Assembly: GCA_025765615.1 (NCBI GenBank)
Contig: JAIVFJ010000055.1
Coordinates: 124,001-188,000, forward strand
Origin: Zopfochytrium polystomum
Lineage: Eukaryota; Chytridiomycota; Chytridiomycetes; Chytridiales; Chytridiaceae
DNA length: 64,000 nt
Direction of reading: 5' to 3'
Both the position numbers and the translations under genes were made by a program. Positions 1-64,000 of the stretch are shown here, in pieces; positions within the stretch are counted from its first letter, which is position 1; each line of letters begins with the position of its first letter. A model generated the notes under the pieces. It was not told the origin of the DNA. It saw nothing but the letters and a program-made list of their open reading frames with translations, and searched no databases.

Positions 1-19
1 GGAAAAGCTGTGCCACCAA

Positions 20-620
20 AAACACCACTCAATTCAAACGTGTTTATTCATGGATTTGCATTACCCACGGCACCCAAAGCGAACATCCATTCGAAATGTG
101 CAACAATAAAACGTATTCCTATTGTTCATGATCACATCTTGTATCCTTGTTGGCATACTTTCAACCAAAGCTTGAAGGAAGCTTGGATCAACCTCTCTCC
201 ACACCTTCTTGACCGATTCCCTCAGTGCTTCAAGACCTGTTGGGCGATCCTGAACAACAACTCGCTTGACATGAGCCTACAGGTTCTCGAGGGGTTCAAA
301 CCAGGACTCTGCGGCGGCCAGTTCATAACGCAGAGCCCTATTTCTTCAAACAATTTTTTTTACGCATTTTACTGTGTGTCCGGCGCGTTGTCATGCTGGT
401 AGACAATGTTCTTCTCAAGAAAGTCCTCTTCATCATTATCCTCAGCAATAAACTCAATGAACACTTGAAGCTTGGCAGTTACAACATCCAAACACTGTCA
501 GCTGTTCAATCAGCCTTCAATCATGGAATAGCTTCCTGTCTTGTTCTCACAAAAACATGCCCAAATGGAGAAAGAGTTGCGTCTACTCTTGCATGATCTT
601 TGCAGACACTCTTTTGAAGC
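20..620 (-). pseudogene. Tc1/mariner transposase remnant
   Basis: Reading the minus strand gives the C-terminal half of a Tc1-like DDE transposase: a WPPQSPGLNPLENL-type block (about 285-330), then a PTGLEAL and SMPTR region typical of the family C-terminus. Upstream (about 400-610) lies weaker similarity that includes an FGHVF-like stretch. In-frame stops and frameshifts interrupt it, for example within the DNAP region near 390. It is an inactive cut-and-paste transposon relic that continues off the left edge or is truncated there. The plus-strand ORFs over this region are shadows. Confidence 0.7.
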
Positions 621-669
621 TCTTCACCTGCTCGCCGCCATACACAGACCCTTCCCTGTTTCCCAGCCT

Positions 670-977
670 TGTTATGAATCACCCTCTGGAAACCTCTGGA
701 ACCTTCTAGAACATTCCTTCATGGAACCTTGTGGAACCTTCTGAAACCTTCTTTGCTTTCCTGACTTGTCTTGTTGTCATTGGTATCATTGGTATCATTG
801 TATTACTAATTGCTCTTTCTGGAACTTTCTTTGAGACTTGACAAGGAAGACTCTCAAAAGATATAAAAGGGGGATGGGGGACCTGTCCCATCCCTCAAGT
901 GAATTATTGTTTCCAATACAATCATCACTCCTCTCAGTTCCTTGTCTGCCTTGTCCTGTCCTGCCCTGTTACTGACA
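670..977 (+). repeat. Solo-LTR-like repeat, family LTR-B
   Basis: A 308-bp unit starts TGTTATGAATC and ends CTGACA (TG...CA termini). It carries a TATAAAAG box at 862-869. A second copy lies inverted at 12370-12591, where it is flanked by a 5-bp target duplication; that fixes the termini as those of a mobile LTR. No matching target duplication is evident here, so this copy may have recombined. Confidence 0.65.
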
Positions 978-981
978 TTAT

Positions 982-1378
982 CGTTCTCACGATGCCCATG
1001 GGAGAGTGAGCCACTGCCAATGCAGACCTGGGTGCTGGCTTGCACTGTTGACAAATACTCCAAGTATTAAGTGAAACAGAATTCTGGTGTTAACAGTTTC
1101 CTCTCCTCTGCTCAAGCAGATAATAAAGAAAAGGTTTTTACCCTGTGCCAGTCACGCTTGCCCAGCAACTATCATAGCGTGCATATCATCAATATGTATC
1201 AATAATTCATAACAGAGTTTTTTTCTCTTTTCTCTCCAAGTTGGGGAGAAGGACCACCCACAAACACAAATCTCCACTTCATTCACTCCTTTCACTCACT
1301 CACTCAGAGTAGACTGTTTACAATAGGTTCGGGTCCATCATGTGCCTCTTGCTGCCAACCAGTCAGCGCCGCCTAACA
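982..1378 (+). repeat. Rearranged LTR-C copy with inverted end
   Basis: This stretch matches the copia LTR at 5788-6198 (family LTR-C) in plus orientation, from the TTCTCACGATG block to the LTR end GACTGTTTACA at about 1322. The first ~60 bp of the LTR are missing from the left side but appear at 1321-1378 in inverted orientation (CAATAGGTTC...CCTAACA). The copy is therefore internally rearranged. Confidence 0.55.
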
Positions 1379-1545
1379 TGGAGTTTGAGGGTTTTCTCGA
1401 CTGTATGGATATAGAAATGAACTACCATCAGGACGTGACTGCCAATATCATCTATCAGCAAGACAATTCACCAGCTCACAAAGCAGTTAAAGTGGGATGT
1501 TGGTTTCAGAATTGTGGATTGAACGTTCTGGACTTTTTTTATTTT
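1379..1545 (+). pseudogene. Tc1/mariner transposase fragment
   Basis: Plus-strand translation contains YQQDNSPAHKAVKVGCWF followed by NVLDF. This is the second catalytic-Asp block of Tc1/mariner transposases (QQDNAPxHxAxxVxxWF...VLDWP). Only about 55 codons are recognisable, so it is an isolated fragment next to LTR debris. From 1546 to about 2100 I see only A/T homopolymer runs and no gene. Confidence 0.6.
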
Positions 1546-2203
1546 GGCAAGGTCTACCACAACTAATTCAACAGTTTTGTACCCTGAAAAAAGAGAAGTC
1601 CTAAGCTGGCAAACCTGTTTTCTATTGCAATAGAGAGGGGGTGGGTTAATAATTTTTGGCTTTGGTGCCCAATCAAAACTTGAGAGCATCTCCACTGGTG
1701 ATCCAAATTTTTTTTTTCATTTTTTTTTTGCTCGAAAACAAAAAATTTCAGAGGGTGGTCGAAATTTTTCGTCCAACCCTTTTTTGGGTTCCTCCAAACC
1801 TCCTGCAGTTTGATGTCATTCTTTCTTGCACCAAAGGGGCGTTGCCGGAGCACCGGTGGGCGCAGCCTGTTCTGGTTCATTTAGACAAAAACTGGCAACC
1901 TTCGCCGCCCGACCAAAAAAATTTGGATTTCTGAGGGGATATTCGAAAAGGAAGAATTGGGGCGGGTGTCTGTCTCTCTGTCTATTTACTCCCACTGCCT
2001 CCTCTCTCTGTCTGTCTCTGCAGGACGCTTGTTGAAAGAAAATTTTAGGTTTCATTTATTGTGTTTATTAGTATGCAAAAAAAAAAGAAAATAGAACAAG
2101 GCTTTTTTTTTCCCCCTTTTTCCCGAATTCCTGCAGAATACGAATTGATTGGTTCGGCGCTTGTTTTTGGGTTGGGTTCTTTTTTTCTTTTGTCAGAAAC
2201 TAG

Positions 2204-2211
2204 TATAAATA
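2204..2211 (+). promoter_or_regulatory. TATA box of the 2502 gene
   Basis: TATAAATA lies about 290 bp upstream of the start codon at 2502, in an otherwise unique stretch. The distance implies a 5' leader of roughly 260 nt, rich in C and T. Confidence 0.5.
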
Positions 2212-2501
2212 ACGCAAGAAAAGAAAATTCATTTCACACAACCGACAGACTGTCGCTCTCGCCAATCCTCGTCATCAATCGTTCGTTCGGCGCCTCGCCC
2301 CCTCCGTCTTAAACTAACTCCCGCCCTCCTTACCACGGCCGCGTCGAGTCGAACCATACCCGTCCACACCCGCCTCGGCGATCTACTCCACCTCCCCTTC
2401 CTCTTCTCTACCTGACGACACTTGGCTCTTTTCTTTTCTTTTTTTCAACACACCACACACGCCAGACATCCTCCCCCACATATCAATCAATCGATCAATC
2501 A

Positions 2502-3389
2502 ATGGTCTGTGCGTTTGCCATCCCCCTTCTCGTCTTGGCCGTCCTTATTGGCGTGGGAGCAGTGATCTATGCTCTCAAGGCCAAGTCGCCGAAAAAGTTT
2601 ATTATCATCGGCACTGGCTTTCTCGCCATCGTGACCGCCCTCCTTGGACTCGCCTCGCAGCTTGGTTTCGTCATTACCTGCGCCGCTGCTGCCGACCAGT
2701 CTTCCACCTCCGCCGACAACGCCAAGAGCAGCACCACCTTGGGGACTAGTAACGCCCAGAGTTTTGTACCAACCATCATCACTAGCAGAGGCGACACCAC
2801 CACCGCCACCTTCACAGCAGCCGTGGGGCCGAGCATAACAACTGGCACCGTACAGGTGAATCCGCCAGCCACGACGGCCGACCCTGGCAGAGGCGACCCT
2901 GGCAGAGGCGACCCCACCACCGTCACTGTTGCGGCTACTGGGGAACCCACAAAGACAACCGCAGTTCCCCCCACCACCGCGCAAGCGGCCCCGCCAGCCA
3001 CGTCGCCGGCGGTCTCGACGTGCGAAAGCTCGACCGATTTTCAAACCTGGGCCTCGGGCTGCTCCGACAGCTGCAACAAGCTGCTCGCGCGGATGGTGAC
3101 GCCGGTGAACGCCACATCATCTGGCGTGCTATGCCCTGATTTCATCGGGCTGACGGGCATCGATTCGCAAGCTTTCAGTTCCTACCAGGTGATCGTGATC
3201 CAAGCCCAGCAGTGCGCCAAGAGCAACCCGTGCCAGAGCAGTGCGTCAAAGGGCGGTCCTAATTGCGCCTTCTACTCGTCGTGCTCGCGCTACGACAGCC
3301 AGTTATCGAGCTGCTACATCGTCGAGAAGCTGGACACAACTGGCGGCACGGTTTTTATTCCCAGCGTGTTTTACTCTTCATGCGTTTGA
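2502..3389 (+). CDS. Membrane-anchored Thr/Ser-rich, Cys-rich protein
   Basis: 295 codons without a visible intron; the ATG sits in CAATCAATGG. Two hydrophobic segments (about residues 4-24 and 32-54) come first, followed by a Thr/Ser/Ala/Pro-rich linker (about 62-165) that includes a duplicated DPGRG motif, and then a C-terminal domain with about 12 cysteines (about 168-295). The pattern suggests a surface protein anchored by its N-terminus, with an O-glycosylatable stalk and a disulphide-bonded head. I do not recognise the family; function unknown. It is the only convincing host gene left of the transposon block. A TATA box lies at 2204. The G+C-rich third positions differ from the surrounding A/T-rich debris. 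Confidence 0.75.
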   Translation: MVCAFAIPLLVLAVLIGVGAVIYALKAKSPKKFIIIGTGFLAIVTALLGLASQLGFVITCAAAADQSSTSADNAKSSTTLGTSNAQSFVPTIITSRGDTTTATFTAAVGPSITTGTVQVNPPATTADPGRGDPGRGDPTTVTVAATGEPTKTTAVPPTTAQAAPPATSPAVSTCESSTDFQTWASGCSDSCNKLLARMVTPVNATSSGVLCPDFIGLTGIDSQAFSSYQVIVIQAQQCAKSNPCQSSASKGGPNCAFYSSCSRYDSQLSSCYIVEKLDTTGGTVFIPSVFYSSCV

Positions 3390-3794
3390 ATTCCATCCTT
3401 GTCGCCATCGTTAGAATTGCAGCTGCCAGCTGCTTGTTTTCTCATTTTCACCCTTCTCCGATTAGGCTTGTTTTGAGCGTCATCCATTTCTCGCTTTGTG
3501 ATCCCCCCCAATGTCATCTCATATTTTATTCTTGGTGCGGGCTCTTGTTTCGCCGGTGTTTTCTATTATTTTTTTCTTTTTGATTGCGTGTTTTCTATGC
3601 GCGCAACGGAACGTTATAGCTGCAGTTCCACAAATTGTTATTTTGGTGCGCGTCTTTTGGCTCTACACTCACAGATTACACCGATGCTCTTTTCCCGTTC
3701 TATTCCTTCTTTCCTCGTCAAACGACGTTACGCATCAGCGACGCTGCTGTCGACAGTGCGACTAAAGAATCAAAACTGTCAAAATGTCTCCTAA

Positions 3795-4313
3795 ATGTGC
3801 CTGAACTACTTTGGAGTTACATTGCGAAAGTCAGTCATAAGATTCGGGGGAGACTCGTCTATGCATGACCGCGTTTCCAAACATCTCACGGCTTGGGATC
3901 CCTCCTCGACGGCCTCCACACGCGACTCCGCAGGCATATGCAAGAACTCCTATGCCGTAGCCAAGTCGTCCGCGCCGTCAGCCCCCTCCCTCACCCACTC
4001 TTCTCCGCCGCCGCCGGCATCCACTCCTCGGGCGTCACCCTGCCCGTCCTCCGTGCCGCCCTCCGCCACGTCTGAATGGTCGCCTCTTCCGGCGAACCCG
4101 ACCTCGCCCCGGCCTTTGCCGAGCTCGCCGCCGCGCCCCTCCCTCGCCCCGCTGAACGTCACGGCTCGCGTCGACGACGTCGGGTTTGCGGCCGCCGGGG
4201 AGGCTGTCGCCCTCGTGAGGGACTTTTTTGCGAGGGCGTTTGCGGAGGGCGGGTGGTGGTGGAGGGGTAGGTGGATGGGAAGGGCGCGGCGTTGTGAAAT
4301 GGAAGGTGTATGA
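3795..4313 (+). other. GC-rich stretch, possible decayed coding region
   Basis: A 172-codon plus-strand frame spans this G+C-rich segment, but the most protein-like text switches frames: LLDGLHTRLRRHMQELLCR (3900-4075) in one frame, and NVTARVDDVGFAAAGEAVA with VRDFFARAFAEGG (4155-4250) in another. This looks like a broken gene or one with undetected introns. No family recognised. A ~19-nt poly-A run follows at about 4384. Between 4400 and 4870 I see nothing. Confidence 0.25.
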
Positions 4314-4876
4314 GGAGCTGGTTTCGTTGCTCGATGGGTGTTTGTTGGCGCCGAGAGAATTGTGTGTTTGATATACCGGGTCCAAAAAAAAAAAAAAAAA
4401 AAGGAAAAACGAAAACACAAAAAGGAAACTGGAGAAAAGGTGAAGAGGGTTGGTTTGCTGCTGCGTTGAGAGGGCGCAGTGAGAGCCGCGAGGGGCGCTT
4501 TGAGAAAAGCAGAGGCGAACGCAGGCGCCCTGTAATACCAGCTGACAGCTCCTAAAGAAAAATGTGGACACTCGAAAAGCTTGGGACGTAACAGCCTGAA
4601 ACAGAAGTGTCCGTCTCGCCAAAAAAAGCGGAATCTCTAAAAGGGTGGGAAAAGCGTTGGAGCGATTTTGAAGGGTGATCACCCCCTCTGTCGTTGCTTT
4701 ACGCTTAAGCCGTTTTTGGCCCCACAGGGCACAAACCCGTCACGCACAGCTTCAACCTCGCCCGTTGGTTTTTTAAAAGTTGGTGGTACCCTCTCATCAA
4801 TGAAAGTAAACTTGACTTCACGCCTCGCCGACCCCCAGCTCACAGTGGAGCTTTAAGGGAGACCCCAGCTAAGACC

Positions 4877-5787
4877 ATGATTGGTGAGATTAGGAATCTC
4901 ACAGGACAAAAAGCGTACTACCATCGGAAAGGCTGCTGTTTTGTTGCAATACGAAGTTCCCAGATTTGGGTACGGTGGGCTGACAAAAAGCCTTATATCA
5001 CCTTGTCAAATTTGCATCCTCCCACCACCACCACCACACAATCAGAGACACCTCACCACGATCCAGGTCACCCAGATCACCACCAAACTTGTATGGAGAA
5101 GCAGCATCACAAGATGCTGCTACATGTGAGACAGTCGTCAGCTTGCACAAGAAGGGATGGAGCCTCAGCAGGATCAGCAACTTGCAAGATTATACTCACT
5201 CCTTTGACCCTGGAATCTGTGGGAGTTTGCAGATGCCCTCCTTTTAAGCAACGGCGCCGTCGTTCTCACCTGCAGTCTCACTGTTGTCCTCACTGTCAGC
5301 TTCACGAACACCAGCCATCCTCTAGCAAACTCCCTTCCCAATGAGCACTAAAGAGATTCACCCCTACACCTTTTCCATGACCTATGAGCCGAAGTTTGGT
5401 GCAAAGCAAGCCAAAAATGCTCTTATTGGCGACATTGCCACTGGTACTCTCCAGTCCCTGAAAAAGGAGAATGTGGCAACCTTTGATCACCCAAGAGTAC
5501 AGATGGAGACCATCTGAGACCTGACATTCAAGCACCATCACCGACCTGCTAAGACTGATACGCACCCTCTGGTTACCGATACGGACATGGACATGTTTTG
5601 AGACGCAGTTTCCAACAGCAACCTCAAAAAGTCCTTTGGGCGCTCAGATTCACATCCATCTCCGTCACATCAGTCCCCCTTGCGTCCTCCACGCCCACTA
5701 AACAAGTGTGTACCGATACTCCAAAGCCGCCCAAACGCATCAGACTCGAAGGAAATTCCGATTTGGGGGAGGCTTTGACATCCACAG
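4877..5787 (+). other. Unresolved interval left of the copia LTR
   Basis: Plus-strand frames of 155 codons (4877-5344) and then about 58 codons (5341-5517) are open, but they have no recognisable domains and are rich in His/Thr/Pro. The interval abuts the LTR-C copy at 5788. It could be flanking single-copy DNA or a remnant of another element; I cannot decide. Confidence 0.2.
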
Positions 5788-6198
5788 TGTAAACAGTCTA
5801 CTCTGAGTGAGTGAGTGGAAGGAGTGAATGAAGTGGAGATGTGGGTTAGTGGATGGTCCTTCTCCCCAACTTGGAGAGAAAGAGAAAAACTCTGTTATGA
5901 ATAATTGATACATAATGATGACATGCATGCTATGATAGTTGCTGGGCAAGTGTGACTGGCACAGGGTAAAAACCTCTCCTATATTATCTACTTGAGCAGA
6001 GGAGGAGAAAAACTGTTCACACCAGGTTTCCAATCCACTTAATACTCGGAGCATTTGTCAACAGCACAAGCCAGCCCCCAGGTCTGCATTGGTGGGGCCT
6101 CGCTCTCCCATGGTCATTGTGAGAATGATAACTGACAGTCACAATAGGTTCAGTCTGTCTTGTGCCTCTTGCTACTAACCATTCAGTTCCACCTAACA
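5788..6198 (-). repeat. Copia 3' LTR (family LTR-C, 411 bp)
   Basis: On the minus strand the unit begins TGTTAGGTGGAAC and ends GACTGTTTACA (TG...CA). A run of seven G (minus strand, 6199-6205) lies directly upstream, the expected place for the polypurine tract, and the copia RNase H domain ends just before it. Related copies lie at 982-1378, about 14965-15131 and 49070-49227. Confidence 0.75.
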
Positions 6199-6889
6199 CC
6201 CCCCCGCACGATGGCCATGGGTGTAGCACCCATTATGCAAAGCGTGCGTAGCCTCTGAGGCTTCAACCGAAAGGGTGTTTGAACGGTTGGAGCAGGGTTG
6301 GAGGCCAAGAAGTGAGGTGAGTCGCTGGTGCTGAGTGAGAATGTCTGCGATCTGGTTGCTGGTTGGTACGTAGCGTACAGTGATCTCTCCAGTGGCTATG
6401 CCTTGTCGGAGGAAATGAGCACGTATGTCAATGTGTTTCGTGCAAACATGTGTGAGAGGGATGAGCACTAGTGCGATTGCAGATTGATTGTCCTCGAGGA
6501 TTGGTAGTGGCTGCCGTGTGGGGAGTTGCAACTCTGATAATACGGCTAGGAGCCATTGTGCTTCTTGGAAGGCTTCAGAAAGTGAGTAGTATTCTGCTTC
6601 CGTGAAGGATGGCAATACTTGATGTTGTTTGCGTGAGACCCAAGAGACAGCAGTGGCCATGAGAAAAAGACATATCCCGTGCGCAGTGTGCAGTCTCCAG
6701 GTTCACCCCCATAGGATGCATCAGCGTATGCAGCTGGTTCAAGGGTGTCATTTGTGAAGAGCTGTAGCGGCTTGTGGCTTTGCCTGTAAAATAATCTGTA
6801 GTCCCAGGTGCCTTTGAGGTAAAGAAGCAGGCGGCAGAGTGCATTGCAATGGCACTGGCGTGGCTTCAGTTGGAACTGGGAGAGCACAT
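6199..6889 (-). pseudogene. Ty1/copia RT end and RNase H, truncated
   Basis: Minus-strand translation gives the end of copia RT (LLLYLKGTWDYRLF) followed by RNase H with its acidic residues in DASYGG, SFTEAEYYSLSEA and EDNQSAIAL, then the THVCTKHIDIRAHFLRQ block. A frameshift near 6660 separates the two parts (YVFF then MATAVSW). The element is cut at 6889/6890, where the G1 3' LTR begins, so gag, protease, integrase and most of RT are missing. It ends in its own PPT and LTR at 5788-6205. Confidence 0.8.
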
Positions 6890-7964
6890 TGTGAGACTGT
6901 GCTCTCTAAATCCTCACCCTGGGCCATGGGTGGCAAATAGAGCAATGGCCTAAATACCAATCCTGAAAAGTGAAAAAGGGCAAAAAGGAGATGTCTAGGG
7001 GTCACTAGACAGGACAATGTATTTGGAGTCTTAAGAAGCCCAAGAAACACAAAGAAACTCTCTTACTATACACAAAGAGAAGACTCTCACACTCAGACCA
7101 AAGGCAACTGTGAAAAGGTGGCACACTAGCAAAGAATGTGCAGGGTTCTCTGGTCCATGACACAGAGTGGGCCCAATGGGAGGCAAAAGCCAAAGCCAAA
7201 GGGGACCGGGAAATCCGGTAACAATGCTGGAGGTGCAAGATGCAACAAGCTCCAGGGAGCGGCACTAAGTGCAGCACTCCAATCCAACTGAAGAAGACAA
7301 GAGAGTGGGGAGGAAAGTGGCCAGACCCCGGTCTGTTGGAGCCACCACCATGGAGCAAGGCTCCCTCTCTGTCAAAGACAAGCCCTAAGTTGGAGGGGGT
7401 TGGACACAGAGGGCAAACACAAGGAACAGTTAGTGTGCAGAGGTGTCTGTTGAATTAAATCAGAACTGTTTTCCACTTAACAGAACCAGACACAACTTGT
7501 CTCACTCCAAGGAGAAGTTCCAACTCAATCCAAGGAGGGGGCACACAGGGGTGGGAGACAGTGGGACTCTTCTTACTTCATCCTACTAGGACACAGACAT
7601 CTGCTTCACCAAGCCAGAGGAATTCCCTATCTTAGAAGTAAGGAAGGTTAACACCCACTCCCTCACCCAAATGTGGCACCATGACATCACAGGCATTAAT
7701 CTGAGAGAAAGAGGGTCTGAACCCAGTGAAGACCAGGCCCACCAGAGGCCACAGGAGCCAACAACCAGGGAAGAGGGGGCATACCTGAGAGACCATTCCT
7801 GCAGCAGTACCTGACCAGACAGCTCATTCATATCCCCTTGAGAGACCTGGATTTGACTAGATGTATTGACAGGAACCTAGAGGCACCACCACAGATTTAC
7901 CCTCCATCCTTCCATCACCAAGTGGCTCCTACCCAGTCCAACCTGAACAGCATGCAGAATTGGT

Positions 7965-8035
7965 GAGGTGTACTGGGGCTTGAACCCAGCACACTGCCAT
8001 CATGGCCAAGAGGACTTCAACCTCCTGTCACACAC
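7965..8035 (-). other. tRNA-like sequence in G1 LTR (B box GGTTCAAGCC)
   Basis: On the minus strand a perfect T-arm (CTGGG / TTCAAGC / CCCAG) with a consensus B box is preceded by a D-arm-like stem (GAGG/CCTC) and a GCC/GGC stem. The acceptor ends pair only with wobbles. It is a degenerate tRNA-derived segment rather than a functional tRNA. Equivalent positions in the other LTRs are about 41396-41466, 44193-44263 and 46752-46822. Confidence 0.4.
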
Positions 8036-8734
8036 CAAGGGACTGCCACCCCCAGCTCTACATACAGTCAGGAAGAAAAGGGCAGGCAAGGGACTTCAGG
8101 CACAGGTTCTCACAGTCAACAAGATGGGGGGCAGCTGCTTAAATAGGAAAGGGTTGGAATCAGCAGGGTGAAGGAAGAAGGAAGGGAAAAGAGGGGAAAA
8201 CATATACAAAAGAACAAAACAATAAATAAAACAGCAAAGAAGAGAGAGGAGGAGTGAGTCACCAAACAATGGGGCTGAGCCATCAAACAAGGAAGACAGC
8301 TCAGAAAATCATGGAGCATTTCTTGGCATCAGCTGCCAAGAAAGATGGAGGAGATGGAGAGAGCTGGTTGGTGCAAAGAGGAAGACAGTCACTCTCAGCC
8401 ACACAAGAAAGAAAAGACACAGACAGAGACAACAAGGAATAAATAAAAGAGAAAACAGGAAAAACCGGAAAAACAGGATAAATTACTAATTGGAAAAATA
8501 AGTAAAAATCACCAATGAAAAGATAAAGAAAAACCCTGTGATCTCATACCCTTTTTATGAGGCATTACATCATGGTAGCAGGTGGTAGGGCTTGTTAGCT
8601 CTGCCATCATCTTGTTAACTCTGTCCATCTGGGCTTAGCACTTCTCCCACAGAAGTGTTTCAGTCCTAAGTCATTTCCAAAAGTGAGGGGCCATTGGCCA
8701 GGCATAGTAGGACTTTGCATTTCTGCCCAGTCTG

Positions 8735-8805
8735 TCAACTAGCATGTCTTGAACTTGGCACCTTCCCAATTGAAGGGAGCGCTCTAACCACTGAGCAAGG
8801 GAGCC
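8735..8805 (-). other. tRNA-like sequence in G1 LTR (A and B boxes)
   Basis: On the minus strand a tRNA-like order is visible: GGCTCCC, a perfect D-arm (GCTC-AGTGGTTA-GAGC, which includes an A box), and an anticodon arm with loop TTCAATT (CAA at the anticodon position). A T-loop GTTCAAGAC follows (GTTCGAGAC in the other copies). The T-stem and acceptor stem are poor. This is the architecture of a tRNA-derived SINE head. Equivalents lie at about 42165-42236, 44962-45033 and 47521-47592. Confidence 0.5.
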
Positions 8806-9081
8806 TTGTATCAGCAATTAGAATCAAGACTGAGTCTTTCTGTCTGCAACATCGCCAATAATAAGTAATAATAGTAGAGCTCAGAGGCAGACATACAGAG
8901 CCAGTCGGAGGCCGTATGGAAACCCAATAAATAATAAGAGAGTAGGAATCCAAGCCTAGTCACGTTTTGCCAGCAAAACGCGGGTCGAGACGGGGTGGTA
9001 ATCCTCACAATTACCAGTTAAAAAGTGGGTATACACTTAATTTATTTGAGGTCACAGGCTCGACAGCCTGTCGTCCTCACA

Positions 9082-9094
9082 GTACCTCTTTTTT
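9082..9094 (-). other. G1 polypurine tract
   Basis: The minus strand reads AAAAAAGAGGTAC immediately before the LTR start TGTGAGG. Position and composition fit the primer for plus-strand DNA synthesis. Confidence 0.6.
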
Positions 9095-9157
9095 ATTATC
9101 GCAGCCATAGATGCGACAAAAGAAAGGTTGTTGCAAAGTCATTTGCGGGTCCAAGGG

Positions 9158-10810
9158 TTACTTGGTCTTCTGCAGGCGGGCGCTTCTTCGCGTTCCGGTT
9201 GCAGGGAGTGGGATTGGTGTGACGGGCTGTTTCGGAATGCTCGTCGGTTTTGCAAGAGTTTCTGCAGTTGCAGGCTCTTTGCCTTTTGTAGTTGAAGCAC
9301 GTGCGCGCTTCGCTGGTCGGGTTGCAAGGAATTCCTCGCGTTTCTTAAACTCGCCTGGGTCGTTGTCTTTCACATGATCCCAGTAGTCTTGGATAGCTTT
9401 TGGATGTAAATCTTCCTCAAGCTGATTCCAATCATGTTTGGAGGAATATCCTAACCACTTAGTCAGATATATGTATTTCTCACCATCAAATGTGTGAGAT
9501 TTAATCCGCTCGATTTGATACTCAATATCGGCAGGATCTGCTTCATCCTCTTCAGGCTCAAAGTATCGTCTGACAAATTCAGGATGGATTCCAGGAGCCA
9601 TCATTGTCTTGGAAGAAGGCTGGCGGTGTCGCTTTTTCGCAGTGCGCCATTGTTCAAGTTCTTTGTCATAGGTTGCACCAGCGAGATCTGCTGCTTCTTC
9701 TGCAGAGTCAGCAGGAAGTCGCTCAGTGTATGGTCGCAGTCGTGAGACATGCACGGTCCTGGTCACAATCTGGTTTCCAGGGAATGCCTCAACAATAGTA
9801 TATTGAGCTTCAGAGTCTTTGCCAGTTATTGCAATGACTCGTACAGGGCCAACCCAACGGAACATGAGTGAACGGTTCTTGTCGTTAAGTTTGCCAGGAT
9901 TATCAAGAGGAACAGAAAGCCATGCTCTCTGCCCAAGTTGAATCTTATGTGCTTCCTTGTCTTTATCAAGTGAAACTTTTTGCAAAAGGTTATGGTGTTC
10001 TTTTGCACGTGTCATGACAGCTTGCTGCGCAGCAGCGAGTTTGTCAACAATCTCAGCTACGTAGGGTTCTGTCAGGATTAGTTCTGAGTTCATTGATTCT
10101 TCTGAGTCAATTGGAGGCAACTCAAAGAGAATTGGAGCAGAGGCTCCAGCCCACAGCGGGAGAGCTGGTGCGAGAGTTTCGAGTGAAGGCGGCGTGAACA
10201 AGTTCAGGGTGACTTGGCGTCCTGTCTTGTTGACATAAACATACAACATCTCTCCGTTTCTTGACAAAACAGTGAGTCCGCGTTTATAAGTAGTGACTGC
10301 AACTGAATGCAGTAAGTGTTCAGGGCAAATGAGATTGCGTGGCCCATACACATAACAGGCAGAACGGTCAGCAAAAACCTGGGACGCAGCCAGAGCTGTT
10401 GTAATTCCACTAGTATTCAGTGAACTTCGCAGAAAATAAGGGAACTTTATATGTTCTGGTCGGCGACCTGGAGTAGCAGGAGGCCGCTCATGAAATATGT
10501 AAAGGACATCAATGGAGTATCTGAAGATAAACTCACTCAGCACTTCATGAAGGGGATACTCTGTTGGAAAGGGCCAGAGTTTCATCGGCAGATACTGACG
10601 GAATGTGAGTCTGGGGTTAGTTGTTCTCAAAAACACAATCCGCAGCTGTGAAGAACAAGGCACTGGGTCCTTAGAGAAGAGAGGGAGTGCTTTCTTAGGG
10701 TACACTGCTTTTGTTGTAAGTGTCGCAGGCTCAGAGCTCTGGGACTTGAATCCGAGGCCCAGTGTGGGAAACACGTCATCATCTAACAACAAAGTTTCAG
10801 TGCTGGGTTC
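9158..10810 (-). CDS. G1 pol, C-terminal part with chromodomain
   Basis: This is the downstream half of the G1 polymerase ORF, separated from 17123-22722 by the copia-like insertion. The GGTTC duplication at 10806-10810 belongs to the same frame. It contains the integrase C-terminal region (LGQRAWLSVP, FRWVGPVRVIAITG, HVSRLRPY) and a chromodomain at about 9370-9535 (YQIERIKSH...YIYLTKWLGYSSKHDWNQLEEDL), which in chromoviruses directs integration to chromatin. A basic tail ends at 9158, 64 bp before the polypurine tract. The frame is uninterrupted, so coding damage here is due to the insertion alone. Confidence 0.85.
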   Translation of the reverse strand, partial: EPSTETLLLDDDVFPTLGLGFKSQSSEPATLTTKAVYPKKALPLFSKDPVPCSSQLRIVFLRTTNPRLTFRQYLPMKLWPFPTEYPLHEVLSEFIFRYSIDVLYIFHERPPATPGRRPEHIKFPYFLRSSLNTSGITTALAASQVFADRSACYVYGPRNLICPEHLLHSVAVTTYKRGLTVLSRNGEMLYVYVNKTGRQVTLNLFTPPSLETLAPALPLWAGASAPILFELPPIDSEESMNSELILTEPYVAEIVDKLAAAQQAVMTRAKEHHNLLQKVSLDKDKEAHKIQLGQRAWLSVPLDNPGKLNDKNRSLMFRWVGPVRVIAITGKDSEAQYTIVEAFPGNQIVTRTVHVSRLRPYTERLPADSAEEAADLAGATYDKELEQWRTAKKRHRQPSSKTMMAPGIHPEFVRRYFEPEEDEADPADIEYQIERIKSHTFDGEKYIYLTKWLGYSSKHDWNQLEEDLHPKAIQDYWDHVKDNDPGEFKKREEFLATRPAKRARASTTKGKEPATAETLAKPTSIPKQPVTPIPLPATGTRRSARLQKTK

Positions 10811-11039
10811 TGAAAGAATTTGCTATGGTGGCTGATTGATGGGTTGGGCTGCTGTGGTGTACACTACTGAAGGTGGTGGTGGTGGGAGGTTGATCTTGGA
10901 TTCTGTCAGTCTTGTGTTTGTCTTTATACAAAACTGTTACAAGGACCATCACTTGCAAAATGCTGCAAGTCATCCTTGCAGAGCAGAAACTGGTCAAAGC
11001 TCCTGCACACTGCTTACACCAAAAGACCCAAAACTAACA
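10811..11039 (-). repeat. 3' LTR of nested copia-like element
   Basis: 229 bp, TGAAAGAATT...AACTAACA on the plus strand. It matches 16894-17122 over its whole length by eye. Confidence 0.85.
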
Positions 11040-11411
11040 CTCCCCCCTAAGCTGTGGGCAGGAGCAAAGGCCGGCACGGAGGAAAACCTTAAGCCATAGT
11101 CAACTTAAGGAAACCGTACACCGGAGAAAGAAGAATCACAAACAGGTATGACTGGCCATTGGATGGCAGAACAGAAAGGACAGACCACACTAACAAAAAT
11201 GGATGGGGGCACATATTGAACTTCAGAGGTAAAAGAAAATGAGTCGAAGTAATGAAAAAGAACAAAGAAGAAAACAGCTTCACAGATAAGAAAAAATGAA
11301 TCAGAGGAAACAGACCAGTGCGACTCAGATGGTATTCACTGAGAGCAGCTGAGAGAGATTTTGTCATATAGTCTGCAGGCTGTTCTCCTCCAGCAATCCA
11401 TTCAAGCCGTA

Positions 11412-12910
11412 CTACCTTTGTTCCACAATTTCTTGAGTATAATGATACTTTACCATGATATGTTTTGACCGATTGGTGTAAAGATCATCTAAACTGAGGT
11501 TGATCACACCGCTGTTGTCAGTGTAGATGACAAGTGGGGTTGGAGATGGAAGTTGAAGTGCTGAGTAGAGTTGGGATAGTGCCTTAAGTTCTCGTCCCAG
11601 TTCAGACACAGCTACATGGTCAGCTTCCTGCGGTGACAGCATGACAGTACTGCTCTGAAGAGATGTCCAACTAATAGCTGTTCCTCCAAATAGAACATAG
11701 TAGCCAGACTGTGATTTCCCATCTGAGTGGACACCATGGGCAGCGTCGGAGTAACCGGCTATATCTGTGCAGTTGCGAGAATAGAATAAACCATACTCAC
11801 TATTACCATTGAGATATTGGAGAACCAGAATAAGGATCTTCATGTGTTGCTTGCTAGGATCCTTGCTGAAGGCACCAAGATATGAACTGCTGGGCCAAGG
11901 TCTGGTCGCCTGTGTGTTGCAAGGTAGTTGATGCCGTCATGTATTGCCTGGTACAGTCTCTGATCTGCAGTTGCTTTGTCGATCCTGCGTGGCTGAAGAT
12001 TGAGAGACAACTGGGAAGGCCAGTTACTGCAGTGCGGTTGTTGATAGTGTTTGCATGGCACTGAATTAACTCCTTGCTATAGACTTTCTTGTGAAAGAAG
12101 ATTCTGTCATGTTGATGTTCCAGCTGCATATTGAGGATGATTTTCATTGCTCCCATTTCGCAGAGTATGTAAAAAGATTAGGCAAGGCAATGGCAGAAGA
12201 AGTTTTTTTTTTTTTTTTTGCCAGAATCACCAAAAACAAATATTGTTAACTTAGCTTGCGTTGTGGATGATGAGTTAATCTGACAATGGAGGATGCAGAA
12301 ATCCCAGAAGTTTGCACTTTCCTGTCAACTGTTTGATTTTGGTGGCTGTTCAACTCCAGCAGTCAGTGCTGTCAGGAACAGGGCAGGACAGGATAAGGCA
12401 GAGAAGGAACTTTTGAGAGTCTTCCTTGTCAAGACTCAAAGGAAGTTCCAGAAAGAGCAATTAGTAATACAATGATACCAATGATAACACGACAAGTCAG
12501 GAAAGCAAAGAAGGTTCCAGAAGGTTCCACAAGGTTCCATGAAGGAATGTTCGAGAAGGTTCCAGAGGTTTCCAGAGGGTGATTCATAACAAGTGCGGCG
12601 GTAATGAACTGCTTGATGCAGATTTGGCATATATAAAATATGCTGTTGAGGTATGTGTTGCTGATATCCACTGCGCCAGTGTCCAAGTTGATTCAGGCAG
12701 CCATTTCAGTGAGTTAACAAAGACTATTGATTAGGACAAGAGGTGGGTGAGTATTCTGAATATAAATGCAATGACACTAAGTGGGGCCCTTAGCCATGAG
12801 CAGTGCATAGAAGCACTCAATGCTGCTGTCTTCACAAAGTTTGACCTTGTAGGCCCATTTGTTCCAGGTTTTGTTGACATTTGTGGGTTGTTCAATAACT
12901 TCAAAAGCTG
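11412..12910 (-). pseudogene. Decayed copia RT and RNase H
   Basis: On the minus strand, the N-terminal RT block (FEVIEQPTNVNKTWNKWAYK ... LLMAKGP) lies at about 12780-12910. A solo LTR then intervenes (12370-12591). The RT thumb and connection region (IILNMQLEHQHDRIFFHKK, RRPDLGPAVHILVP) follows at 11850-12156, and RNase H at 11412-11843 (YSDAAHGVHSDGKSQSGYY, LSPQEADHVAVSE, YTDNSGVINLS, RSKHIMVKYHY). At least two frame changes and missing segments make it non-functional. Ty1/copia assignment rests on the RNase H motifs. Confidence 0.75.
12370..12591 (-). repeat. Solo LTR-B with target duplication AGTGC
   Basis: This is an inverted copy of the repeat at 670-977, with an internal deletion of about 86 bp. 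It is flanked by AGTGC at 12365-12369 and 12592-12596. It interrupts the copia RT remnant, so it is a third nesting level: G1, then the copia-like element, then solo LTR-B. Confidence 0.8.
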
Positions 12911-14929
12911 AAGGTAAGAAGTTTGTGGTGGATTCCAAATTTTAAAGTGTTATGTTTGTTTTGTGGTTGTAGAGAAATAGAATCTACTTGTGATGGTTTT
13001 AACTTTAAGAAACTTTAGGGAAAATTAGTTCAGATTTTCTAAGATACCCTGCACACAAAAGAAAGCTTGAGAGAAAACTCTGCACAGGTGAGCCTTCCGC
13101 ACGATGCTGGTCTGGGCTCCCCCCAGTACCCTATGAGGCGAGGCGACCACTCCCCCATACACAGCTTGCCCTCAACGCTTTCCCCTGCGTCTCGCCTGGG
13201 CACATCAGAAGAATAACTGTCTCCTGGTTGGTACTCCTTGCGGAATGGGCTCCCTGCTCAGGACTCCACCTCCTCTGACACAGGTCCAGGCCACACTAGC
13301 CTACAAGCTGGGACTTCGGTGTTCGTGGGCCTTCGGTTGATTTCACATTGCCGGTCTGCCACATCGGTCCGGCCTTCCACAGTCATGCCTATAGTGCTCC
13401 CAGTAAGGCCCACTGGGGGTGACGTTAATTGCAGTAGCACGGAATCCAACCCGTCGTGCCGTCACCTCCAACACCAGAGCTGTACACCGTTATCCGATTC
13501 ACTTTCGCTGTGGATTACCATGTGGTTGATACTTTTTACCAATTCCAGTTTAACTTCTTCCAATTCTGATTGCTGAAGCTGAATGCTGACCGAATGGAGG
13601 AAGTTGTTGTTTTCTGGAGTGACTCTGCTGTGGGGAATGGTTGATGCTTTGTCTGACTTTGTTGAGACTGCAGAAAACTGAATGCAACTCCAATTCAACT
13701 TGTTCAACTGGCAAAATCAAGTTCAAAGATGGTTCAAGGTGACTGGTGACTGAATGGAGCAAAGTGGTGATGTTGGTGTTGTTTCTGAAGCTGATCTGCA
13801 GTAATGAATGGTTGAAGATTCTCCTGAATTTTGCTGAGACTGCTGCATATTGAATAGTTTGATGATGTGAATGGTAATTGTGACTGTTTGACTATGAGGT
13901 GGTTGATTATTGTTTTTGTTGGTCTAGAGTGGAGAATAAAGATAGAGACAAAGTTAGTGGTAGAAAGCATTAGTGAGAGTTAGTATATCCAGATGTTTGT
14001 TGATTGCTTGATGATGATTTGCCGTTAGTCTCCATATGATGTTGTGGAATTTATGCTGGTAGAAGAGTGTTAGTGCAAGCAAAGGGAACAAAGACTTCGC
14101 CTGATGTCTTCTACTCTGCCTCGTTAAAGAATCAGCAGAATGTTTTTGTCAAGTCTAACATCCAAGCCAAAACCACAAAGTTTCTGGTCAGATTACAAAA
14201 GTTGAGGGCAATCTCTGAAGCTTCCAGATCCTGGTTATGCTGCATGAATGCATGCTGGATGAATGCATGAGGCATTCAAAGAACATAGCTGTTCTGGAGT
14301 GACTCTATTAAGAGCAGTTTGAAATCTAGAGTCAGTTAGATTTGGTTCGGCTAAGGAAGAATCTCAGATGAGAATGGAACTTCAGCAATCTTGCAAGGTT
14401 GAGCTTGTTTATAGTTTGCTCTGAAAAAGTGTTAGTGTTGAGTGTCCAATAAAGATAAACGTTGATACTCCTCGGAATGAGGCAAAAGTTATTTCAAGGA
14501 ACATTGTGTTTTGTCACAGAAGTTGGTTAGGATAATTCATCAGAGTGATGCAATTGAGGTGAGGACTCAGGTATGGCTGTCGAATTTCCTGTGATGTGGG
14601 ACCTGGAGTAGTGTGTTAGTATGTCTGTGTATAAAAGCTGAAGCAGTCAATATGTGTGAGTTGAGGTCCCTAGCCAGGGTCAAGTAAGCCCAGCAATAAT
14701 AGTGTATTCCATAGTTCGAATCCTGAGTCCAGATTCATTTGGCTAAAATAGATAGAGTGTTTTCCTAGGCAGCAGCCTGGCACCAAGAAGACCATGCCAA
14801 GTTGGTGCCAATCCATGCTGAGACCACTTTGCAACTCTGCGCTGATGATCATCGTTCACTTATTCCAAGCATTCTCCATCTAATTGGCAATACAGTGCCG
14901 GTGATCATCTTTCACTTATCCCTAGAATC
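12911..14929. other. Degenerate interior of the copia-like element
   Basis: I can assign no domain here. A G+C-rich block at 13080-13540 contrasts with A/T-rich flanks and may be captured sequence. Short frames on both strands lack motifs. Confidence 0.3.
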
Positions 14930-15131
14930 CTCCCCCCTAAGTGGAAGATGATGTTTGATGTTGTACTGGGCGCTGGCTTGTGCTGATGACAAATACTCTG
15001 AGTATTAAGTGGAATGGAAACCCAGTGTCAACAGTTTTCCTCCTCCTCTGCTCAAGCAGATAATATATGAGAGGTTTTGACCCTGTGCCGGTCACGCTTG
15101 CCTAGCAACCACTCAGAATAGACTGTTTACA
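14930..15131 (+). repeat. Truncated LTR-C relic
   Basis: Matches the LTR at 5788-6198 in opposite orientation: CGCTGGCTTGTGCTG, the CTCCTCTGCTCAAGCAG block and the end GACTGTTTACA (15131). An internal deletion follows GCCTAGCAACC. A G-rich tract (CTCCCCCCTAAG, 14930-14941) resembles the polypurine tract at 11040. Confidence 0.5.
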
Positions 15132-15726
15132 AAATGGTTAGAGGATTGTTAAACTACTCAACCAGTCCTTGTTCTATCAATGAATGGACTGCAAATTGTC
15201 TTTGGCTGAAGTGCTGAAGTTATCTGAGAAAAGATAAGGAGAGGCTTAGCTTGATGTAACAGAGTCCAAAGTTATGAGGAAATTGCACAAGGTTGCCGTG
15301 GTCGTGAGAGTTGGCACTTGCACAACTATTGGTCATCCCAATCACTAATATGTTTGATGGTGAGAGTTTCAGTGTGGTTGAAAACACTCTATCAGGGAAT
15401 CCAGAAATTGAACTGCCAACTCCATGGGTTGATAGACAAGGAAAACACCATATCATTAATTCCTAATTTGTTATGCCAGGAGACTGCATGGCTGAATGTT
15501 GAGAGGATAAAGGCAGTTACTTTGATGCATATCAAAAGCGAAGAGCAAAACACTTAGCAGATTGATTATTAGTTGATGGAGCTGGTTGGTTTTTGAGGAC
15601 CTCTGCTGTTTGTTGTTCAATCAATATGAAGGCAGATAACCAGGATAGTAATAGTTGGTGTGGTGATTTCTGGTGCAGCAGTAGCCGAGTGATTGTTGCT
15701 TGATCAGCCAGCTCATGTGTTGCTTA

Positions 15727-16294
15727 TCATAGTTGTTTTGTCAAACAGGTTTTGAAGAGTGAGATTAGTTTGGCTAAACTTGTTATCTGAGGAGCTGGGT
15801 TGCCGACAACAAGAAAAACTTTTCCTTTTCCCATATCCAACAGGCTTTGGCCCAGTGAGCCAACAAAGATTCGAACAACTTGTTGGAAAGGGCGAATATG
15901 ATGGAGAAGTTCTCCAGCTGCTGACTTTGCAAAGCTGTCGACTCGATGGTACGCTTCAGTGAATCGGGTAATGAAGGCATCTGAGGCTTCAGTTGGTTCC
16001 ATTTTAATGCATTCAAAGTCGTCAATGATCTCCTTTGCAAGTTCGACCAGGTGTGATTTGGGTGAGGGCTCGATAGATGTGGCGAGGAATGATTAGACAG
16101 CAATGTGCATTCTGGTTCTGTGCACCAGGAAACCAAGTTACTTTCTCTGGTCCACAAGACGGAGGCACCAGTTGGAATCTCTGTCCTTGGAATGGTCCAT
16201 CTCTGATGAGACAGGTTCCAGTGTCGCAGAGGTCTAGTGGATCAACTGCATCGTTCTGCTCTGCGTTGATGTGATTGGTTGAGTCAGTAGTCAT
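15727..16294 (-). pseudogene. Gag-like remnant of the copia-like element
   Basis: Overlapping minus-strand frames include EASDAFITRFTEAYHRVDSF and VVRIFVGSLGQSLLDMG, with a spacing reminiscent of copia gag helices. They lie in the expected position between the 5' LTR (right) and pol. The frame changes near 16020. Assignment rests mainly on position. A further minus-strand frame (16412-16890) fills the leader and has no recognisable domain. Confidence 0.4.
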
Positions 16295-16893
16295 GTTGTT
16301 TTCTCAGGACGATTATGTGTGCCAAGTTTGAAGGGATTTCGTTGGATTTTGGGTGTGTGGTGAAGGTGGTGTTGCAGCAGATGAAAAGTTGGTTTGTTAG
16401 CTTGGTGTGTGTCAGGTAGGGGGGTGGTCGTTGTCTCCAATTGGGGACAAAAAATCAAAAATTAATGGTGAGGGTTGGAGGTAATCTGGTGACCCTGAAT
16501 GGAAAAAGGCGTCGCTTATCACGAAGGAGAGTGATTTTGGGGTGCCGTTGGTGGCAGTCGTGTAGTCCCGAAGCAGGCCTTTCCAATGATAGCTTGGGAT
16601 CGGCTGGGGGAGGTCTGGAAGGCGAGCAAATTGAGGTTGAAGTTGGAAAAGTGGGCGACGACTTTGGAGGCGGTGGATACGATGTAGGAGCGTCCGATCC
16701 GAGATCAGGTGGGTTCGTTGGAAAGAGGAGATCAAGAGCTTTCCGATGGTAGTAACGAAATTGCTGTACGATGTCTGTAGCGCCCGTGATCGCTCCACGA
16801 AGTTGGCAGATCTGAAAAGCGTACAACCCCTTCTACTGATTGGATTTTGTTGAAACCAAGGGGGAAGTGATTGGGATGGGTAACAGTTTTGTA

Positions 16894-17122
16894 TGAAAGA
16901 ATTTGCTATGGTGGCTGATTGATGGGTTGGGCTGCTGTGGTGTACACTACTGAAGGTGGTGGTGGTGGGAGGTTGATCTTGGATTCTGTCAGTCTTGTGT
17001 TTGTCTTTATACAAAACTGTTACAAGGACCATCACTTGCAAAATGCTGCAAGTCATCCTTGCAGAGCAGAAACTGGTCAAAGCTCCTGCACACTGCTTAC
17101 ACCAAAAGACCCAAAACTAACA
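16894..17122 (-). repeat. 5' LTR of nested copia-like element
   Basis: 229 bp, same sequence as 10811-11039. It supplies the last 15 codons of the apparent G1 pol frame before a stop at 17077, so that C-terminus is an artefact of the insertion. I see no tRNA-complementary TGG primer site next to it. Confidence 0.85.
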
Positions 17123-20100
17123 GGTTCTCCATCCTCATCTTCAGGATAAAGAGCTTTTTCCTCTTCACTCAGGGGATCATCTCTGTCTACTCCAGAAAAC
17201 ATGTCAATAGGGAGTCGACAGTCTCGTCCGTGCATCAGGAAAAACGGCGTTTCTCCGGTTAGCGGGTGAACGTGGGTCCTATATGCAAATAGGACATATG
17301 GGAGAACAGACGGCCAGTCATTGTGGGTCGTCTGGTCAATGAAAGACCTAATCATAGTCTTCAAACTTTTAATGGAGCGTTCTACAGCACCATTTGCTCG
17401 AGGCCATCGTGGCGACGAGAAAGTTTTCTTGGTTCCAAGTGCTTTACATAGGGCAGAAAGCAAGTCGCTGGGAAACGGCTGACCTCTGTCAGAGTGAAGG
17501 AAAACAGGAACCCCATGTCTGCAGAACACTTGCTCTACTAAAGCGCGTGTGGTGGTTTCTGCGGTGATGTCTGTGATGGGGACTGCTTCAACCCAACGGG
17601 TGAAGTAATCTATCACAATCATAATGTAGTGGTAACCTTCGGGAGTCTTTTTGAAAGGACCTGCAAAGTCAACAGCTACACGTTCCCAGGGATACATTCC
17701 GATGGGGACGGGGTGCAGAACTCCAGATCGAGAGGGCACTGGCTTGCTTTTCTGGCAAGTTTCGCAACTTGCAATATGGTTGCGGAGGTCTCTACCCATT
17801 GTTGGCCAGTAGAAATGTTCAGCAAGATTATCAAATACTTTCTTGGCACCAAGGTGTCCAGAGAGGAGGTCATCGTGGACAAGTTTAAGGACATCTCTCC
17901 TTAAATTGTCAGGGACACATATGGCAAGTCGTAGCGGGGCCCTCTTCATCATGAAAGAGTATGAGTCTCTCACAGCATGGAGAACTCCGCGTCGTATCAC
18001 CATCATGGCTGCTCTCTGAGTCATGGTACGAGGAGAAATACCTTCAGGGAGAGTACCTTCTCTTCTAAAGCGAAGGATAGGTCCGAAGTAAGGGTCTTTG
18101 TTCTGGAGATAACTCAGAGCTCGTGGGTTATCTAAAACTTGAACCTCAGATGGGAAGCTCTCATGTAGGGCTTCCAGTGTTGCGTCTGTGTCGACAGCTG
18201 GTACACTATCTTCACCGGGCATATCAATTGTCATATCAAGCGGTGAGATGGCGTCAGTAATCTCCTGTTCTGTCGGAACAGTAGGCACAAGATTGCTGAG
18301 GTTTGTAAGCAGCTCGATGCGATAATGATCGCTTATGGCAAGTCCACCAAATGAGGGATGGTCTGTGTGAATTTGAACACTATACCTAGAAGGGTCAATG
18401 TCGTTACTCACAAGGAAATAATCTACTCGTAGTAGCGGGATCCATTCACCCGAACAGGAGGACTTCATAGTCCAAGTAAGTCCACGGGATGAAGGGAATG
18501 TACGTCGAAACGCGTCGACATAGCCAGATGCTAAGAATCTGTCAAACCACTGTCTCTCGCTCTCTAAGAGGCCAGGGAAAGTGGCATGCTCTCTCTTCAG
18601 GCGAAGGCGAAGAGAGTGGTCGACATCAAGGTCAGCATGCGCAATGTTCAAGTCTCCAGCCACAATGATGGTAAATCCTTGCAGTCGGAGGGCTGAACAG
18701 TTTTGCATAATTTCTTCAAGGAAATTCATCTTGTAGGGTTGTCGGGATCCAGTCTCATCTGCAAAGCTGCTTGGAGCATAAACATTGAGGATTGCAAAGG
18801 GTCCGACAAGTAGAACAACAACACGTCCTTCTCTGGTGTGTTGAGGGTCTCCTAAGAAGGTGAATTCTCTACCGTTCAGCTCAGAACGGTAAAAGGTTGC
18901 AACACCGTTATTCCCAGTTCGAGGATCACAAAGCAAGCACTTCCATCCTTTAATCTGGCATAACTCGTCAACAAGTTTCTGGCGTTTTAGGCCAAGACGG
19001 GTTTCTTGCAAACAAACAATACAGGAAGATTGGGAGTTGAGGAAGTCCTCAAACCGTTTCGCAGGGTCCGTTTGCTGTGCAAAGGCGACACCAGATTTAT
19101 GAGCGACTCTAAGCCAGGAATACAAGCCATTAACATTCCAGGAGGAAATGTTAAAGGTAGGCACCCATTTAGGCCGTTCGTAAACTTCTACTACAGCAGG
19201 CTCATGCCGTCGTAGGAGATGGTGGCGGAGTATATCTTTCCGAATTGTGGGGTCAAAGAGAGATACTTTGCGCAATGGTTTAGCTTCATCTCCTGAATCC
19301 AACATGTTGGTCTCAGGGTTCAATTCGTTGTGGGTAGCAGGGGCTACCTCTTTTTTTGCTGTGTCTCCATTATCAGAGGGAACCACAGGTTCAATGGTAT
19401 CTGTCTGAGTTGCAGCTTCATCAGTGAAAACTAAGCGTTTCTCTTTACGGGCAGCAGGTCCAAGAAAAACACGTGAGAGAGCATCAGCAACGACGTTCTG
19501 TTTTCCTGACACATGAACAAGTTCGATGTCATAGTCCGAAAGCGCATAGGCCCATCGTGCAAAACGGCCAGTCAGAGGTCCTTTCTTGAACAGCTGGATG
19601 AGAGGTGCGTGATCAGTTTCAATAATCACAGGGCGGTTGAAGATGTATCGTTCAAACGTGTCGACAGCCCATACTATGGCAAGTCCTTCACGATCGTGAG
19701 TCCAATAGCGCGTTTCTGCGTCACTTAGAACTCTTGATGCAAATCCAACGGGTTTCCGTTTCTCACGGTTATGTGGGTCATCAGGGTCCACAACATAGAG
19801 TGCAGCTCCAAGGGCATAACCAGAGGCGTCACACTCAATGAGCAACTTATCATTGGGACCAGGAGTCACAAGAATGATATCTCGTTTCAGCTCATGTCGC
19901 AGGTTGTTGAAGGCTTCTTCCTGAAAGGGCCCCCAAACAAAAGGGTTCTTTCCAGAAAGGAGGTTATACAGCGGTTTAGCTTTCTCAGAGAAATTCTGGA
20001 TAAAACGCTTAAAGTAATTCGCAAATCCAAGAAACTGTTGCAGCTGGTTAAGCGTCCGTGGTGTCGGGTACTCGTCCAGGCTAACAGTCTTCGAGGGGTC

Positions 20101-22722
20101 TTTACGCAGTCCTTCCTTGGAGATACGATGTCCAAGGAATGGGAGGTCCAGGTGAAAGAGATTGCACTTAGAGGGTTTCAGCTTAAGATTGTATTCGCTG
20201 AAGCGGGAGAAAACACTTTCAAGGTGTACGAAATGTTCGTCAATGGAGTTTGAGTAAACTACAACATCGTCAACATAAACCATACAATATAACCACTTAA
20301 TTCCAGCAAGGACGTGATCCATTGCTCTCTGAAAGGTCGGAGGGCTGTTACAAAGTCCAAACGGCATAACGTTGAACTCGTGAAGTCCTTGTGAGGAAAT
20401 GAAGGCGGTCTTATGACGGTCTTCTTCAGCAACAGGAATCTGCCAGAATCCACTAAGTAAATCCATAGCGCTGAACACATATTTATTACTAATTGCATCA
20501 AAAACCTCCTCTATTCGCGGGAGCGGATAGCGGTCTTTGATGGTGATTTCGTTAACTTTACGAAAGTCAGCACAGAAACGCCATGAGCCATCAGGTTTCT
20601 TTGCTAAAACAACAGGAGCAGCAAACGGGGATTTGCTTTCACGAATCACGTTAGCTTCCTTCATTTTTTGAATATGTTCGCGTAACACTTCAGTTCTGCC
20701 AAGGCCCTCAGGGTAAGGGTTACTTGCAGGAATGCGCGCACCTTCTTGGAGTTTGATAGTGTGCGGCGGTGGAAACTTCTTTCCAGTAATTTTACCAGGT
20801 CGGAAGATATCGATATAGCGATATACTAAATTTTTGAGGCGAGCTACAACGTCGTCACCAAAAGTCTTAGCAATATGCTCTGTTTTCAGTTTGGCCCAGA
20901 TCTCACCATCAGTCATCTGGGACTCAGGTGGGAGATATTCCAGTTTATCTCCTTGTGTTGTATCACGACGAGGCATATCTGCTACAGGAGTAGCTACAGC
21001 TTCAATATTGTCCTCATTTACAAGTGTTTCTTCTGAATCTGATTCAAAAAGACATTCTATCTTAGCCATTTCTTCAAAAGAGGGCGGTACAATAGAATCG
21101 GGGAGGGTCTCCACTGAGCCTTGTGTCGTATATCCTCTTCCTGCATCAGGGAAGCGGGGATAGAAAGATGTACAGGATTTGTCTACATCATCAAGGGCAG
21201 AGAGGAAAGATTCTGTGTCTGCTGGGTTGTGACAATGGGCAATATTCACCATAGTCAGTAGTTGTTCCGGCTCTTCATGGAGCGTATCAGGTACGTCAAT
21301 GATGTAAGATCCTGGATCAGGCGGTACATCAAGGAAATGGGCGACACAAGTTCCTTTCTTTAGAGACACTGGTTTGTCGCGCAGATTTAATAACTGGACC
21401 TTAAAGATCTTAGGACTGCCATCCTCATTATGGAGATCGGCAGCTGTAAATATAGAGCCAGGGAAATGTATTTGGCTCTCCATCAGTGAGCCAACTGGTA
21501 CAGCATGCACAGTTGATTCTTTGAATTGGAGAGGTTGCTGGAGGTGTACTTTCACAGCATGACCGCATCTAGGGTCAAGAACAGTCTTTTCTGCAACAAC
21601 TAGGTCAATAATGTCGCTTGGTACTGCTTCAGCCTGCATAGATTCAGTGCTACGCAGGTAATACAGTAGCGGGGTTTTAAACCAACAATCTTCTCCGCGT
21701 GGCGTAGTGGCTTCCCACATAATTGCCTCGTGTTTGAAGGAGATTATGGCGCTAAAGGCATGCATTGTTGGAGTTCCAATAATGACAGGTTTGGGACACT
21801 GCTGCATTACTGAAAAACGGAGCCATTTTCCACAGGCACCAGATTGTCCAAAATTAACTTTCAGATAAGCATATCCGATAATTGGCACATGTCCTCCAAT
21901 TCCTCTGTTCATCACAGGACGAGAAGGAGGATGGATGGCAGGTGGTTTTGGTAAAGAACTCAGAAAAGAGGTAGTCACAACATTGTGACTAGAGCCGGAG
22001 TCGATAAGACATTCGGGGATAATCTTGCCGTGCACCCACATAGCAGCACGGGCAATGGTTGGAATGTTTTCGTCGAAAGCGACGTAAGACTCAGGGTACA
22101 CGGTTTCATCATAAAACCTTATTTCATCACTAAAACGCACTTGTTTTCTTATTTTCGGAGGTGTTTTACTGGTAGGTTCACCATTTTTACCTTCCGATTC
22201 ATTTTTGGTAACAGACTTGTTATCCTTGTTCTCTATGATTTCTTCTAGAGGTGTTTGGATAACTGGTGTGTTGTCCCTATTTTCTGTCTCAGTGTTGATG
22301 ACAGGTGCTTTCTCCTTATGTTGTGAGGGAGATTTTCCAATGACAGTGTCATCTTCTTTGTCATCGGTGTCGCTAAGTTCTTCAAGCGGTGGTGGAGTGT
22401 CATCTTCAATCCTCTTCAACTCTGCTGTTCGGTTCTGTCGCAGACGCGGCAGAGCCTCCCGGGGGGTCAAAAAGGGAGGGGGTACTTTGAGAGGAGCTCT
22501 CCAAAGTATCAGGAACAGGAGAAGCAGGTTCATCAGCGTCAGAGAAGGCACCACTTGTGGTGGGGGAAACCAGCTCTTTTGGAGGTGGTGTGGGTGCCAG
22601 GTGAACTTTGAAAGGGGAAGGACGAGCCAGTTGTTGCATCCGCAACGTACGGGCAACTGTAGGTGTAATGTGAGGTAAAGGTGGAGTAACAGAGCGTACA
22701 CAAATAACATGGCCGTGGACAC
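17123..22722 (-). CDS. G1 pol: protease-RT-RNase H-EEP-integrase
   Basis: About 1866 codons stay open up to the insertion point. The true start is probably further upstream: residues 1-85 look out of frame, and the gag frame overlaps at a C6 run near 22460. Domains: aspartic protease (LIDSGSSHNVV, D241), a linker (370-470), RT (710-870, CADFRKVN, MPFGLCNSPPTFQRAM, YVDD 816-819), RNase H (960-1085, CDASG, TDHAPL, ADALSR), EEP endonuclease (1186-1475) and integrase (HHCC at H1615/H1623/C1653/C1656; D1685, D1745, E1781). It continues at 9158-10810. All catalytic motifs look intact. The EEP between RNase H and integrase is not part of any Ty3/gypsy layout I know. Confidence 0.9.
18298..19167 (-). 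other. EEP (APE-like) endonuclease domain inside G1 pol
   Basis: Residues ~1186-1475 of the pol frame follow the exonuclease III/APE1 motif order: SSWNVNGL (N1196), CLQETRLG (E1240), LNVYAPSS (Y1315), AGDLNIAH (D1357, N1359), RVDYFLVSND (D1434) and AISDHYRI (D1465, H1466). These are the metal-binding and catalytic positions of the fold that nicks target DNA for non-LTR retrotransposons and incises abasic sites. There is no stop or frameshift between it and the flanking RNase H and integrase, so it would be made as part of the polyprotein. Confidence 0.92.
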
Positions 22723-22775
22723 GCTTGTACTCAGATTTACTACTCACAAATGCACGGAGCTCCTTAGAGAGCGGC

Positions 22776-25700
22776 TTAACAACTGCGTAAGCAGCGGCAA
22801 TCCCATTCAGAGCCATCAGGAGATGGAAAAAACAGGTATGGCAAGTTGTTTTGAAGAGTCAGGCGGGACTCGGTAGGAAAGTGATAAGCAATCCATGTTG
22901 GCTCATTTTGTAAGCGGTCAGGAAAGACTTTAGCAATGGCAAAACCAAGTGTAGGATCGCGTACTAAGTCAGGTGGGATCTCAACTTGACGGGGGAGAAT
23001 GAGTGTCAAGTCAACATGTGGCGCAGTTAATTGGAGCGTCTTGCACATAAAGTGGGTTGACTTCCTTACATACCCAAACAAAATGAGAGGTATGTTCAAA
23101 AGTTGAGCAAAATATTTGTTCAAAAACCACTTTATTTTTCTCATATTCTTTCAAATGAGTAAAAAAGGCATCACTACCGATACGGGAAATGTGTTGAGCG
23201 CCCAATTCAGCAAAAAGGGAATTCAACGCATTGAAGAATCCCCAATTCAAACCATAAACGTGAAGGTTGGGACTGGACTTCTTGAAATCAAACAACAGAG
23301 GCACTGGCGTGGAGTCTGGAGGTTGATCAGTAAAAGAAGTGGGCAAAGAAGGGTCATACTTCTTAGCAATGAGCGCGTCGATCTCTGCAGCATACGGGCA
23401 GTCGTCGCGGAGGTGGCCAGTTTGCTTGCAGCGGTGGCAGGGCATCAAGGCTCGATCGCGTGAAGAAGAACGGGCACGCGTAGGTTCATCAGGACGGCGT
23501 TCATCTCGTCGGTTCGGGACGACGGTCATCACGATGAGAGTCTGAACGACGGTCATCAGAGCGGCGAGAGGAGCCAGAGGGCTGCTGGAAGAAGCTCTGA
23601 CTGAAGTCTTCACCAACGTAAGAGCGTCGAGGTGATAATCCACGAGAGTTGTGATGGTCATGACTATCACGGCTGTCGCGACGGTCACGACTGTCACGGC
23701 GATCAGGATTTTCGTCAAGTCGAACGGTACCTGAGCGGCGATTGTAGGTGGCCTGAAGTAATGACATCCGCTCTGCAACTTGGAGAGGGGTAATGTCTAG
23801 GTCGTGGAACTTCCGCACACCACCTTCGGCTGTGAAGAAGGGTTCAGGCCACCATTTGGTAGCGTAAAAGTTCATCACGGCAGGAATGAATCAGGTATTC
23901 TTTCAGTCGAGTCTCATCATAGGGCTCCTTGAGGTGCTCATTCAACAGACTGAGTTGGTTGAGTGCCACAACTGGGGAATCAACAGCGGCATTGGGCCAG
24001 CGATAATTGATCCACGTGTTGCGAATTTTTTCATCAGCGGTGGGACCAAGGAAGTGTGAGTCAAATTGTTTCAAGAACGAGGTCCATCGCAACTTTTTGC
24101 AGTGATTTGAGAGAGTGGAAGAAATTGCGTCCACTCAGAGTCTCAAAATTCTTGATGGAGAGGAGTCCAACAAAGAAGGAACCGTCGTCCAGGTAGACAG
24201 GGGCCACGGTCATCAACACTGTCTGTCACCATACTGCGGTGAGCGTTGATGAGTGACATGCGAAAACTGAGGATCTCTGGCACATCCTTTGTCATGTCTG
24301 TTGCCTTAAGTATAGGGAGGGCGTTGGCCATACGGTAGGTCTTAACCTCTTCCTTGCTGAAGGCAGGGTTAAGGCCAGTTGTTGGCACAGGCTCATCTGA
24401 AGTATCAGAGTAGGCTGTTTCTCTGCGTCGGTAGGACTGTCGGGAGCTTGACTCAGAGGGGCCGCGCGAGTGACGTAACAAGGGCGCAGGGGTCTGTTCA
24501 CGAGGGCCATTGTCACTAGAATTGTGACTGGGTCCAGACAGTAGAACAGAGGTTCTCCCGGGGCTGTCTGTCAAGCCGCTGGGGGAGTGCAGTGACCTGC
24601 GAGCACGCTCGGCAGAGGCCACAACCGAGGGGTTCGGTAACACATCTGCATCCTTAACCGGTGGAGCAGGGATAATCTTGCGTCGAGGTGGCAAACGAAA
24701 CTGGAACCGTGAACCAGGAGTCGTAAGCAGTGGGAGGGATCTTCAGGATTGAAAGGGCCCACGCAACCCACTGATCGCGGCGCTCAGGTCGAGGCGGAAA
24801 TCCGGCAGCGTGTTGGAGAAAGTCTTCTCCAGCAGAACCAGGCTGCAGGGCGCAGGTCCTCTACAACAAAGAGACCAGAAATGAAGTCAAACTCCGTGTC
24901 AATAGCTTGAACAGCAAAGTACGCAAAGGGCGCTGGTACAGAGCGGAAGCCAGGGTCGTCACGGAGTGTCAGGTGGACTGATTGTAGGCCACGCAACACC
25001 GTCACGAGGGTCGTCGTCTCGCGGCAAAAAGAAGCTGCCAGGAATCCGAAGGGCAGTTGCAGGTGTTCGTCCACAGTGGCGAAGGATTGAGGCGGCCCAG
25101 AGGACAGACCGTCGAAGAAAGCCAGGTCGAACAGTGGTTGCGTACCAGTGGTCGAGGTGCTGGTAGATGCGCGAAGTCTCTGAGACCTCATAGCAATCTG
25201 GAAAAGTTCCGTCCGTTAAGCGTGGAAGCATAACCAGAAATCCATGTCCGAAAGCATCAGGCGTCGGTGAATGCATGGTGAATGCAAATAAGTAGATGCT
25301 CAGTGTGATGTATCCGACTGAGGGGACACCATTGGGGTCGCTAAAGGGGCCTGCATCGAACGGGTCACCACCAGAAGGGCTGTTAGGTGGGCGGGTGTCG
25401 TCACTTTCGCCGTCATCACCATCAGAGCCAGAGTCGTCAGTTCTCTCCTGCTTAGGAGGGAGAGGAGGAGGAGCAGTGGTGTCGTCTGTTGACAGACGAT
25501 GACGAGGGGCAACAGGATCACGCTTGAGTATCGTCATATGGGGAACAGCACTGGTTGGTTGTTGCTCAGGCTTAAGCAAACGAGTGGCCACAGCAGGCTG
25601 TGTGCTGGCCAGCGGTCCATGGGAAGCGACAGTGTCAGGGTGTCGATCATCGGTGCTGCGTGGGTTGATCTTGTGCGCAGCAGGGGCCTTACGAGCGGCG

Positions 25701-26435
25701 GCAGGAGTCTCTTCTGCTGAGAGGGTACTGTCAACAGTAAAGCGGACTCCAGGGTTCTTGGCACGCAAGGGGGAATCGTCCTCATCAGAGGGGAAGAACG
25801 ACTTGAAGCGCTTCTCGCTTGCGACATTGGTGAACACTGGGGTAGTGTGGTCGATGGGCTTTGGGTCCGTAGGTGTAGCAACAGGATTGGCAGTACGCTG
25901 AGTGTTACCAGAGCCGTACGTGCCAGCGAGGCCACAGGCGAAAGTGGGGACCTGGGCGCCAGCGGTAGGTGTCTTGGAAGGCAAAGGCGAGATTGCCATT
26001 GGAGTCGGGTCAGGGACTTCATCGAATGCAGTCTGGAGGTAGTCTGTGATAGTTGACTTGAACGGGGTGCTCAAGACGCCAATGCGTTCCTTTGTAAAGC
26101 GCAAGTCGTATCGTTGAGGCGCGAAGGGGCCATCCAACTGGGAAGAAAGGCCACCAAAAGGCTCGACAGAAGCAGGGGCGGCCTTGATAGGTGTCGAACG
26201 AGCACCAACCTTCTTTTTGCCCTGGGCAGCCTTCGGCCTAGGAACAGTGGGAGGACGGGTGGACGTAGAACCAGTCGGAGTGTAAGGGACTGAAGCTGAA
26301 GTTGTCTCTAAGGACAAGGGTCAGACCTTACACGGTGTTGGTGTACAACTTCATACCCTCAGGGCGGTAGGGGCCCTCACCCGAACGGGAGGCTGAAGTC
26401 GCAGTCTTCGAAGCCACAGTCGTAGTTGAAGCCAT
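22776..26435 (-). pseudogene. G1 gag, frameshifted, with zinc knuckle and intron
   Basis: An ATG at 26435 (MASTTTVASK) opens a frame that continues after a 49-nt intron (26308-26356). The main frame runs to 24959, then coding text passes through several frames: LFDLAFFDGLSS and FISGLFVVEDLRP (24850-25140), PPRRKIIPAPPVKDADVL (24600-24690), a capsid-like helical block with LGPTADEKIRNTW and ALNQLSLLNEHL (23850-24130), an Arg/Asp/Ser-rich tract (23500-23750), and a CCHC knuckle CHRCKQTGHLRDDC (23398-23439). The last part (22776-23144) leads into pol. Several breaks look like single-base indels, one at a C-run; they may be decay or assembly error, since pol is clean. Confidence 0.7.
26308..26356 (-). 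other. Candidate 49-nt intron at the start of G1 gag
   Basis: The minus strand has donor GTATGA, branch-like CTGAC and acceptor CCTTAG. Removing it joins GAG-G to AG-ACA and restores one frame (...RPE-ETTSASVPYTP). Unspliced, the ATG frame stops after 36 codons (TNTV stop). Confidence 0.6.
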
Positions 26436-27105
26436 GAAGGGAAGCTGAAGTTGTTCAGTTGGTTTTTTCTGGAGCAAGTTTTGTTGCAAGCAGAAAAATC
26501 ATCACTCCTTTTTACAGCAATATTTTCGCGTTTTATTATTATTTTTATGCAATTTTCTCAGCATGTGTGTTCTTATGGCACAGCATAGCACAGGGTTCAG
26601 ACAAGCAGAATTGTCTGATCTTTTGTCTTTCAAACTCCGCTTTCTGCAAATGCAGGAAAGACACCAGCTTGGTAATAGAAAAAATTCTATACCTGCGGGG
26701 AGAGACACTTGCCAGGTAATAGGGTGAAATCCGATGTTCAGCAGGGAAAACCACTGGAAAAACAACGGAATCCAGCAAAGTGGCAGAAAACCGTTACATC
26801 ATGTAGTCTGGGATAATAGAGTGAAATTCTACCCCCCAGACTTGGTAAGTTCTGTAATTCTGACGGGTTTTCAGCAGTTTGTACATTTCCTAAACAGGAA
26901 GCAGACAAAGTTGGCTATATTGATATGGATAAAATGAAAAACCAAAAATGGTTGCAGGAACGCGCAGACACGCAGAACTGCAGGGACGCATAAAAGTTGT
27001 AAACACTCGCACTATACAGGGTGCAAGAGAAACAAAAAGAATTCGCATAAAATCATCATAGTAATAAAATGATGGGGATATGTAAATGAATAACACATAT
27101 AGATC
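26436..27105 (-). other. Non-coding interval between ORF-A and gag
   Basis: 670 bp, A/T-rich, without a convincing frame on either strand. It could be an intergenic leader inside G1 that must be spliced, re-initiated or promoted separately for gag expression. Confidence 0.4.
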
Positions 27106-27865
27106 TCAAGCAATATTGGTGTTGTTGTCACTGTTAGAAGTCTCAACAGTGACAGTGGGGTCCGTGGGCACAGGAGCAGTGTTACCAGGTGATACAGCTT
27201 CTGAAGCTGTGGGAGATGTGGGCAACACTAGCGGTGACGAGGGCTCATACACTGAATAAGTGTCGCATGCCTCATCGTTGTCGGCAGAAGCATCACCGAT
27301 GTTGTCTGTGTGTTCCACTGCAGGTGGCGGAGCAGAGCTATACGGGGGCGATGAAGGCGTCACTGCATTGTTTCCAAGAAGAAAGCGCAACACTGCACGA
27401 GCGTTTTCAGGCAGTTGATCCACAATGACGCGAGCTGAAGCTGGAGTGGGGTTCGTCGCAAAATGAGAGACAAGTGAGGCAGGGATGGGATCCTCAGGGA
27501 CCACAACCTGGTGAACAGCAACTTGAGTTTGTTGAGGTCCACCGCCTTGGTGTCCTGCAGCAGAACCTTGAGTGCCACGGACAGTGTCAGCGTCAACACG
27601 AGTGACGTGCTTGTTCTGACATGTGTCTGGTTCCTTTCCTTTGGGCCGGCGGGCGCCAGCACCGTTAGGAGCAGGATCGGCCTTTGAGCGGCGAGACGGC
27701 AGAGGTCGTGCAGGCAATACTCGATCCATGAGAGTGCGAACAACAGTCTCAGCTTGTCCAGCTGCAGCTGAGGAGACGAGGAGGAGGGACATATCCTCAG
27801 CACGTCGGGCGTTCCGATTATATTGGTACTGGAGCTTTGACACGCGGTTGCGCCCGAGTCGGCGG
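27106..27865 (-). CDS. ORF-A, 3' part (extra ORF of G1)
   Basis: The frame reads RRLGRNRVSKLQYQYNRNAR... and ends NNTNIA before a stop at 27106. It is Pro/Ser/Thr/Asp-rich in its second half, with basic patches (PLPSRRSK, RRPKGKE). It is cut from its 5' part at 39189 by element B. With one copy of the CCGT duplication removed, codon phase is exactly continuous (39186-39185-27865). No known domain. Position upstream of gag suggests an accessory or gag-like nucleic-acid-binding protein. The apparent start at 28284 lies inside the LTR of B and is not real. Confidence 0.6.
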
Positions 27866-27869
27866 CCGT

Positions 27870-29846
27870 TGTGAGTTGAACGCCCTGCCTCAGCGGTTGG
27901 GCACGCGTACAGCAGGCTTCGCAAGGTTGTCCTCCGCTCACAGACAGAGGTGGGGGTTCGATGAAATCGGCAGACGTAATGGACTTGGTGTGCGTCTTCG
28001 GGTGTGTTAAGCCCCAGGGATACGCACAGACCAGAGGGAGAAACACAAGGTCTTGAGCGGTGAGAGAGCAGAGATCGATGGCGCTGACGCTTAAGAGCGG
28101 CAACTAAAACCGAAGAAGGAAGACTATTCCCAGACTTTGGCACGTGTAAGGAGACCTTCAACACGCGGGGAACACGGCAAACTGACAGCACAGTACCTTT
28201 GGCACGTGTAAGGAGACCTTCAACACGCGGGGAACACGGCAAACTGACAGCACAGTACCTATTCCCAGACCAAATCGTTCTCAATTAGTTAAAACCTCAA
28301 AGAAAAAGTCCTTCCACCTTTGGCACGTGTAAGGAGACCTTCAACACGCGGGGAACACGGCAAACTGACAGCACAGTACCTATGTGCCCAAGTGGAAGTG
28401 AAGAAGGGGGGGGTGTAAAGGTGAGAAACTAACAAAGTAGAAGGAGTTGAAGCCAAGATCATCACTGAAACAGCAAGACTCACCTATTCCCAGACCAAAT
28501 CGTTCTGAGAATAGGGAGAGAGGAAGAAGAGAGTATGAAAGAACTTGAAAGAGAGGGTATTTTGGCACAGATAGGGAGGAGACAGAGAGAGAAAACTTTG
28601 ACAGGTTTTTGGAAAAAGGTAATAAAACACGTAAAATGACAGCAGGAGCAAGGAGGAGAAGAGGGGAAGTTGAATGGGTATTTTTGCAGAATTTTAGGAC
28701 CAAAATTGGTGGAGGGGTGTGGTTTGGCAGGGTATGGGAAAAGAAAATTTAAAACAATTAGAAAAACACGAAAACACGAACTGGAAAAGGCTTTGAAGGG
28801 GGTATGAGAAAGACACCAACCAAAAAGGGATGGGAGAGACATTTCAAAAACAGAAAAAAAAAGAGAAGAGAGACACCAGAAAATTGGAAAGGACAAAAAG
28901 AAAAGCACAAATAATTAGAAAAGTGAGAAAGGATTGCGCAGCCAATAACTCTACGAAAACAAATGCCCCCACCCTGAAACTTTGAGAGGAGGTAGAAGAT
29001 TGATAGACCTTTCCAACGAGCCAAAAATCAAGCAAATCCGTTCAGAATTCAGTCAGGGACTGGCACACAAAGTGGGGAAAAATCGCCACTAATTGGAAGG
29101 TGTCGAGTGTGGCCCCAAAAACGTCGATTTTGGCCCCCGTTCACGACCTCGTCACACCTGAACGCGCAGAGCTAGCCAGCTGAAATCTTGTATGCAGGTG
29201 GATGATGATAAGAAGGACCGACCCTCAAAAGGGCACCCCGAAAAACGAATCCCCCGAATTTTCGTCGCTGCTGCAAGTGTGCTGATCTAAGTCCATGAAA
29301 AATCAACGAAACCACACCAAAATTGGAGTGCAAACTCGAGTAGTGGCTGATATTGAGTGCACCAAATATGAGCAGCCTACGATGAAAGCCTGAACCATAC
29401 GACTCCTTTGTAGGTCACGTGACCCAGCCCTTTGGAGAGATAGGAAACTTTGAAAATTCGCCGAGATTGGTAGGAGATAGCCACAGCTGCGAAACTCACA
29501 GGCGTTTCTCGAGTAGATATAAAGAGTGTGTGTACCAAAAATCAAGAGAATAGGTCGAAAACTGACATACTCGTCAAAGTAGTGATGTTTCCGCAATTAA
29601 TAAAGATGGCCTTGAACTGTCTGGAAAAGTTGGGGAAAAACCGTAGAGTCTCCAAAATATGACCAAATGTAACCGAGTGCCCTGGCAAGCTGAGAAAAAA
29701 TCGACAAAAATCCTCGACTTAATCTGGCCCACACAATCAAATAGCGACCTCAAATTAATAAGTCTGAAAGAAATCCTCTAATTCGTCGGCTGCAGAATCG
29801 ACCAACACTGCATCGACCCGACCCATGGCGGACCGTTCCGCCGACA
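27870..29846 (-). repeat. Element B 3' LTR
   Basis: 1977 bp. The 3' end of pol (stop at 29755) extends about 90 bp into it. It contains three 62-bp repeats (28136-28197, 28198-28259, 28319-28380), each with a CACGTG palindrome. Confidence 0.9.
28136..28380. repeat. Three 62-bp repeats with CACGTG in LTR of B
   Basis: Units at 28136-28197 and 28198-28259 are in direct tandem; the third at 28319-28380 follows a 59-bp spacer. All start TTTGGCACGTGTAAGG and end CACAGTACC. The 21-bp ATTCCCAGACC... motif also occurs twice (28261, 28484). The same array is at 37475-37719 in the other LTR. CACGTG is a bHLH-type binding core, so this may be an enhancer; that role is inferred. Confidence 0.7.
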
Positions 29847-32800
29847 GTCCCAAAAGGCGCCTGCAGGCACTCGCCGTCCCTTGGCGAAAGGCGAGGGCGA
29901 GGTCGACGATTCCAAGCTCGGAGTCTGAGTCCTCGTCCGCTTCCACAGGGTCGATAGGCGTGTTGTCGAAGAAGAGGCCGGCAGGGTCATCACGAACCTT
30001 GAAAACCTTCAAACGATGCCCTGCAATTGGTCGCATAAGCGGAGTTCCATCAAGCTCACGCAAAAGGTAAGTCCCGCCGCTCCGACTCTCCACAACAATG
30101 AAGGGACCCATCCAGCGATCGTCTAACTTCCGACCCCACTGGTTGTCCAAGGTTGAGTCCCACATTAGCACTAAGTCTCCAGGCTGAAGAGGGGTAGACC
30201 GCATCTGATGCTGATGCCTTGCATTCTGCCGCTCAGCTGCCTCTGTACGCACTCGAGAGAGCGTTGTTCGGGCTCGCTGGATGTCCTCAGCCCTACGTTC
30301 AAGCTGGCGAATGCGAGCCGCAAGGAGATCCTCCCTTGACATTTTCGTCCGCCAGTTGATGACTGAGAAAGACTCCAACATGAAGTCCAAGGGAAAAAGA
30401 GGATCCTGCCCATACATCAAGTAGAATGGCGAGTAACCACGCTTCGTTGTTGTCACCCGCTGAGCGAAGAGACCAAGGGAAAGGTAGCGGGGCCACTTGG
30501 ACTTGTCTGCCCTCGTCAGCTTCTTGATGGCGTTGACCAAGATGGGGTGTGAACGCTCGACAACACCGTTTGCCCTCTGGTTAGACACTGTTGTTGTGTC
30601 AAGATGAATACCGTACCGCTTTGCAGTCTCATCCACTTCCGTCTTTGACCACTCTCCTCCATCGACAGTGATGCTGACTGGATAGCTGAAGCGGTGAAAA
30701 ACGCTCTCAATGGTCCACTTCAACATTGGCCCAAGCGACTTTGTTCTGAATGCGCATGCCTCAGGCCAACCAGTCAAAGCACAAGTGAGATGCCAGATGT
30801 ATCGCCGCCCATCTGATGCGCGATCCATGTGCACCAAATCGCCATACCATACCATCGCCGCTGTCGCTGGTGGCATGATTGGCACAACTGGCTCGTACAC
30901 CGTCCGCTTCGACTGACGCTGACAGTCCTCACACGTCTCAACAAATGACCGCACATCGCTGACCATGTGCGATCGCCAGAAAAATCTGCTGTGCACCTTT
31001 GCATATGTCCCCTCAAACGAAAAGTGACCGCCTCCAACACCCTGATGGCACTCTGCAATAGCCCTACGCTGATCCGAAATCCGGCCCAGAACGCGAAGAG
31101 GTTGCTGCCCGTCAGGCTGCCGCCGAAAGAGGACACTGTCAAGAAGGAAATACTTCTGCACGTCACGAAGAAAACCTCGTCTTCTCGATAAACAGAGGTT
31201 GGGAGGAAGTTCCAAAGAATCCAAGTAGCGCGCAATCTCCATAAGGTAGGGGTCGTCCTCTAGACTGTCGAGCTGCAGCGCCCACAATGACCCAAACGCC
31301 TTCTCCGCTGCCTCCTCCGCCTCCAGAGTTGGATCCCCCTCCACCTCCTCCTGTGGTAGACGAGAGAGGGCATCAGCGACGCTGTTGTTCCTCCCCCGAA
31401 TCGTCCGAAGCTCGACGGGAAAAGTGTAAATGTAGGCAATCCACCGAAGCATGGTGGCGTCAGAAAGACGTGGATTGTTCAACATACCCCTGATGGCTGA
31501 TGCATCCAACTCCACAATGATACGTGGCGCCCCAGCCACCAAGTAGTAAATCCGCCTCAAATTCCGAAAGAGTGCACACAGCTCCTTCTTAATCTGCGAG
31601 TATCGCAGCTCCCCCTCCTTCCAAAGTCCAGAGAAGTATCCAACTGCGTACCGCCTCCCCTCTGTATCCTCCTGCGCCAGGCAAGCCCCTTCGCCAAGAG
31701 GCCCTGCGTCGCAGGTGAGGATGAAGGGTCGATTCTCCAAGTCCGTGTAGTCAGGGCTGCGGAGCGCCGGCGATGAAGAGAGAAGCTCCTTAAGCTGCTG
31801 GAACGCCTCCCCCTGTGGCTGACCCCACTCCCAAGGCTGATTCTTCCGCAAGAGTCTGATGAAAGGCTCGCAGATGATCGAGAAGAACTCAATCCAGACC
31901 CTAAACTGCTGAACAAGTCCAAGAAACTGCCGAACCTCTTTCACGCTGGTGGGAGGCAAGAAGCGTAGCGCCCCCTTCAACTTCTTGGGGTCGATGTGTC
32001 GGCCTTCGATGGAGAACTTAACGCCAACGCCGACAGTCGAAGGGACCGCAATCTCAGTCTTCCCCTTCCCCAGGTGAAGAGTGAGCCCAGAGTTGACCGC
32101 CCTAGTCAAAAGCTCCTCAAGAATGTCTGCGTGGAGCACAACAAATCGTCGGACGCCAGGAACATCTGACTCCACCAGATCATCCTTCGACCCACTGAAG
32201 ACGACCACATCATCAACAAAAGGCCTTGCCTGACCAGACCTGAAAAAGACAATGTTGGAGACTTTCTGGGCATGAGCTGGGGAGTTGGTGAATCCCTGAG
32301 GAAGGCCAACCGTGCTGATCTGCCCAACTGGAGTTCGAACTGCTGTCATCTTCCGGTGCTCGGGGTTGACTGTGATTTGATCAAAAAATGACATGCTGTC
32401 AATACGAGAGTAGATGACGTGTCCTGCCGCCTCAAGTGAGATCTCGTCGATCTTGGGCGGCGACCCCGCCTCGCGGATTGCCACCCTGTTCAATGGCTGC
32501 AGATCCTGGATAAACCGCACATCCTGCTCCTCCTTTGTCGATCCGTCTGACAATCTGACAATCGTCGGCTTCTTTGGGACCAACATCCAAGGAGAGGAGT
32601 AAGGACCGTCGCAATGCTCATACATGCCGTACCCCATCCTTTCTGTGATCTTCCTTGTGAAAATTTCCAAAAGAAGAGGTGGTTGGTGGCGATCCTTCGT
32701 GTTCCAGGGCTCGTGAGGTATTGTCCAGATGTTAACTGGAGGAAAGAGATCCGACCTCAAGCGACCCATCTCGCGAAGGTGGACTGAAAAAGCCTTCCTG

Positions 32801-34005
32801 TAGTACCGAAGGCGCATCTGAAGGTAGGCGTACTCCGCTGCCCGCAAGTATCCTTTGTGCTCCATGCTCGATGCAAACATCTCCCCAAACAGCTCATCTG
32901 AGATCTCCACTTGATCTGCTGGCTGAAGAGGCTGAGAGAGGGCCACCTCAATGCGCTTTGTATCATAACCATCATACCGAGGCTGCTGCGTGGCGACAGG
33001 CCGAACCTTTTCCGCCACCGTCTTAGACTTCGTCATGACGTCAAAAGCAAGAGAAGAAACAGCAAGTTGAGCTTCCCCAGTCAAGCCCCCCACAAGCCGA
33101 AGGTCAAGTGCAACTGTGCAAGCGACTGGTACGTGATCAGAGCACCGCCAGCTCATGTGGTGGAACGCCGAAGGGACTCGAATTGACTTTGAAAGCAGGA
33201 TGTAGTCGTACCGCATCCCAAGGTTCAGACGCCGGTCCTGGTAGTACCAAGTGCTGAAGAGAGGTTTGTGAGGGTGAACGTGGCGGAATGCATCCACAAG
33301 GATGGCTGTCATTGCCCGCATCCAGGTTCGCTCCTCGTCACGAAAGCCTGAAGTAATCTTGCTAATGACTTTGGGGTTGATGTCAATGAGCTCCTGCGCC
33401 ACGTTGGTGTCTGCTCCCAAAATTATCTGAAAACCTCGCTGCTGTAGGTCTGAAAGATGAAGGTAGACTCTACGCTGCACGTCCTCCTTATAAGCAATCC
33501 TGTCATCACGCCCCCGACTGGCTGCTGGGAAGTACACGTTGACGAGGACCAAGGTGCCGTACCGAAGCTCCAAATACCGACCCTCTGAAGCAGCAAGGGA
33601 AAGGCCAGGGATTTCGCGGTGCACTTCTGGCAAAAGCCAAGGCAAGCGCTTTCTCACAAGAGTAGCGACACCGCTAGTGCCCTTTCCTTTCACTGAGCCT
33701 ACTTCAAGGGGAAAGTCGGAGACGAAGACTTCAAAAGTAGAAGTGTTGAAATCCAGAACGTCAGAAAAAGAGGCATCACCAAAGCGAGTCTCCTGCAGGA
33801 AAATGACGTCCTGGTGCAAGAGAACCGCCTTCTGCTGATTGTCCAACTTTGGTGCTGCGTTCCTCCAAGAGTTCACATTCCACGTGAAGATGTTGAGAAA
33901 AGTGAGATGGGGTGGATCAGGTGCGAGTTTTTCAGGTAGGGCGCTAGAGCTCGCAGCCTCTAGTGCCCGCGCTGAAAATCCTGACTCTGGGTTTCTGGCT
34001 CCTGA
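29755..34005 (-). CDS. Element B pol: EEP-RT-RNase H-integrase
   Basis: The frame is open from just after a TAA at 34008-34006, about 1416 codons. A GTG at 33876 is not a credible start because it falls inside the first EEP motif; entry by -1 frameshift from gag is likelier. Domains (numbered from 33876): EEP (-7 to 255), RT (430-700; QDLQPLNRV, LPQGFTNSPAHAQ, FVDD 553-556), RNase H (718-840; CDAGPLGEG, ELCALF, ELDASA, ADALSRL), integrase (H944, H951, C982, C985; D1013, D1072, E1107 in RANGVVER), then GDLVLMWDS and LDDRWMGPFIVVE of the C-terminal module. No chromodomain. The last ~30 codons lie in the LTR. Confidence 0.9.
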   Translation of the reverse strand, partial: SGARNPESGFSARALEAASSSALPEKLAPDPPHLTFLNIFTWNVNSWRNAAPKLDNQQKAVLLHQDVIFLQETRFGDASFSDVLDFNTSTFEVFVSDFPLEVGSVKGKGTSGVATLVRKRLPWLLPEVHREIPGLSLAASEGRYLELRYGTLVLVNVYFPAASRGRDDRIAYKEDVQRRVYLHLSDLQQRGFQIILGADTNVAQELIDINPKVISKITSGFRDEERTWMRAMTAILVDAFRHVHPHKPLFSTWYYQDRRLNLGMRYDYILLSKSIRVPSAFHHMSWRCSDHVPVACTVALDLRLVGGLTGEAQLAVSSLAFDVMTKSKTVAEKVRPVATQQPRYDGYDTKRIEVALSQPLQPADQVEISDELFGEMFASSMEHKGYLRAAEYAYLQMRLRYYRKAFSVHLREMGRLRSDLFPPVNIWTIPHEPWNTKDRHQPPLLLEIFTRKITERMGYGMYEHCDGPYSSPWMLVPKKPTIVRLSDGSTKEEQDVRFIQDLQPLNRVAIREAGSPPKIDEISLEAAGHVIYSRIDSMSFFDQITVNPEHRKMTAVRTPVGQISTVGLPQGFTNSPAHAQKVSNIVFFRSGQARPFVDDVVVFSGSKDDLVESDVPGVRRFVVLHADILEELLTRAVNSGLTLHLGKGKTEIAVPSTVGVGVKFSIEGRHIDPKKLKGALRFLPPTSVKEVRQFLGLVQQFRVWIEFFSIICEPFIRLLRKNQPWEWGQPQGEAFQQLKELLSSSPALRSPDYTDLENRPFILTCDAGPLGEGACLAQEDTEGRRYAVGYFSGLWKEGELRYSQIKKELCALFRNLRRIYYLVAGAPRIIVELDASAIRGMLNNPRLSDATMLRWIAYIYTFPVELRTIRGRNNSVADALSRLPQEEVEGDPTLEAEEAAEKAFGSLWALQLDSLEDDPYLMEIARYLDSLELPPNLCLSRRRGFLRDVQKYFLLDSVLFRRQPDGQQPLRVLGRISDQRRAIAECHQGVGGGHFSFEGTYAKVHSRFFWRSHMVSDVRSFVETCEDCQRQSKRTVYEPVVPIMPPATAAMVWYGDLVHMDRASDGRRYIWHLTCALTGWPEACAFRTKSLGPMLKWTIESVFHRFSYPVSITVDGGEWSKTEVDETAKRYGIHLDTTTVSNQRANGVVERSHPILVNAIKKLTRADKSKWPRYLSLGLFAQRVTTTKRGYSPFYLMYGQDPLFPLDFMLESFSVINWRTKMSREDLLAARIRQLERRAEDIQRARTTLSRVRTEAAERQNARHQHQMRSTPLQPGDLVLMWDSTLDNQWGRKLDDRWMGPFIVVESRSGGTYLLRELDGTPLMRPIAGHRLKVFKVRDDPAGLFFDNTPIDPVEADEDSDSELGIVDLALAFRQGTASACRRLLGLSAERSAMGRVDAVLVDSAADELEDFFQTY
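33112..33897 (-). other. EEP (APE-like) endonuclease domain at start of B pol
   Basis: Motifs in order: IFTWNVNSW (catalytic Asn just upstream of the GTG at 33876), IFLQETRFG (E29), LVNVYFP (Y115), LGADTNVAQ (D156, N158), MRYDYILLSK (D224) and WRCSDHVPVA (D247, H248). All expected acidic, Asn and His positions are present. It lies after protease and before RT, a different place from the EEP in G1. Confidence 0.92.
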
Positions 34006-37000
34006 TTATCCCCCTCGTCATCCATGATGTTAGGACGCAGCCGCCGCTTTGCCCTGATGTTGTTCTCAAACTGAAGCGCCAAGAACTTCGCAGAGTGACC
34101 CTCCTCATCCGACCAGGTCACCCATACATCGCCACTGCGGTCATAATCGATCTTCGATGCCGACGCTGCATTGAACGGCCCACCCAAGAGAATCTCCTGA
34201 GACTTCACGCCATTTGGAACAACCCAGAAGAACTGCTTGAAGGTAAGACCACCCTTAGACACTGGTACGTCCGGTATGCACCCAAACAAGGCTGTCTTTC
34301 CCCCTGCAGCGCCGTTCATGATCAAGCGGGTGTCCTGAGAGATTGCCATCCCAGATTGAATCAACGCACTCGCAAGTCTGAAGCTCATGACATTCAGTTC
34401 GGCCCCCGTATCAATCAACCCCCGCCTGACCATGAAGTCGCCAACTGTGATGTTGTTGGCATATAGAAGGGGGAAGGTCTGGTACGCATCTGACTGACGA
34501 TATCGATCGCTAAGATATCCATTTAGATCGTTGCGCGTGCTGCTGTTGAAGTTCCTACCAACTGAGAAGACACGTCGACTCGATCCCCGATCTGCAAATG
34601 TCTCAGCCTGAGATGGATGTGCAAGCATGTTGACATTTGCTTGGCGATCAGCCGCACGTTGCACTGCTGCTGACAGATCAACCTCCCTCAGAAATGGAGG
34701 AAGTTCTGCTGTGTGCTGAGCCACGACTTTCTGATAATTCTTTGGCAAATCTTCGAAGAACTGATGATTTTCTAGGAGAGAGAAGACATTGACCGCAACC
34801 TCTGGGCCGCTCCCCTCTTCCTCTTCCTCTGAACCTGCTTCAGCGCCCATGACCATGGGATCTGCAGCGTCGACTGGCTTCCTCTTTGTCTTCATCCAGT
34901 CCACCAAGGTGCTCTGAGCAACTGAGGAAAGCTGAAGAAATTCGAGGGCTGACATTCGCACTTCCGCCTTTGCCAAGACGTCATGCACCATCTGTGGGCC
35001 GTCAACGTTCACTAAAGGGCCGGCGCGCTCGTACTTGTACTTTGGACGCTTCACCTCAGCTGCGTCATCATACTTCCCTGGCTCTGAAGGTCGAGGATCA
35101 CGCCCAGGAGATGGCTTCTGAACCGAAGGGGGGACTGCAGGAGCCTTCCCCTTGTCACCTGATGGACCTGCCACCGGCAGTGGAGCAGCAGGAAACGAAA
35201 CTTTTGCTGGAGTGGGTGGAGTAGCTGGAGTCGGGGCTGATGGAGCCGCCGGGGTCGTCACAGATGGAGGGGCAGCACGAGAGCGAGTTGTGGGTTGAGC
35301 AGCCTCACGAACCTCCTCTCGACGCTGTCGCCTCTTCTCGCGATCCTCCATGCCATCGTCATCGCGTCCACGCTTCTCTGCAAGAACAGCAGCCTCCACC
35401 ACTGCAATGAAGGGGACAGGCATCATCCCGTACACCGGCCGCAAGACTCCAGCCGACTCCACCATGCGAGCAGCCGAGATTGGTGGCTTGTCCTGAAAAA
35501 ACTCGGCAAGAACGACATCCAAGTCCTTCTCCCGGCCGTAGATTGACACATGCCGAAACCGACCATCTTTGACTGATGGGTCAAACACCATCTGCTCCCA
35601 GCGCTCTGTCTCCGCAGCTGTCAATAGGCTCGAGTTGTCGCTGCTGCTGGACGCAAGTTCAAGAACAATGGCGTTTGCTGAAGCTCCTTTCAACATCGAC
35701 TCCTTCACCACCTGCTGCAAGGTCTTTCCTCCGCCGGACGGCAGGTAAAGTCGCTTCCCAGCTTTGGTTGAGAGGAAGGGTCGATCATTCTCATCAGTAG
35801 AAATCATTACGTCTACCCCGCCGGCAATGTCGTCCTTCAAGACCTGGCAGGAGCGAATGTGGTTGTGGCCGCCATCATCATTGGTAGCACCGCACCAATG
35901 ACACTTGGATGCAGGTCGCTCCTTTGAGGGGGAGCGGGACTCGCTACCACCACCGCCAAAACGCACCGAGGGTCGTTTCTCCGCCACGTTATTGACGTCG
36001 CCAAAAATATCAATGTAAGCCTTAATCGCCATGGCACTTCCATTGAAGTCTGAAGGCTTCAGGGCGTCTGACTTCTTCAGGAAGAGTGTCATCTTCTTGA
36101 ACTCCTCTGTAAGACGGTCCACGTCGTTGTCAGAGACTGGTGCCTTTGGCACAGCTGGCGTCAAGACCTGAGGGGTAGCTGGAGCCATTAGGCCTTTCCC
36201 CTTGAAGCCGCTAGGCACCGCAATGGCCCTCTCCTCAGGAGGAATCGCTGTCGTCGGAGTTGTAGCCAGCGTCCTGAGCTTGCTGACTACTGTGGACGAT
36301 AAGGATGCCCCAGGAACCCTCATGTTGCTCTTAATGACCGCCTTGCTCTGCACGCGACGCTCAAGGTCAAGAATGAACTGCCGCATGCCAAGGTAGTCAT
36401 GAACCAATTGCTTGTTGCGGCTGTCCCAAAAAGCCTTGTGGACTGTCTCCAGGTGATCATCCTGAAGACCGCCAAGGAAATACTCAATGATTTTGTTCTC
36501 AAGCGCCCGAGATGTGGGTGGGATTCGCCGCAGAAGGGTGTCAAACTCGCTGAGGTACGACTCCATGCTTCCATCTGGGTACCCTTCCACCCGAACTCGT
36601 TCGCCGTAAAGCCGAAGGTCTTCGTTGTTGACAACTGTGTCACGAAGAGTGTAGGTGATTCGCATGAAGAGAACAACCTCCTCCTCTGTAACGTCTCGCT
36701 CAGCTGGAGGCCCAGCAGGAGTGGGTCGTGCAGCCCTAGCTAAGTCAGCCGCTGCACGTTGATTTTCCGCTTCCAAGACCAGTCGCACTGTCTCCAAGTA
36801 CGTGTCAAGAGGAGCCGAAGGGTCGGTGCCTGCCGTCCTTGCGCGCCCCAGGTCCGCAAGAGCATTGTCTCTATTTGTCAGAAGTGCCTGGTATTCAGCG
36901 TCTGTTGGAGCGGCTGGAATGACAGGAGCCAGTGGTGGAGGTGGTGGGATGAAACGACGTTGGTCCCAGTGCTCGCGCCACTGCCGGAAGACAGTCCGGT

Positions 37001-37154
37001 TGAACAGGCCGAGAATGACCCGTCCACGCTCAGTTGATGAAGTTATGCCTTGAAGGTTGAGGTATCGTTCTGCATCTTCGAGCCACTCTGTGAGGTTCGA
37101 CCCAGTAAAAGGCTCCGGCCTCTCCTCAATGGAGGTGGTGACTGATCGGTGCAT
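33960..37154 (-). CDS. Element B gag with aspartic protease
   Basis: 1064 codons from ATG 37154, about 40 nt inside the primer-site region. The N-terminus (FTGSNLTEWLEDAERYLNLQ, GLFNRTVFRQWREHW) and YPDGSMESYLSEFDTLLRRI resemble Ty3-type capsid. A CX2CX8HX5C cluster (CHWCGATNDDGG-H) near residue 416 looks like a variant zinc knuckle. A Pro/Ala-rich linker follows (600-700), then the aspartic protease at about 900-1010 with LIDTGAELNVMS (D915). The stop at 33960 overlaps pol, which is in the -1 frame. No internal stops. Confidence 0.88.
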   Translation of the reverse strand: MHRSVTTSIEERPEPFTGSNLTEWLEDAERYLNLQGITSSTERGRVILGLFNRTVFRQWREHWDQRRFIPPPPPLAPVIPAAPTDAEYQALLTNRDNALADLGRARTAGTDPSAPLDTYLETVRLVLEAENQRAAADLARAARPTPAGPPAERDVTEEEVVLFMRITYTLRDTVVNNEDLRLYGERVRVEGYPDGSMESYLSEFDTLLRRIPPTSRALENKIIEYFLGGLQDDHLETVHKAFWDSRNKQLVHDYLGMRQFILDLERRVQSKAVIKSNMRVPGASLSSTVVSKLRTLATTPTTAIPPEERAIAVPSGFKGKGLMAPATPQVLTPAVPKAPVSDNDVDRLTEEFKKMTLFLKKSDALKPSDFNGSAMAIKAYIDIFGDVNNVAEKRPSVRFGGGGSESRSPSKERPASKCHWCGATNDDGGHNHIRSCQVLKDDIAGGVDVMISTDENDRPFLSTKAGKRLYLPSGGGKTLQQVVKESMLKGASANAIVLELASSSSDNSSLLTAAETERWEQMVFDPSVKDGRFRHVSIYGREKDLDVVLAEFFQDKPPISAARMVESAGVLRPVYGMMPVPFIAVVEAAVLAEKRGRDDDGMEDREKRRQRREEVREAAQPTTRSRAAPPSVTTPAAPSAPTPATPPTPAKVSFPAAPLPVAGPSGDKGKAPAVPPSVQKPSPGRDPRPSEPGKYDDAAEVKRPKYKYERAGPLVNVDGPQMVHDVLAKAEVRMSALEFLQLSSVAQSTLVDWMKTKRKPVDAADPMVMGAEAGSEEEEEGSGPEVAVNVFSLLENHQFFEDLPKNYQKVVAQHTAELPPFLREVDLSAAVQRAADRQANVNMLAHPSQAETFADRGSSRRVFSVGRNFNSSTRNDLNGYLSDRYRQSDAYQTFPLLYANNITVGDFMVRRGLIDTGAELNVMSFRLASALIQSGMAISQDTRLIMNGAAGGKTALFGCIPDVPVSKGGLTFKQFFWVVPNGVKSQEILLGGPFNAASASKIDYDRSGDVWVTWSDEEGHSAKFLALQFENNIRAKRRLRPNIMDDEGDNQEPETQSQDFQRGH
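33975..33981 (-). promoter_or_regulatory. Candidate -1 frameshift site gag/pol of B
   Basis: On the minus strand GGATTTT lies in the 46-nt gag/pol overlap, in phase so that GAT-TTT could re-pair one base back. The TAG of gag follows 12 nt later. The heptamer is only partly canonical, and I did not establish a downstream structure. Confidence 0.4.
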
Positions 37155-37192
37155 GGATAATTAGGGCCTTAGTGTATGTGTCCGCCGAAAGA

Positions 37193-37207
37193 CCAACGGT
37201 AGCGCCA
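37193..37207 (-). other. Candidate primer-binding site of B
   Basis: On the minus strand TGGCGCTACCGTTGG starts one base after the 5' LTR end (...CTCACA-G). The TGG start and position fit a tRNA primer site; I could not name the tRNA. Confidence 0.45.
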
Positions 37208-37208
37208 C

Positions 37209-39184
37209 TGTGAGTTGAACGCCCTGCCTCAGCGGTTGGGCACGCGTACAGCAGGCTTCGCAAGGTTGTCCTCCGCTCACAGACAGAGGTGGGGGTTCGA
37301 TGAAATCGGCAGACGTAATGGACTTGGTGTGCGTCTTCGGGTGTGTTAAGCCCCAGGGATACGCACAGACCAGAGGGAGAAACACAAGGTCTTGAGCGGT
37401 GAGAGAGCAGAGATCGATGGCGCTGACGCTTAAGAGCGGCAACTAAAACCGAAGAAGGAAGACTATTCCCAGACTTTGGCACGTGTAAGGAGACCTTCAA
37501 CACGCGGGGAACACGGCAAACTGACAGCACAGTACCTTTGGCACGTGTAAGGAGACCTTCAACACGCGGGGAACACGGCAAACTGACAGCACAGTACCTA
37601 TTCCCAGACCAAATCGTTCTCAATTAGTTAAAACCTCAAAGAAAAAGTCCTTCCACCTTTGGCACGTGTAAGGAGACCTTCAACACGCGGGGAACACGGC
37701 AAACTGACAGCACAGTACCTATGTGCCCAAGTGGAAGTGAAGAAGGGGGGGGTGTAAAGGTGAGAAACTAACAAAGTAGAAGGAGTTGAAGCCAAGATCA
37801 TCACTGAAACAGCAAGACTCACCTATTCCCAGACCAAATCGTTCTGAGAATAGGGAGAGAGGAAGAAGAGAGTATGAAAGAACTTGAAAGAGAGGGTATT
37901 TTGGCACAGATAGGGAGGAGACAGAGAGAGAAAACTTTGACAGGTTTTTGGAAAAAGGTAATAAAACACGTAAAATGACAGCAGGAGCAAGGAGGAGAAG
38001 AGGGGAAGTTGAATGGGTATTTTTGCAGAATTTTAGGACCAAAATTGGTGGAGGGGTGTGGTTTGGCAGGGTATGGGAAAAGAAAATTTAAAACAATTAG
38101 AAAAACACGAAAACACGAACTGGAAAAGGCTTTGAAGGGGGTATGAGAAAGACACCAACCAAAAAGGGATGGGAGAGACATTTCAAAAACAGAAAAAAAA
38201 GAGAAGAGAGACACCAGAAAATTGGAAAGGACAAAAAGAAAAGCACAAATAATTAGAAAAGTGAGAAAGGATTGCGCAGCCAATAACTCTACGAAAACAA
38301 ATGCCCCCACCCTGAAACTTTGAGAGGAGGTAGAAGATTGATAGACCTTTCCAACGAGCCAAAAATCAAGCAAATCCGTTCAGAATTCAGTCAGGGACTG
38401 GCACACAAAGTGGGGAAAAATCGCCACTAATTGGAAGGTGTCGAGTGTGGCCCCAAAAACGTCGATTTTGGCCCCCGTTCACGACCTCGTCACACCTGAA
38501 CGCGCAGAGCTAGCCAGCTGAAATCTTGTATGCAGGTGGATGATGATAAGAAGGACCGACCCTCAAAAGGGCACCCCGAAAAACGAATCCCCCGAATTTT
38601 CGTCGCTGCTGCAAGTGTGCTGATCTAAGTCCATGAAAAATCAACGAAACCACACCAAAATTGGAGTGCAAACTCGAGTAGTGGCTGATATTGAGTGCAC
38701 CAAATATGAGCAGCCTACGATGAAAGCCTGAACCATACGACTCCTTTGTAGGTCACGTGACCCAGCCCTTTGGAGAGATAGGAAACTTTGAAAATTCGCC
38801 GAGATTGGTAGGAGATAGCCACAGCTGCGAAACTCACAGGCGTTTCTCGAGTAGATATAAAGAGTGTGTGTACCAAAAATCAAGAGAATAGGTCGAAAAC
38901 TGACATACTCGTCAAAGTAGTGATGTTTCCGCAATTAATAAAGATGGCCTTGAACTGTCTGGAAAAGTTGGGGAAAAACCGTAGAGTCTCCAAAATATGA
39001 CCAAATGTAACCGAGTGCCCTGGCAAGCTGAGAAAAAATCGACAAAAATCCTCGACTTAATCTGGCCCACACAATCAAATAGCGACCTCAAATTAATAAG
39101 TCTGAAAGAAATCCTCTAATTCGTCGGCTGCAGAATCGACCAACACTGCATCGACCCGACCCATGGCGGACCGTTCCGCCGACA
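37209..39184 (-). repeat. Element B 5' LTR
   Basis: 1976 bp, the partner of 27870-29846. It carries the same 62-bp repeat triplet at 37475-37719. Short ORFs in it duplicate those of the other LTR and include the displaced pol C-terminus. Confidence 0.9.
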
Positions 39185-39188
39185 CCGT

Positions 39189-39888
39189 TAGCATCGCGTG
39201 CAGAAGCGAAATCTCGACTCGATAGCTGTCGTGGGATACTGGCAATGGCGGCATTGAATCCACGGACTGTTGAGAAGTCAACAGGTGCAGAGGGCACGTT
39301 CCGTTGTCGATTGTCGTCAACAGCTCGTTTGGGGCGACGGTTACGTTGTCGATTAGTGTCGCGTGGCGCAGGACCAGCGTGGTCGTCATGATTGGAGTTT
39401 ACGTCATGCATCTCAACGTCCTCAACATTCATACGTCGTTGATCTTCGTGGTGGATCAGATCTTCGTAGTTGATCTGTTCGACTGACTCGTCGGATGTCA
39501 TAGATCGCAATCCAGCTGGACCAGTATCACGGCGGTATTGCTCGAAACTCCATGAGGGGCCGGGTGCGATCTGGTGGTTGTCGGAGTTTCCTTCCGAATT
39601 GGGTGGACGATCTGGGTGATCTGGGTGCCTGGATGCAGCGTAGGTCAACCATCATTATGATGGATGTCGTTGATCTACATACCAGTTGAGTGAGGCATTG
39701 CCACGTCCTCCAGTTCCGCGCATGCGGCGATTACGTGTGCGACCAGAAGGGAAGACTGCTGGGCGATCAGGGTTGAGGCCCTCACGACGAGGAGGCGTTC
39801 GATAGAGCTCGCGATCTGGCGGAGCGGAGGTTGATCGCTGCTGGCGCGCAGGGCCAGCACCGTTGTTGTTGGGGTTGTGTGAAGCCAT
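39189..39888 (-). CDS. ORF-A, 5' part (extra ORF of G1), with intron
   Basis: ATG at 39888 starts MASHNPNNNGAGPAR, a basic, disordered N-terminus with Arg-rich motifs (GRTRNRRMRGTGGRG). A double stop (TAA-TGA, 39652-39657) sits inside a 54-nt GT-AG interval (39629-39682) whose removal keeps the frame. The rest is acidic/basic mixed (EDLIHHEDQRRMNVEDVE, RNRRPKRAVDD) and runs to the B insertion. It continues at 27865. No known domain; an RNA-binding gag-like role is only a guess from composition and position. Confidence 0.6.
39629..39682 (-). other. Candidate 54-nt intron in ORF-A
   Basis: Donor GTATGT, branch-like GGTTGACC, acceptor GCATCCAG on the minus strand. The length is a multiple of three, and the two stop codons of the frame fall inside it. 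Host introns in this window have similar length. Confidence 0.6.
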
Positions 39889-39957
39889 GTCGTTCAAGAT
39901 CACAAACTTTTTGTGACAAAAGAACAAAATGATCCCCCTTTTTATAGAGAGACTGGT

Positions 39958-40031
39958 GGAGCGTGGAAGGGAATCGAACCCACCATGCTCGGATGAATTG
40001 GTCATGTGCATAACCAACTGCACTAGCTTTC
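39958..40031 (-). other. tRNA-like sequence in G1 leader (B box GGTTCGATTCC)
   Basis: On the minus strand GGAAAGC-TA is followed by a perfect D-arm (GTGC-AGTTGGTTAT-GCAC). Later comes GGTTCGATTCC, a consensus B box, and the segment ends ...CCACCA. The anticodon stem (TGACC/CCGAG) and acceptor stem do not pair. It is a degenerate tRNA-derived sequence, not a gene I would call. Confidence 0.45.
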
Positions 40032-40141
40032 CTTAATGTTCCGAAGTTCGGAACTCAGAGGTCCGGAATTCAAACCTTTATTGATCTGTGTGAAAAACAC
40101 AAGTCCTTTGAGCATGTGTGAAAAACACAAGTTCTTTTCTG

Positions 40142-40215
40142 CTGGAGGGAATTGAACCGAGGGTGTCTTCCATCCAAAGAGTTTTCAAAGCCACTGGGAC
40201 ACAAAGGCTTTGAAG
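40142..40215 (-). other. tRNA-like sequence in G1 leader (B box GGTTCAATTCC)
   Basis: A consensus B box with an anticodon-arm-like hairpin (TCTT-TGGATGG-AAGA) upstream on the minus strand. The T-stem and acceptor do not pair well. Same orientation as the other tRNA-like segments of G1. Confidence 0.3.
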
Positions 40216-40271
40216 AAGTGCCACACAACACTGTGTCTACTGTCTTTATCAGAAAAGAAAATGAGACACCC

Positions 40272-40305
40272 ACTTTATTGAGTGTCTCTCTTCTCTCAAT
40301 AAAGT
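40272..40305. other. Perfect 11-bp hairpin next to G1 5' LTR
   Basis: ACTTTATTGAG (40272-40282) pairs exactly with CTCAATAAAGT (40295-40305) across a 12-nt loop, 15 nt from the LTR edge. A C-run (40313-40320) adjoins the LTR instead of a TGG primer site. Confidence 0.6.
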
Positions 40306-40320
40306 TAGGAAGCCCCCCCC

Positions 40321-42511
40321 TGTGAGACTGTGCTCTCTAAATCCTCACCCTGGGCTATGGGTGGCAAATAGAGCAATGGCCTAAATACCAATCCTGAAAA
40401 GTGAAAAAGGGCAAAAAGGAGATGTCTAGGGGTCACTAGACAGGACAATGTATTTGGAGTCTTAAGAAGCCCAAGAAACACAAAGAAACTCTCTTATTAC
40501 ACACAAAGAGAAGACTCTCACACTCAGACCAAAGGCAACTGTGAAAAGGTGGCACACTAGCAAAGAATGTGCAGGGTTCTCTGGTCCATGACACAGAGTG
40601 GGCCCAATGGGAGGCAAAAGCCAAAGCCAAAGGGGACCGGGAAATCTGGTAACAATGCTGGAGGTGCAAGATGCAGCATGCTCCAGGGAGCGGCACTAAG
40701 TGCAGCACTCCAATCCAACTGAAGAAGACAAGAGAGTGGGGAGGAAAGTGGCCAGACCCCGGTCTGTTGGAGCCACCACCATGGAGCAAGGCTCCCTCTC
40801 TGTCAAAGACAAGCCCTAAGTTGGAGGGGGTTGGACACAGAGGGCAAACACAAGGAACAGTTAGTGTGCAGAGGTGTCTGTTGAATTAAATCAGAACTGT
40901 TTTCCACTTAACAGAACCAGACACAACTTGTCTCACTCCAAGGAGAAGTTCCAACTCAATCCAAGGAGGGGGCACACAGGGGTGGGAGACAGTGGGACTC
41001 TTCTTACTTCATCCTACTAGGACACAGACATCTGCTTCACCAAGCCAGAGGAATTCCCTATCTTAGAAGCAAGGAAGGTTAACACCCACTCCCTCACCCA
41101 AATGTGACACCATGACATCACAGGCATTAATCTGAGAGAAAGAGGGTCTGAACCCAGTGAAGACCAGGCCCACCAGAGGCCACAGGAGCCAACAACCAGG
41201 GAGGAGGGGGCATACCTGAGAGACCGTTCCTGCAGCAGTACCTGACCAGACAGCTCATTCATATCCCCTTGAGAGACCTGGATTTGACTAGATGTATTGA
41301 CAGGAACCTAGAGGCACCACCACAGATTTACCCTCCATCCTTCCATCACCAAGTGGCTCCTACCCAGTCCAACCTAAGCAGCATGCAGAATTGGTGAGGT
41401 GCACTGGGGCTTGAACCCAGCACACTGCCATCATGGCCAAGAGGACTTCAACCTCCTGTCACACACCAGGGGACTGCCACCCCCAGCTCTACATACAGTC
41501 AGGAAGAAAAGGGCAGGCAAGGGACTTCAGGCACAGGTTCTCACAGTCAACAAGATGGGGGGCAGCTGCTTAAATAGGAAAGGGTTGGAATCAGCAGGGT
41601 GAAGGAAGAAGGAAGGGAAAAGAGGGGAAAACATATACAAAAGAACAAAACAATAAATAAAACAGCAAAGAAGAGAGAGGAGGAGTGAGTCACCAAACAA
41701 TGGGGCTGAGCCATCAAACAAGGAAGACAGCTCAGAAAATCATGGAGCATTTCTTGGCATCAGCTGCCAAGAAAGATGGAGGAGATGGAGAGAGCTGGTT
41801 GGTGCAAAGAGGAAGACAGTCACTCTCAGCCACACAAGAAAGAAAAGACACAGACAGAGACAACAAGGAATAAATAAAAGAGAAAACAGGAAAAACAGGA
41901 AAAACAGGATAAATTACTAATTGGAAAAATAAGTAAAAATCACCAATGAAAAGATAAAGAAAAACCCTGTGATCTCATACCCTTTTATGAGGTATTACAT
42001 CATGGTAGCAGGTGGTAGGGCTTGTTAGCTCTGCCATCATCTTGTTAACTCTGTCCATCTGGGCTTAGCACTTCTCCCACAGAAGTGTTTCAGTCCTAAG
42101 TCATTTCCAAAAGTGAGGGGCCATTGGCCAGGCATAGTAGGACTTTGCATTTCTGCCCAGTCTGTCAACTAGCATGTCTCGAACTTGGCACCTTCCCAAT
42201 TGAAGGGAGCGCTCTAACCACTGAGCAAGGGAACCTTGTATCAGCAATCAGAATCAAGACTGAGTCTTTCTGTCTGCAACATCGCCAATAATAAGTAATA
42301 ATAGTAGAGCTCAGAGGCAGACATACAGAGCCAGTCAAAGGCCGTATGGAAACCCAATAAATAATAAGAGAGTAGGAATCCAAGCCTAGTCACGTTTTGC
42401 CAGCAAAACGCGGGTCGAGACGGGGTGGTAATCCTCACAATTACCAGTTAAAAAGTGGGTATACACTTAATTTATTTGAGGTCACAGGCTTGACAGCCTG
42501 TCGTCCTCACA
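40321..42511 (-). repeat. G1 5' LTR (LTR copy 2, 2191 bp)
   Basis: TGTGAG...CTCACA. Faces the ORF-A leader. Diagnostic bases separate it from copies 3 and 4 in the left half (GACAATGTATTTGG, GACACAGAGGG) and pair it with copy 3 in the right half (GCAATCAGAATC, GTCAAAGGCC). Confidence 0.8.
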
Positions 42512-43117
42512 TCTGGGGCTGCTCACGGATAAGATCTTCAACAAAGTCCTTGCGGGTGAGGGACATTGGATGTCCACTTCCGACAGAGCAAGCGTCTGTA
42601 TGTGTTCCCCACTTCTCGTACATAGCCAAAATGTTCCTCATGGATTGCGTGCTGATTATGAAACGTTCAGCCAGCTTCTTCGTTGTCGGGACGTAACAAA
42701 AACCGAAAAACACAAAAAGAAAAAAAAAACTCGATGCCACAATCGCAAATCCACGCCTGCGTTTCAATCTGCCCAAAGCAGCCTTAACTGCTGTGGACTT
42801 TTGCCAAGATGGCATTGTAGACAAAGGTCTTGCCACATTCTCCCACTCCTTCAAGATAAAAGATTCAACCTTCTGAGGGAGGCACCACTCCAGGCTGTCA
42901 AAATTGCTCAACAGCATCCACCACTGCCCTGTAAACAAAGGCCTGCCCCTGGTTGAAGCTCCTTTCAGCATTTGCCACAATGGCCTCCAGCTGCTGCTGG
43001 TTGTAGTACGAGTTTAGCCTTTGAAAAATCAGCTGGAGCTGGCCTTCCAGTGCCAGCACAGGCTCCGGCTGGAACTCTTCCAGCTGTGGCAGGGTGGGGA
43101 AGTTGCGCAGTGAGGTC
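42512..43117 (-). pseudogene. Spacer 1: Tc1-like HTH plus Helitron helicase piece
   Basis: 606 bp, apparently identical to 45309-45914. On the minus strand the first ~385 nt (43117-42733) encode a Helitron stretch (LRNFPTLPQLEEF, LNSYYNQQQLEAIV) and a degenerate P-loop (GVGECGKTFVYNAILAKVHS). After an A-run, a Tc1/mariner-type helix-turn-helix piece follows (KKLAERFIISTQSMRNIL, LTRKDFVEDLIREQPQ). Neither is intact. Confidence 0.6.
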
Positions 43118-45308
43118 TGTGAGACTGTGCTCTCTAAATCCTCACCCTGGGCTATGGGTGGCAAATAGAGCAATGGCCTAAATACCAATCCTGAAAAGTG
43201 AAAAAGGGCAAAAAGGAGATGTCTAGGGGTCACTAGACAGGACAATGCATTTGGAGTCTTAAGAAGCCCAAGAAACACAAAGAAACTCTCTTATTACACA
43301 CAAAGAGAAGACTCTCACACTCAGACCAAAGGCAACTGTGAAAAGGTGGCACACTAGCAAAGAATGTGCAGGGTTCTCTGGTCCATGACACAGAGTGGGC
43401 CCAATGGGAGGCAAAAGCCAAAGCCAAAGGGGACCGGGAAATCCGGTAACAATACTGGAGGTGCAAGATGCAACAAGCTCCAGGGAGCGGCACTAAGTGC
43501 AGCACTCCAATCCAACTGAAGAAGACAAGAGAGTGGGGAGGAAAGTGGCCAGACCCCAGTCTGTTGGAGCCACCACCATGGAGCAAGGCTCCCTCTCTGT
43601 CAAAGACAAGCCCTAAGTTGGAGGGGGTTGGACACAAAGGGCAAACACAAGGAACAGTTAGTGTGCAGAGGTGTCTGTTGAATTAAATCAGAACTGTTTT
43701 CCACTTAACAGAACCAGACACAACTTGTCTCACTCCAAGGAGAAGTTCCAACTCAATCCAAGGAGGGGGCACACAGGGGTGGGAGACAGTGGGACTCTTC
43801 TTACTTCATCCTACTAGGACACAGACATCTGCTTCACCAAGCCAGAGGAATTCCCTATCTTAGAAGCAAGGAAGGTTAACACCCACTCCCTCACCCAAAT
43901 GTGACACCATGACATCACAGGCATTAATCTGAGAGAAAGAGGGTCTGAACCCAGTGAAGACCAGGCCCACCAGAGGCCACAGGAGCCAACAACCAGGGAG
44001 GAGGGGGCATACCTGAGAGACCGTTCCTGCAGCAGTACCTGACCAGACAGCTCATTCATATCCCCTTGAGAGACCTGGATTTGACTAGATGTATTGACAG
44101 GAACCTAGAGGCACCACCACAGATTTACCCTCCATCCTTCCATCACCAAGTGGCTCCTACCCAGTCCAACCTAAGCAGCATGCAGAATTGGTGAGGTGCA
44201 CTGGGGCTTGAACCCAGCACACTGCCATCATGGCCAAGAGGACTTCAACCTCCTGTCACACACCAGGGGACTGCCACCCCCAGCTCTACATACAGTCAGG
44301 AAGAAAAGGGCAGGCAAGGGACTTCAGGCACAGGTTCTCACAGTCAACAAGATGGGGGGCAGCTGCTTAAATAGGAAAGGGTTGGAATCAGCAGGGTGAA
44401 GGAAGAAGGAAGGGAAAAGAGGGGAAAACATATACAAAAGAACAAAACAATAAATAAAACAGCAAAGAAGAGAGAGGAGGAGTGAGTCACCAAACAATGG
44501 GGCTGAGCCATCAAACAAGGAAGACAGCTCAGAAAATCATGGAGCATTTCTTGGCATCAGCTGCCAAGAAAGATGGAGGAGATGGAGAGAGCTGGTTGGT
44601 GCAAAGAGGAAGACAGTCACTCTCAGCCACACAAGAAAGAAAAGACACAGACAGAGACAACAAGGAATAAATAAAAGAGAAAACAGGAAAAACAGGAAAA
44701 ACAGGATAAATTACTAATTGGAAAAATAAGTAAAAATCACCAATGAAAAGATAAAGAAAAACCCTGTGATCTCATACCCTTTTATGAGGTATTACATCAT
44801 GGTAGCAGGTGGTAGGGCTTGTTAGCTCTGCCATCATCTTGTTAACTCTGTCCATCTGGGCTTAGCACTTCTCCCACAGAAGTGTTTCAGTCCTAAGTCA
44901 TTTCCAAAAGTGAGGGGCCATTGGCCAGGCATAGTAGGACTTTGCATTTCTGCCCAGTCTGTCAACTAGCATGTCTCGAACTTGGCACCTTCCCAATTGA
45001 AGGGAGCGCTCTAACCACTGAGCAAGGGAACCTTGTATCAGCAATCAGAATCAAGACTGAGTCTTTCTGTCTGCAACATCGCCAATAATAAGTAATAATA
45101 GTAGAGCTCAGAGGCAGACATACAGAGCCAGTCAAAGGCCGTATGGAAACCCAATAAATAATAAGAGAGTAGGAATCCAAGCCTAGTCACGTTTTGCCAG
45201 CAAAACGCGGGTCGAGACGGGGTGGTAATCCTCACAATTACCAGTTAAAAAGTGGGTATACACTTAATTTATTTGAGGTCACAGGCTTGACAGCCTGTCG
45301 TCCTCACA
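43118..45308 (-). repeat. LTR copy 3, chimera of copies 2 and 4
   Basis: 2191 bp. Its left ~520 bp carry the variants of copy 4 (GACAATGCATTTGG, CCCCAGTCTG, GACACAAAGGG); its right part carries those of copy 2 (GAGACCGTTCC, GCAATCAGAATC, GTCAAAGGCC). The switch lies between 43637 and 43771. Confidence 0.85.
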
Positions 45309-45914
45309 TCTGGGGCTGCTCACGGATAAGATCTTCAACAAAGTCCTTGCGGGTGAGGGACATTGGATGTCCACTTCCGACAGAGCAAGCGTCTGTATGT
45401 GTTCCCCACTTCTCGTACATAGCCAAAATGTTCCTCATGGATTGCGTGCTGATTATGAAACGTTCAGCCAGCTTCTTCGTTGTCGGGACGTAACAAAAAC
45501 CGAAAAACACAAAAAGAAAAAAAAAACTCGATGCCACAATCGCAAATCCACGCCTGCGTTTCAATCTGCCCAAAGCAGCCTTAACTGCTGTGGACTTTTG
45601 CCAAGATGGCATTGTAGACAAAGGTCTTGCCACATTCTCCCACTCCTTCAAGATAAAAGATTCAACCTTCTGAGGGAGGCACCACTCCAGGCTGTCAAAA
45701 TTGCTCAACAGCATCCACCACTGCCCTGTAAACAAAGGCCTGCCCCTGGTTGAAGCTCCTTTCAGCATTTGCCACAATGGCCTCCAGCTGCTGCTGGTTG
45801 TAGTACGAGTTTAGCCTTTGAAAAATCAGCTGGAGCTGGCCTTCCAGTGCCAGCACAGGCTCCGGCTGGAACTCTTCCAGCTGTGGCAGGGTGGGGAAGT
45901 TGCGCAGTGAGGTC
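45309..45914 (-). pseudogene. Spacer 2: duplicate of spacer 1
   Basis: Second copy of the 606-bp Helitron/Tc1 segment. Its right end (GGTC, 45911-45914) is the left target duplication of LTR copy 4, whose other side continues the Helitron. Confidence 0.65.
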
Positions 45915-47867
45915 TGTGAGACTGTGCTCTCTAAATCCTCACCCTGGGCTATGGGTGGCAAATAGAGCAATGGCCTAAATACCAATCCTGAAAAGTGAAA
46001 AAGGGCAAAAAGGAGATGTCTAGGGGTCACTAGACAGGACAATGCATTTGGAGTCTTAAGAAGCCCAAGAAACACAAAGAAACTCTCTTATTACACACAA
46101 AGAGAAGACTCTCACACTCAGACCAAAGGCAACTGTGAAAAGGTGGCACACTAGCAAAGAATGTGCAGGGTTCTCTGGTCCATGACACAGAGTGGGCCCA
46201 ATGGGAGGCAAAAGCCAAAGCCAAAGGGGACCGGGAAATCCGGTAACAATACTGGAGGTGCAAGATGCAACAAGCTCCAGGGAGCGGCACTAAGTGCAGC
46301 ACTCCAATCCAACTGAAGAAGACAAGAGAGTGGGGAGGAAAGTGGCCAGACCCCAGTCTGTTGGAGCCACCACCATGGAGCAAGGCTCCCTCTCTGTCAA
46401 AGACAAGCCCTAAGTTGGAGGGGGTTGGACACAAAGGGCAAACACAAGGAACAGTTAGTGTGCAGAGGTGTCTGTTGAATTAAATCAGAACTGTTTTCCA
46501 CTTAACAGAACCAGACACAACTTGTCTCACTCCAAGGAGAAGTTCCAACTCAATCCAAGGAGGGGGCATACCTGAGAGACCATTCCTGCAGCAGTACCTG
46601 ACCAGACAGCTCATTCATATCCCCTTGAGAGACCTGGATTTGACTAGATGTATTGACAGGAACCTAGAGGCACCACCACAGATTTACCCTCCATCCTTCC
46701 ATCACCAAGTGGCTCCTACCCAGTCCAACCTAAGCAGCATGCAGAATTGGTGAGGTGCACTGGGGCTTGAACCCAGCACACTGCCATCATGGCCAAGAGG
46801 ACTTCAACCTCCTGTCACACACCAGGGGACTGCCACCCCCAGCTCTACATACAGTCAGGAAGAAAAGGGCAGGCAAGGGACTTCAGGCACAGGTTCTCAC
46901 AGTCAACAAGATGGGGGGCAGCTGCTTAAATAGGAAAGGGTTGGAATCAGCAGGGTGAAGGAAGAAGGAAGGGAAAAGAGGGGAAAACATATACAAAAGA
47001 ACAAAACAATAAATAAAACAGCAAAGAAGAGAGAGGAGGAGTGAGTCACCAAACAATGGGGCTGAGCCATCAAACAAGGAAGACAGCTCAGAAAATCATG
47101 GAGCATTTCTTGGCATCAGCTGCCAAGAAAGATGGAGGAGATGGAGAGAGCTGGTTGGTGCAAAGAGGAAGACAGTCACTCTCAGCCACACAAGAAAGAA
47201 AAGACACAGACAGAGACAACAAGGAATAAATAAAAGAGAAAACAGGAAAAACAGGAAAAACAGGATAAATTACTAATTGGAAAAATAAGTAAAAATCACC
47301 AATGAAAAGATAAAGAAAAACCCTGTGATCTCATACCCTTTTATGAGGTATTACATCATGGTAGCAGGTGGTAGGGCTTGTTAGCTCTGCCATCATCTTG
47401 TTAACTCTGTCCATCTGGGCTTAGCACTTCTCCCACAGAAGTGTTTCAGTCCTAAGTCATTTCCAAAAGTGAGGGGCCATTGGCCAGGCATAGTAGGACT
47501 TTGCATTTCTGCCCAGTCTGTCAACTAGCATGTCTCGAACTTGGCACCTTCCCAATTGAAGGGAGCGCTCTAACCACTGAGCAAGGGAGCCTTGTATCAG
47601 CAATTAGAATCAAGACTGAGTCTTTCTGTCTGCAACATCGCCAATAATAAGTAATAATAGTAGAGCTCAGAGGCAGACATACAGAGCCAGTCGGAGGCCA
47701 TATGGAAACCCAATAAATAATAAGAGAGTAGGAATCCAAGCCTAGTCACGTTTTGCCAGCAAAACGCAGGTCGAGACGGGGTGGTAATCCTCACAATTAC
47801 CAGTTAAAAAGTGGGTATACACTTAATTTATTTGAGGTCACAGGCTCGACAGCCTGTCGTCCTCACA
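45915..47867 (-). repeat. LTR copy 4, solo LTR in Helitron with internal deletion
   Basis: 1953 bp, flanked by GGTC on both sides (45911-45914 and 47868-47871). Helitron coding text continues across it, so it is a genuine insertion. It lacks 238 bp between two copies of AGGAGGGGGCA (compare 43761 and 43999 in copy 3). Confidence 0.85.
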
Positions 47868-48950
47868 GGTCAACAAACTCTGCAGATCCTGCCAATGGTT
47901 GCCGCAGCCTGCTGCCTCATGCTTTGCCCACCTCACCTGCCTCTGGTTCCATGTGTAGTACTCAGGAAGTTCAAAGTGCACCAGCCTCCTTGCATCTTCA
48001 TCACACTCATTCAGTCGGAAGAAAGTAAGAAGCTTTGAGTCCCTCCGAAGGGCAGCGACTTCCTCAAGGTCAGCATCCTTGTCAAAGTATACTGGCAGCT
48101 GATTGGGGAGAGGCACAAACAGTGCGTGTGGAGCTGGAAGGCCCTCCAGCAGGCCTCCTGAGCAGACATGTAGTGGGTGTCAAGGAACTCATTGATCTCA
48201 TCCAAGCAGACAGCCACCTCTCCAGAGCGCACTGTCACCCTTAAGGGCCGAGTATTTCATGAGGTACTTGATGGCCCTCATGGTGGCGCAAATCTCCACA
48301 TTGATGTGTGCCTGGTACTTTCTGGACAGATACCGGTTGAATGCAACCACCCACCAGTTGCCCACTTCAAAGATGCATGGGAGGGTGAAATGACGTCCAT
48401 TATTTCTGCGCCAACTGATCAAAGTCAACTGGGGTCTGGGGCGCGTTGCTAGGGTCCAGCCAGGAGGCAATGTGGGCATGGCAAGCCACCCTTTTGAAAC
48501 TCAACCACCCAAACCACTGCAACCTGCTTGCAAAAGCAGGTTTTCAAATCTTGCAGCAGGCTCTTTAGCTTCAGGTTGAACACACATGACACCAGGTCAG
48601 GCCTGTCAACAGCACTCTGCCCAGGAAGCAGGTTGCTTGTGATCTCTGCCCTGGTTGGATTGCAAGTGAAGGTGATGAAGAGAGTTTGCTTCCCATACAT
48701 TTGTGCAATGCTCATTGCATCTGGTACTGCTGCTGCATAAATGGTGGGAACCCAAGGAAGCTGGAAGGAAGGACTACAGTGGCTCACAAAATTGTGCCAA
48801 TGTTTTTTTCGTTTGACTGTCCAACCCCCTCCTGAGTGAACAAGCAAAGGTTTCTTCCTGAAATTCAGTGTGCTCGCCAGGTAAGAGTGTGAAAATGTGT
48901 TACTGAAGTGGGGAAGCAGCACGCCCTCAGCAGAGGAAGATTGAGGCATT
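47868..48950 (-). pseudogene. Helitron Rep/helicase remnant
   Basis: Minus-strand text matches the Helitron helicase-like N-terminal (Rep) domain: YGKQTLFITFTCNPTRAEI, LLPGQSAVDRPDLV and VEFQKGGLPCPHCLL. In the last, the conserved His-x-His of active Reps is Cys-Pro-His. Then come YLSRKYQAHINVEICATMRA and IKYLMKY with the paired-Tyr region, VRSGEVAVCLDEINEFLDTH, and the linker before the helicase (48116-47870). Frames change at about 48470, 48230 and 48110. The helicase P-loop lies beyond LTR copy 4 in spacer 2. It is inactive. Confidence 0.8.
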
Positions 48951-49069
48951 CAAATGATCTCGATCCATTGGCACAATTTTGAGATCTAGATCATGATCTC
49001 CAATTTTCTAAATTTTCCACCAAACTTTTTCCGCAGTTTGAGCAGGTATATAGGAGTGTTCTTGGCACG

Positions 49070-49227
49070 TTTCCTCCTCCTCTGCTCAAGCAGAAAATAT
49101 AGGAGAGGTTTTACCCTGTGCCAGTCATGCTTGCCTAGCAACTATTATAGTGTGCATATCATCATCATTTATCAATTATTCATAACAGAGTTTTGCTCTT
49201 TCTCTCCAAGTTGGGGAGAAGGACCAC
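49070..49227 (+). repeat. LTR-C fragment
   Basis: Contains the CTCCTCTGCTCAAGCAG, CCTGTGCCAGTCATGCTTGCC and CTCCAAGTTGGGGAGAAGGACCA blocks of the copia LTR at 5788-6198, in opposite orientation and truncated at both ends. Confidence 0.6.
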
Positions 49228-49317
49228 AGATGACTTCAGGAGTTCTGGTTTGAGTAGGTGATTGCCACGTGGTTCTGCGAATTTTGCAGTTGCAGCTGGA
49301 AAAGGTCATTTGAGTGG

Positions 49318-49432
49318 AAGAGAGAGAGAGAGAGAGATAGGCAGACGCACAGACAGACAGACAGACAGACTAAGTGATAGCAGGAGAGACAAATAGAGCG
49401 AGAGAGAGACAGACAGACAGACAGACAGAGAG
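49318..49432. repeat. AG and ACAG microsatellites
   Basis: Alternating (AG)n and (ACAG)n tracts. From 49433 to 50364 I see no gene; frames there are short and low in complexity. This is the 3' flank of the STE12-like gene. Confidence 0.8.
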
Positions 49433-50364
49433 GCTGAGGCACTCTGTCAGTCAGTCAGTCTCTCGGGTTGACTGCCACTCCCAGAGACAGGGAGGTAGAC
49501 AGACAACCCATTGACTTACTTTCCTTTCCAGTTTGTCTGTTGAGTGGAAAGCTGCAACTCGTTTTTTTCAGTGTGTTGATTTCTTTCCCCTCTGAAATGG
49601 TAATGAAGCAAGGCGTTCGCTACATCTCTTGGAATAGGCCTGCGCAATCATTCAGTATGAACGAACAAGAAAAAGCCTGACTTGTCACCTGACCTTCCTC
49701 CACCTTGCTCCATCACACTCGGATTTCAACAACATCAACCACTGAATTCGCAGTTATCTTTTCGCCTCCTGCCCACGCCACAAAGAACTGGGGCAGGTGG
49801 CTCAATCAACGGGGAGGCGTAAGGGTCGCAATTCTCGGTGACTTTTTTTTTTCGGTGAATAAGCCAAGGGGGTGGGCGGAAAAATTGTGAACGTATGAGG
49901 GGCTGGCTCAAAATAATGAATACTATAGTACAGATGCATGCGTCAAGAAACGCAAAGACTCGCTGGCGGGACAGGATCAAGAAACGAGTGAAGAGAGAGA
50001 AAAGAGTCCAAAGACAATAAGAAAGGAGTTAACTCAGCGACCGCCTCACGCTTACAGGGGCGACGGTAGATAGGAACGAACATGCGAGACAAAATTGAAA
50101 GGGAAAAAAAATTGGGAAACATCGCAATTTAAACGGGGATTGTTGTCCTCCGAAGCGTGAGAAAAGAGAACAGTTAGATGGACCAAACTGGGTAAAACGG
50201 GATTTCGGGGAATGAAAGTCGGGAATGACAAGAAAGACACCGTTAAGGAAAACATAGGAATTGACAGAAAGGTGGGAGGGGAAAGGTAGGAAGAGAACAA
50301 ATGACGCTGAGCTAACGAACGAGAAAGGGCCCAAAAAAGAGGAACAACACCCGAACCACGCCCC

Positions 50365-52926
50365 TCAGACGTGCAGGTGCTGAAGCTGAGGTGTGTTCGC
50401 TCCAGACGGGCCGCCAGTCCCGTTCAAAGCTTCGCCGAACCCCATCATCATCAAAGAAGAGGTGGGGGAGGTCCTTGGCTCCGACACTGAGCGCCTGTGC
50501 AGACCACCGGGCACGGCTCCAGAATCCGGTCCGGCACGCAAAATGTCCGAGGAGGGGAACTCCAAAAAGATCTGGGTCGACACGGGCTGAGCGTGACCCA
50601 TCAGTAGGGTATGGCCGATGGGAATAGACGGGGAGTTGTACTGGAATACTCCGTGGTCCGTCGTCGCGGGGTGCTGAAGAGGTGCGAAACTTGGTGGGTG
50701 GCTTTGACCTACTACGGCTAAGTTGAAGTAGTCAGGCTGCTGGATCGGTTGCTGCATTTGGTTTGAATTGTTCTGCGCAAGAGACTGGTTCGGCGTCAGA
50801 AACATCTGGTGGTCTTGCGTCTGTTGCTGCTGTCCTTTTTCTGGCACTAGGTGCTGAGGCATATGCGGCGATTGCTCGCTTGCACATACAATCCGAGGAA
50901 AGCTTGTGTGATCCTCCATTTGAAAAAGCTGTGGGTTAAAGGTACGCGCAACGTCTCCGTGTGCAAACGGCGACGTGATAAAGAATGGTGACCCCTGCGG
51001 CTCTGCAAATGGTGAGAACATTGGGTGTAGAGCCTGAATGTTCGGATCCGCCAAACTGGAAAAAAAGATGTGGGATGGTGGTGTCAATGCCGGGGTCCCT
51101 TGCGGTAACGCAGGGGCAGTGGGCGCATTGAGCGCGTTAAAATGGAAAGCGCTTATAGCGGGTGGTGGAAGGTGGTCTGCCGAAAAGGCTCTCAGTAGGC
51201 TGCCCTGCATGTCCGTTGGATTTGCAGTTTGACCGGTCTGGTCTGATCCAGACTGTTCGTGCGAAGCGGTCGACGTCCCTGCAAAAAACGCACTCGCTGC
51301 GCTCAAGTCAGGAACGGATCTAGCAGTTGTCATTCCGGCCGTAGACGAGGCGGAAACTGTTGGGGAAGAGGAGAGATCGAGAGCAACGCTTGGTCGTCTC
51401 GACTCGTGGAGTCGAACATGCCGGCGAAGAGCTTCCAGGTGCCGGAACATACGCCCACATTCTGGGTAAATACAAGTGCGGAACTTCTTGGAACCAACGT
51501 TTGGCTCGCACCCTTCTTTATCGGTAAGATACGGGTGCTCCTTTGGTGAGCCTTTCACCGTACTGGTACTCGACAAGGATGATAACGAGGACGACGACCG
51601 CTGTCGCCTAACAGGAGCGGTGATCGAAAAGTCCACTCTATCGCTCGACAAAGGTGAGCTGGAGGACCAAGAGCTGCTGACACCACCACGCGAGTTGCCT
51701 GGTGGGGGTGTGCTGCTTCCGACATTCGATTTTGTGCGGCGTCGTTGTTTGCTTGGTGCGTCTTCGTGGTTGTTGTGTCCGCTAGAGGTTTCGCCTTGGA
51801 AATAGGAGTCCTGAGGGAGTGCTTGGGCAGGGACAGCACATTGGCTCTGGGCAGCAAGGAAAATCTCGTCTGGTGACGCGGACGCAAGACTCTGAATGGT
51901 GGATGGCTGGCCCTGCTTCATCCGCTTCAGGTCTCGATCCACAGCGTCCTGCGGTAATGGTTGAAAATTGGGGACGTTGTTAATGAAAATGAGAAAATGA
52001 GCACGCACGACGACTACAAGGAAAGATATGGAGAGCGAGAGGTTACTCACGAGGAAGAGTTTGTCATGATCGACAGAAAACCAATAGAACACTTTCTGCT
52101 TCTTCTGCGTCCTTATGCATTTCTGAGACACCAGAAATTCCAGAAATGGGGACTTGGGCTCCTCCAAAGTCGAATCCACTCCCGGCTTGAGATTCCGCAA
52201 GTCCGAAAAGACGCCCTCCTCGAATTTCTTCATGTGAGCGACGACGCAGTTCATTGCTCGAACCCGGAAAAGCATGCATTTGATGATGTCCGTTCCTGTA
52301 ATGTGGTAGATGTCGTTCCAGAAGACACAGGAGACGGTGCCAAAGTCGGCGGGGAGTTCAAAAGACTTGACCGATTCGGCGGGACCAAACGTGGAAGGAG
52401 CGGTTCCGATGAAGACTCGCAGTCTGCGAAGGGCGTCTTGCAGACTGGCGACCTGCGTCGACGCGGGGGGGGAAGCGACGGACAGCGAAGTCGACGATGC
52501 GCTCGACATTTCTGACTTCAAGCTCTCGGCGACGAGTGACGGTGTGGGAGGTTCCTGCTGGCGGGGAGCAGGCGACGGCGTGGTGGGGTGGCACCAGCTT
52601 GAAGATTCCGGAAGAGCGGCAGGAGACGGGTAAGGGGTGAAGGCCGGGTCGACAGCGGGGGTCGACAGTTTTTGGCTGGAGAAGGCGCGCAAGAAGGCGT
52701 CTTCAGTGGGCTGTGGAGGGAGATCGATATGCCACACGGGCGTAATCGGCTGACCGGTCGAGCTGTTGTTGTACGAAGCGGCAGGGGGTGGGGAGGGTGA
52801 CGTCGAGGAGGGCTGCATGAGCGGGCGAGAGTATAAGGGTCCCGTTTGCGGCGAGGGTGATGATTTTGTGCTGCCCGGAGGGGGAGGCGGTTGCGGTTGC
52901 GGTTGCGGTGTTGGGGTTGTGATCAT
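50365..52926 (-). CDS. STE12-like transcription factor
   Basis: Exon 1 52926-52051, intron 51949-52050 (GTGAGT...CCGCAG, 102 nt), exon 2 51948-50365; 819 aa. The frame stays open through the intron, so retention would insert 34 residues into the DNA-binding domain. The first ATG is 52926; earlier in-frame sequence lacks one. After a Pro/Ser-rich N-terminus comes the STE homeodomain-like region (about 162-315): VSCVFWNDIYHITGTDIIKC, KKFEEGVFSDLRNLKPG, CIRTQKKQKVFYWFSV and, across the splice, DAVDRDLKRMKQGQ. One C2H2 finger (C451, C456, H469, H473) follows, then a Gln/Pro-rich tail. STE12 factors act in the nucleus downstream of MAPK cascades. Filamentous fungi usually have two C-terminal fingers; only one is seen here. 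Confidence 0.92.
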   Translation of the reverse strand: MITTPTPQPQPQPPPPPGSTKSSPSPQTGPLYSRPLMQPSSTSPSPPPAASYNNSSTGQPITPVWHIDLPPQPTEDAFLRAFSSQKLSTPAVDPAFTPYPSPAALPESSSWCHPTTPSPAPRQQEPPTPSLVAESLKSEMSSASSTSLSVASPPASTQVASLQDALRRLRVFIGTAPSTFGPAESVKSFELPADFGTVSCVFWNDIYHITGTDIIKCMLFRVRAMNCVVAHMKKFEEGVFSDLRNLKPGVDSTLEEPKSPFLEFLVSQKCIRTQKKQKVFYWFSVDHDKLFLVSNLSLSISFLVVVVRAHFLIFINNVPNFQPLPQDAVDRDLKRMKQGQPSTIQSLASASPDEIFLAAQSQCAVPAQALPQDSYFQGETSSGHNNHEDAPSKQRRRTKSNVGSSTPPPGNSRGGVSSSWSSSSPLSSDRVDFSITAPVRRQRSSSSLSSLSSTSTVKGSPKEHPYLTDKEGCEPNVGSKKFRTCIYPECGRMFRHLEALRRHVRLHESRRPSVALDLSSSPTVSASSTAGMTTARSVPDLSAASAFFAGTSTASHEQSGSDQTGQTANPTDMQGSLLRAFSADHLPPPAISAFHFNALNAPTAPALPQGTPALTPPSHIFFSSLADPNIQALHPMFSPFAEPQGSPFFITSPFAHGDVARTFNPQLFQMEDHTSFPRIVCASEQSPHMPQHLVPEKGQQQQTQDHQMFLTPNQSLAQNNSNQMQQPIQQPDYFNLAVVGQSHPPSFAPLQHPATTDHGVFQYNSPSIPIGHTLLMGHAQPVSTQIFLEFPSSDILRAGPDSGAVPGGLHRRSVSEPRTSPTSSLMMMGFGEALNGTGGPSGANTPQLQHLHV

Positions 52927-53025
52927 ATTGTCTCGTCTCGGCGATACCCCTTTTTTTCTTCTTTGGCCGGTTTGAACAGACGGCTTGCGCGACGCGAGAG
53001 TAGAGTAGAGGGCTCTAGCTGACAA

Positions 53026-53479
53026 AGAATGAATGAAAAGGTAAACAGGGCCAGCCGCAGACAGCGCAACCTTTGATGAGCGCGCAGTTGGTGGCTAACC
53101 CGCCTGTGACTGACTGACTGACTAACTCACGGAACGACTGTGTGGAGGACAGCGCGGAAGAGAGGCACGGGAAGACAGAGGGAGAAAGAGAAAGAGAGAT
53201 AGTGTGTGTGTGTGTGCGTGTGTGCGTGTGTGCGTGTGAGCGGCCAGGGCGTGGAGTTGTGGATGGAGGCGAGCGGCGATGGCGAGGGCGGGCGGCGGCG
53301 GCGGCGACGGCGACGGCGGCGGCGCAGGGGCGCCCCGTCGGTCAAGCGGAAAAGGAGAAGGGGGTTGGCTTATTTTTGGGAGAGCGAGGGGAAGGAGCAA
53401 GCAAAGACAGCTGGAGACAGAGGGAGACTAGCGACACAGAGCAGAGAGACAGAGAAGCAGAGAGAGATCGAGAGATGTC

Positions 53480-53525
<46 letters not shown>

Positions 53526-53750
53526 GTGTGTGTGTTTGGCACATATGCGGATGGACATTGCATTGGGGCGAAAATGTTTTCTCTGGATTGTGTGTGTTGC
53601 TGTAAATTGGCTCTCTGCCTGCTTGCTGCACACGAAACGAAACGAAATTGGAAGAGAACGAGCGAGGCGCCCTCCCCCTCCTTTTTGGTCTTTTGGTGGA
53701 TTTGGTGGCTGGCGGCAGGCGGCCCACACGAGACTGATAATGAATTAATG

Positions 53751-53793
<43 letters not shown>

Positions 53794-54637
53794 TGAGACT
53801 GACTGGTGTGGAGGACTATCTATGTCTGTCTCTCGCTCTGTCTCTCTTGTCTCCATGTCTCTCTGTCTCTCTGTCGCCCATGCTCGCCGTGCCGTCAGTC
53901 AGTCGACCACAAAAACGCACAAACACCCAATGCCAGCCCATTACGAATGGACACAAGGAGACGCGAGCAACACACCCCCCCACTCTCAACACCAGACCAA
54001 AACCCCCCAACCCAAGCAACGAAACAATTATTTATTCACTTTGCACTTCGCACCAAACAAGACCAACACCGTCGTGCGGTCCAACCAAGCTTCACACCAC
54101 GGCGGCAAAGAAGAGTCGGCCGAGGGGGCGGGACGAGGGGAGTGGGAGGGAGAAAGAGCGGGCCACAAATCACAACAAAATGAAAGAAAACAAAAAAAAA
54201 AGAAAAAATCTCTCGGTCGCGCTCGCGGCAGCGGGGATAAAATGCTTTTTTTTTGCTCTGATTTTTTTAATGTTAATTTGCTTGCGGTCTCTTCTTTTTG
54301 TTCCCTTTTTTTTAAAGTGTGATTGTTGCCTTGGTCATCCAAGAAAGGGAAGTTAAAAAACAACAGTACGGAAGAAGGTCAGCGGTCCAAAAGCCCTGGC
54401 TGTTTTTTTTTCTTTCTTTTTTTCTACCTTCCCCCGCGGATTGGCAGTTGCGCACAGCATACAACACTCCGACTTTTTGATAGTAGTATCCGAGGGCGCC
54501 ACGACTCCGCCGCCTCATCGTGGTTAACACTTCCGCATTGGCACGCGCTTCGTTGCTTGAGCTCGATTGCAATTGAAATTACAGTTTCCATTCATAATAC
54601 TTTTTGATTTATTATTTCGTAGCATTACGAGTAACAC
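53026..54637. repeat. Intergenic region with GT, GC-rich and AG microsatellites
   Basis: Upstream of STE12. (GT)n/(GTGC)n at about 53200-53240, a GGC-rich run at 53275-53335, (GT)n at 53481-53535, and (AG)n at 53753-53791. A 404-codon plus-strand frame crosses all of these and consists largely of repeat translation (CVCVCV, RERERE); I do not accept it as a gene. Confidence 0.7.
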
Positions 54638-56815
54638 TTACAAAGAATCCACCTCCATCGCGAAGATATCAAGGGCCTTGCCCTGGTCTTCAGGGCGGGG
54701 AGCAAACACACTTGGGCACACATTCGAATGCTGTTGCAAATAGACAGAGAGAGGAATGGCGCCAAGCTTCTGCACAAACGCGGCCATTCGCGATTCCCCC
54801 GTGGGAACAGTGAACCACACATGCTGAACGTCTTGGAACACGGCTTCCGGACTGGCGCGCGCCTTTGCGGCGCACTTCGCCAGCATCGTTTTGAACGGAC
54901 CGGTAGACTGGAGTGCCATCATGTGGCACCCCATTGCTGTTGCGAGGATGGTTCCGTTCCAGGGATTATATTCGCAAGCCAACACCGCTGTTTGAATGCA
55001 GTCGTTCGTCCCAGTGGAGGTGGGCGCCGGTCCGTCCTCATCCGCTTGCGGGTCAATAACGACACGCGCTTGGTTCTTGGCGCGGCTTTTCTTGCGTGGT
55101 ACACGCGGCATGAAGCAAGCCGCCAACATCCGTTTCCGTCCATCCGAAGGAACTGTCGAGAGGTCCGTAAGGCAGGAAGCCCACGTCGAACTGACTGCAG
55201 CGTCAATCGCAGCAATTGACGATACCTGTTTTGTGTTGCCAGATTCGCCCATAACGCGAGGGCACGCCAGCAATGAGGTGATACCCTCAGCGAGTAGGGC
55301 CTTGGACTCGGTCAACACGGTTGCCGTCAAATGTTCAGAGGTGGAGTCATACACGCGGTAAGCTAGCTGGGCATCACCGACCCTGACGTGCGACAAGTTG
55401 CACGTGCGGCGACCGCTCGAGAAAAGTTCCACAGGCCGGTACTTGCCAGTCCGGTACTTTCCTCCACCGCCACATTCAGTGCAAAACCCGAAGTGCTCCC
55501 GGCAGTGAGCGCAGACGACTTCCACAGTAAAATCTTGCTTCGTCGAAGCGAACGGAATTTGCCGTTTTGCAGATACTCGAACACCGCCGCAACCCAGCTC
55601 ACGGCGGCAAACATCGCATGCCACCGCATCGGAGTGAGCACGAGCCCGTTTCCGCGAAGGAACAACTTTCGTAGTCGAGTCCCCATGAGGAGTTAACGGG
55701 TTCTGCTGGCACGACAAGCACTTGATATCAATTGAGTAGTTCGACCGATCCAAAGATCCGACTGCTCCGCGCAGGACAAAAGTGGCCATGGCGATTGAGC
55801 AGTCACTGCATGTCGCCGGCTCTTCGTGAATGACTTTTTTGCCGCTGACTGATACTTTGAAAACAGACGACACGACCGGGGCCTCAAAAGAGGTCGATGG
55901 CGCTGGGGACGCTCGCGCTTCCGAGTGTTGCGGTCGGTCAGATGCAGCAGCTTCCAAAGCAGATAGCCATTCGCTTTGGCGCTGGTCGGACACTGAAACT
56001 TTGCAGTCCGCATCCGAAAAGACACCGTCGTTCGTGAAACCCAGCGGCGACGAAGGTGAGAGACCCATTACATACGAAATGTCCAGGTCATCCGTCAGTG
56101 CAGGAGACGTCAACCTCGTTGACGCCGGCGAGACGACGGAGAGCAGGTCCGGAGACGCCAACCAATCTGGCTGGGCCCTCGACGGACCTGACGAAAGGCT
56201 CTCGAAAACTTGGTGAGCTGCCGAGGCGCTGTTGGAAACCGCCGAGGTGAACCTCAAGGCGGAGACCGCGCCCAACTCGCCGTCACAGAGAGGAGAAAAT
56301 AGATTGAGGGAGTTAAAGTCGGTTGGAATTTCTGTAGAGGAAGTTTGGTCTCAGAGACATGCGAAGGAACTTCTGAAACAAAATAGAACCGACGCTTACC
56401 TTGATGAATTCCACCTAAGAATTTCGAGTTGATTAACCCACCCGATAGTCCGACACCACTGTCCTTGGGTTGTATGTCGAAAAGAAGATCGCCGATGGCG
56501 TCAGGCGTCGTGGGGTTGCAACGGAGAATGAAATCGAGACTGGGCGGCCAAGAGAGATGCCCGGGAGTGCTATCATATGGGAACGATTGGAGAGCGAGAG
56601 GCGCGTGGCCGGGAGACCTCCACCCCGGAGGGGTTGGGGTGCTCCCGTCGGCGCCATCGTCGCTTCGAAAACGGCCATCATGATAACCTCCAAGCAGGTG
56701 CTGCTGCGAAGAGTCAATGAAAGCGCTGTCGAAGGGATCGACGGACGACTGGGTTGAGTCAGGGTCAGGAGTGCGTAGGGCTGGAATGGTTGCGGGTGTT
56801 TCGAAGCGGTTTCAC
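54638..56815 (-). CDS. Conserved-looking Cys-rich protein, 5' end unresolved
   Basis: The main exon runs from 56331 to 54638. A 68-nt intron (56332-56399, GTAAGC...CTACAG) joins it in frame to an upstream exon, open from a TGA near 56816 and containing LSWPPSLDFILRC, DAIGDLLFDIQPKDSGVG and KFLGGIHQ. That exon lacks a Met, so at least one more 5' exon is expected. Zinc-type pairs are CSDC, CLSC, CDVC, CAHC and CTEC, followed by GGGGKYRTGKYRPVELF and RRTCNLSHVRVGDA. The C-terminal ~200 residues are globular. Function unknown; the zinc motifs suggest a nucleic-acid or protein-binding module. The end is 1.7 kb from the STE12 start on the same strand. Confidence 0.65.
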
Positions 56816-58424
56816 AGCAGGATCCCTGTTGGGGTCGCGGCCAAAGCAGCTGAAGTTTCGAGGTGGCTTGTTGGTTGGCTTTGCGGGTAGGTTGGCTTTT
56901 GCTGTGCTGCGTAATACTTTTTCCTTTCGCAGTTCGGCGGGGAAACGACGCAGAGGGGCGATCCACTCAATGCTTAAGGAAATAGTGGGAAAGTGGGCCT
57001 CCGCTCTTTTATATTCACGGATGTTTACAGAATGTTCTTTTTCTTCCTTTTTTTTATTTTTGCCTTTTTACGTTGCGTTTTTACTCTTTTCTCTTGTTTT
57101 CTGTTTGTTTTTTCCCCGAAAAATACGGGTTGCCCCACGGTTTCAGGCTCTGTCGCCAGCCCTGTGAAGGCGTTTGCTTCTTGACAAGTGGGGGCTGTGC
57201 TCGAAAAGAAAATTTCGAGACATTCCAAAAGGAGGCCTCCACGCGGGCGCCTGTTTTCTTCCGAGGGAAAGACAGCCCTTCAAATTCCAATTCCATCACA
57301 AACACAAGCACCAATGGAATGTGCTTGACGTGGACGGGGAGTTCTTCACCATCACGTCACCTCTCTTCTTTCTTTTCTCCTTTTTTTTTTCTTTGTCGCG
57401 ATTCATGAGGTGAAGGACAACCCCTCGCTCACGTGTGCAATTTCACTCACCCACACCTCTCATGCCTCTACTCTTTTACCTTCTGGCCGATATGTCCTAC
57501 AGTAAGGTATACTCGCTCCCAACTGTTTTCAGTGTTGCTGCATGTGTGGATTTGCATGTCTCGCAGCCTCTTACCACACCGTCGTTTATTTCCAAATCAA
57601 TTTTGTAGGATAACAGCATCGGGTGTTGATCGCACTCGAATAGGCTCATGGTCGAGGTTGTGCTTGCTGCGCGGCACACCGCTCTCTCTCCCTCCCAGGG
57701 GATGCATCCGGGCCACCGCGATGGCATGTGCGGCCTCAATTTGCCCAATTTTTGAACAACGGGAGAAGTTTGCCGTTTGGGTACAGTGGCCCACTCTTCG
57801 GACTGCGCCACTGATCGGCCGGTCCTGCCTAAAGCTCGGGTCGGTGGCTCTGCATCCGATCTGCTTGGCTTGTGCTGGTCGACTCTCTCGGGCAGCTTCT
57901 CTCTTCCTCGTCCCGACGCCCACTCTCCGATCTTGATCCTCCTGCGTTCTTCATCTTTCATGAACGCGGCAGGGCGACTCGGTTGGATGTGCTTCGACGT
58001 GCATGGCCCGTTGCGCAGACGTAGTCTTTCAATAAATCGTCTCAAAGAAAGGCTGGGCAGACGTTGACGAAAGTGTGAGCCGCAATGGCGGGCGCCTTTT
58101 GGCGGTCACCCTTCAAGTGTCCCTCTTGCATCAGGTATGACACGCCGGCCGGTCGGCCAACCCACCGCAGCCCCGCAGCTCTGCGTGTCCCATCGACAAC
58201 GCAGATGCTGGCTGACACCTAGAAAAGGGCTCGGTGTCTGGGCCAGACCGCCTTGTGTGATTGCTCAACCTCTCTGCCTTGAAGTGGCCGTTCTTGGGTC
58301 GCGAAGGCAAGAGTTTCTTGTCCTACTTCACCATGAGTGTCCTGTTGGCCTGAATAATCTCAATCTCGTCCAAGATCTCCTTGGTCTAAAAGCATCGAAA
58401 ATAGACAATTTTTTTTGCTCGACG
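56816..58424. other. Unresolved region between two host genes
   Basis: Probably holds the missing 5' exon(s) of the minus-strand gene and the plus-strand IFT25 promoter. A minus-strand frame at 57497-58045 (182 codons, with ECDQHPMLLSYKIDLEINDG and RGCETC) could be part of another gene, but overlapping plus frames are equally open. A 46-codon plus frame at 58085 begins MAGAFWRSPFKCPSC. None is convincing. Confidence 0.25.
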
Positions 58425-59276
58425 ATGAACGAAAACACTGCGATGAAGGTGGCGATGGTTACTTCTGGCGATCCCCGGTTTCCCCCGGAAAACATACTCG
58501 ATGGGTGAGCGGCGTGCAGGCGACACTGCGGTTGCGTGTCCACTTACCGAGTCCGGCCAAGAAGCTCGGTGAAAACTTTCTGGGCTTCAACCGGACTGTT
58601 CCCACAGGAACTTATTCTCACCTTTGCTTCCCCAACGATGGTCAAAAAAGTAACAGTGTGGAGCACAAAAGGTTCTTGTTGCTTTCTATATGGTCTATCT
58701 CCCTCGAAACCAACGCTGACCTCGCGTTTTGATCTAATTAATGTCTGATGCGTAATCTACCGCGTCGTGAACGTTGCCAGTTGCAAGCTGGACACTCGGG
58801 AGGAGCCTTTCGGACCGGCCATCAGAGTTTGAAGACGTTGCGTATCAAGGTACTCGGGTCATTCGATGGTTTCACTCCGATGTCACTACTAATGAGCTTA
58901 CTGCGCAGAGACGGACGACACAGACCCGGCCCTTCAAGTGACAACGTTTCATGTACCCGCCGTCGCACCCTCCTCCTCCTTGTCGTCGGCTTCCCCCTCC
59001 TCGTCCTCCGAGCCGACACTGGCGTCTGCGCCACCTTCCCGCCACATTCGCCTCACAATCCGACGCGGCCACGCCGACTTTTGCAGCATCCACCGAGTTG
59101 CGGTGCAAGGAGAGACCAGCGGGGCACCCTTCACGGCGGCGACATTGTCTGGAGGGACCTCCTCCTCCTATGCAGGACGAATGTCGACGCAGCAGGCGGG
59201 GGGGGCGGTGGTGGTGGGAACGGGAGCGGGTGGTGAGCGATCCAGCCTGGTGATGGTTGGTGGTGGGTCGCACTGA
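58425..59276 (+). CDS. IFT25: IFT25-like intraflagellar transport protein
   Basis: Exons 58425-58504, 58562-58671, 58781-58849 and 58909-59276; introns of 57, 109 and 59 nt, the last with branch site CTACTAAT. Predicted 208 aa. Family motifs: RFPPENILDG then, across intron 1, KTFWASTGLFPQELILTF; VKKVTVWSTK; SEFEDVAYQ spliced to ETDDTDPALQ; and the C-terminal HIRLTIRRGHADFCSIHRV. IFT25 (HSPB11) is a galactose-binding-like fold that pairs with IFT27 in the IFT-B train of cilia. A Ser/Pro/Ala-rich insert and a low-complexity tail make it longer than the usual ~145 aa. Its presence implies a flagellate stage. Exon 3 boundaries are the least certain. Confidence 0.8.
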
Positions 59277-59457
59277 TCGAGGTGACGAATTCAGTCAAAA
59301 GACCAAAGCAAAAAATTTCCAGGCACAGACACAGCGACAGACCGACTCATTGCCTTTCGTTAAGCAGAAGGAGGAAAAGGGAAAGCGACAGACCGCACTC
59401 ACTCTCTCGCTCGTTTCGCAAGGTTTTTCCGCGAGCTAGCTCATCAGTCCAACCATC

Positions 59458-61031
59458 ATGTCTCCCCCACCCGCAGCGACAGGGACGGCGACTACCACGG
59501 CGCCGCCGCCGCCGCGCTCGCGCCCCACCATGACCAAGGCCGAGATCGCCCGTCGAATCAGCGAGCACGGGGAAACCCTCATCATTTTCAACGCAAAGGT
59601 ATACAACCTTACCAAGTGGAAGGCCTTCCACCCAGGAGGCGAGATCGCCATCGCCCACATGAACGGTACTCTGAGACAATCAAATATCATCATATCTTGG
59701 CTCATGGACCTCGCCTCACCTTGACTCACAACGACAACCCCAAACCAACCCTCCCTCTGCCGCCTTTACCCCTGAACATAGGTCGAGACTCTACGGACGC
59801 AATCCTGGCATACCATCCAGACTGGGTCATTGAAAAGAAGATGCCGCACTTGTGCATTGCCGACCTTGCTCCAGCCGATGCCCTGGCCCTTCAATCGAAG
59901 CTTTCCACTTCGTATCGCCAGCTAGATGCCAAATTGCGCACAATGGGACTCTACAACACGGACTATAGCTTCTACCTCCGCGAAGCCATCAAGTTCCTGG
60001 CGATTTGGGCTGCGGCCATCTACATTGCTGTTGCGTATCGAGAGTACTTTTTCGGTGTACTGGGTTCTGCTGTACTTTGTGCGATCCTTTGGCAGCAGGG
60101 GGCCTTCGTTGCTCATGATGGTAGGTCGCAGATTGATTCCCCCCAAAGTGCAGCTGCTTCGGATTGACCTTTCCCTTTCCGAACAGCCGGCCATTCGGGA
60201 ATCACTCATGACAACTGGACCGACACCGTTCTTGGAATTTGCCTCGCCGACTTCATGGGAGGCCTCTCCATCGGCTGGTGGAAGAAGAATCACAACGTCC
60301 ACCACATTGTTACCAACCACCCAGAGCACGATCCGGATATTCAGCACTTGCCGTTTTTCGCGGTCACTCCTCGATTTGCGGAAAACCTGTTTTCGTCGTA
60401 CTACAACATGACACTTGAGTTTGACGGTGTCGCAAAGACGTTTGTCCCGCTCCAGCACCGCCTGTTCTACATTATCTTGGCGTTCGGACGATTCAACCTT
60501 TACGTCAACAGCTGGGCGTACTTGACCGGCATGTCAGGATCGTCAAAAGTCGACCCAAAGGTTCCGAACCGGCTCCTCGAGATGTCGGGTCTGGTCTTCT
60601 TTGCGACTTGGTACGGCCTTCTGCTCGCGCAGCTGCCCCACTGGTCCTTTGTCCTGGTCCATATTCTCGTCGCCCACCTTCTCACTTTTCTCCTTCACGT
60701 CCAAATCACGCTTTCGCACTTTGGCATGGACACCACCGTTGTCGAGGACGAAAACTTTGCGGCGATGGCTCTTCGCACGACCATGGACGTTGACTGCCCT
60801 CGCTGGCTGGACTGGCTTCACGGAGGCTTGCAGTTCCAGATTGAGCACCACCTCTTCCCAAGATTGCCGAGACACAACCTGAGGAAGGCTCGGCCGCTGG
60901 TCGAAGCCTTTGCAAAGGAGCACGGACTTCCGTTCCACATTTACACCTTTACGAAGGGGAACTTGGACCTGCTCAAGCACCTGGAAGGTGTGGGACAGGT
61001 CGTGAAGCGGACATTCGCCAAGCAAGCATAA
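59458..61031 (+). CDS. Cytochrome b5 front-end desaturase
   Basis: Exons 59458-59665, 59782-60120 and 60187-61031; introns of 116 and 66 nt (GTACTC...CATAG, GTAGGT...AACAG). 463 aa. The N-terminal cytochrome b5 domain has the haem motif HPGG (58-61). The desaturase domain has three His boxes: HDAGH (181-185, completed across intron 2), HNVHH (218-222) and QIEHH (400-404), the Q being typical of front-end enzymes. Hydrophobic segments at about 139-178 and 245-335 fit an ER membrane protein. Such enzymes put a double bond on the carboxyl side of an existing one in fatty acids (delta-5/6) or on the sphingoid base (delta-8); I cannot tell which. The start lies 181 bp after the IFT25-like stop. 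ATG 59530 is an alternative. Confidence 0.92.
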
Positions 61032-62075
61032 TCATTGTTCTTGGTGCTCCAGGGAGGCTTGACTTTGTGTCCCCCACCATTCTCTTTTCCTTACTTTATT
61101 CCTTTCTGCTCTTCGTCCTATTCCCTCTCCTTTTTCTCTTTGCTGCACACTTACCTGGATATTGTGTGGTTATTCGGCTCTATTCGTTTTGCGTTCCTCC
61201 GCTGCAGTGGCTGACACGCTTCGGCGGGGGGTTGTTGGGGCTTTGATTATTTGTACTCTGAGAAACCCTGCTTGACCAACCAACCAAGTAAAAGATCGTG
61301 ACGGAGCTGTATCGGTTGGAAAACTTGATCCCTTTAAAGTACTTCGACGGTGATTATTCATCGCTCAATGATCACGATAGACAATGGAATTAACCGGAAA
61401 CACGACGAAAGGCCCCCTTGTTTATAGGCACCCGGCAGTCTTTGCTTAGCATTTGGGCTTCGCCTTCATTGTGTTTTGTTTGTCCTTACTGTTCTTCAAC
61501 GTGGTGGTCGTCCCGCCAATGGTTCTGTTGGACATTGCCCGAACCCACTGTAGTAACCGTCTCAAAATACTCATTTCGGAACTGCTTGCGCACGCCAAGA
61601 TGAATCGAACGGTTTTATTGGGGATCCTAAATATTTTCAATTCGGCTGGCGGCAAAATTGTCGAGGGTGATGCTGGATGCTAAGCTCGACGGCCCCTAAG
61701 CCAACTTTCATCTCTTTCGTCACTTCCTTTTTTTTTTTTTTTTTAAAAAAATATTTGGGTGGAATCCCGCCTCAACGCTTGAAGGGCTCGCGAAAAAGGG
61801 GCAAGTGGGTGAGACAGCGTCGATTTTTATATTTTTTTTTCTTCCTGTACAAACAAAATTGAGGAGGGCGCATTAGAAAGAGAGAGAGAGAGGGTGAGGG
61901 TCAACGAACTGAGGTCTCCTTGCTGGAGAGTAAACTGCAACTCGCAGGTGGGGCGAGGGGACAAACTGAAAAAAAATAAAAAGAAGAAAAGAAAAGACTA
62001 TAACAACCATCGAAAATGAGGCACAAAGCAATGTCAAAAAAGGAGGGAACAACAAAACAAAATAAAAACCGTCAA
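61032..62075. other. 3' region between two convergent genes
   Basis: C/T-rich 3' flank of the desaturase, then a poly-T run (about 61728-61744) and the 3' flank of the minus-strand gene. Short plus frames (for example 61453-61683) have no motifs; no gene is seen. Confidence 0.5.
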
Positions 62076-62774
62076 TCACTCGGCCTTGACGGATGAGGCG
62101 GCCTTCCAGGCCTTGATCCTCTCGACGGTGACCTTTTCAAAGTCCTTTGCGAGCTGCGGCCTGTACCCGAGCGAGAACAGCACCTCCAAAAACACAAAGA
62201 ACGGCGCAAGCACGACGGCCTGCAGCAGGTTGTCGAGCAGCGCGGGCGCGCGGCGCTCCGCCACGCCGTGCCCCAGGAACTGGAAGCACCACGCCGTGGC
62301 GTGCACGACGCCCGCGACGGCGTTCGGCGACACGTCGGCGGGGAGCAGGCCCGCAGCGACGGCGGCGCCCGCCTGGAAGCGCGTGGCCGTGTGGCAGAGC
62401 AGGGCGAGCAGCGGCAGGATCAGGGCGCCCGTCAGCGGGTCGAGGATCAGGTAGTACGTGGCGTAGAAGGCCGTCAGCAGCACGGTCGCGTTCAGCGGCT
62501 GCTGCACTGCGTCCAGCGGCCAGGCCGCAAAGGCCGGGATGTTGGCGAACCACACCATCGACGTCCAGAGGATGATGGGCACGCACGTGATGTGGATGAG
62601 CTGGTTGACGCGGTTGTGGTGGTACTCGGCGTACTTTGGGAACTGCACCATCAGGTCGAACGCGTCGCGGAGGTCCGAGGAGAGGGTCGCCCTCTTTTTG
62701 GAGGACGGCGAGCGAGCGGCCGTGGCCGTGGTTGTTGTTGTTTTGGTGGTGGTAGTGGCAGTGCCGGTGGACAT
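62076..62774 (-). CDS. Mpo1-like (DUF962/YGL010w) membrane protein
   Basis: Single-exon, 232 aa. After a Thr/Ser/Lys-rich N-terminus (1-30) comes the family signature FPKYAEYHHNRVNQLIH with conserved His residues, then hydrophobic segments at about 65-85, 95-130 and 180-205, and the second signature FQFLGHGVAERRAPALLDNL. In yeast Mpo1 is an ER, iron-dependent dioxygenase that shortens 2-hydroxy fatty acids during phytosphingosine breakdown; I infer the same chemistry here from the His motifs. It converges on the desaturase gene, another lipid enzyme. A TATA stretch (TATATATATA, 62929-62938) lies about 155 bp upstream. Confidence 0.9.
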   Translation of the reverse strand: MSTGTATTTTKTTTTTATAARSPSSKKRATLSSDLRDAFDLMVQFPKYAEYHHNRVNQLIHITCVPIILWTSMVWFANIPAFAAWPLDAVQQPLNATVLLTAFYATYYLILDPLTGALILPLLALLCHTATRFQAGAAVAAGLLPADVSPNAVAGVVHATAWCFQFLGHGVAERRAPALLDNLLQAVVLAPFFVFLEVLFSLGYRPQLAKDFEKVTVERIKAWKAASSVKAE

Positions 62775-62928
62775 GTTTGTTGTTGTTGTTGTTTTGGGGA
62801 GGGGTATTCTTTTTCTTCTGTGTGTGGCGCGGTGCTTGGCGCGTGAGCAGGTATGAAGAAGGTATGTATGAGACGCTTGTTGTTGACTGTGTTGGGTGTG
62901 GAGCCGTCCGGAAGCGCCATCACTCGTT

Positions 62929-62938
62929 TATATATATA
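62929..62938 (-). promoter_or_regulatory. TATA box of the Mpo1-like gene
   Basis: A TATATATATA run about 155 bp upstream of the ATG at 62774, with G+C-rich flanks. Confidence 0.5.
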
Positions 62939-62969
62939 CGGGAGCGCGGCTGCTCGGTACTTTCCGCGC

Positions 62970-62983
62970 CCTTCCTCTCTCTC

Positions 62984-63029
<46 letters not shown>

Positions 63030-63227
63030 CCTCCTTGAAATCAACATTCAACCAACGATCAATGATTCACGGTGAGGCGCGATTCGAGCCTTGGGCGATC
63101 CCTTCTTCTGCTTGGGGCGTCGCGCAGCGTCAGAATCTGTCACGGCGCAATACTTGGTGGAACATTCCTTTTTTCCGTGGCCGACAGACAAAAGCGCAGA
63201 AAGTCGTGTGACAGACAGACAGAGAGC

Positions 63228-63271
<44 letters not shown>

Positions 63272-63465
63272 CTCGGACAGACAGACACAGACTAGCGTGA
63301 TGTCACTCTTGGCATTCCGCGCGCGCGAGCAGTGTTTGTTTCCTCACAGGGGCAAAAGGCTGACGCGATGCAATTTGCAAAGTGCATCTAAATATTCATT
63401 CAACAAATATTCAATTGAAGTCATCACACACTCAAACACACACACACACACACAAGCAACACACG
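62970..63465. repeat. CT, ACAG and CA microsatellites
   Basis: (CT)n at about 62970-63025, (ACAG)n at about 63213-63279 and (CA)n at about 63431-63462. From 63466 to 64000 I see no gene or element. Confidence 0.8.
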
Positions 63466-64000
63466 CAACACACACACCCCCTCATGCGCGCACATCACAC
63501 GACCACGGTCGTTTGCCGCGGAACGGGACCAGGCTGTCATCCCGCCCGATTGCCTCCGTGACGGCAAGAACTTAGTCCGCCCCATTACTGTGTTATGTCC
63601 CTCACTCGGCAGAGCCTGTCCACGGCATCCCCTGTGAGGCTAAAAAAAGAAAATGCGACCCCGCCCGCGTGTAAGGTACATTAAAAGCTCACGCAGTCAC
63701 GAGAGTGGCCCAGCAGCTTTCAACGGCAAGAAGTAGTAGAGCATTCTGTAATAAATGGTGGCAGGTGGCGGGAACTACTTGAAATACAATGGAACGAAAA
63801 GCACTCAAAAGATATGTTGAGGATGCTCGGCACGAACGTTGGTCGTTTCTGGCAGCCTCCAATTATCGGAGAACGACCACTTGGGACGGAGACAAAATTG
63901 AGGATCCCTATCGTATAATCCTCTTAATAACGACCACCACAATCTCTAATTGAAAAAGAAACCAAAAAAAAAAAAGTGCGTTGCCTCCCTGCCTGCCTTG

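Follow-up and report, generated by a model that had tools for sequence, protein, structure and literature searches.

The minus strand of the window, that is, of the whole 64,000-nucleotide stretch analysed from the aquatic chytrid fungus Zopfochytrium polystomum (Chytridiales), carries at positions 27870-39184 an 11.3-kb Ty3/gypsy element that we call element B (Table 1). Its gag-protease and pol frames overlap by 46 nt, with pol in the -1 frame, and the Pfam domains of pol follow in the order Exo_endo_phos (residues 41-291), RVT_1 (523-650), RNase H (727-860) and integrase zinc domain (979-1033). An earlier note on this DNA had proposed an intact EEP domain between protease and RT in an LTR element with integrase, and both proposals held: the domain matched PF03372 with its catalytic residues kept, and LTRs, a zinc domain and DDE residues were all found. 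The Pfam rve core model gave no match to B pol, and the integrase assignment rests on the zinc domain and on the spacing of D, D and E (pol residues 1056, 1115 and 1150, with 58 and 34 residues between), which is identical in P0001, a 1569-residue protein from another source. A Pfam search of B pol returned no chromodomain (PF00385), so the element lacks the chromovirus hallmark.

Table 1 Coordinates of element B and of element A, used for comparison, in the window
Feature	Position	Strand	Remarks
Element B pol frame	29755..34005	-	1416 codons, open; EEP-RT-RH-IN; last ~30 codons inside 3' LTR
Element B EEP (ExoIII/APE1-family) domain	33100..33897	-	pol residues 37-302; PF03372, TIGR00633, PDB ExoIII/APE1 matches, catalytic residues
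Element B RT (RVT_1 stretch)	32056..32439	-	Pfam; FVDD motif at pol residue 596
Element B RNase H	31426..31827	-	PF17919, PF17917
Element B integrase	30556..31071	-	H2C2 zinc domain PF17921 and DDE residues
Element B gag-protease frame	33960..37160	-	1066 codons, open
Element B aspartic protease (DTGA)	34173..34424	-	PF13650 E 1.9e-4, below its cut-off
Element B 5' LTR	37209..39184	-	1976/1977 identical to 3' LTR
Element B 3' LTR	27870..29846	-	LTR-LTR alignment
Element B target duplication CCGT, left copy	27866..27869	.	ACGG on minus strand
Element B target duplication CCGT, right copy	39185..39188	.	uninterrupted site at 6 other places
Element A pol frame	17077..22743	-	1888 codons; RT-RH-EEP-IN; comparison
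Element A EEP	18319..19158	-	between RNase H and integrase; PF03372 2.2e-16, TIGR00633 131.5 bits

The LTRs (1977 and 1976 bp, TGT..ACA ends) align with a single gap and 1976 of 1977 positions identical, which agrees with the youth ascribed to this copy. Downstream of the 5' LTR, TGG follows after one base with no tRNA matched, and the stretch before the 3' LTR is not clearly purine-rich. With TG..CA LTRs, an RT-RH-IN order including DDE, a short target site duplication (TSD) and an empty site, element B is a young copy of a Ty3/gypsy LTR retrotransposon, autonomous to all appearance.

Searches of the 80.16-Mb genome found three LTR-bounded copies (contigs C55, C79 and C143). Over the stretches of EEP, RT-RH and gag that were searched they do not differ at all, and their pol DNA matches at 100% (rounded); the pol frame of the C79 copy is open for 1235 codons only. 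The possibility that full-length copies might lack the EEP was checked in a survey from which RT pieces in C110, C96 and C416 were set aside: all three copies with a complete interior have the domain, and a distant relic (C27) shows none that is recognisable. Beyond these copies, pol DNA matched short pieces only, and gag DNA, 100% identical in the three copies, also matched fragments in C57, C502 and C171, as well as one piece at 72% in C143. Among older partial copies, C502 retains pieces of the EEP, and those in C171 (LTR plus the first 199 interior bases) and C57 (a gag piece) are too short to judge it. B LTRs also lie in pairs ~9-10 kb apart at C255 and C19, where the 901-base piece read from each belongs to another element (an opposite-strand Ty3 RT-RH in C255, where the end that was read proved not to be that of an LTR, and another gag in C19); on these pieces, both places look to us like solo LTRs or like fragments that later insertions have separated.

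The three copies are independent insertions, each with its own flanks and a 4-bp TSD (ACGG, GCGG and ACGT). When the flanks of B were joined at a single CCGT, the uninterrupted sequence matched six other genome places at 91-98% identity. One of these empty-site contigs (C117) also bears an a-type element, and the frames adjoining B belong to element A, from which we infer that the target site of B lies in element A's family. Other B LTR pieces in the genome are 69-98% identical, and the edges of nine were read. These gave the perfect duplications GCGT, CCGG and CCAG, as well as near duplications one CpG transition apart in C20 (CCGG/CTGG), C113 (ACAC/ACGC), C358 (GCGG/GCAG) and C19 (ATGG/ACGG); the pieces in C171 and C255 had none, in C171 because that LTR runs on into B interior. 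CG is central in 5/6 perfect 4-bp duplications of B and in 9/10 when one-base CpG transitions are allowed, against a CpG share of 4.4% of dinucleotides in the window (binomial 9e-7 for 5/6 and 6e-12 for 9/10, the latter a generous count in which either side may qualify). The LTRs, DDE residues, short duplications and empty site together indicate that element B moves by integrase, a mode of movement that would not need the EEP as a LINE-type nicking enzyme.

Family and active site of the EEP domain

Against TIGR00633, the curated NCBIfam model of ExoIII/APE1 (cut-off 99.05), the B EEP scored 131.7 bits, P0001 129.5, two sister families 130.9 and 131.8, and the EEP of element A 131.5. By comparison, four LINE-like domains from the Z. 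polystomum genome scored 58.6-60.4, and no full-length LINE-like row exceeded 63.4 bits; the LINE label of such rows is our assumption. The B EEP also matched ExoIII/APE1 entries in the PDB (5j8n, 5cfe and 1bix), and scored 114 with the narrower bacterial model TIGR00195, below its cut-off of 182.55. The domain is thus almost certainly, as far as its sequence can tell, a member of the ExoIII/APE1 repair family and not a LINE-type nuclease. It shares with that family a model score over the cut-off, the fold and the catalytic residues, and differs in sitting within a retroelement polyprotein and in having pocket positions N174, F266 and W280 replaced.

We mapped these positions by motif onto APE1 numbering. 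The catalytic positions were invariant in an alignment of 17 sequences (8 LTR domains and 9 APE1/ExoIII proteins), and N68, E96, Y171, D210, N212, D283, D308 and H309 were present in all 26 LTR EEP domains, comprising 4 b-type (including 3 identical copies), 2 c-type and 20 a-type (including three with stops). The abasic pocket N174/F266/W280 of APE1 reads A/T/M in B, and hence is not of the APE1 type. N174 is A or S in 26/26 LTR and 6/6 LINE-like domains, and N in 199/200 cellular proteins (with one gap). F266 is T in 6/6 b/c-type and W in 20/20 a-type domains, and Y, W or F in 200/200 cellular proteins. W280 is M (b), F (c) or L (a; 20/20), and W in 200/200 cellular proteins, a control biased at this position because its 80 bacterial rows were fetched by two patterns, one of which includes W280; the remaining cellular rows were picked by likeness to host APE1.

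The domain could serve as an AP endonuclease for cDNA, cutting at abasic sites left by uracil or oxidised bases so that host repair completes the copy. Such protection would parallel that of the dUTPase in some retroviruses, but the replacement of W280 in 26/26 LTR domains, and of F266 by T in 6/6 b/c-type domains, makes this role rather unlikely. The replaced pocket weakens the case that the domain acts as APE1 and leaves its membership of the ExoIII/APE1 family intact, because the pocket varies within the family, as described in the available text of PMC5785985. The same text ties the pocket to substrate choice, E. coli ExoIII having one aromatic residue and a relatively strong exonuclease. 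For human APE1 it reports that the mismatch exonuclease becomes faster with F266A, by ~20-fold in the burst and ~50-fold in steady state, that W280A increases it ~5-fold in steady state and slows the burst ~2-fold, and that N174 contacts the exonuclease substrate.

Position, ancestry and constraint of the domain in Ty3 elements

Among 27 mapped EEP carrier loci, 3 have the order PR-EEP-RT and 24 fit RT-RH-EEP-IN, some of them showing only part of the series. The other EEP-bearing element implied by the earlier note, with the domain at a different position, is element A, which has a weak chromodomain match downstream. The order PR-EEP-RT-RH-IN of B was found in its three copies; P0001 (40% identity) starts with the EEP and has the domain at the same PR-RT position, and a relic (C74) shows PR, EEP and RNase H in B order. 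In the sister families C104 and C20 the order is RT-RH-EEP-IN, with the integrase of C20 in another frame; compared with B, their EEPs show 44 and 42% identity and their RTs 38 and 39%. Searches further afield gave no match for the element A EEP among long proteins at E 1e-5, no relatives of B pol or P0001 among viral contigs, and 12 weak matches (<60% identity) among phage records, of which the annotated ones in the rows listed are xthA.

The placement of the EEP between RNase H and integrase in 24/27 carriers, as far as each was covered, and the CG-centred 4-bp targets of B (5/6 perfect, 9/10 with one-base CpG transitions) raised the possibility of an integration helper, an EEP acting with integrase on target DNA by trimming 3' ends before joining or by acting at the CpG-centred target. 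However, the domain lies away from integrase in B and P0001 and it is usually integrase itself that sets the target preference, which leaves such a helper improbable.

In EEP trees the LTR domains formed one clade, with support of 95/90 in a 35-row tree, where the tree program flagged long branches meeting, and 94/82 in a 36-row tree. Within it, b grouped with c (100/99) and b with P0001 (92/70 and 98/94), and the LINE-like endonucleases formed a separate group (100/100). The RT-RH tree (21 rows, likewise flagged for long branches meeting) joined b and c (98/95) and b and P0001 (99/97) and put the a-type elsewhere, among EEP-less elements; a single clade of all carriers plus the relic C88 was rejected (AU p 0.00072). 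The integrase tree (15 rows) also joined b and c (100/100) and was compatible with all EEP carriers as one clade (p 0.149). It rejected an a + c clade (p about 1e-55), so joint movement of EEP and integrase was not supported.

The grouping of b and c in the RT-RH, integrase and EEP trees, together with their different domain order, shows that the domain changed its place in pol within a lineage that has a common pol backbone and a common EEP. The split of carriers into two Ty3 lineages in the RT trees similarly points to exchange of the EEP between elements or to its capture twice. The EEP trees favoured one origin of all LTR EEPs, and were also compatible with separate placement of the a or of the b/c EEP group (p 0.20 for either). 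A recent origin by capture of the host APE1 gene, which lies on contig C103 and matches the public Z. polystomum protein P0013 at 100% over a 302-residue query, was not supported, as the LTR domains fall outside the fungal APE1s (94/99); joining fungal APE1 with b/c domains only (AU p 0.013) or a domains only (p 0.004) was rejected, and joining it with all LTR domains was not (p 0.33). A LINE origin of the EEP was disfavoured by model scores and trees, the long LINE branch leaving unresolved the root of the ExoIII/APE1/LTR part.

The earlier note had also read the arrangement as mimicry of the LINE EN-RT order, and this reading failed. An EEP working as a LINE-like endonuclease for target-primed reverse transcription would fit the EN-RT order in B and P0001, the A or S at N174 in LTR and LINE-like domains alike, and the LTR+LINE side of the EEP tree, which is present but unsupported (48/86). 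It is nonetheless very improbable, given that LINE-like domains group apart at 100/100 and fall far under the ExoIII cut-off, that the position of the EEP is unconserved even in the nearest sister family, where it comes after RNase H, and that the DDE integrase, LTRs, 4-bp duplications and clean empty site fit integrase and not target-primed reverse transcription.

We evaluated constraint by Nei-Gojobori dN/dS on diverged relatives, since B's own three copies are identical and give no ratio. EEP ratios were 0.059 (C104-C20, dS 2.5), 0.101 (A-C136b, dS 1.35), 0.106 (A-C77) and 0.050 (A-C461), with dS >1 in the first two pairs; 4/9 pairs were computable, and the other 5 were saturated or without synonymous change. 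RT-RH gave 0.067, 0.085 (RNase H part only), 0.315 (A-C77, very few changes) and 0.017, with 3/7 pairs lacking a ratio, and IN 0.103, 0.049, 0.061 and 2.144 (A-C77, hardly any change), with 1/5 lacking one. The EEP-IN linker, at 0.154, 0.121 and 0.500 (1/4 pairs without a ratio), exceeds the EEP by a modest margin, which makes it a weak contrast as a neutral control. In the relatives the EEP is thus under purifying selection about as firm as that on RT and integrase, in line with the selection postulated earlier and far below the ratio near 1 that had been named as a check. EEP sequence diverges faster than RT (A-C54, 55.8% vs 83.0% identity).

Not every Ty3 element of this genome carries the domain. 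Families C25, C89 and C3 are RT-RH-IN without EEP (C3 read up to the IN start), and a genome-wide RT search, in which 150 of 886 candidates were scored, returned nearly all at 141.3 bits, the score of the EEP-less C3 copy read; on these 150, the commonest Ty3 family seems to be EEP-less. In two relics, C27 (48% identical to B in RT, the nearest found, and interrupted by three stops) and C88 (of c-type, with one stop), the DNA covered around RT-RH showed no recognisable EEP. EEP-less Ty3 elements appear far more numerous, so the EEP is dispensable for LTR transposition in Z. polystomum. Their success in the same genome and the state of the two relics would suit a captured passenger without function, but EEP ratios of 0.05-0.11, catalytic residues kept in 26/26 domains and an EEP in a second source (P0001) at 40% identity make a passenger most implausible.

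Candidate roles in the retroelement cycle

Overall, the best explanation is that element B carries in pol a captured ExoIII/APE1-family nuclease that is co-packaged and acts on cDNA, to which we give about an even chance. Reverse transcription is error-prone because RTs have no proofreading. Polyprotein processing would free the EEP, which would be packaged with RT and integrase; as a 3'-5' exonuclease it could then clean the 3' ends of cDNA, removing mismatched, damaged or blocked termini that RT cannot extend or integrase cannot join. The change of its position in pol fits an EEP that works as a free module, independent of the adjoining RT.

Selection, the movable position, an ExoIII catalytic centre and the loss of bulky pocket residues together make a cDNA 3'-5' exonuclease the best reading of its activity, and a co-packaged enzyme of this kind for cleaning or proofreading the 3' ends of cDNA is a serious possibility, if short of an even one. 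More tentatively, these chytrid elements may possess built-in 3'-end proofreading, in which a captured ExoIII-type exonuclease, opened at the two pocket residues that hold back exonuclease activity in APE1, corrects or cleans RT-made ends; we regard this form as possible but unlikely. The pocket argument is not one-sided, as W280A slowed the APE1 burst ~2-fold, and the change of N174 to A or S in 26/26 LTR domains, seen also in LINE-like domains, could reduce exonuclease activity.

The substrate might instead be RNA, with the domain removing the tRNA primer, RNA left by RNase H or host RNA. ExoIII has RNase H activity and the EEP comes after RNase H in most mapped carriers, but the elements retain their own RNase H domain, and we consider an RNA-side role quite improbable.

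Relation to known elements and significance

Both the element kind and the enzyme family are known; we could not find a description of their combination, nor of such mobility inside pol. A literature search, with subscription papers and Repbase reports outside its scope and many sources available in part, yielded no paper that describes an ExoIII/APE1 or EEP domain within the pol of an LTR element. LINE APE-type endonucleases (L1-EN and kin) share with B the EEP superfamily and the EN-RT order, but they form a separate tree group, whereas B has LTRs, integrase and 4-bp duplications. According to the accessible part of PMC8565326, L1-EN has no exonuclease, cuts no abasic sites and nicks for reverse transcription.

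A closer functional parallel is offered by the DEDDy (RNase D/DnaQ-like) ORF3 of the bdelloid elements Juno and Vesta, likewise a 3'-5' exonuclease (in B, a predicted one) in LTR elements. Like the LTR EEPs, ORF3 is common to unlike retroelements whose versions resemble one another more than they resemble host genes, but it belongs to another nuclease superfamily and is a separate ORF instead of a pol domain; the available sections of PMC5408684 report no significant departure from neutrality for it.

Element B also resembles Ty3/gypsy chromoviruses and other carriers of accessory domains (chromodomain, aRNH, DNMT) in the modular gain of an extra domain. The portions consulted of the papers on these describe LTR elements with a chromodomain and DnaQ-like exonuclease (PMC6338049) or an extra RNase H (PMC5348765), and DNA methyltransferases in retrotransposons (PMC5890265); none of those portions describes an LTR element with an ExoIII/APE1 domain. 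In PMC5890265 the name PF03372 appears in a figure that shows LINE and DIRS elements, and a fungal genome screen attributes it to the LINE order (PMC10799480, in part). Excerpts of a fungal survey (PMC3248453) mention complex LTR elements with many extra domains, ascribed to multiple insertions, and leave EEP unnamed. Cladochytrium polystomum has, per the text available of PMC9926174, the largest chytrid assembly (81.2 Mb) with 12.3% transposable elements.

We presume that fungus to be the same as Z. polystomum. For annotation, the present case means that PF03372 in a transposon is no proof of a LINE. If the proofreading reading were true, the arrangement would be the first in LTR retrotransposon pol as far as we found, and one that has crossed between Ty3 lineages and changed its place in pol. 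An enzymatic domain with a changed place in pol, present in two Ty3 lineages, is evidence of domain exchange or repeated capture. With an ExoIII-family nuclease under purifying selection in retroelements, a gain in fidelity or end repair by capture becomes testable.

Target sites of the B family

The target duplications of the B family, a group of Ty3/gypsy elements with an ExoIII/APE1-family nuclease (EEP) domain in pol, together with their LTR pieces, were compared across the window copy (27866-27869 / 39185-39188) and loci L091-L095 and L176-L193. Five of the six perfect duplications were CG-centred, rising to 9/10 when one-base CpG transitions were allowed, a share far higher than the 4.4% CpG of the window.

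A B LTR at C251:88551-89194, on another contig of the same genome (G000) that also carries an a-type element, occupies a site exactly identical to that in the window. Despite this common site, that LTR is only 98% identical, and the site may either reflect an old shared insertion or have been hit twice.

Element A and the long repeat

Downstream of an insertion, the remaining part of element A, an a-type Ty3/gypsy element, contains a chromodomain match (PF00385, 1.5e-4) under the PF00385 cut-off. All four copies of a long repeat, one single and three in tandem, carry a tRNA-Phe-like ARAGORN match, and this repeat is perhaps the element A LTR, multiplied head to tail.

Features of the window and the host APE1 locus
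Feature	Position	Details
Long repeat, single copy	6889-9081 (6.9-9.1 kb)	
Element A integrase tail, weak chromodomain match	9158-10822	beyond the ~6.3-kb insertion
Insertion inside element A	10811-17122	~6.3 kb; identical 229-bp end repeats; GGTTC duplication
Long repeat, three tandem copies	40320-47866	beyond element B; 2797-bp units, third shortened
Ste12-type transcription factor	50365-53094	PF02200; adjoins repeats
Fatty acid desaturase	59364-61031	PF00487, in second of two adjoining frames
Host APE1 gene	L073	two exons; CA-rich run in intron

Host genes and RT-RH relatives

The host APE1 gene was 100% identical to the public Z. polystomum protein P0013 across the query. The fatty acid desaturase gene perhaps has an intron. 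Outside the EEP carriers, the closest RT-RH relative of the lineage uniting B-type elements with their sister families C104 and C20 was a Chara braunii protein (P0002; 100/99 in the tree, for the rows used), which sits on a long branch.
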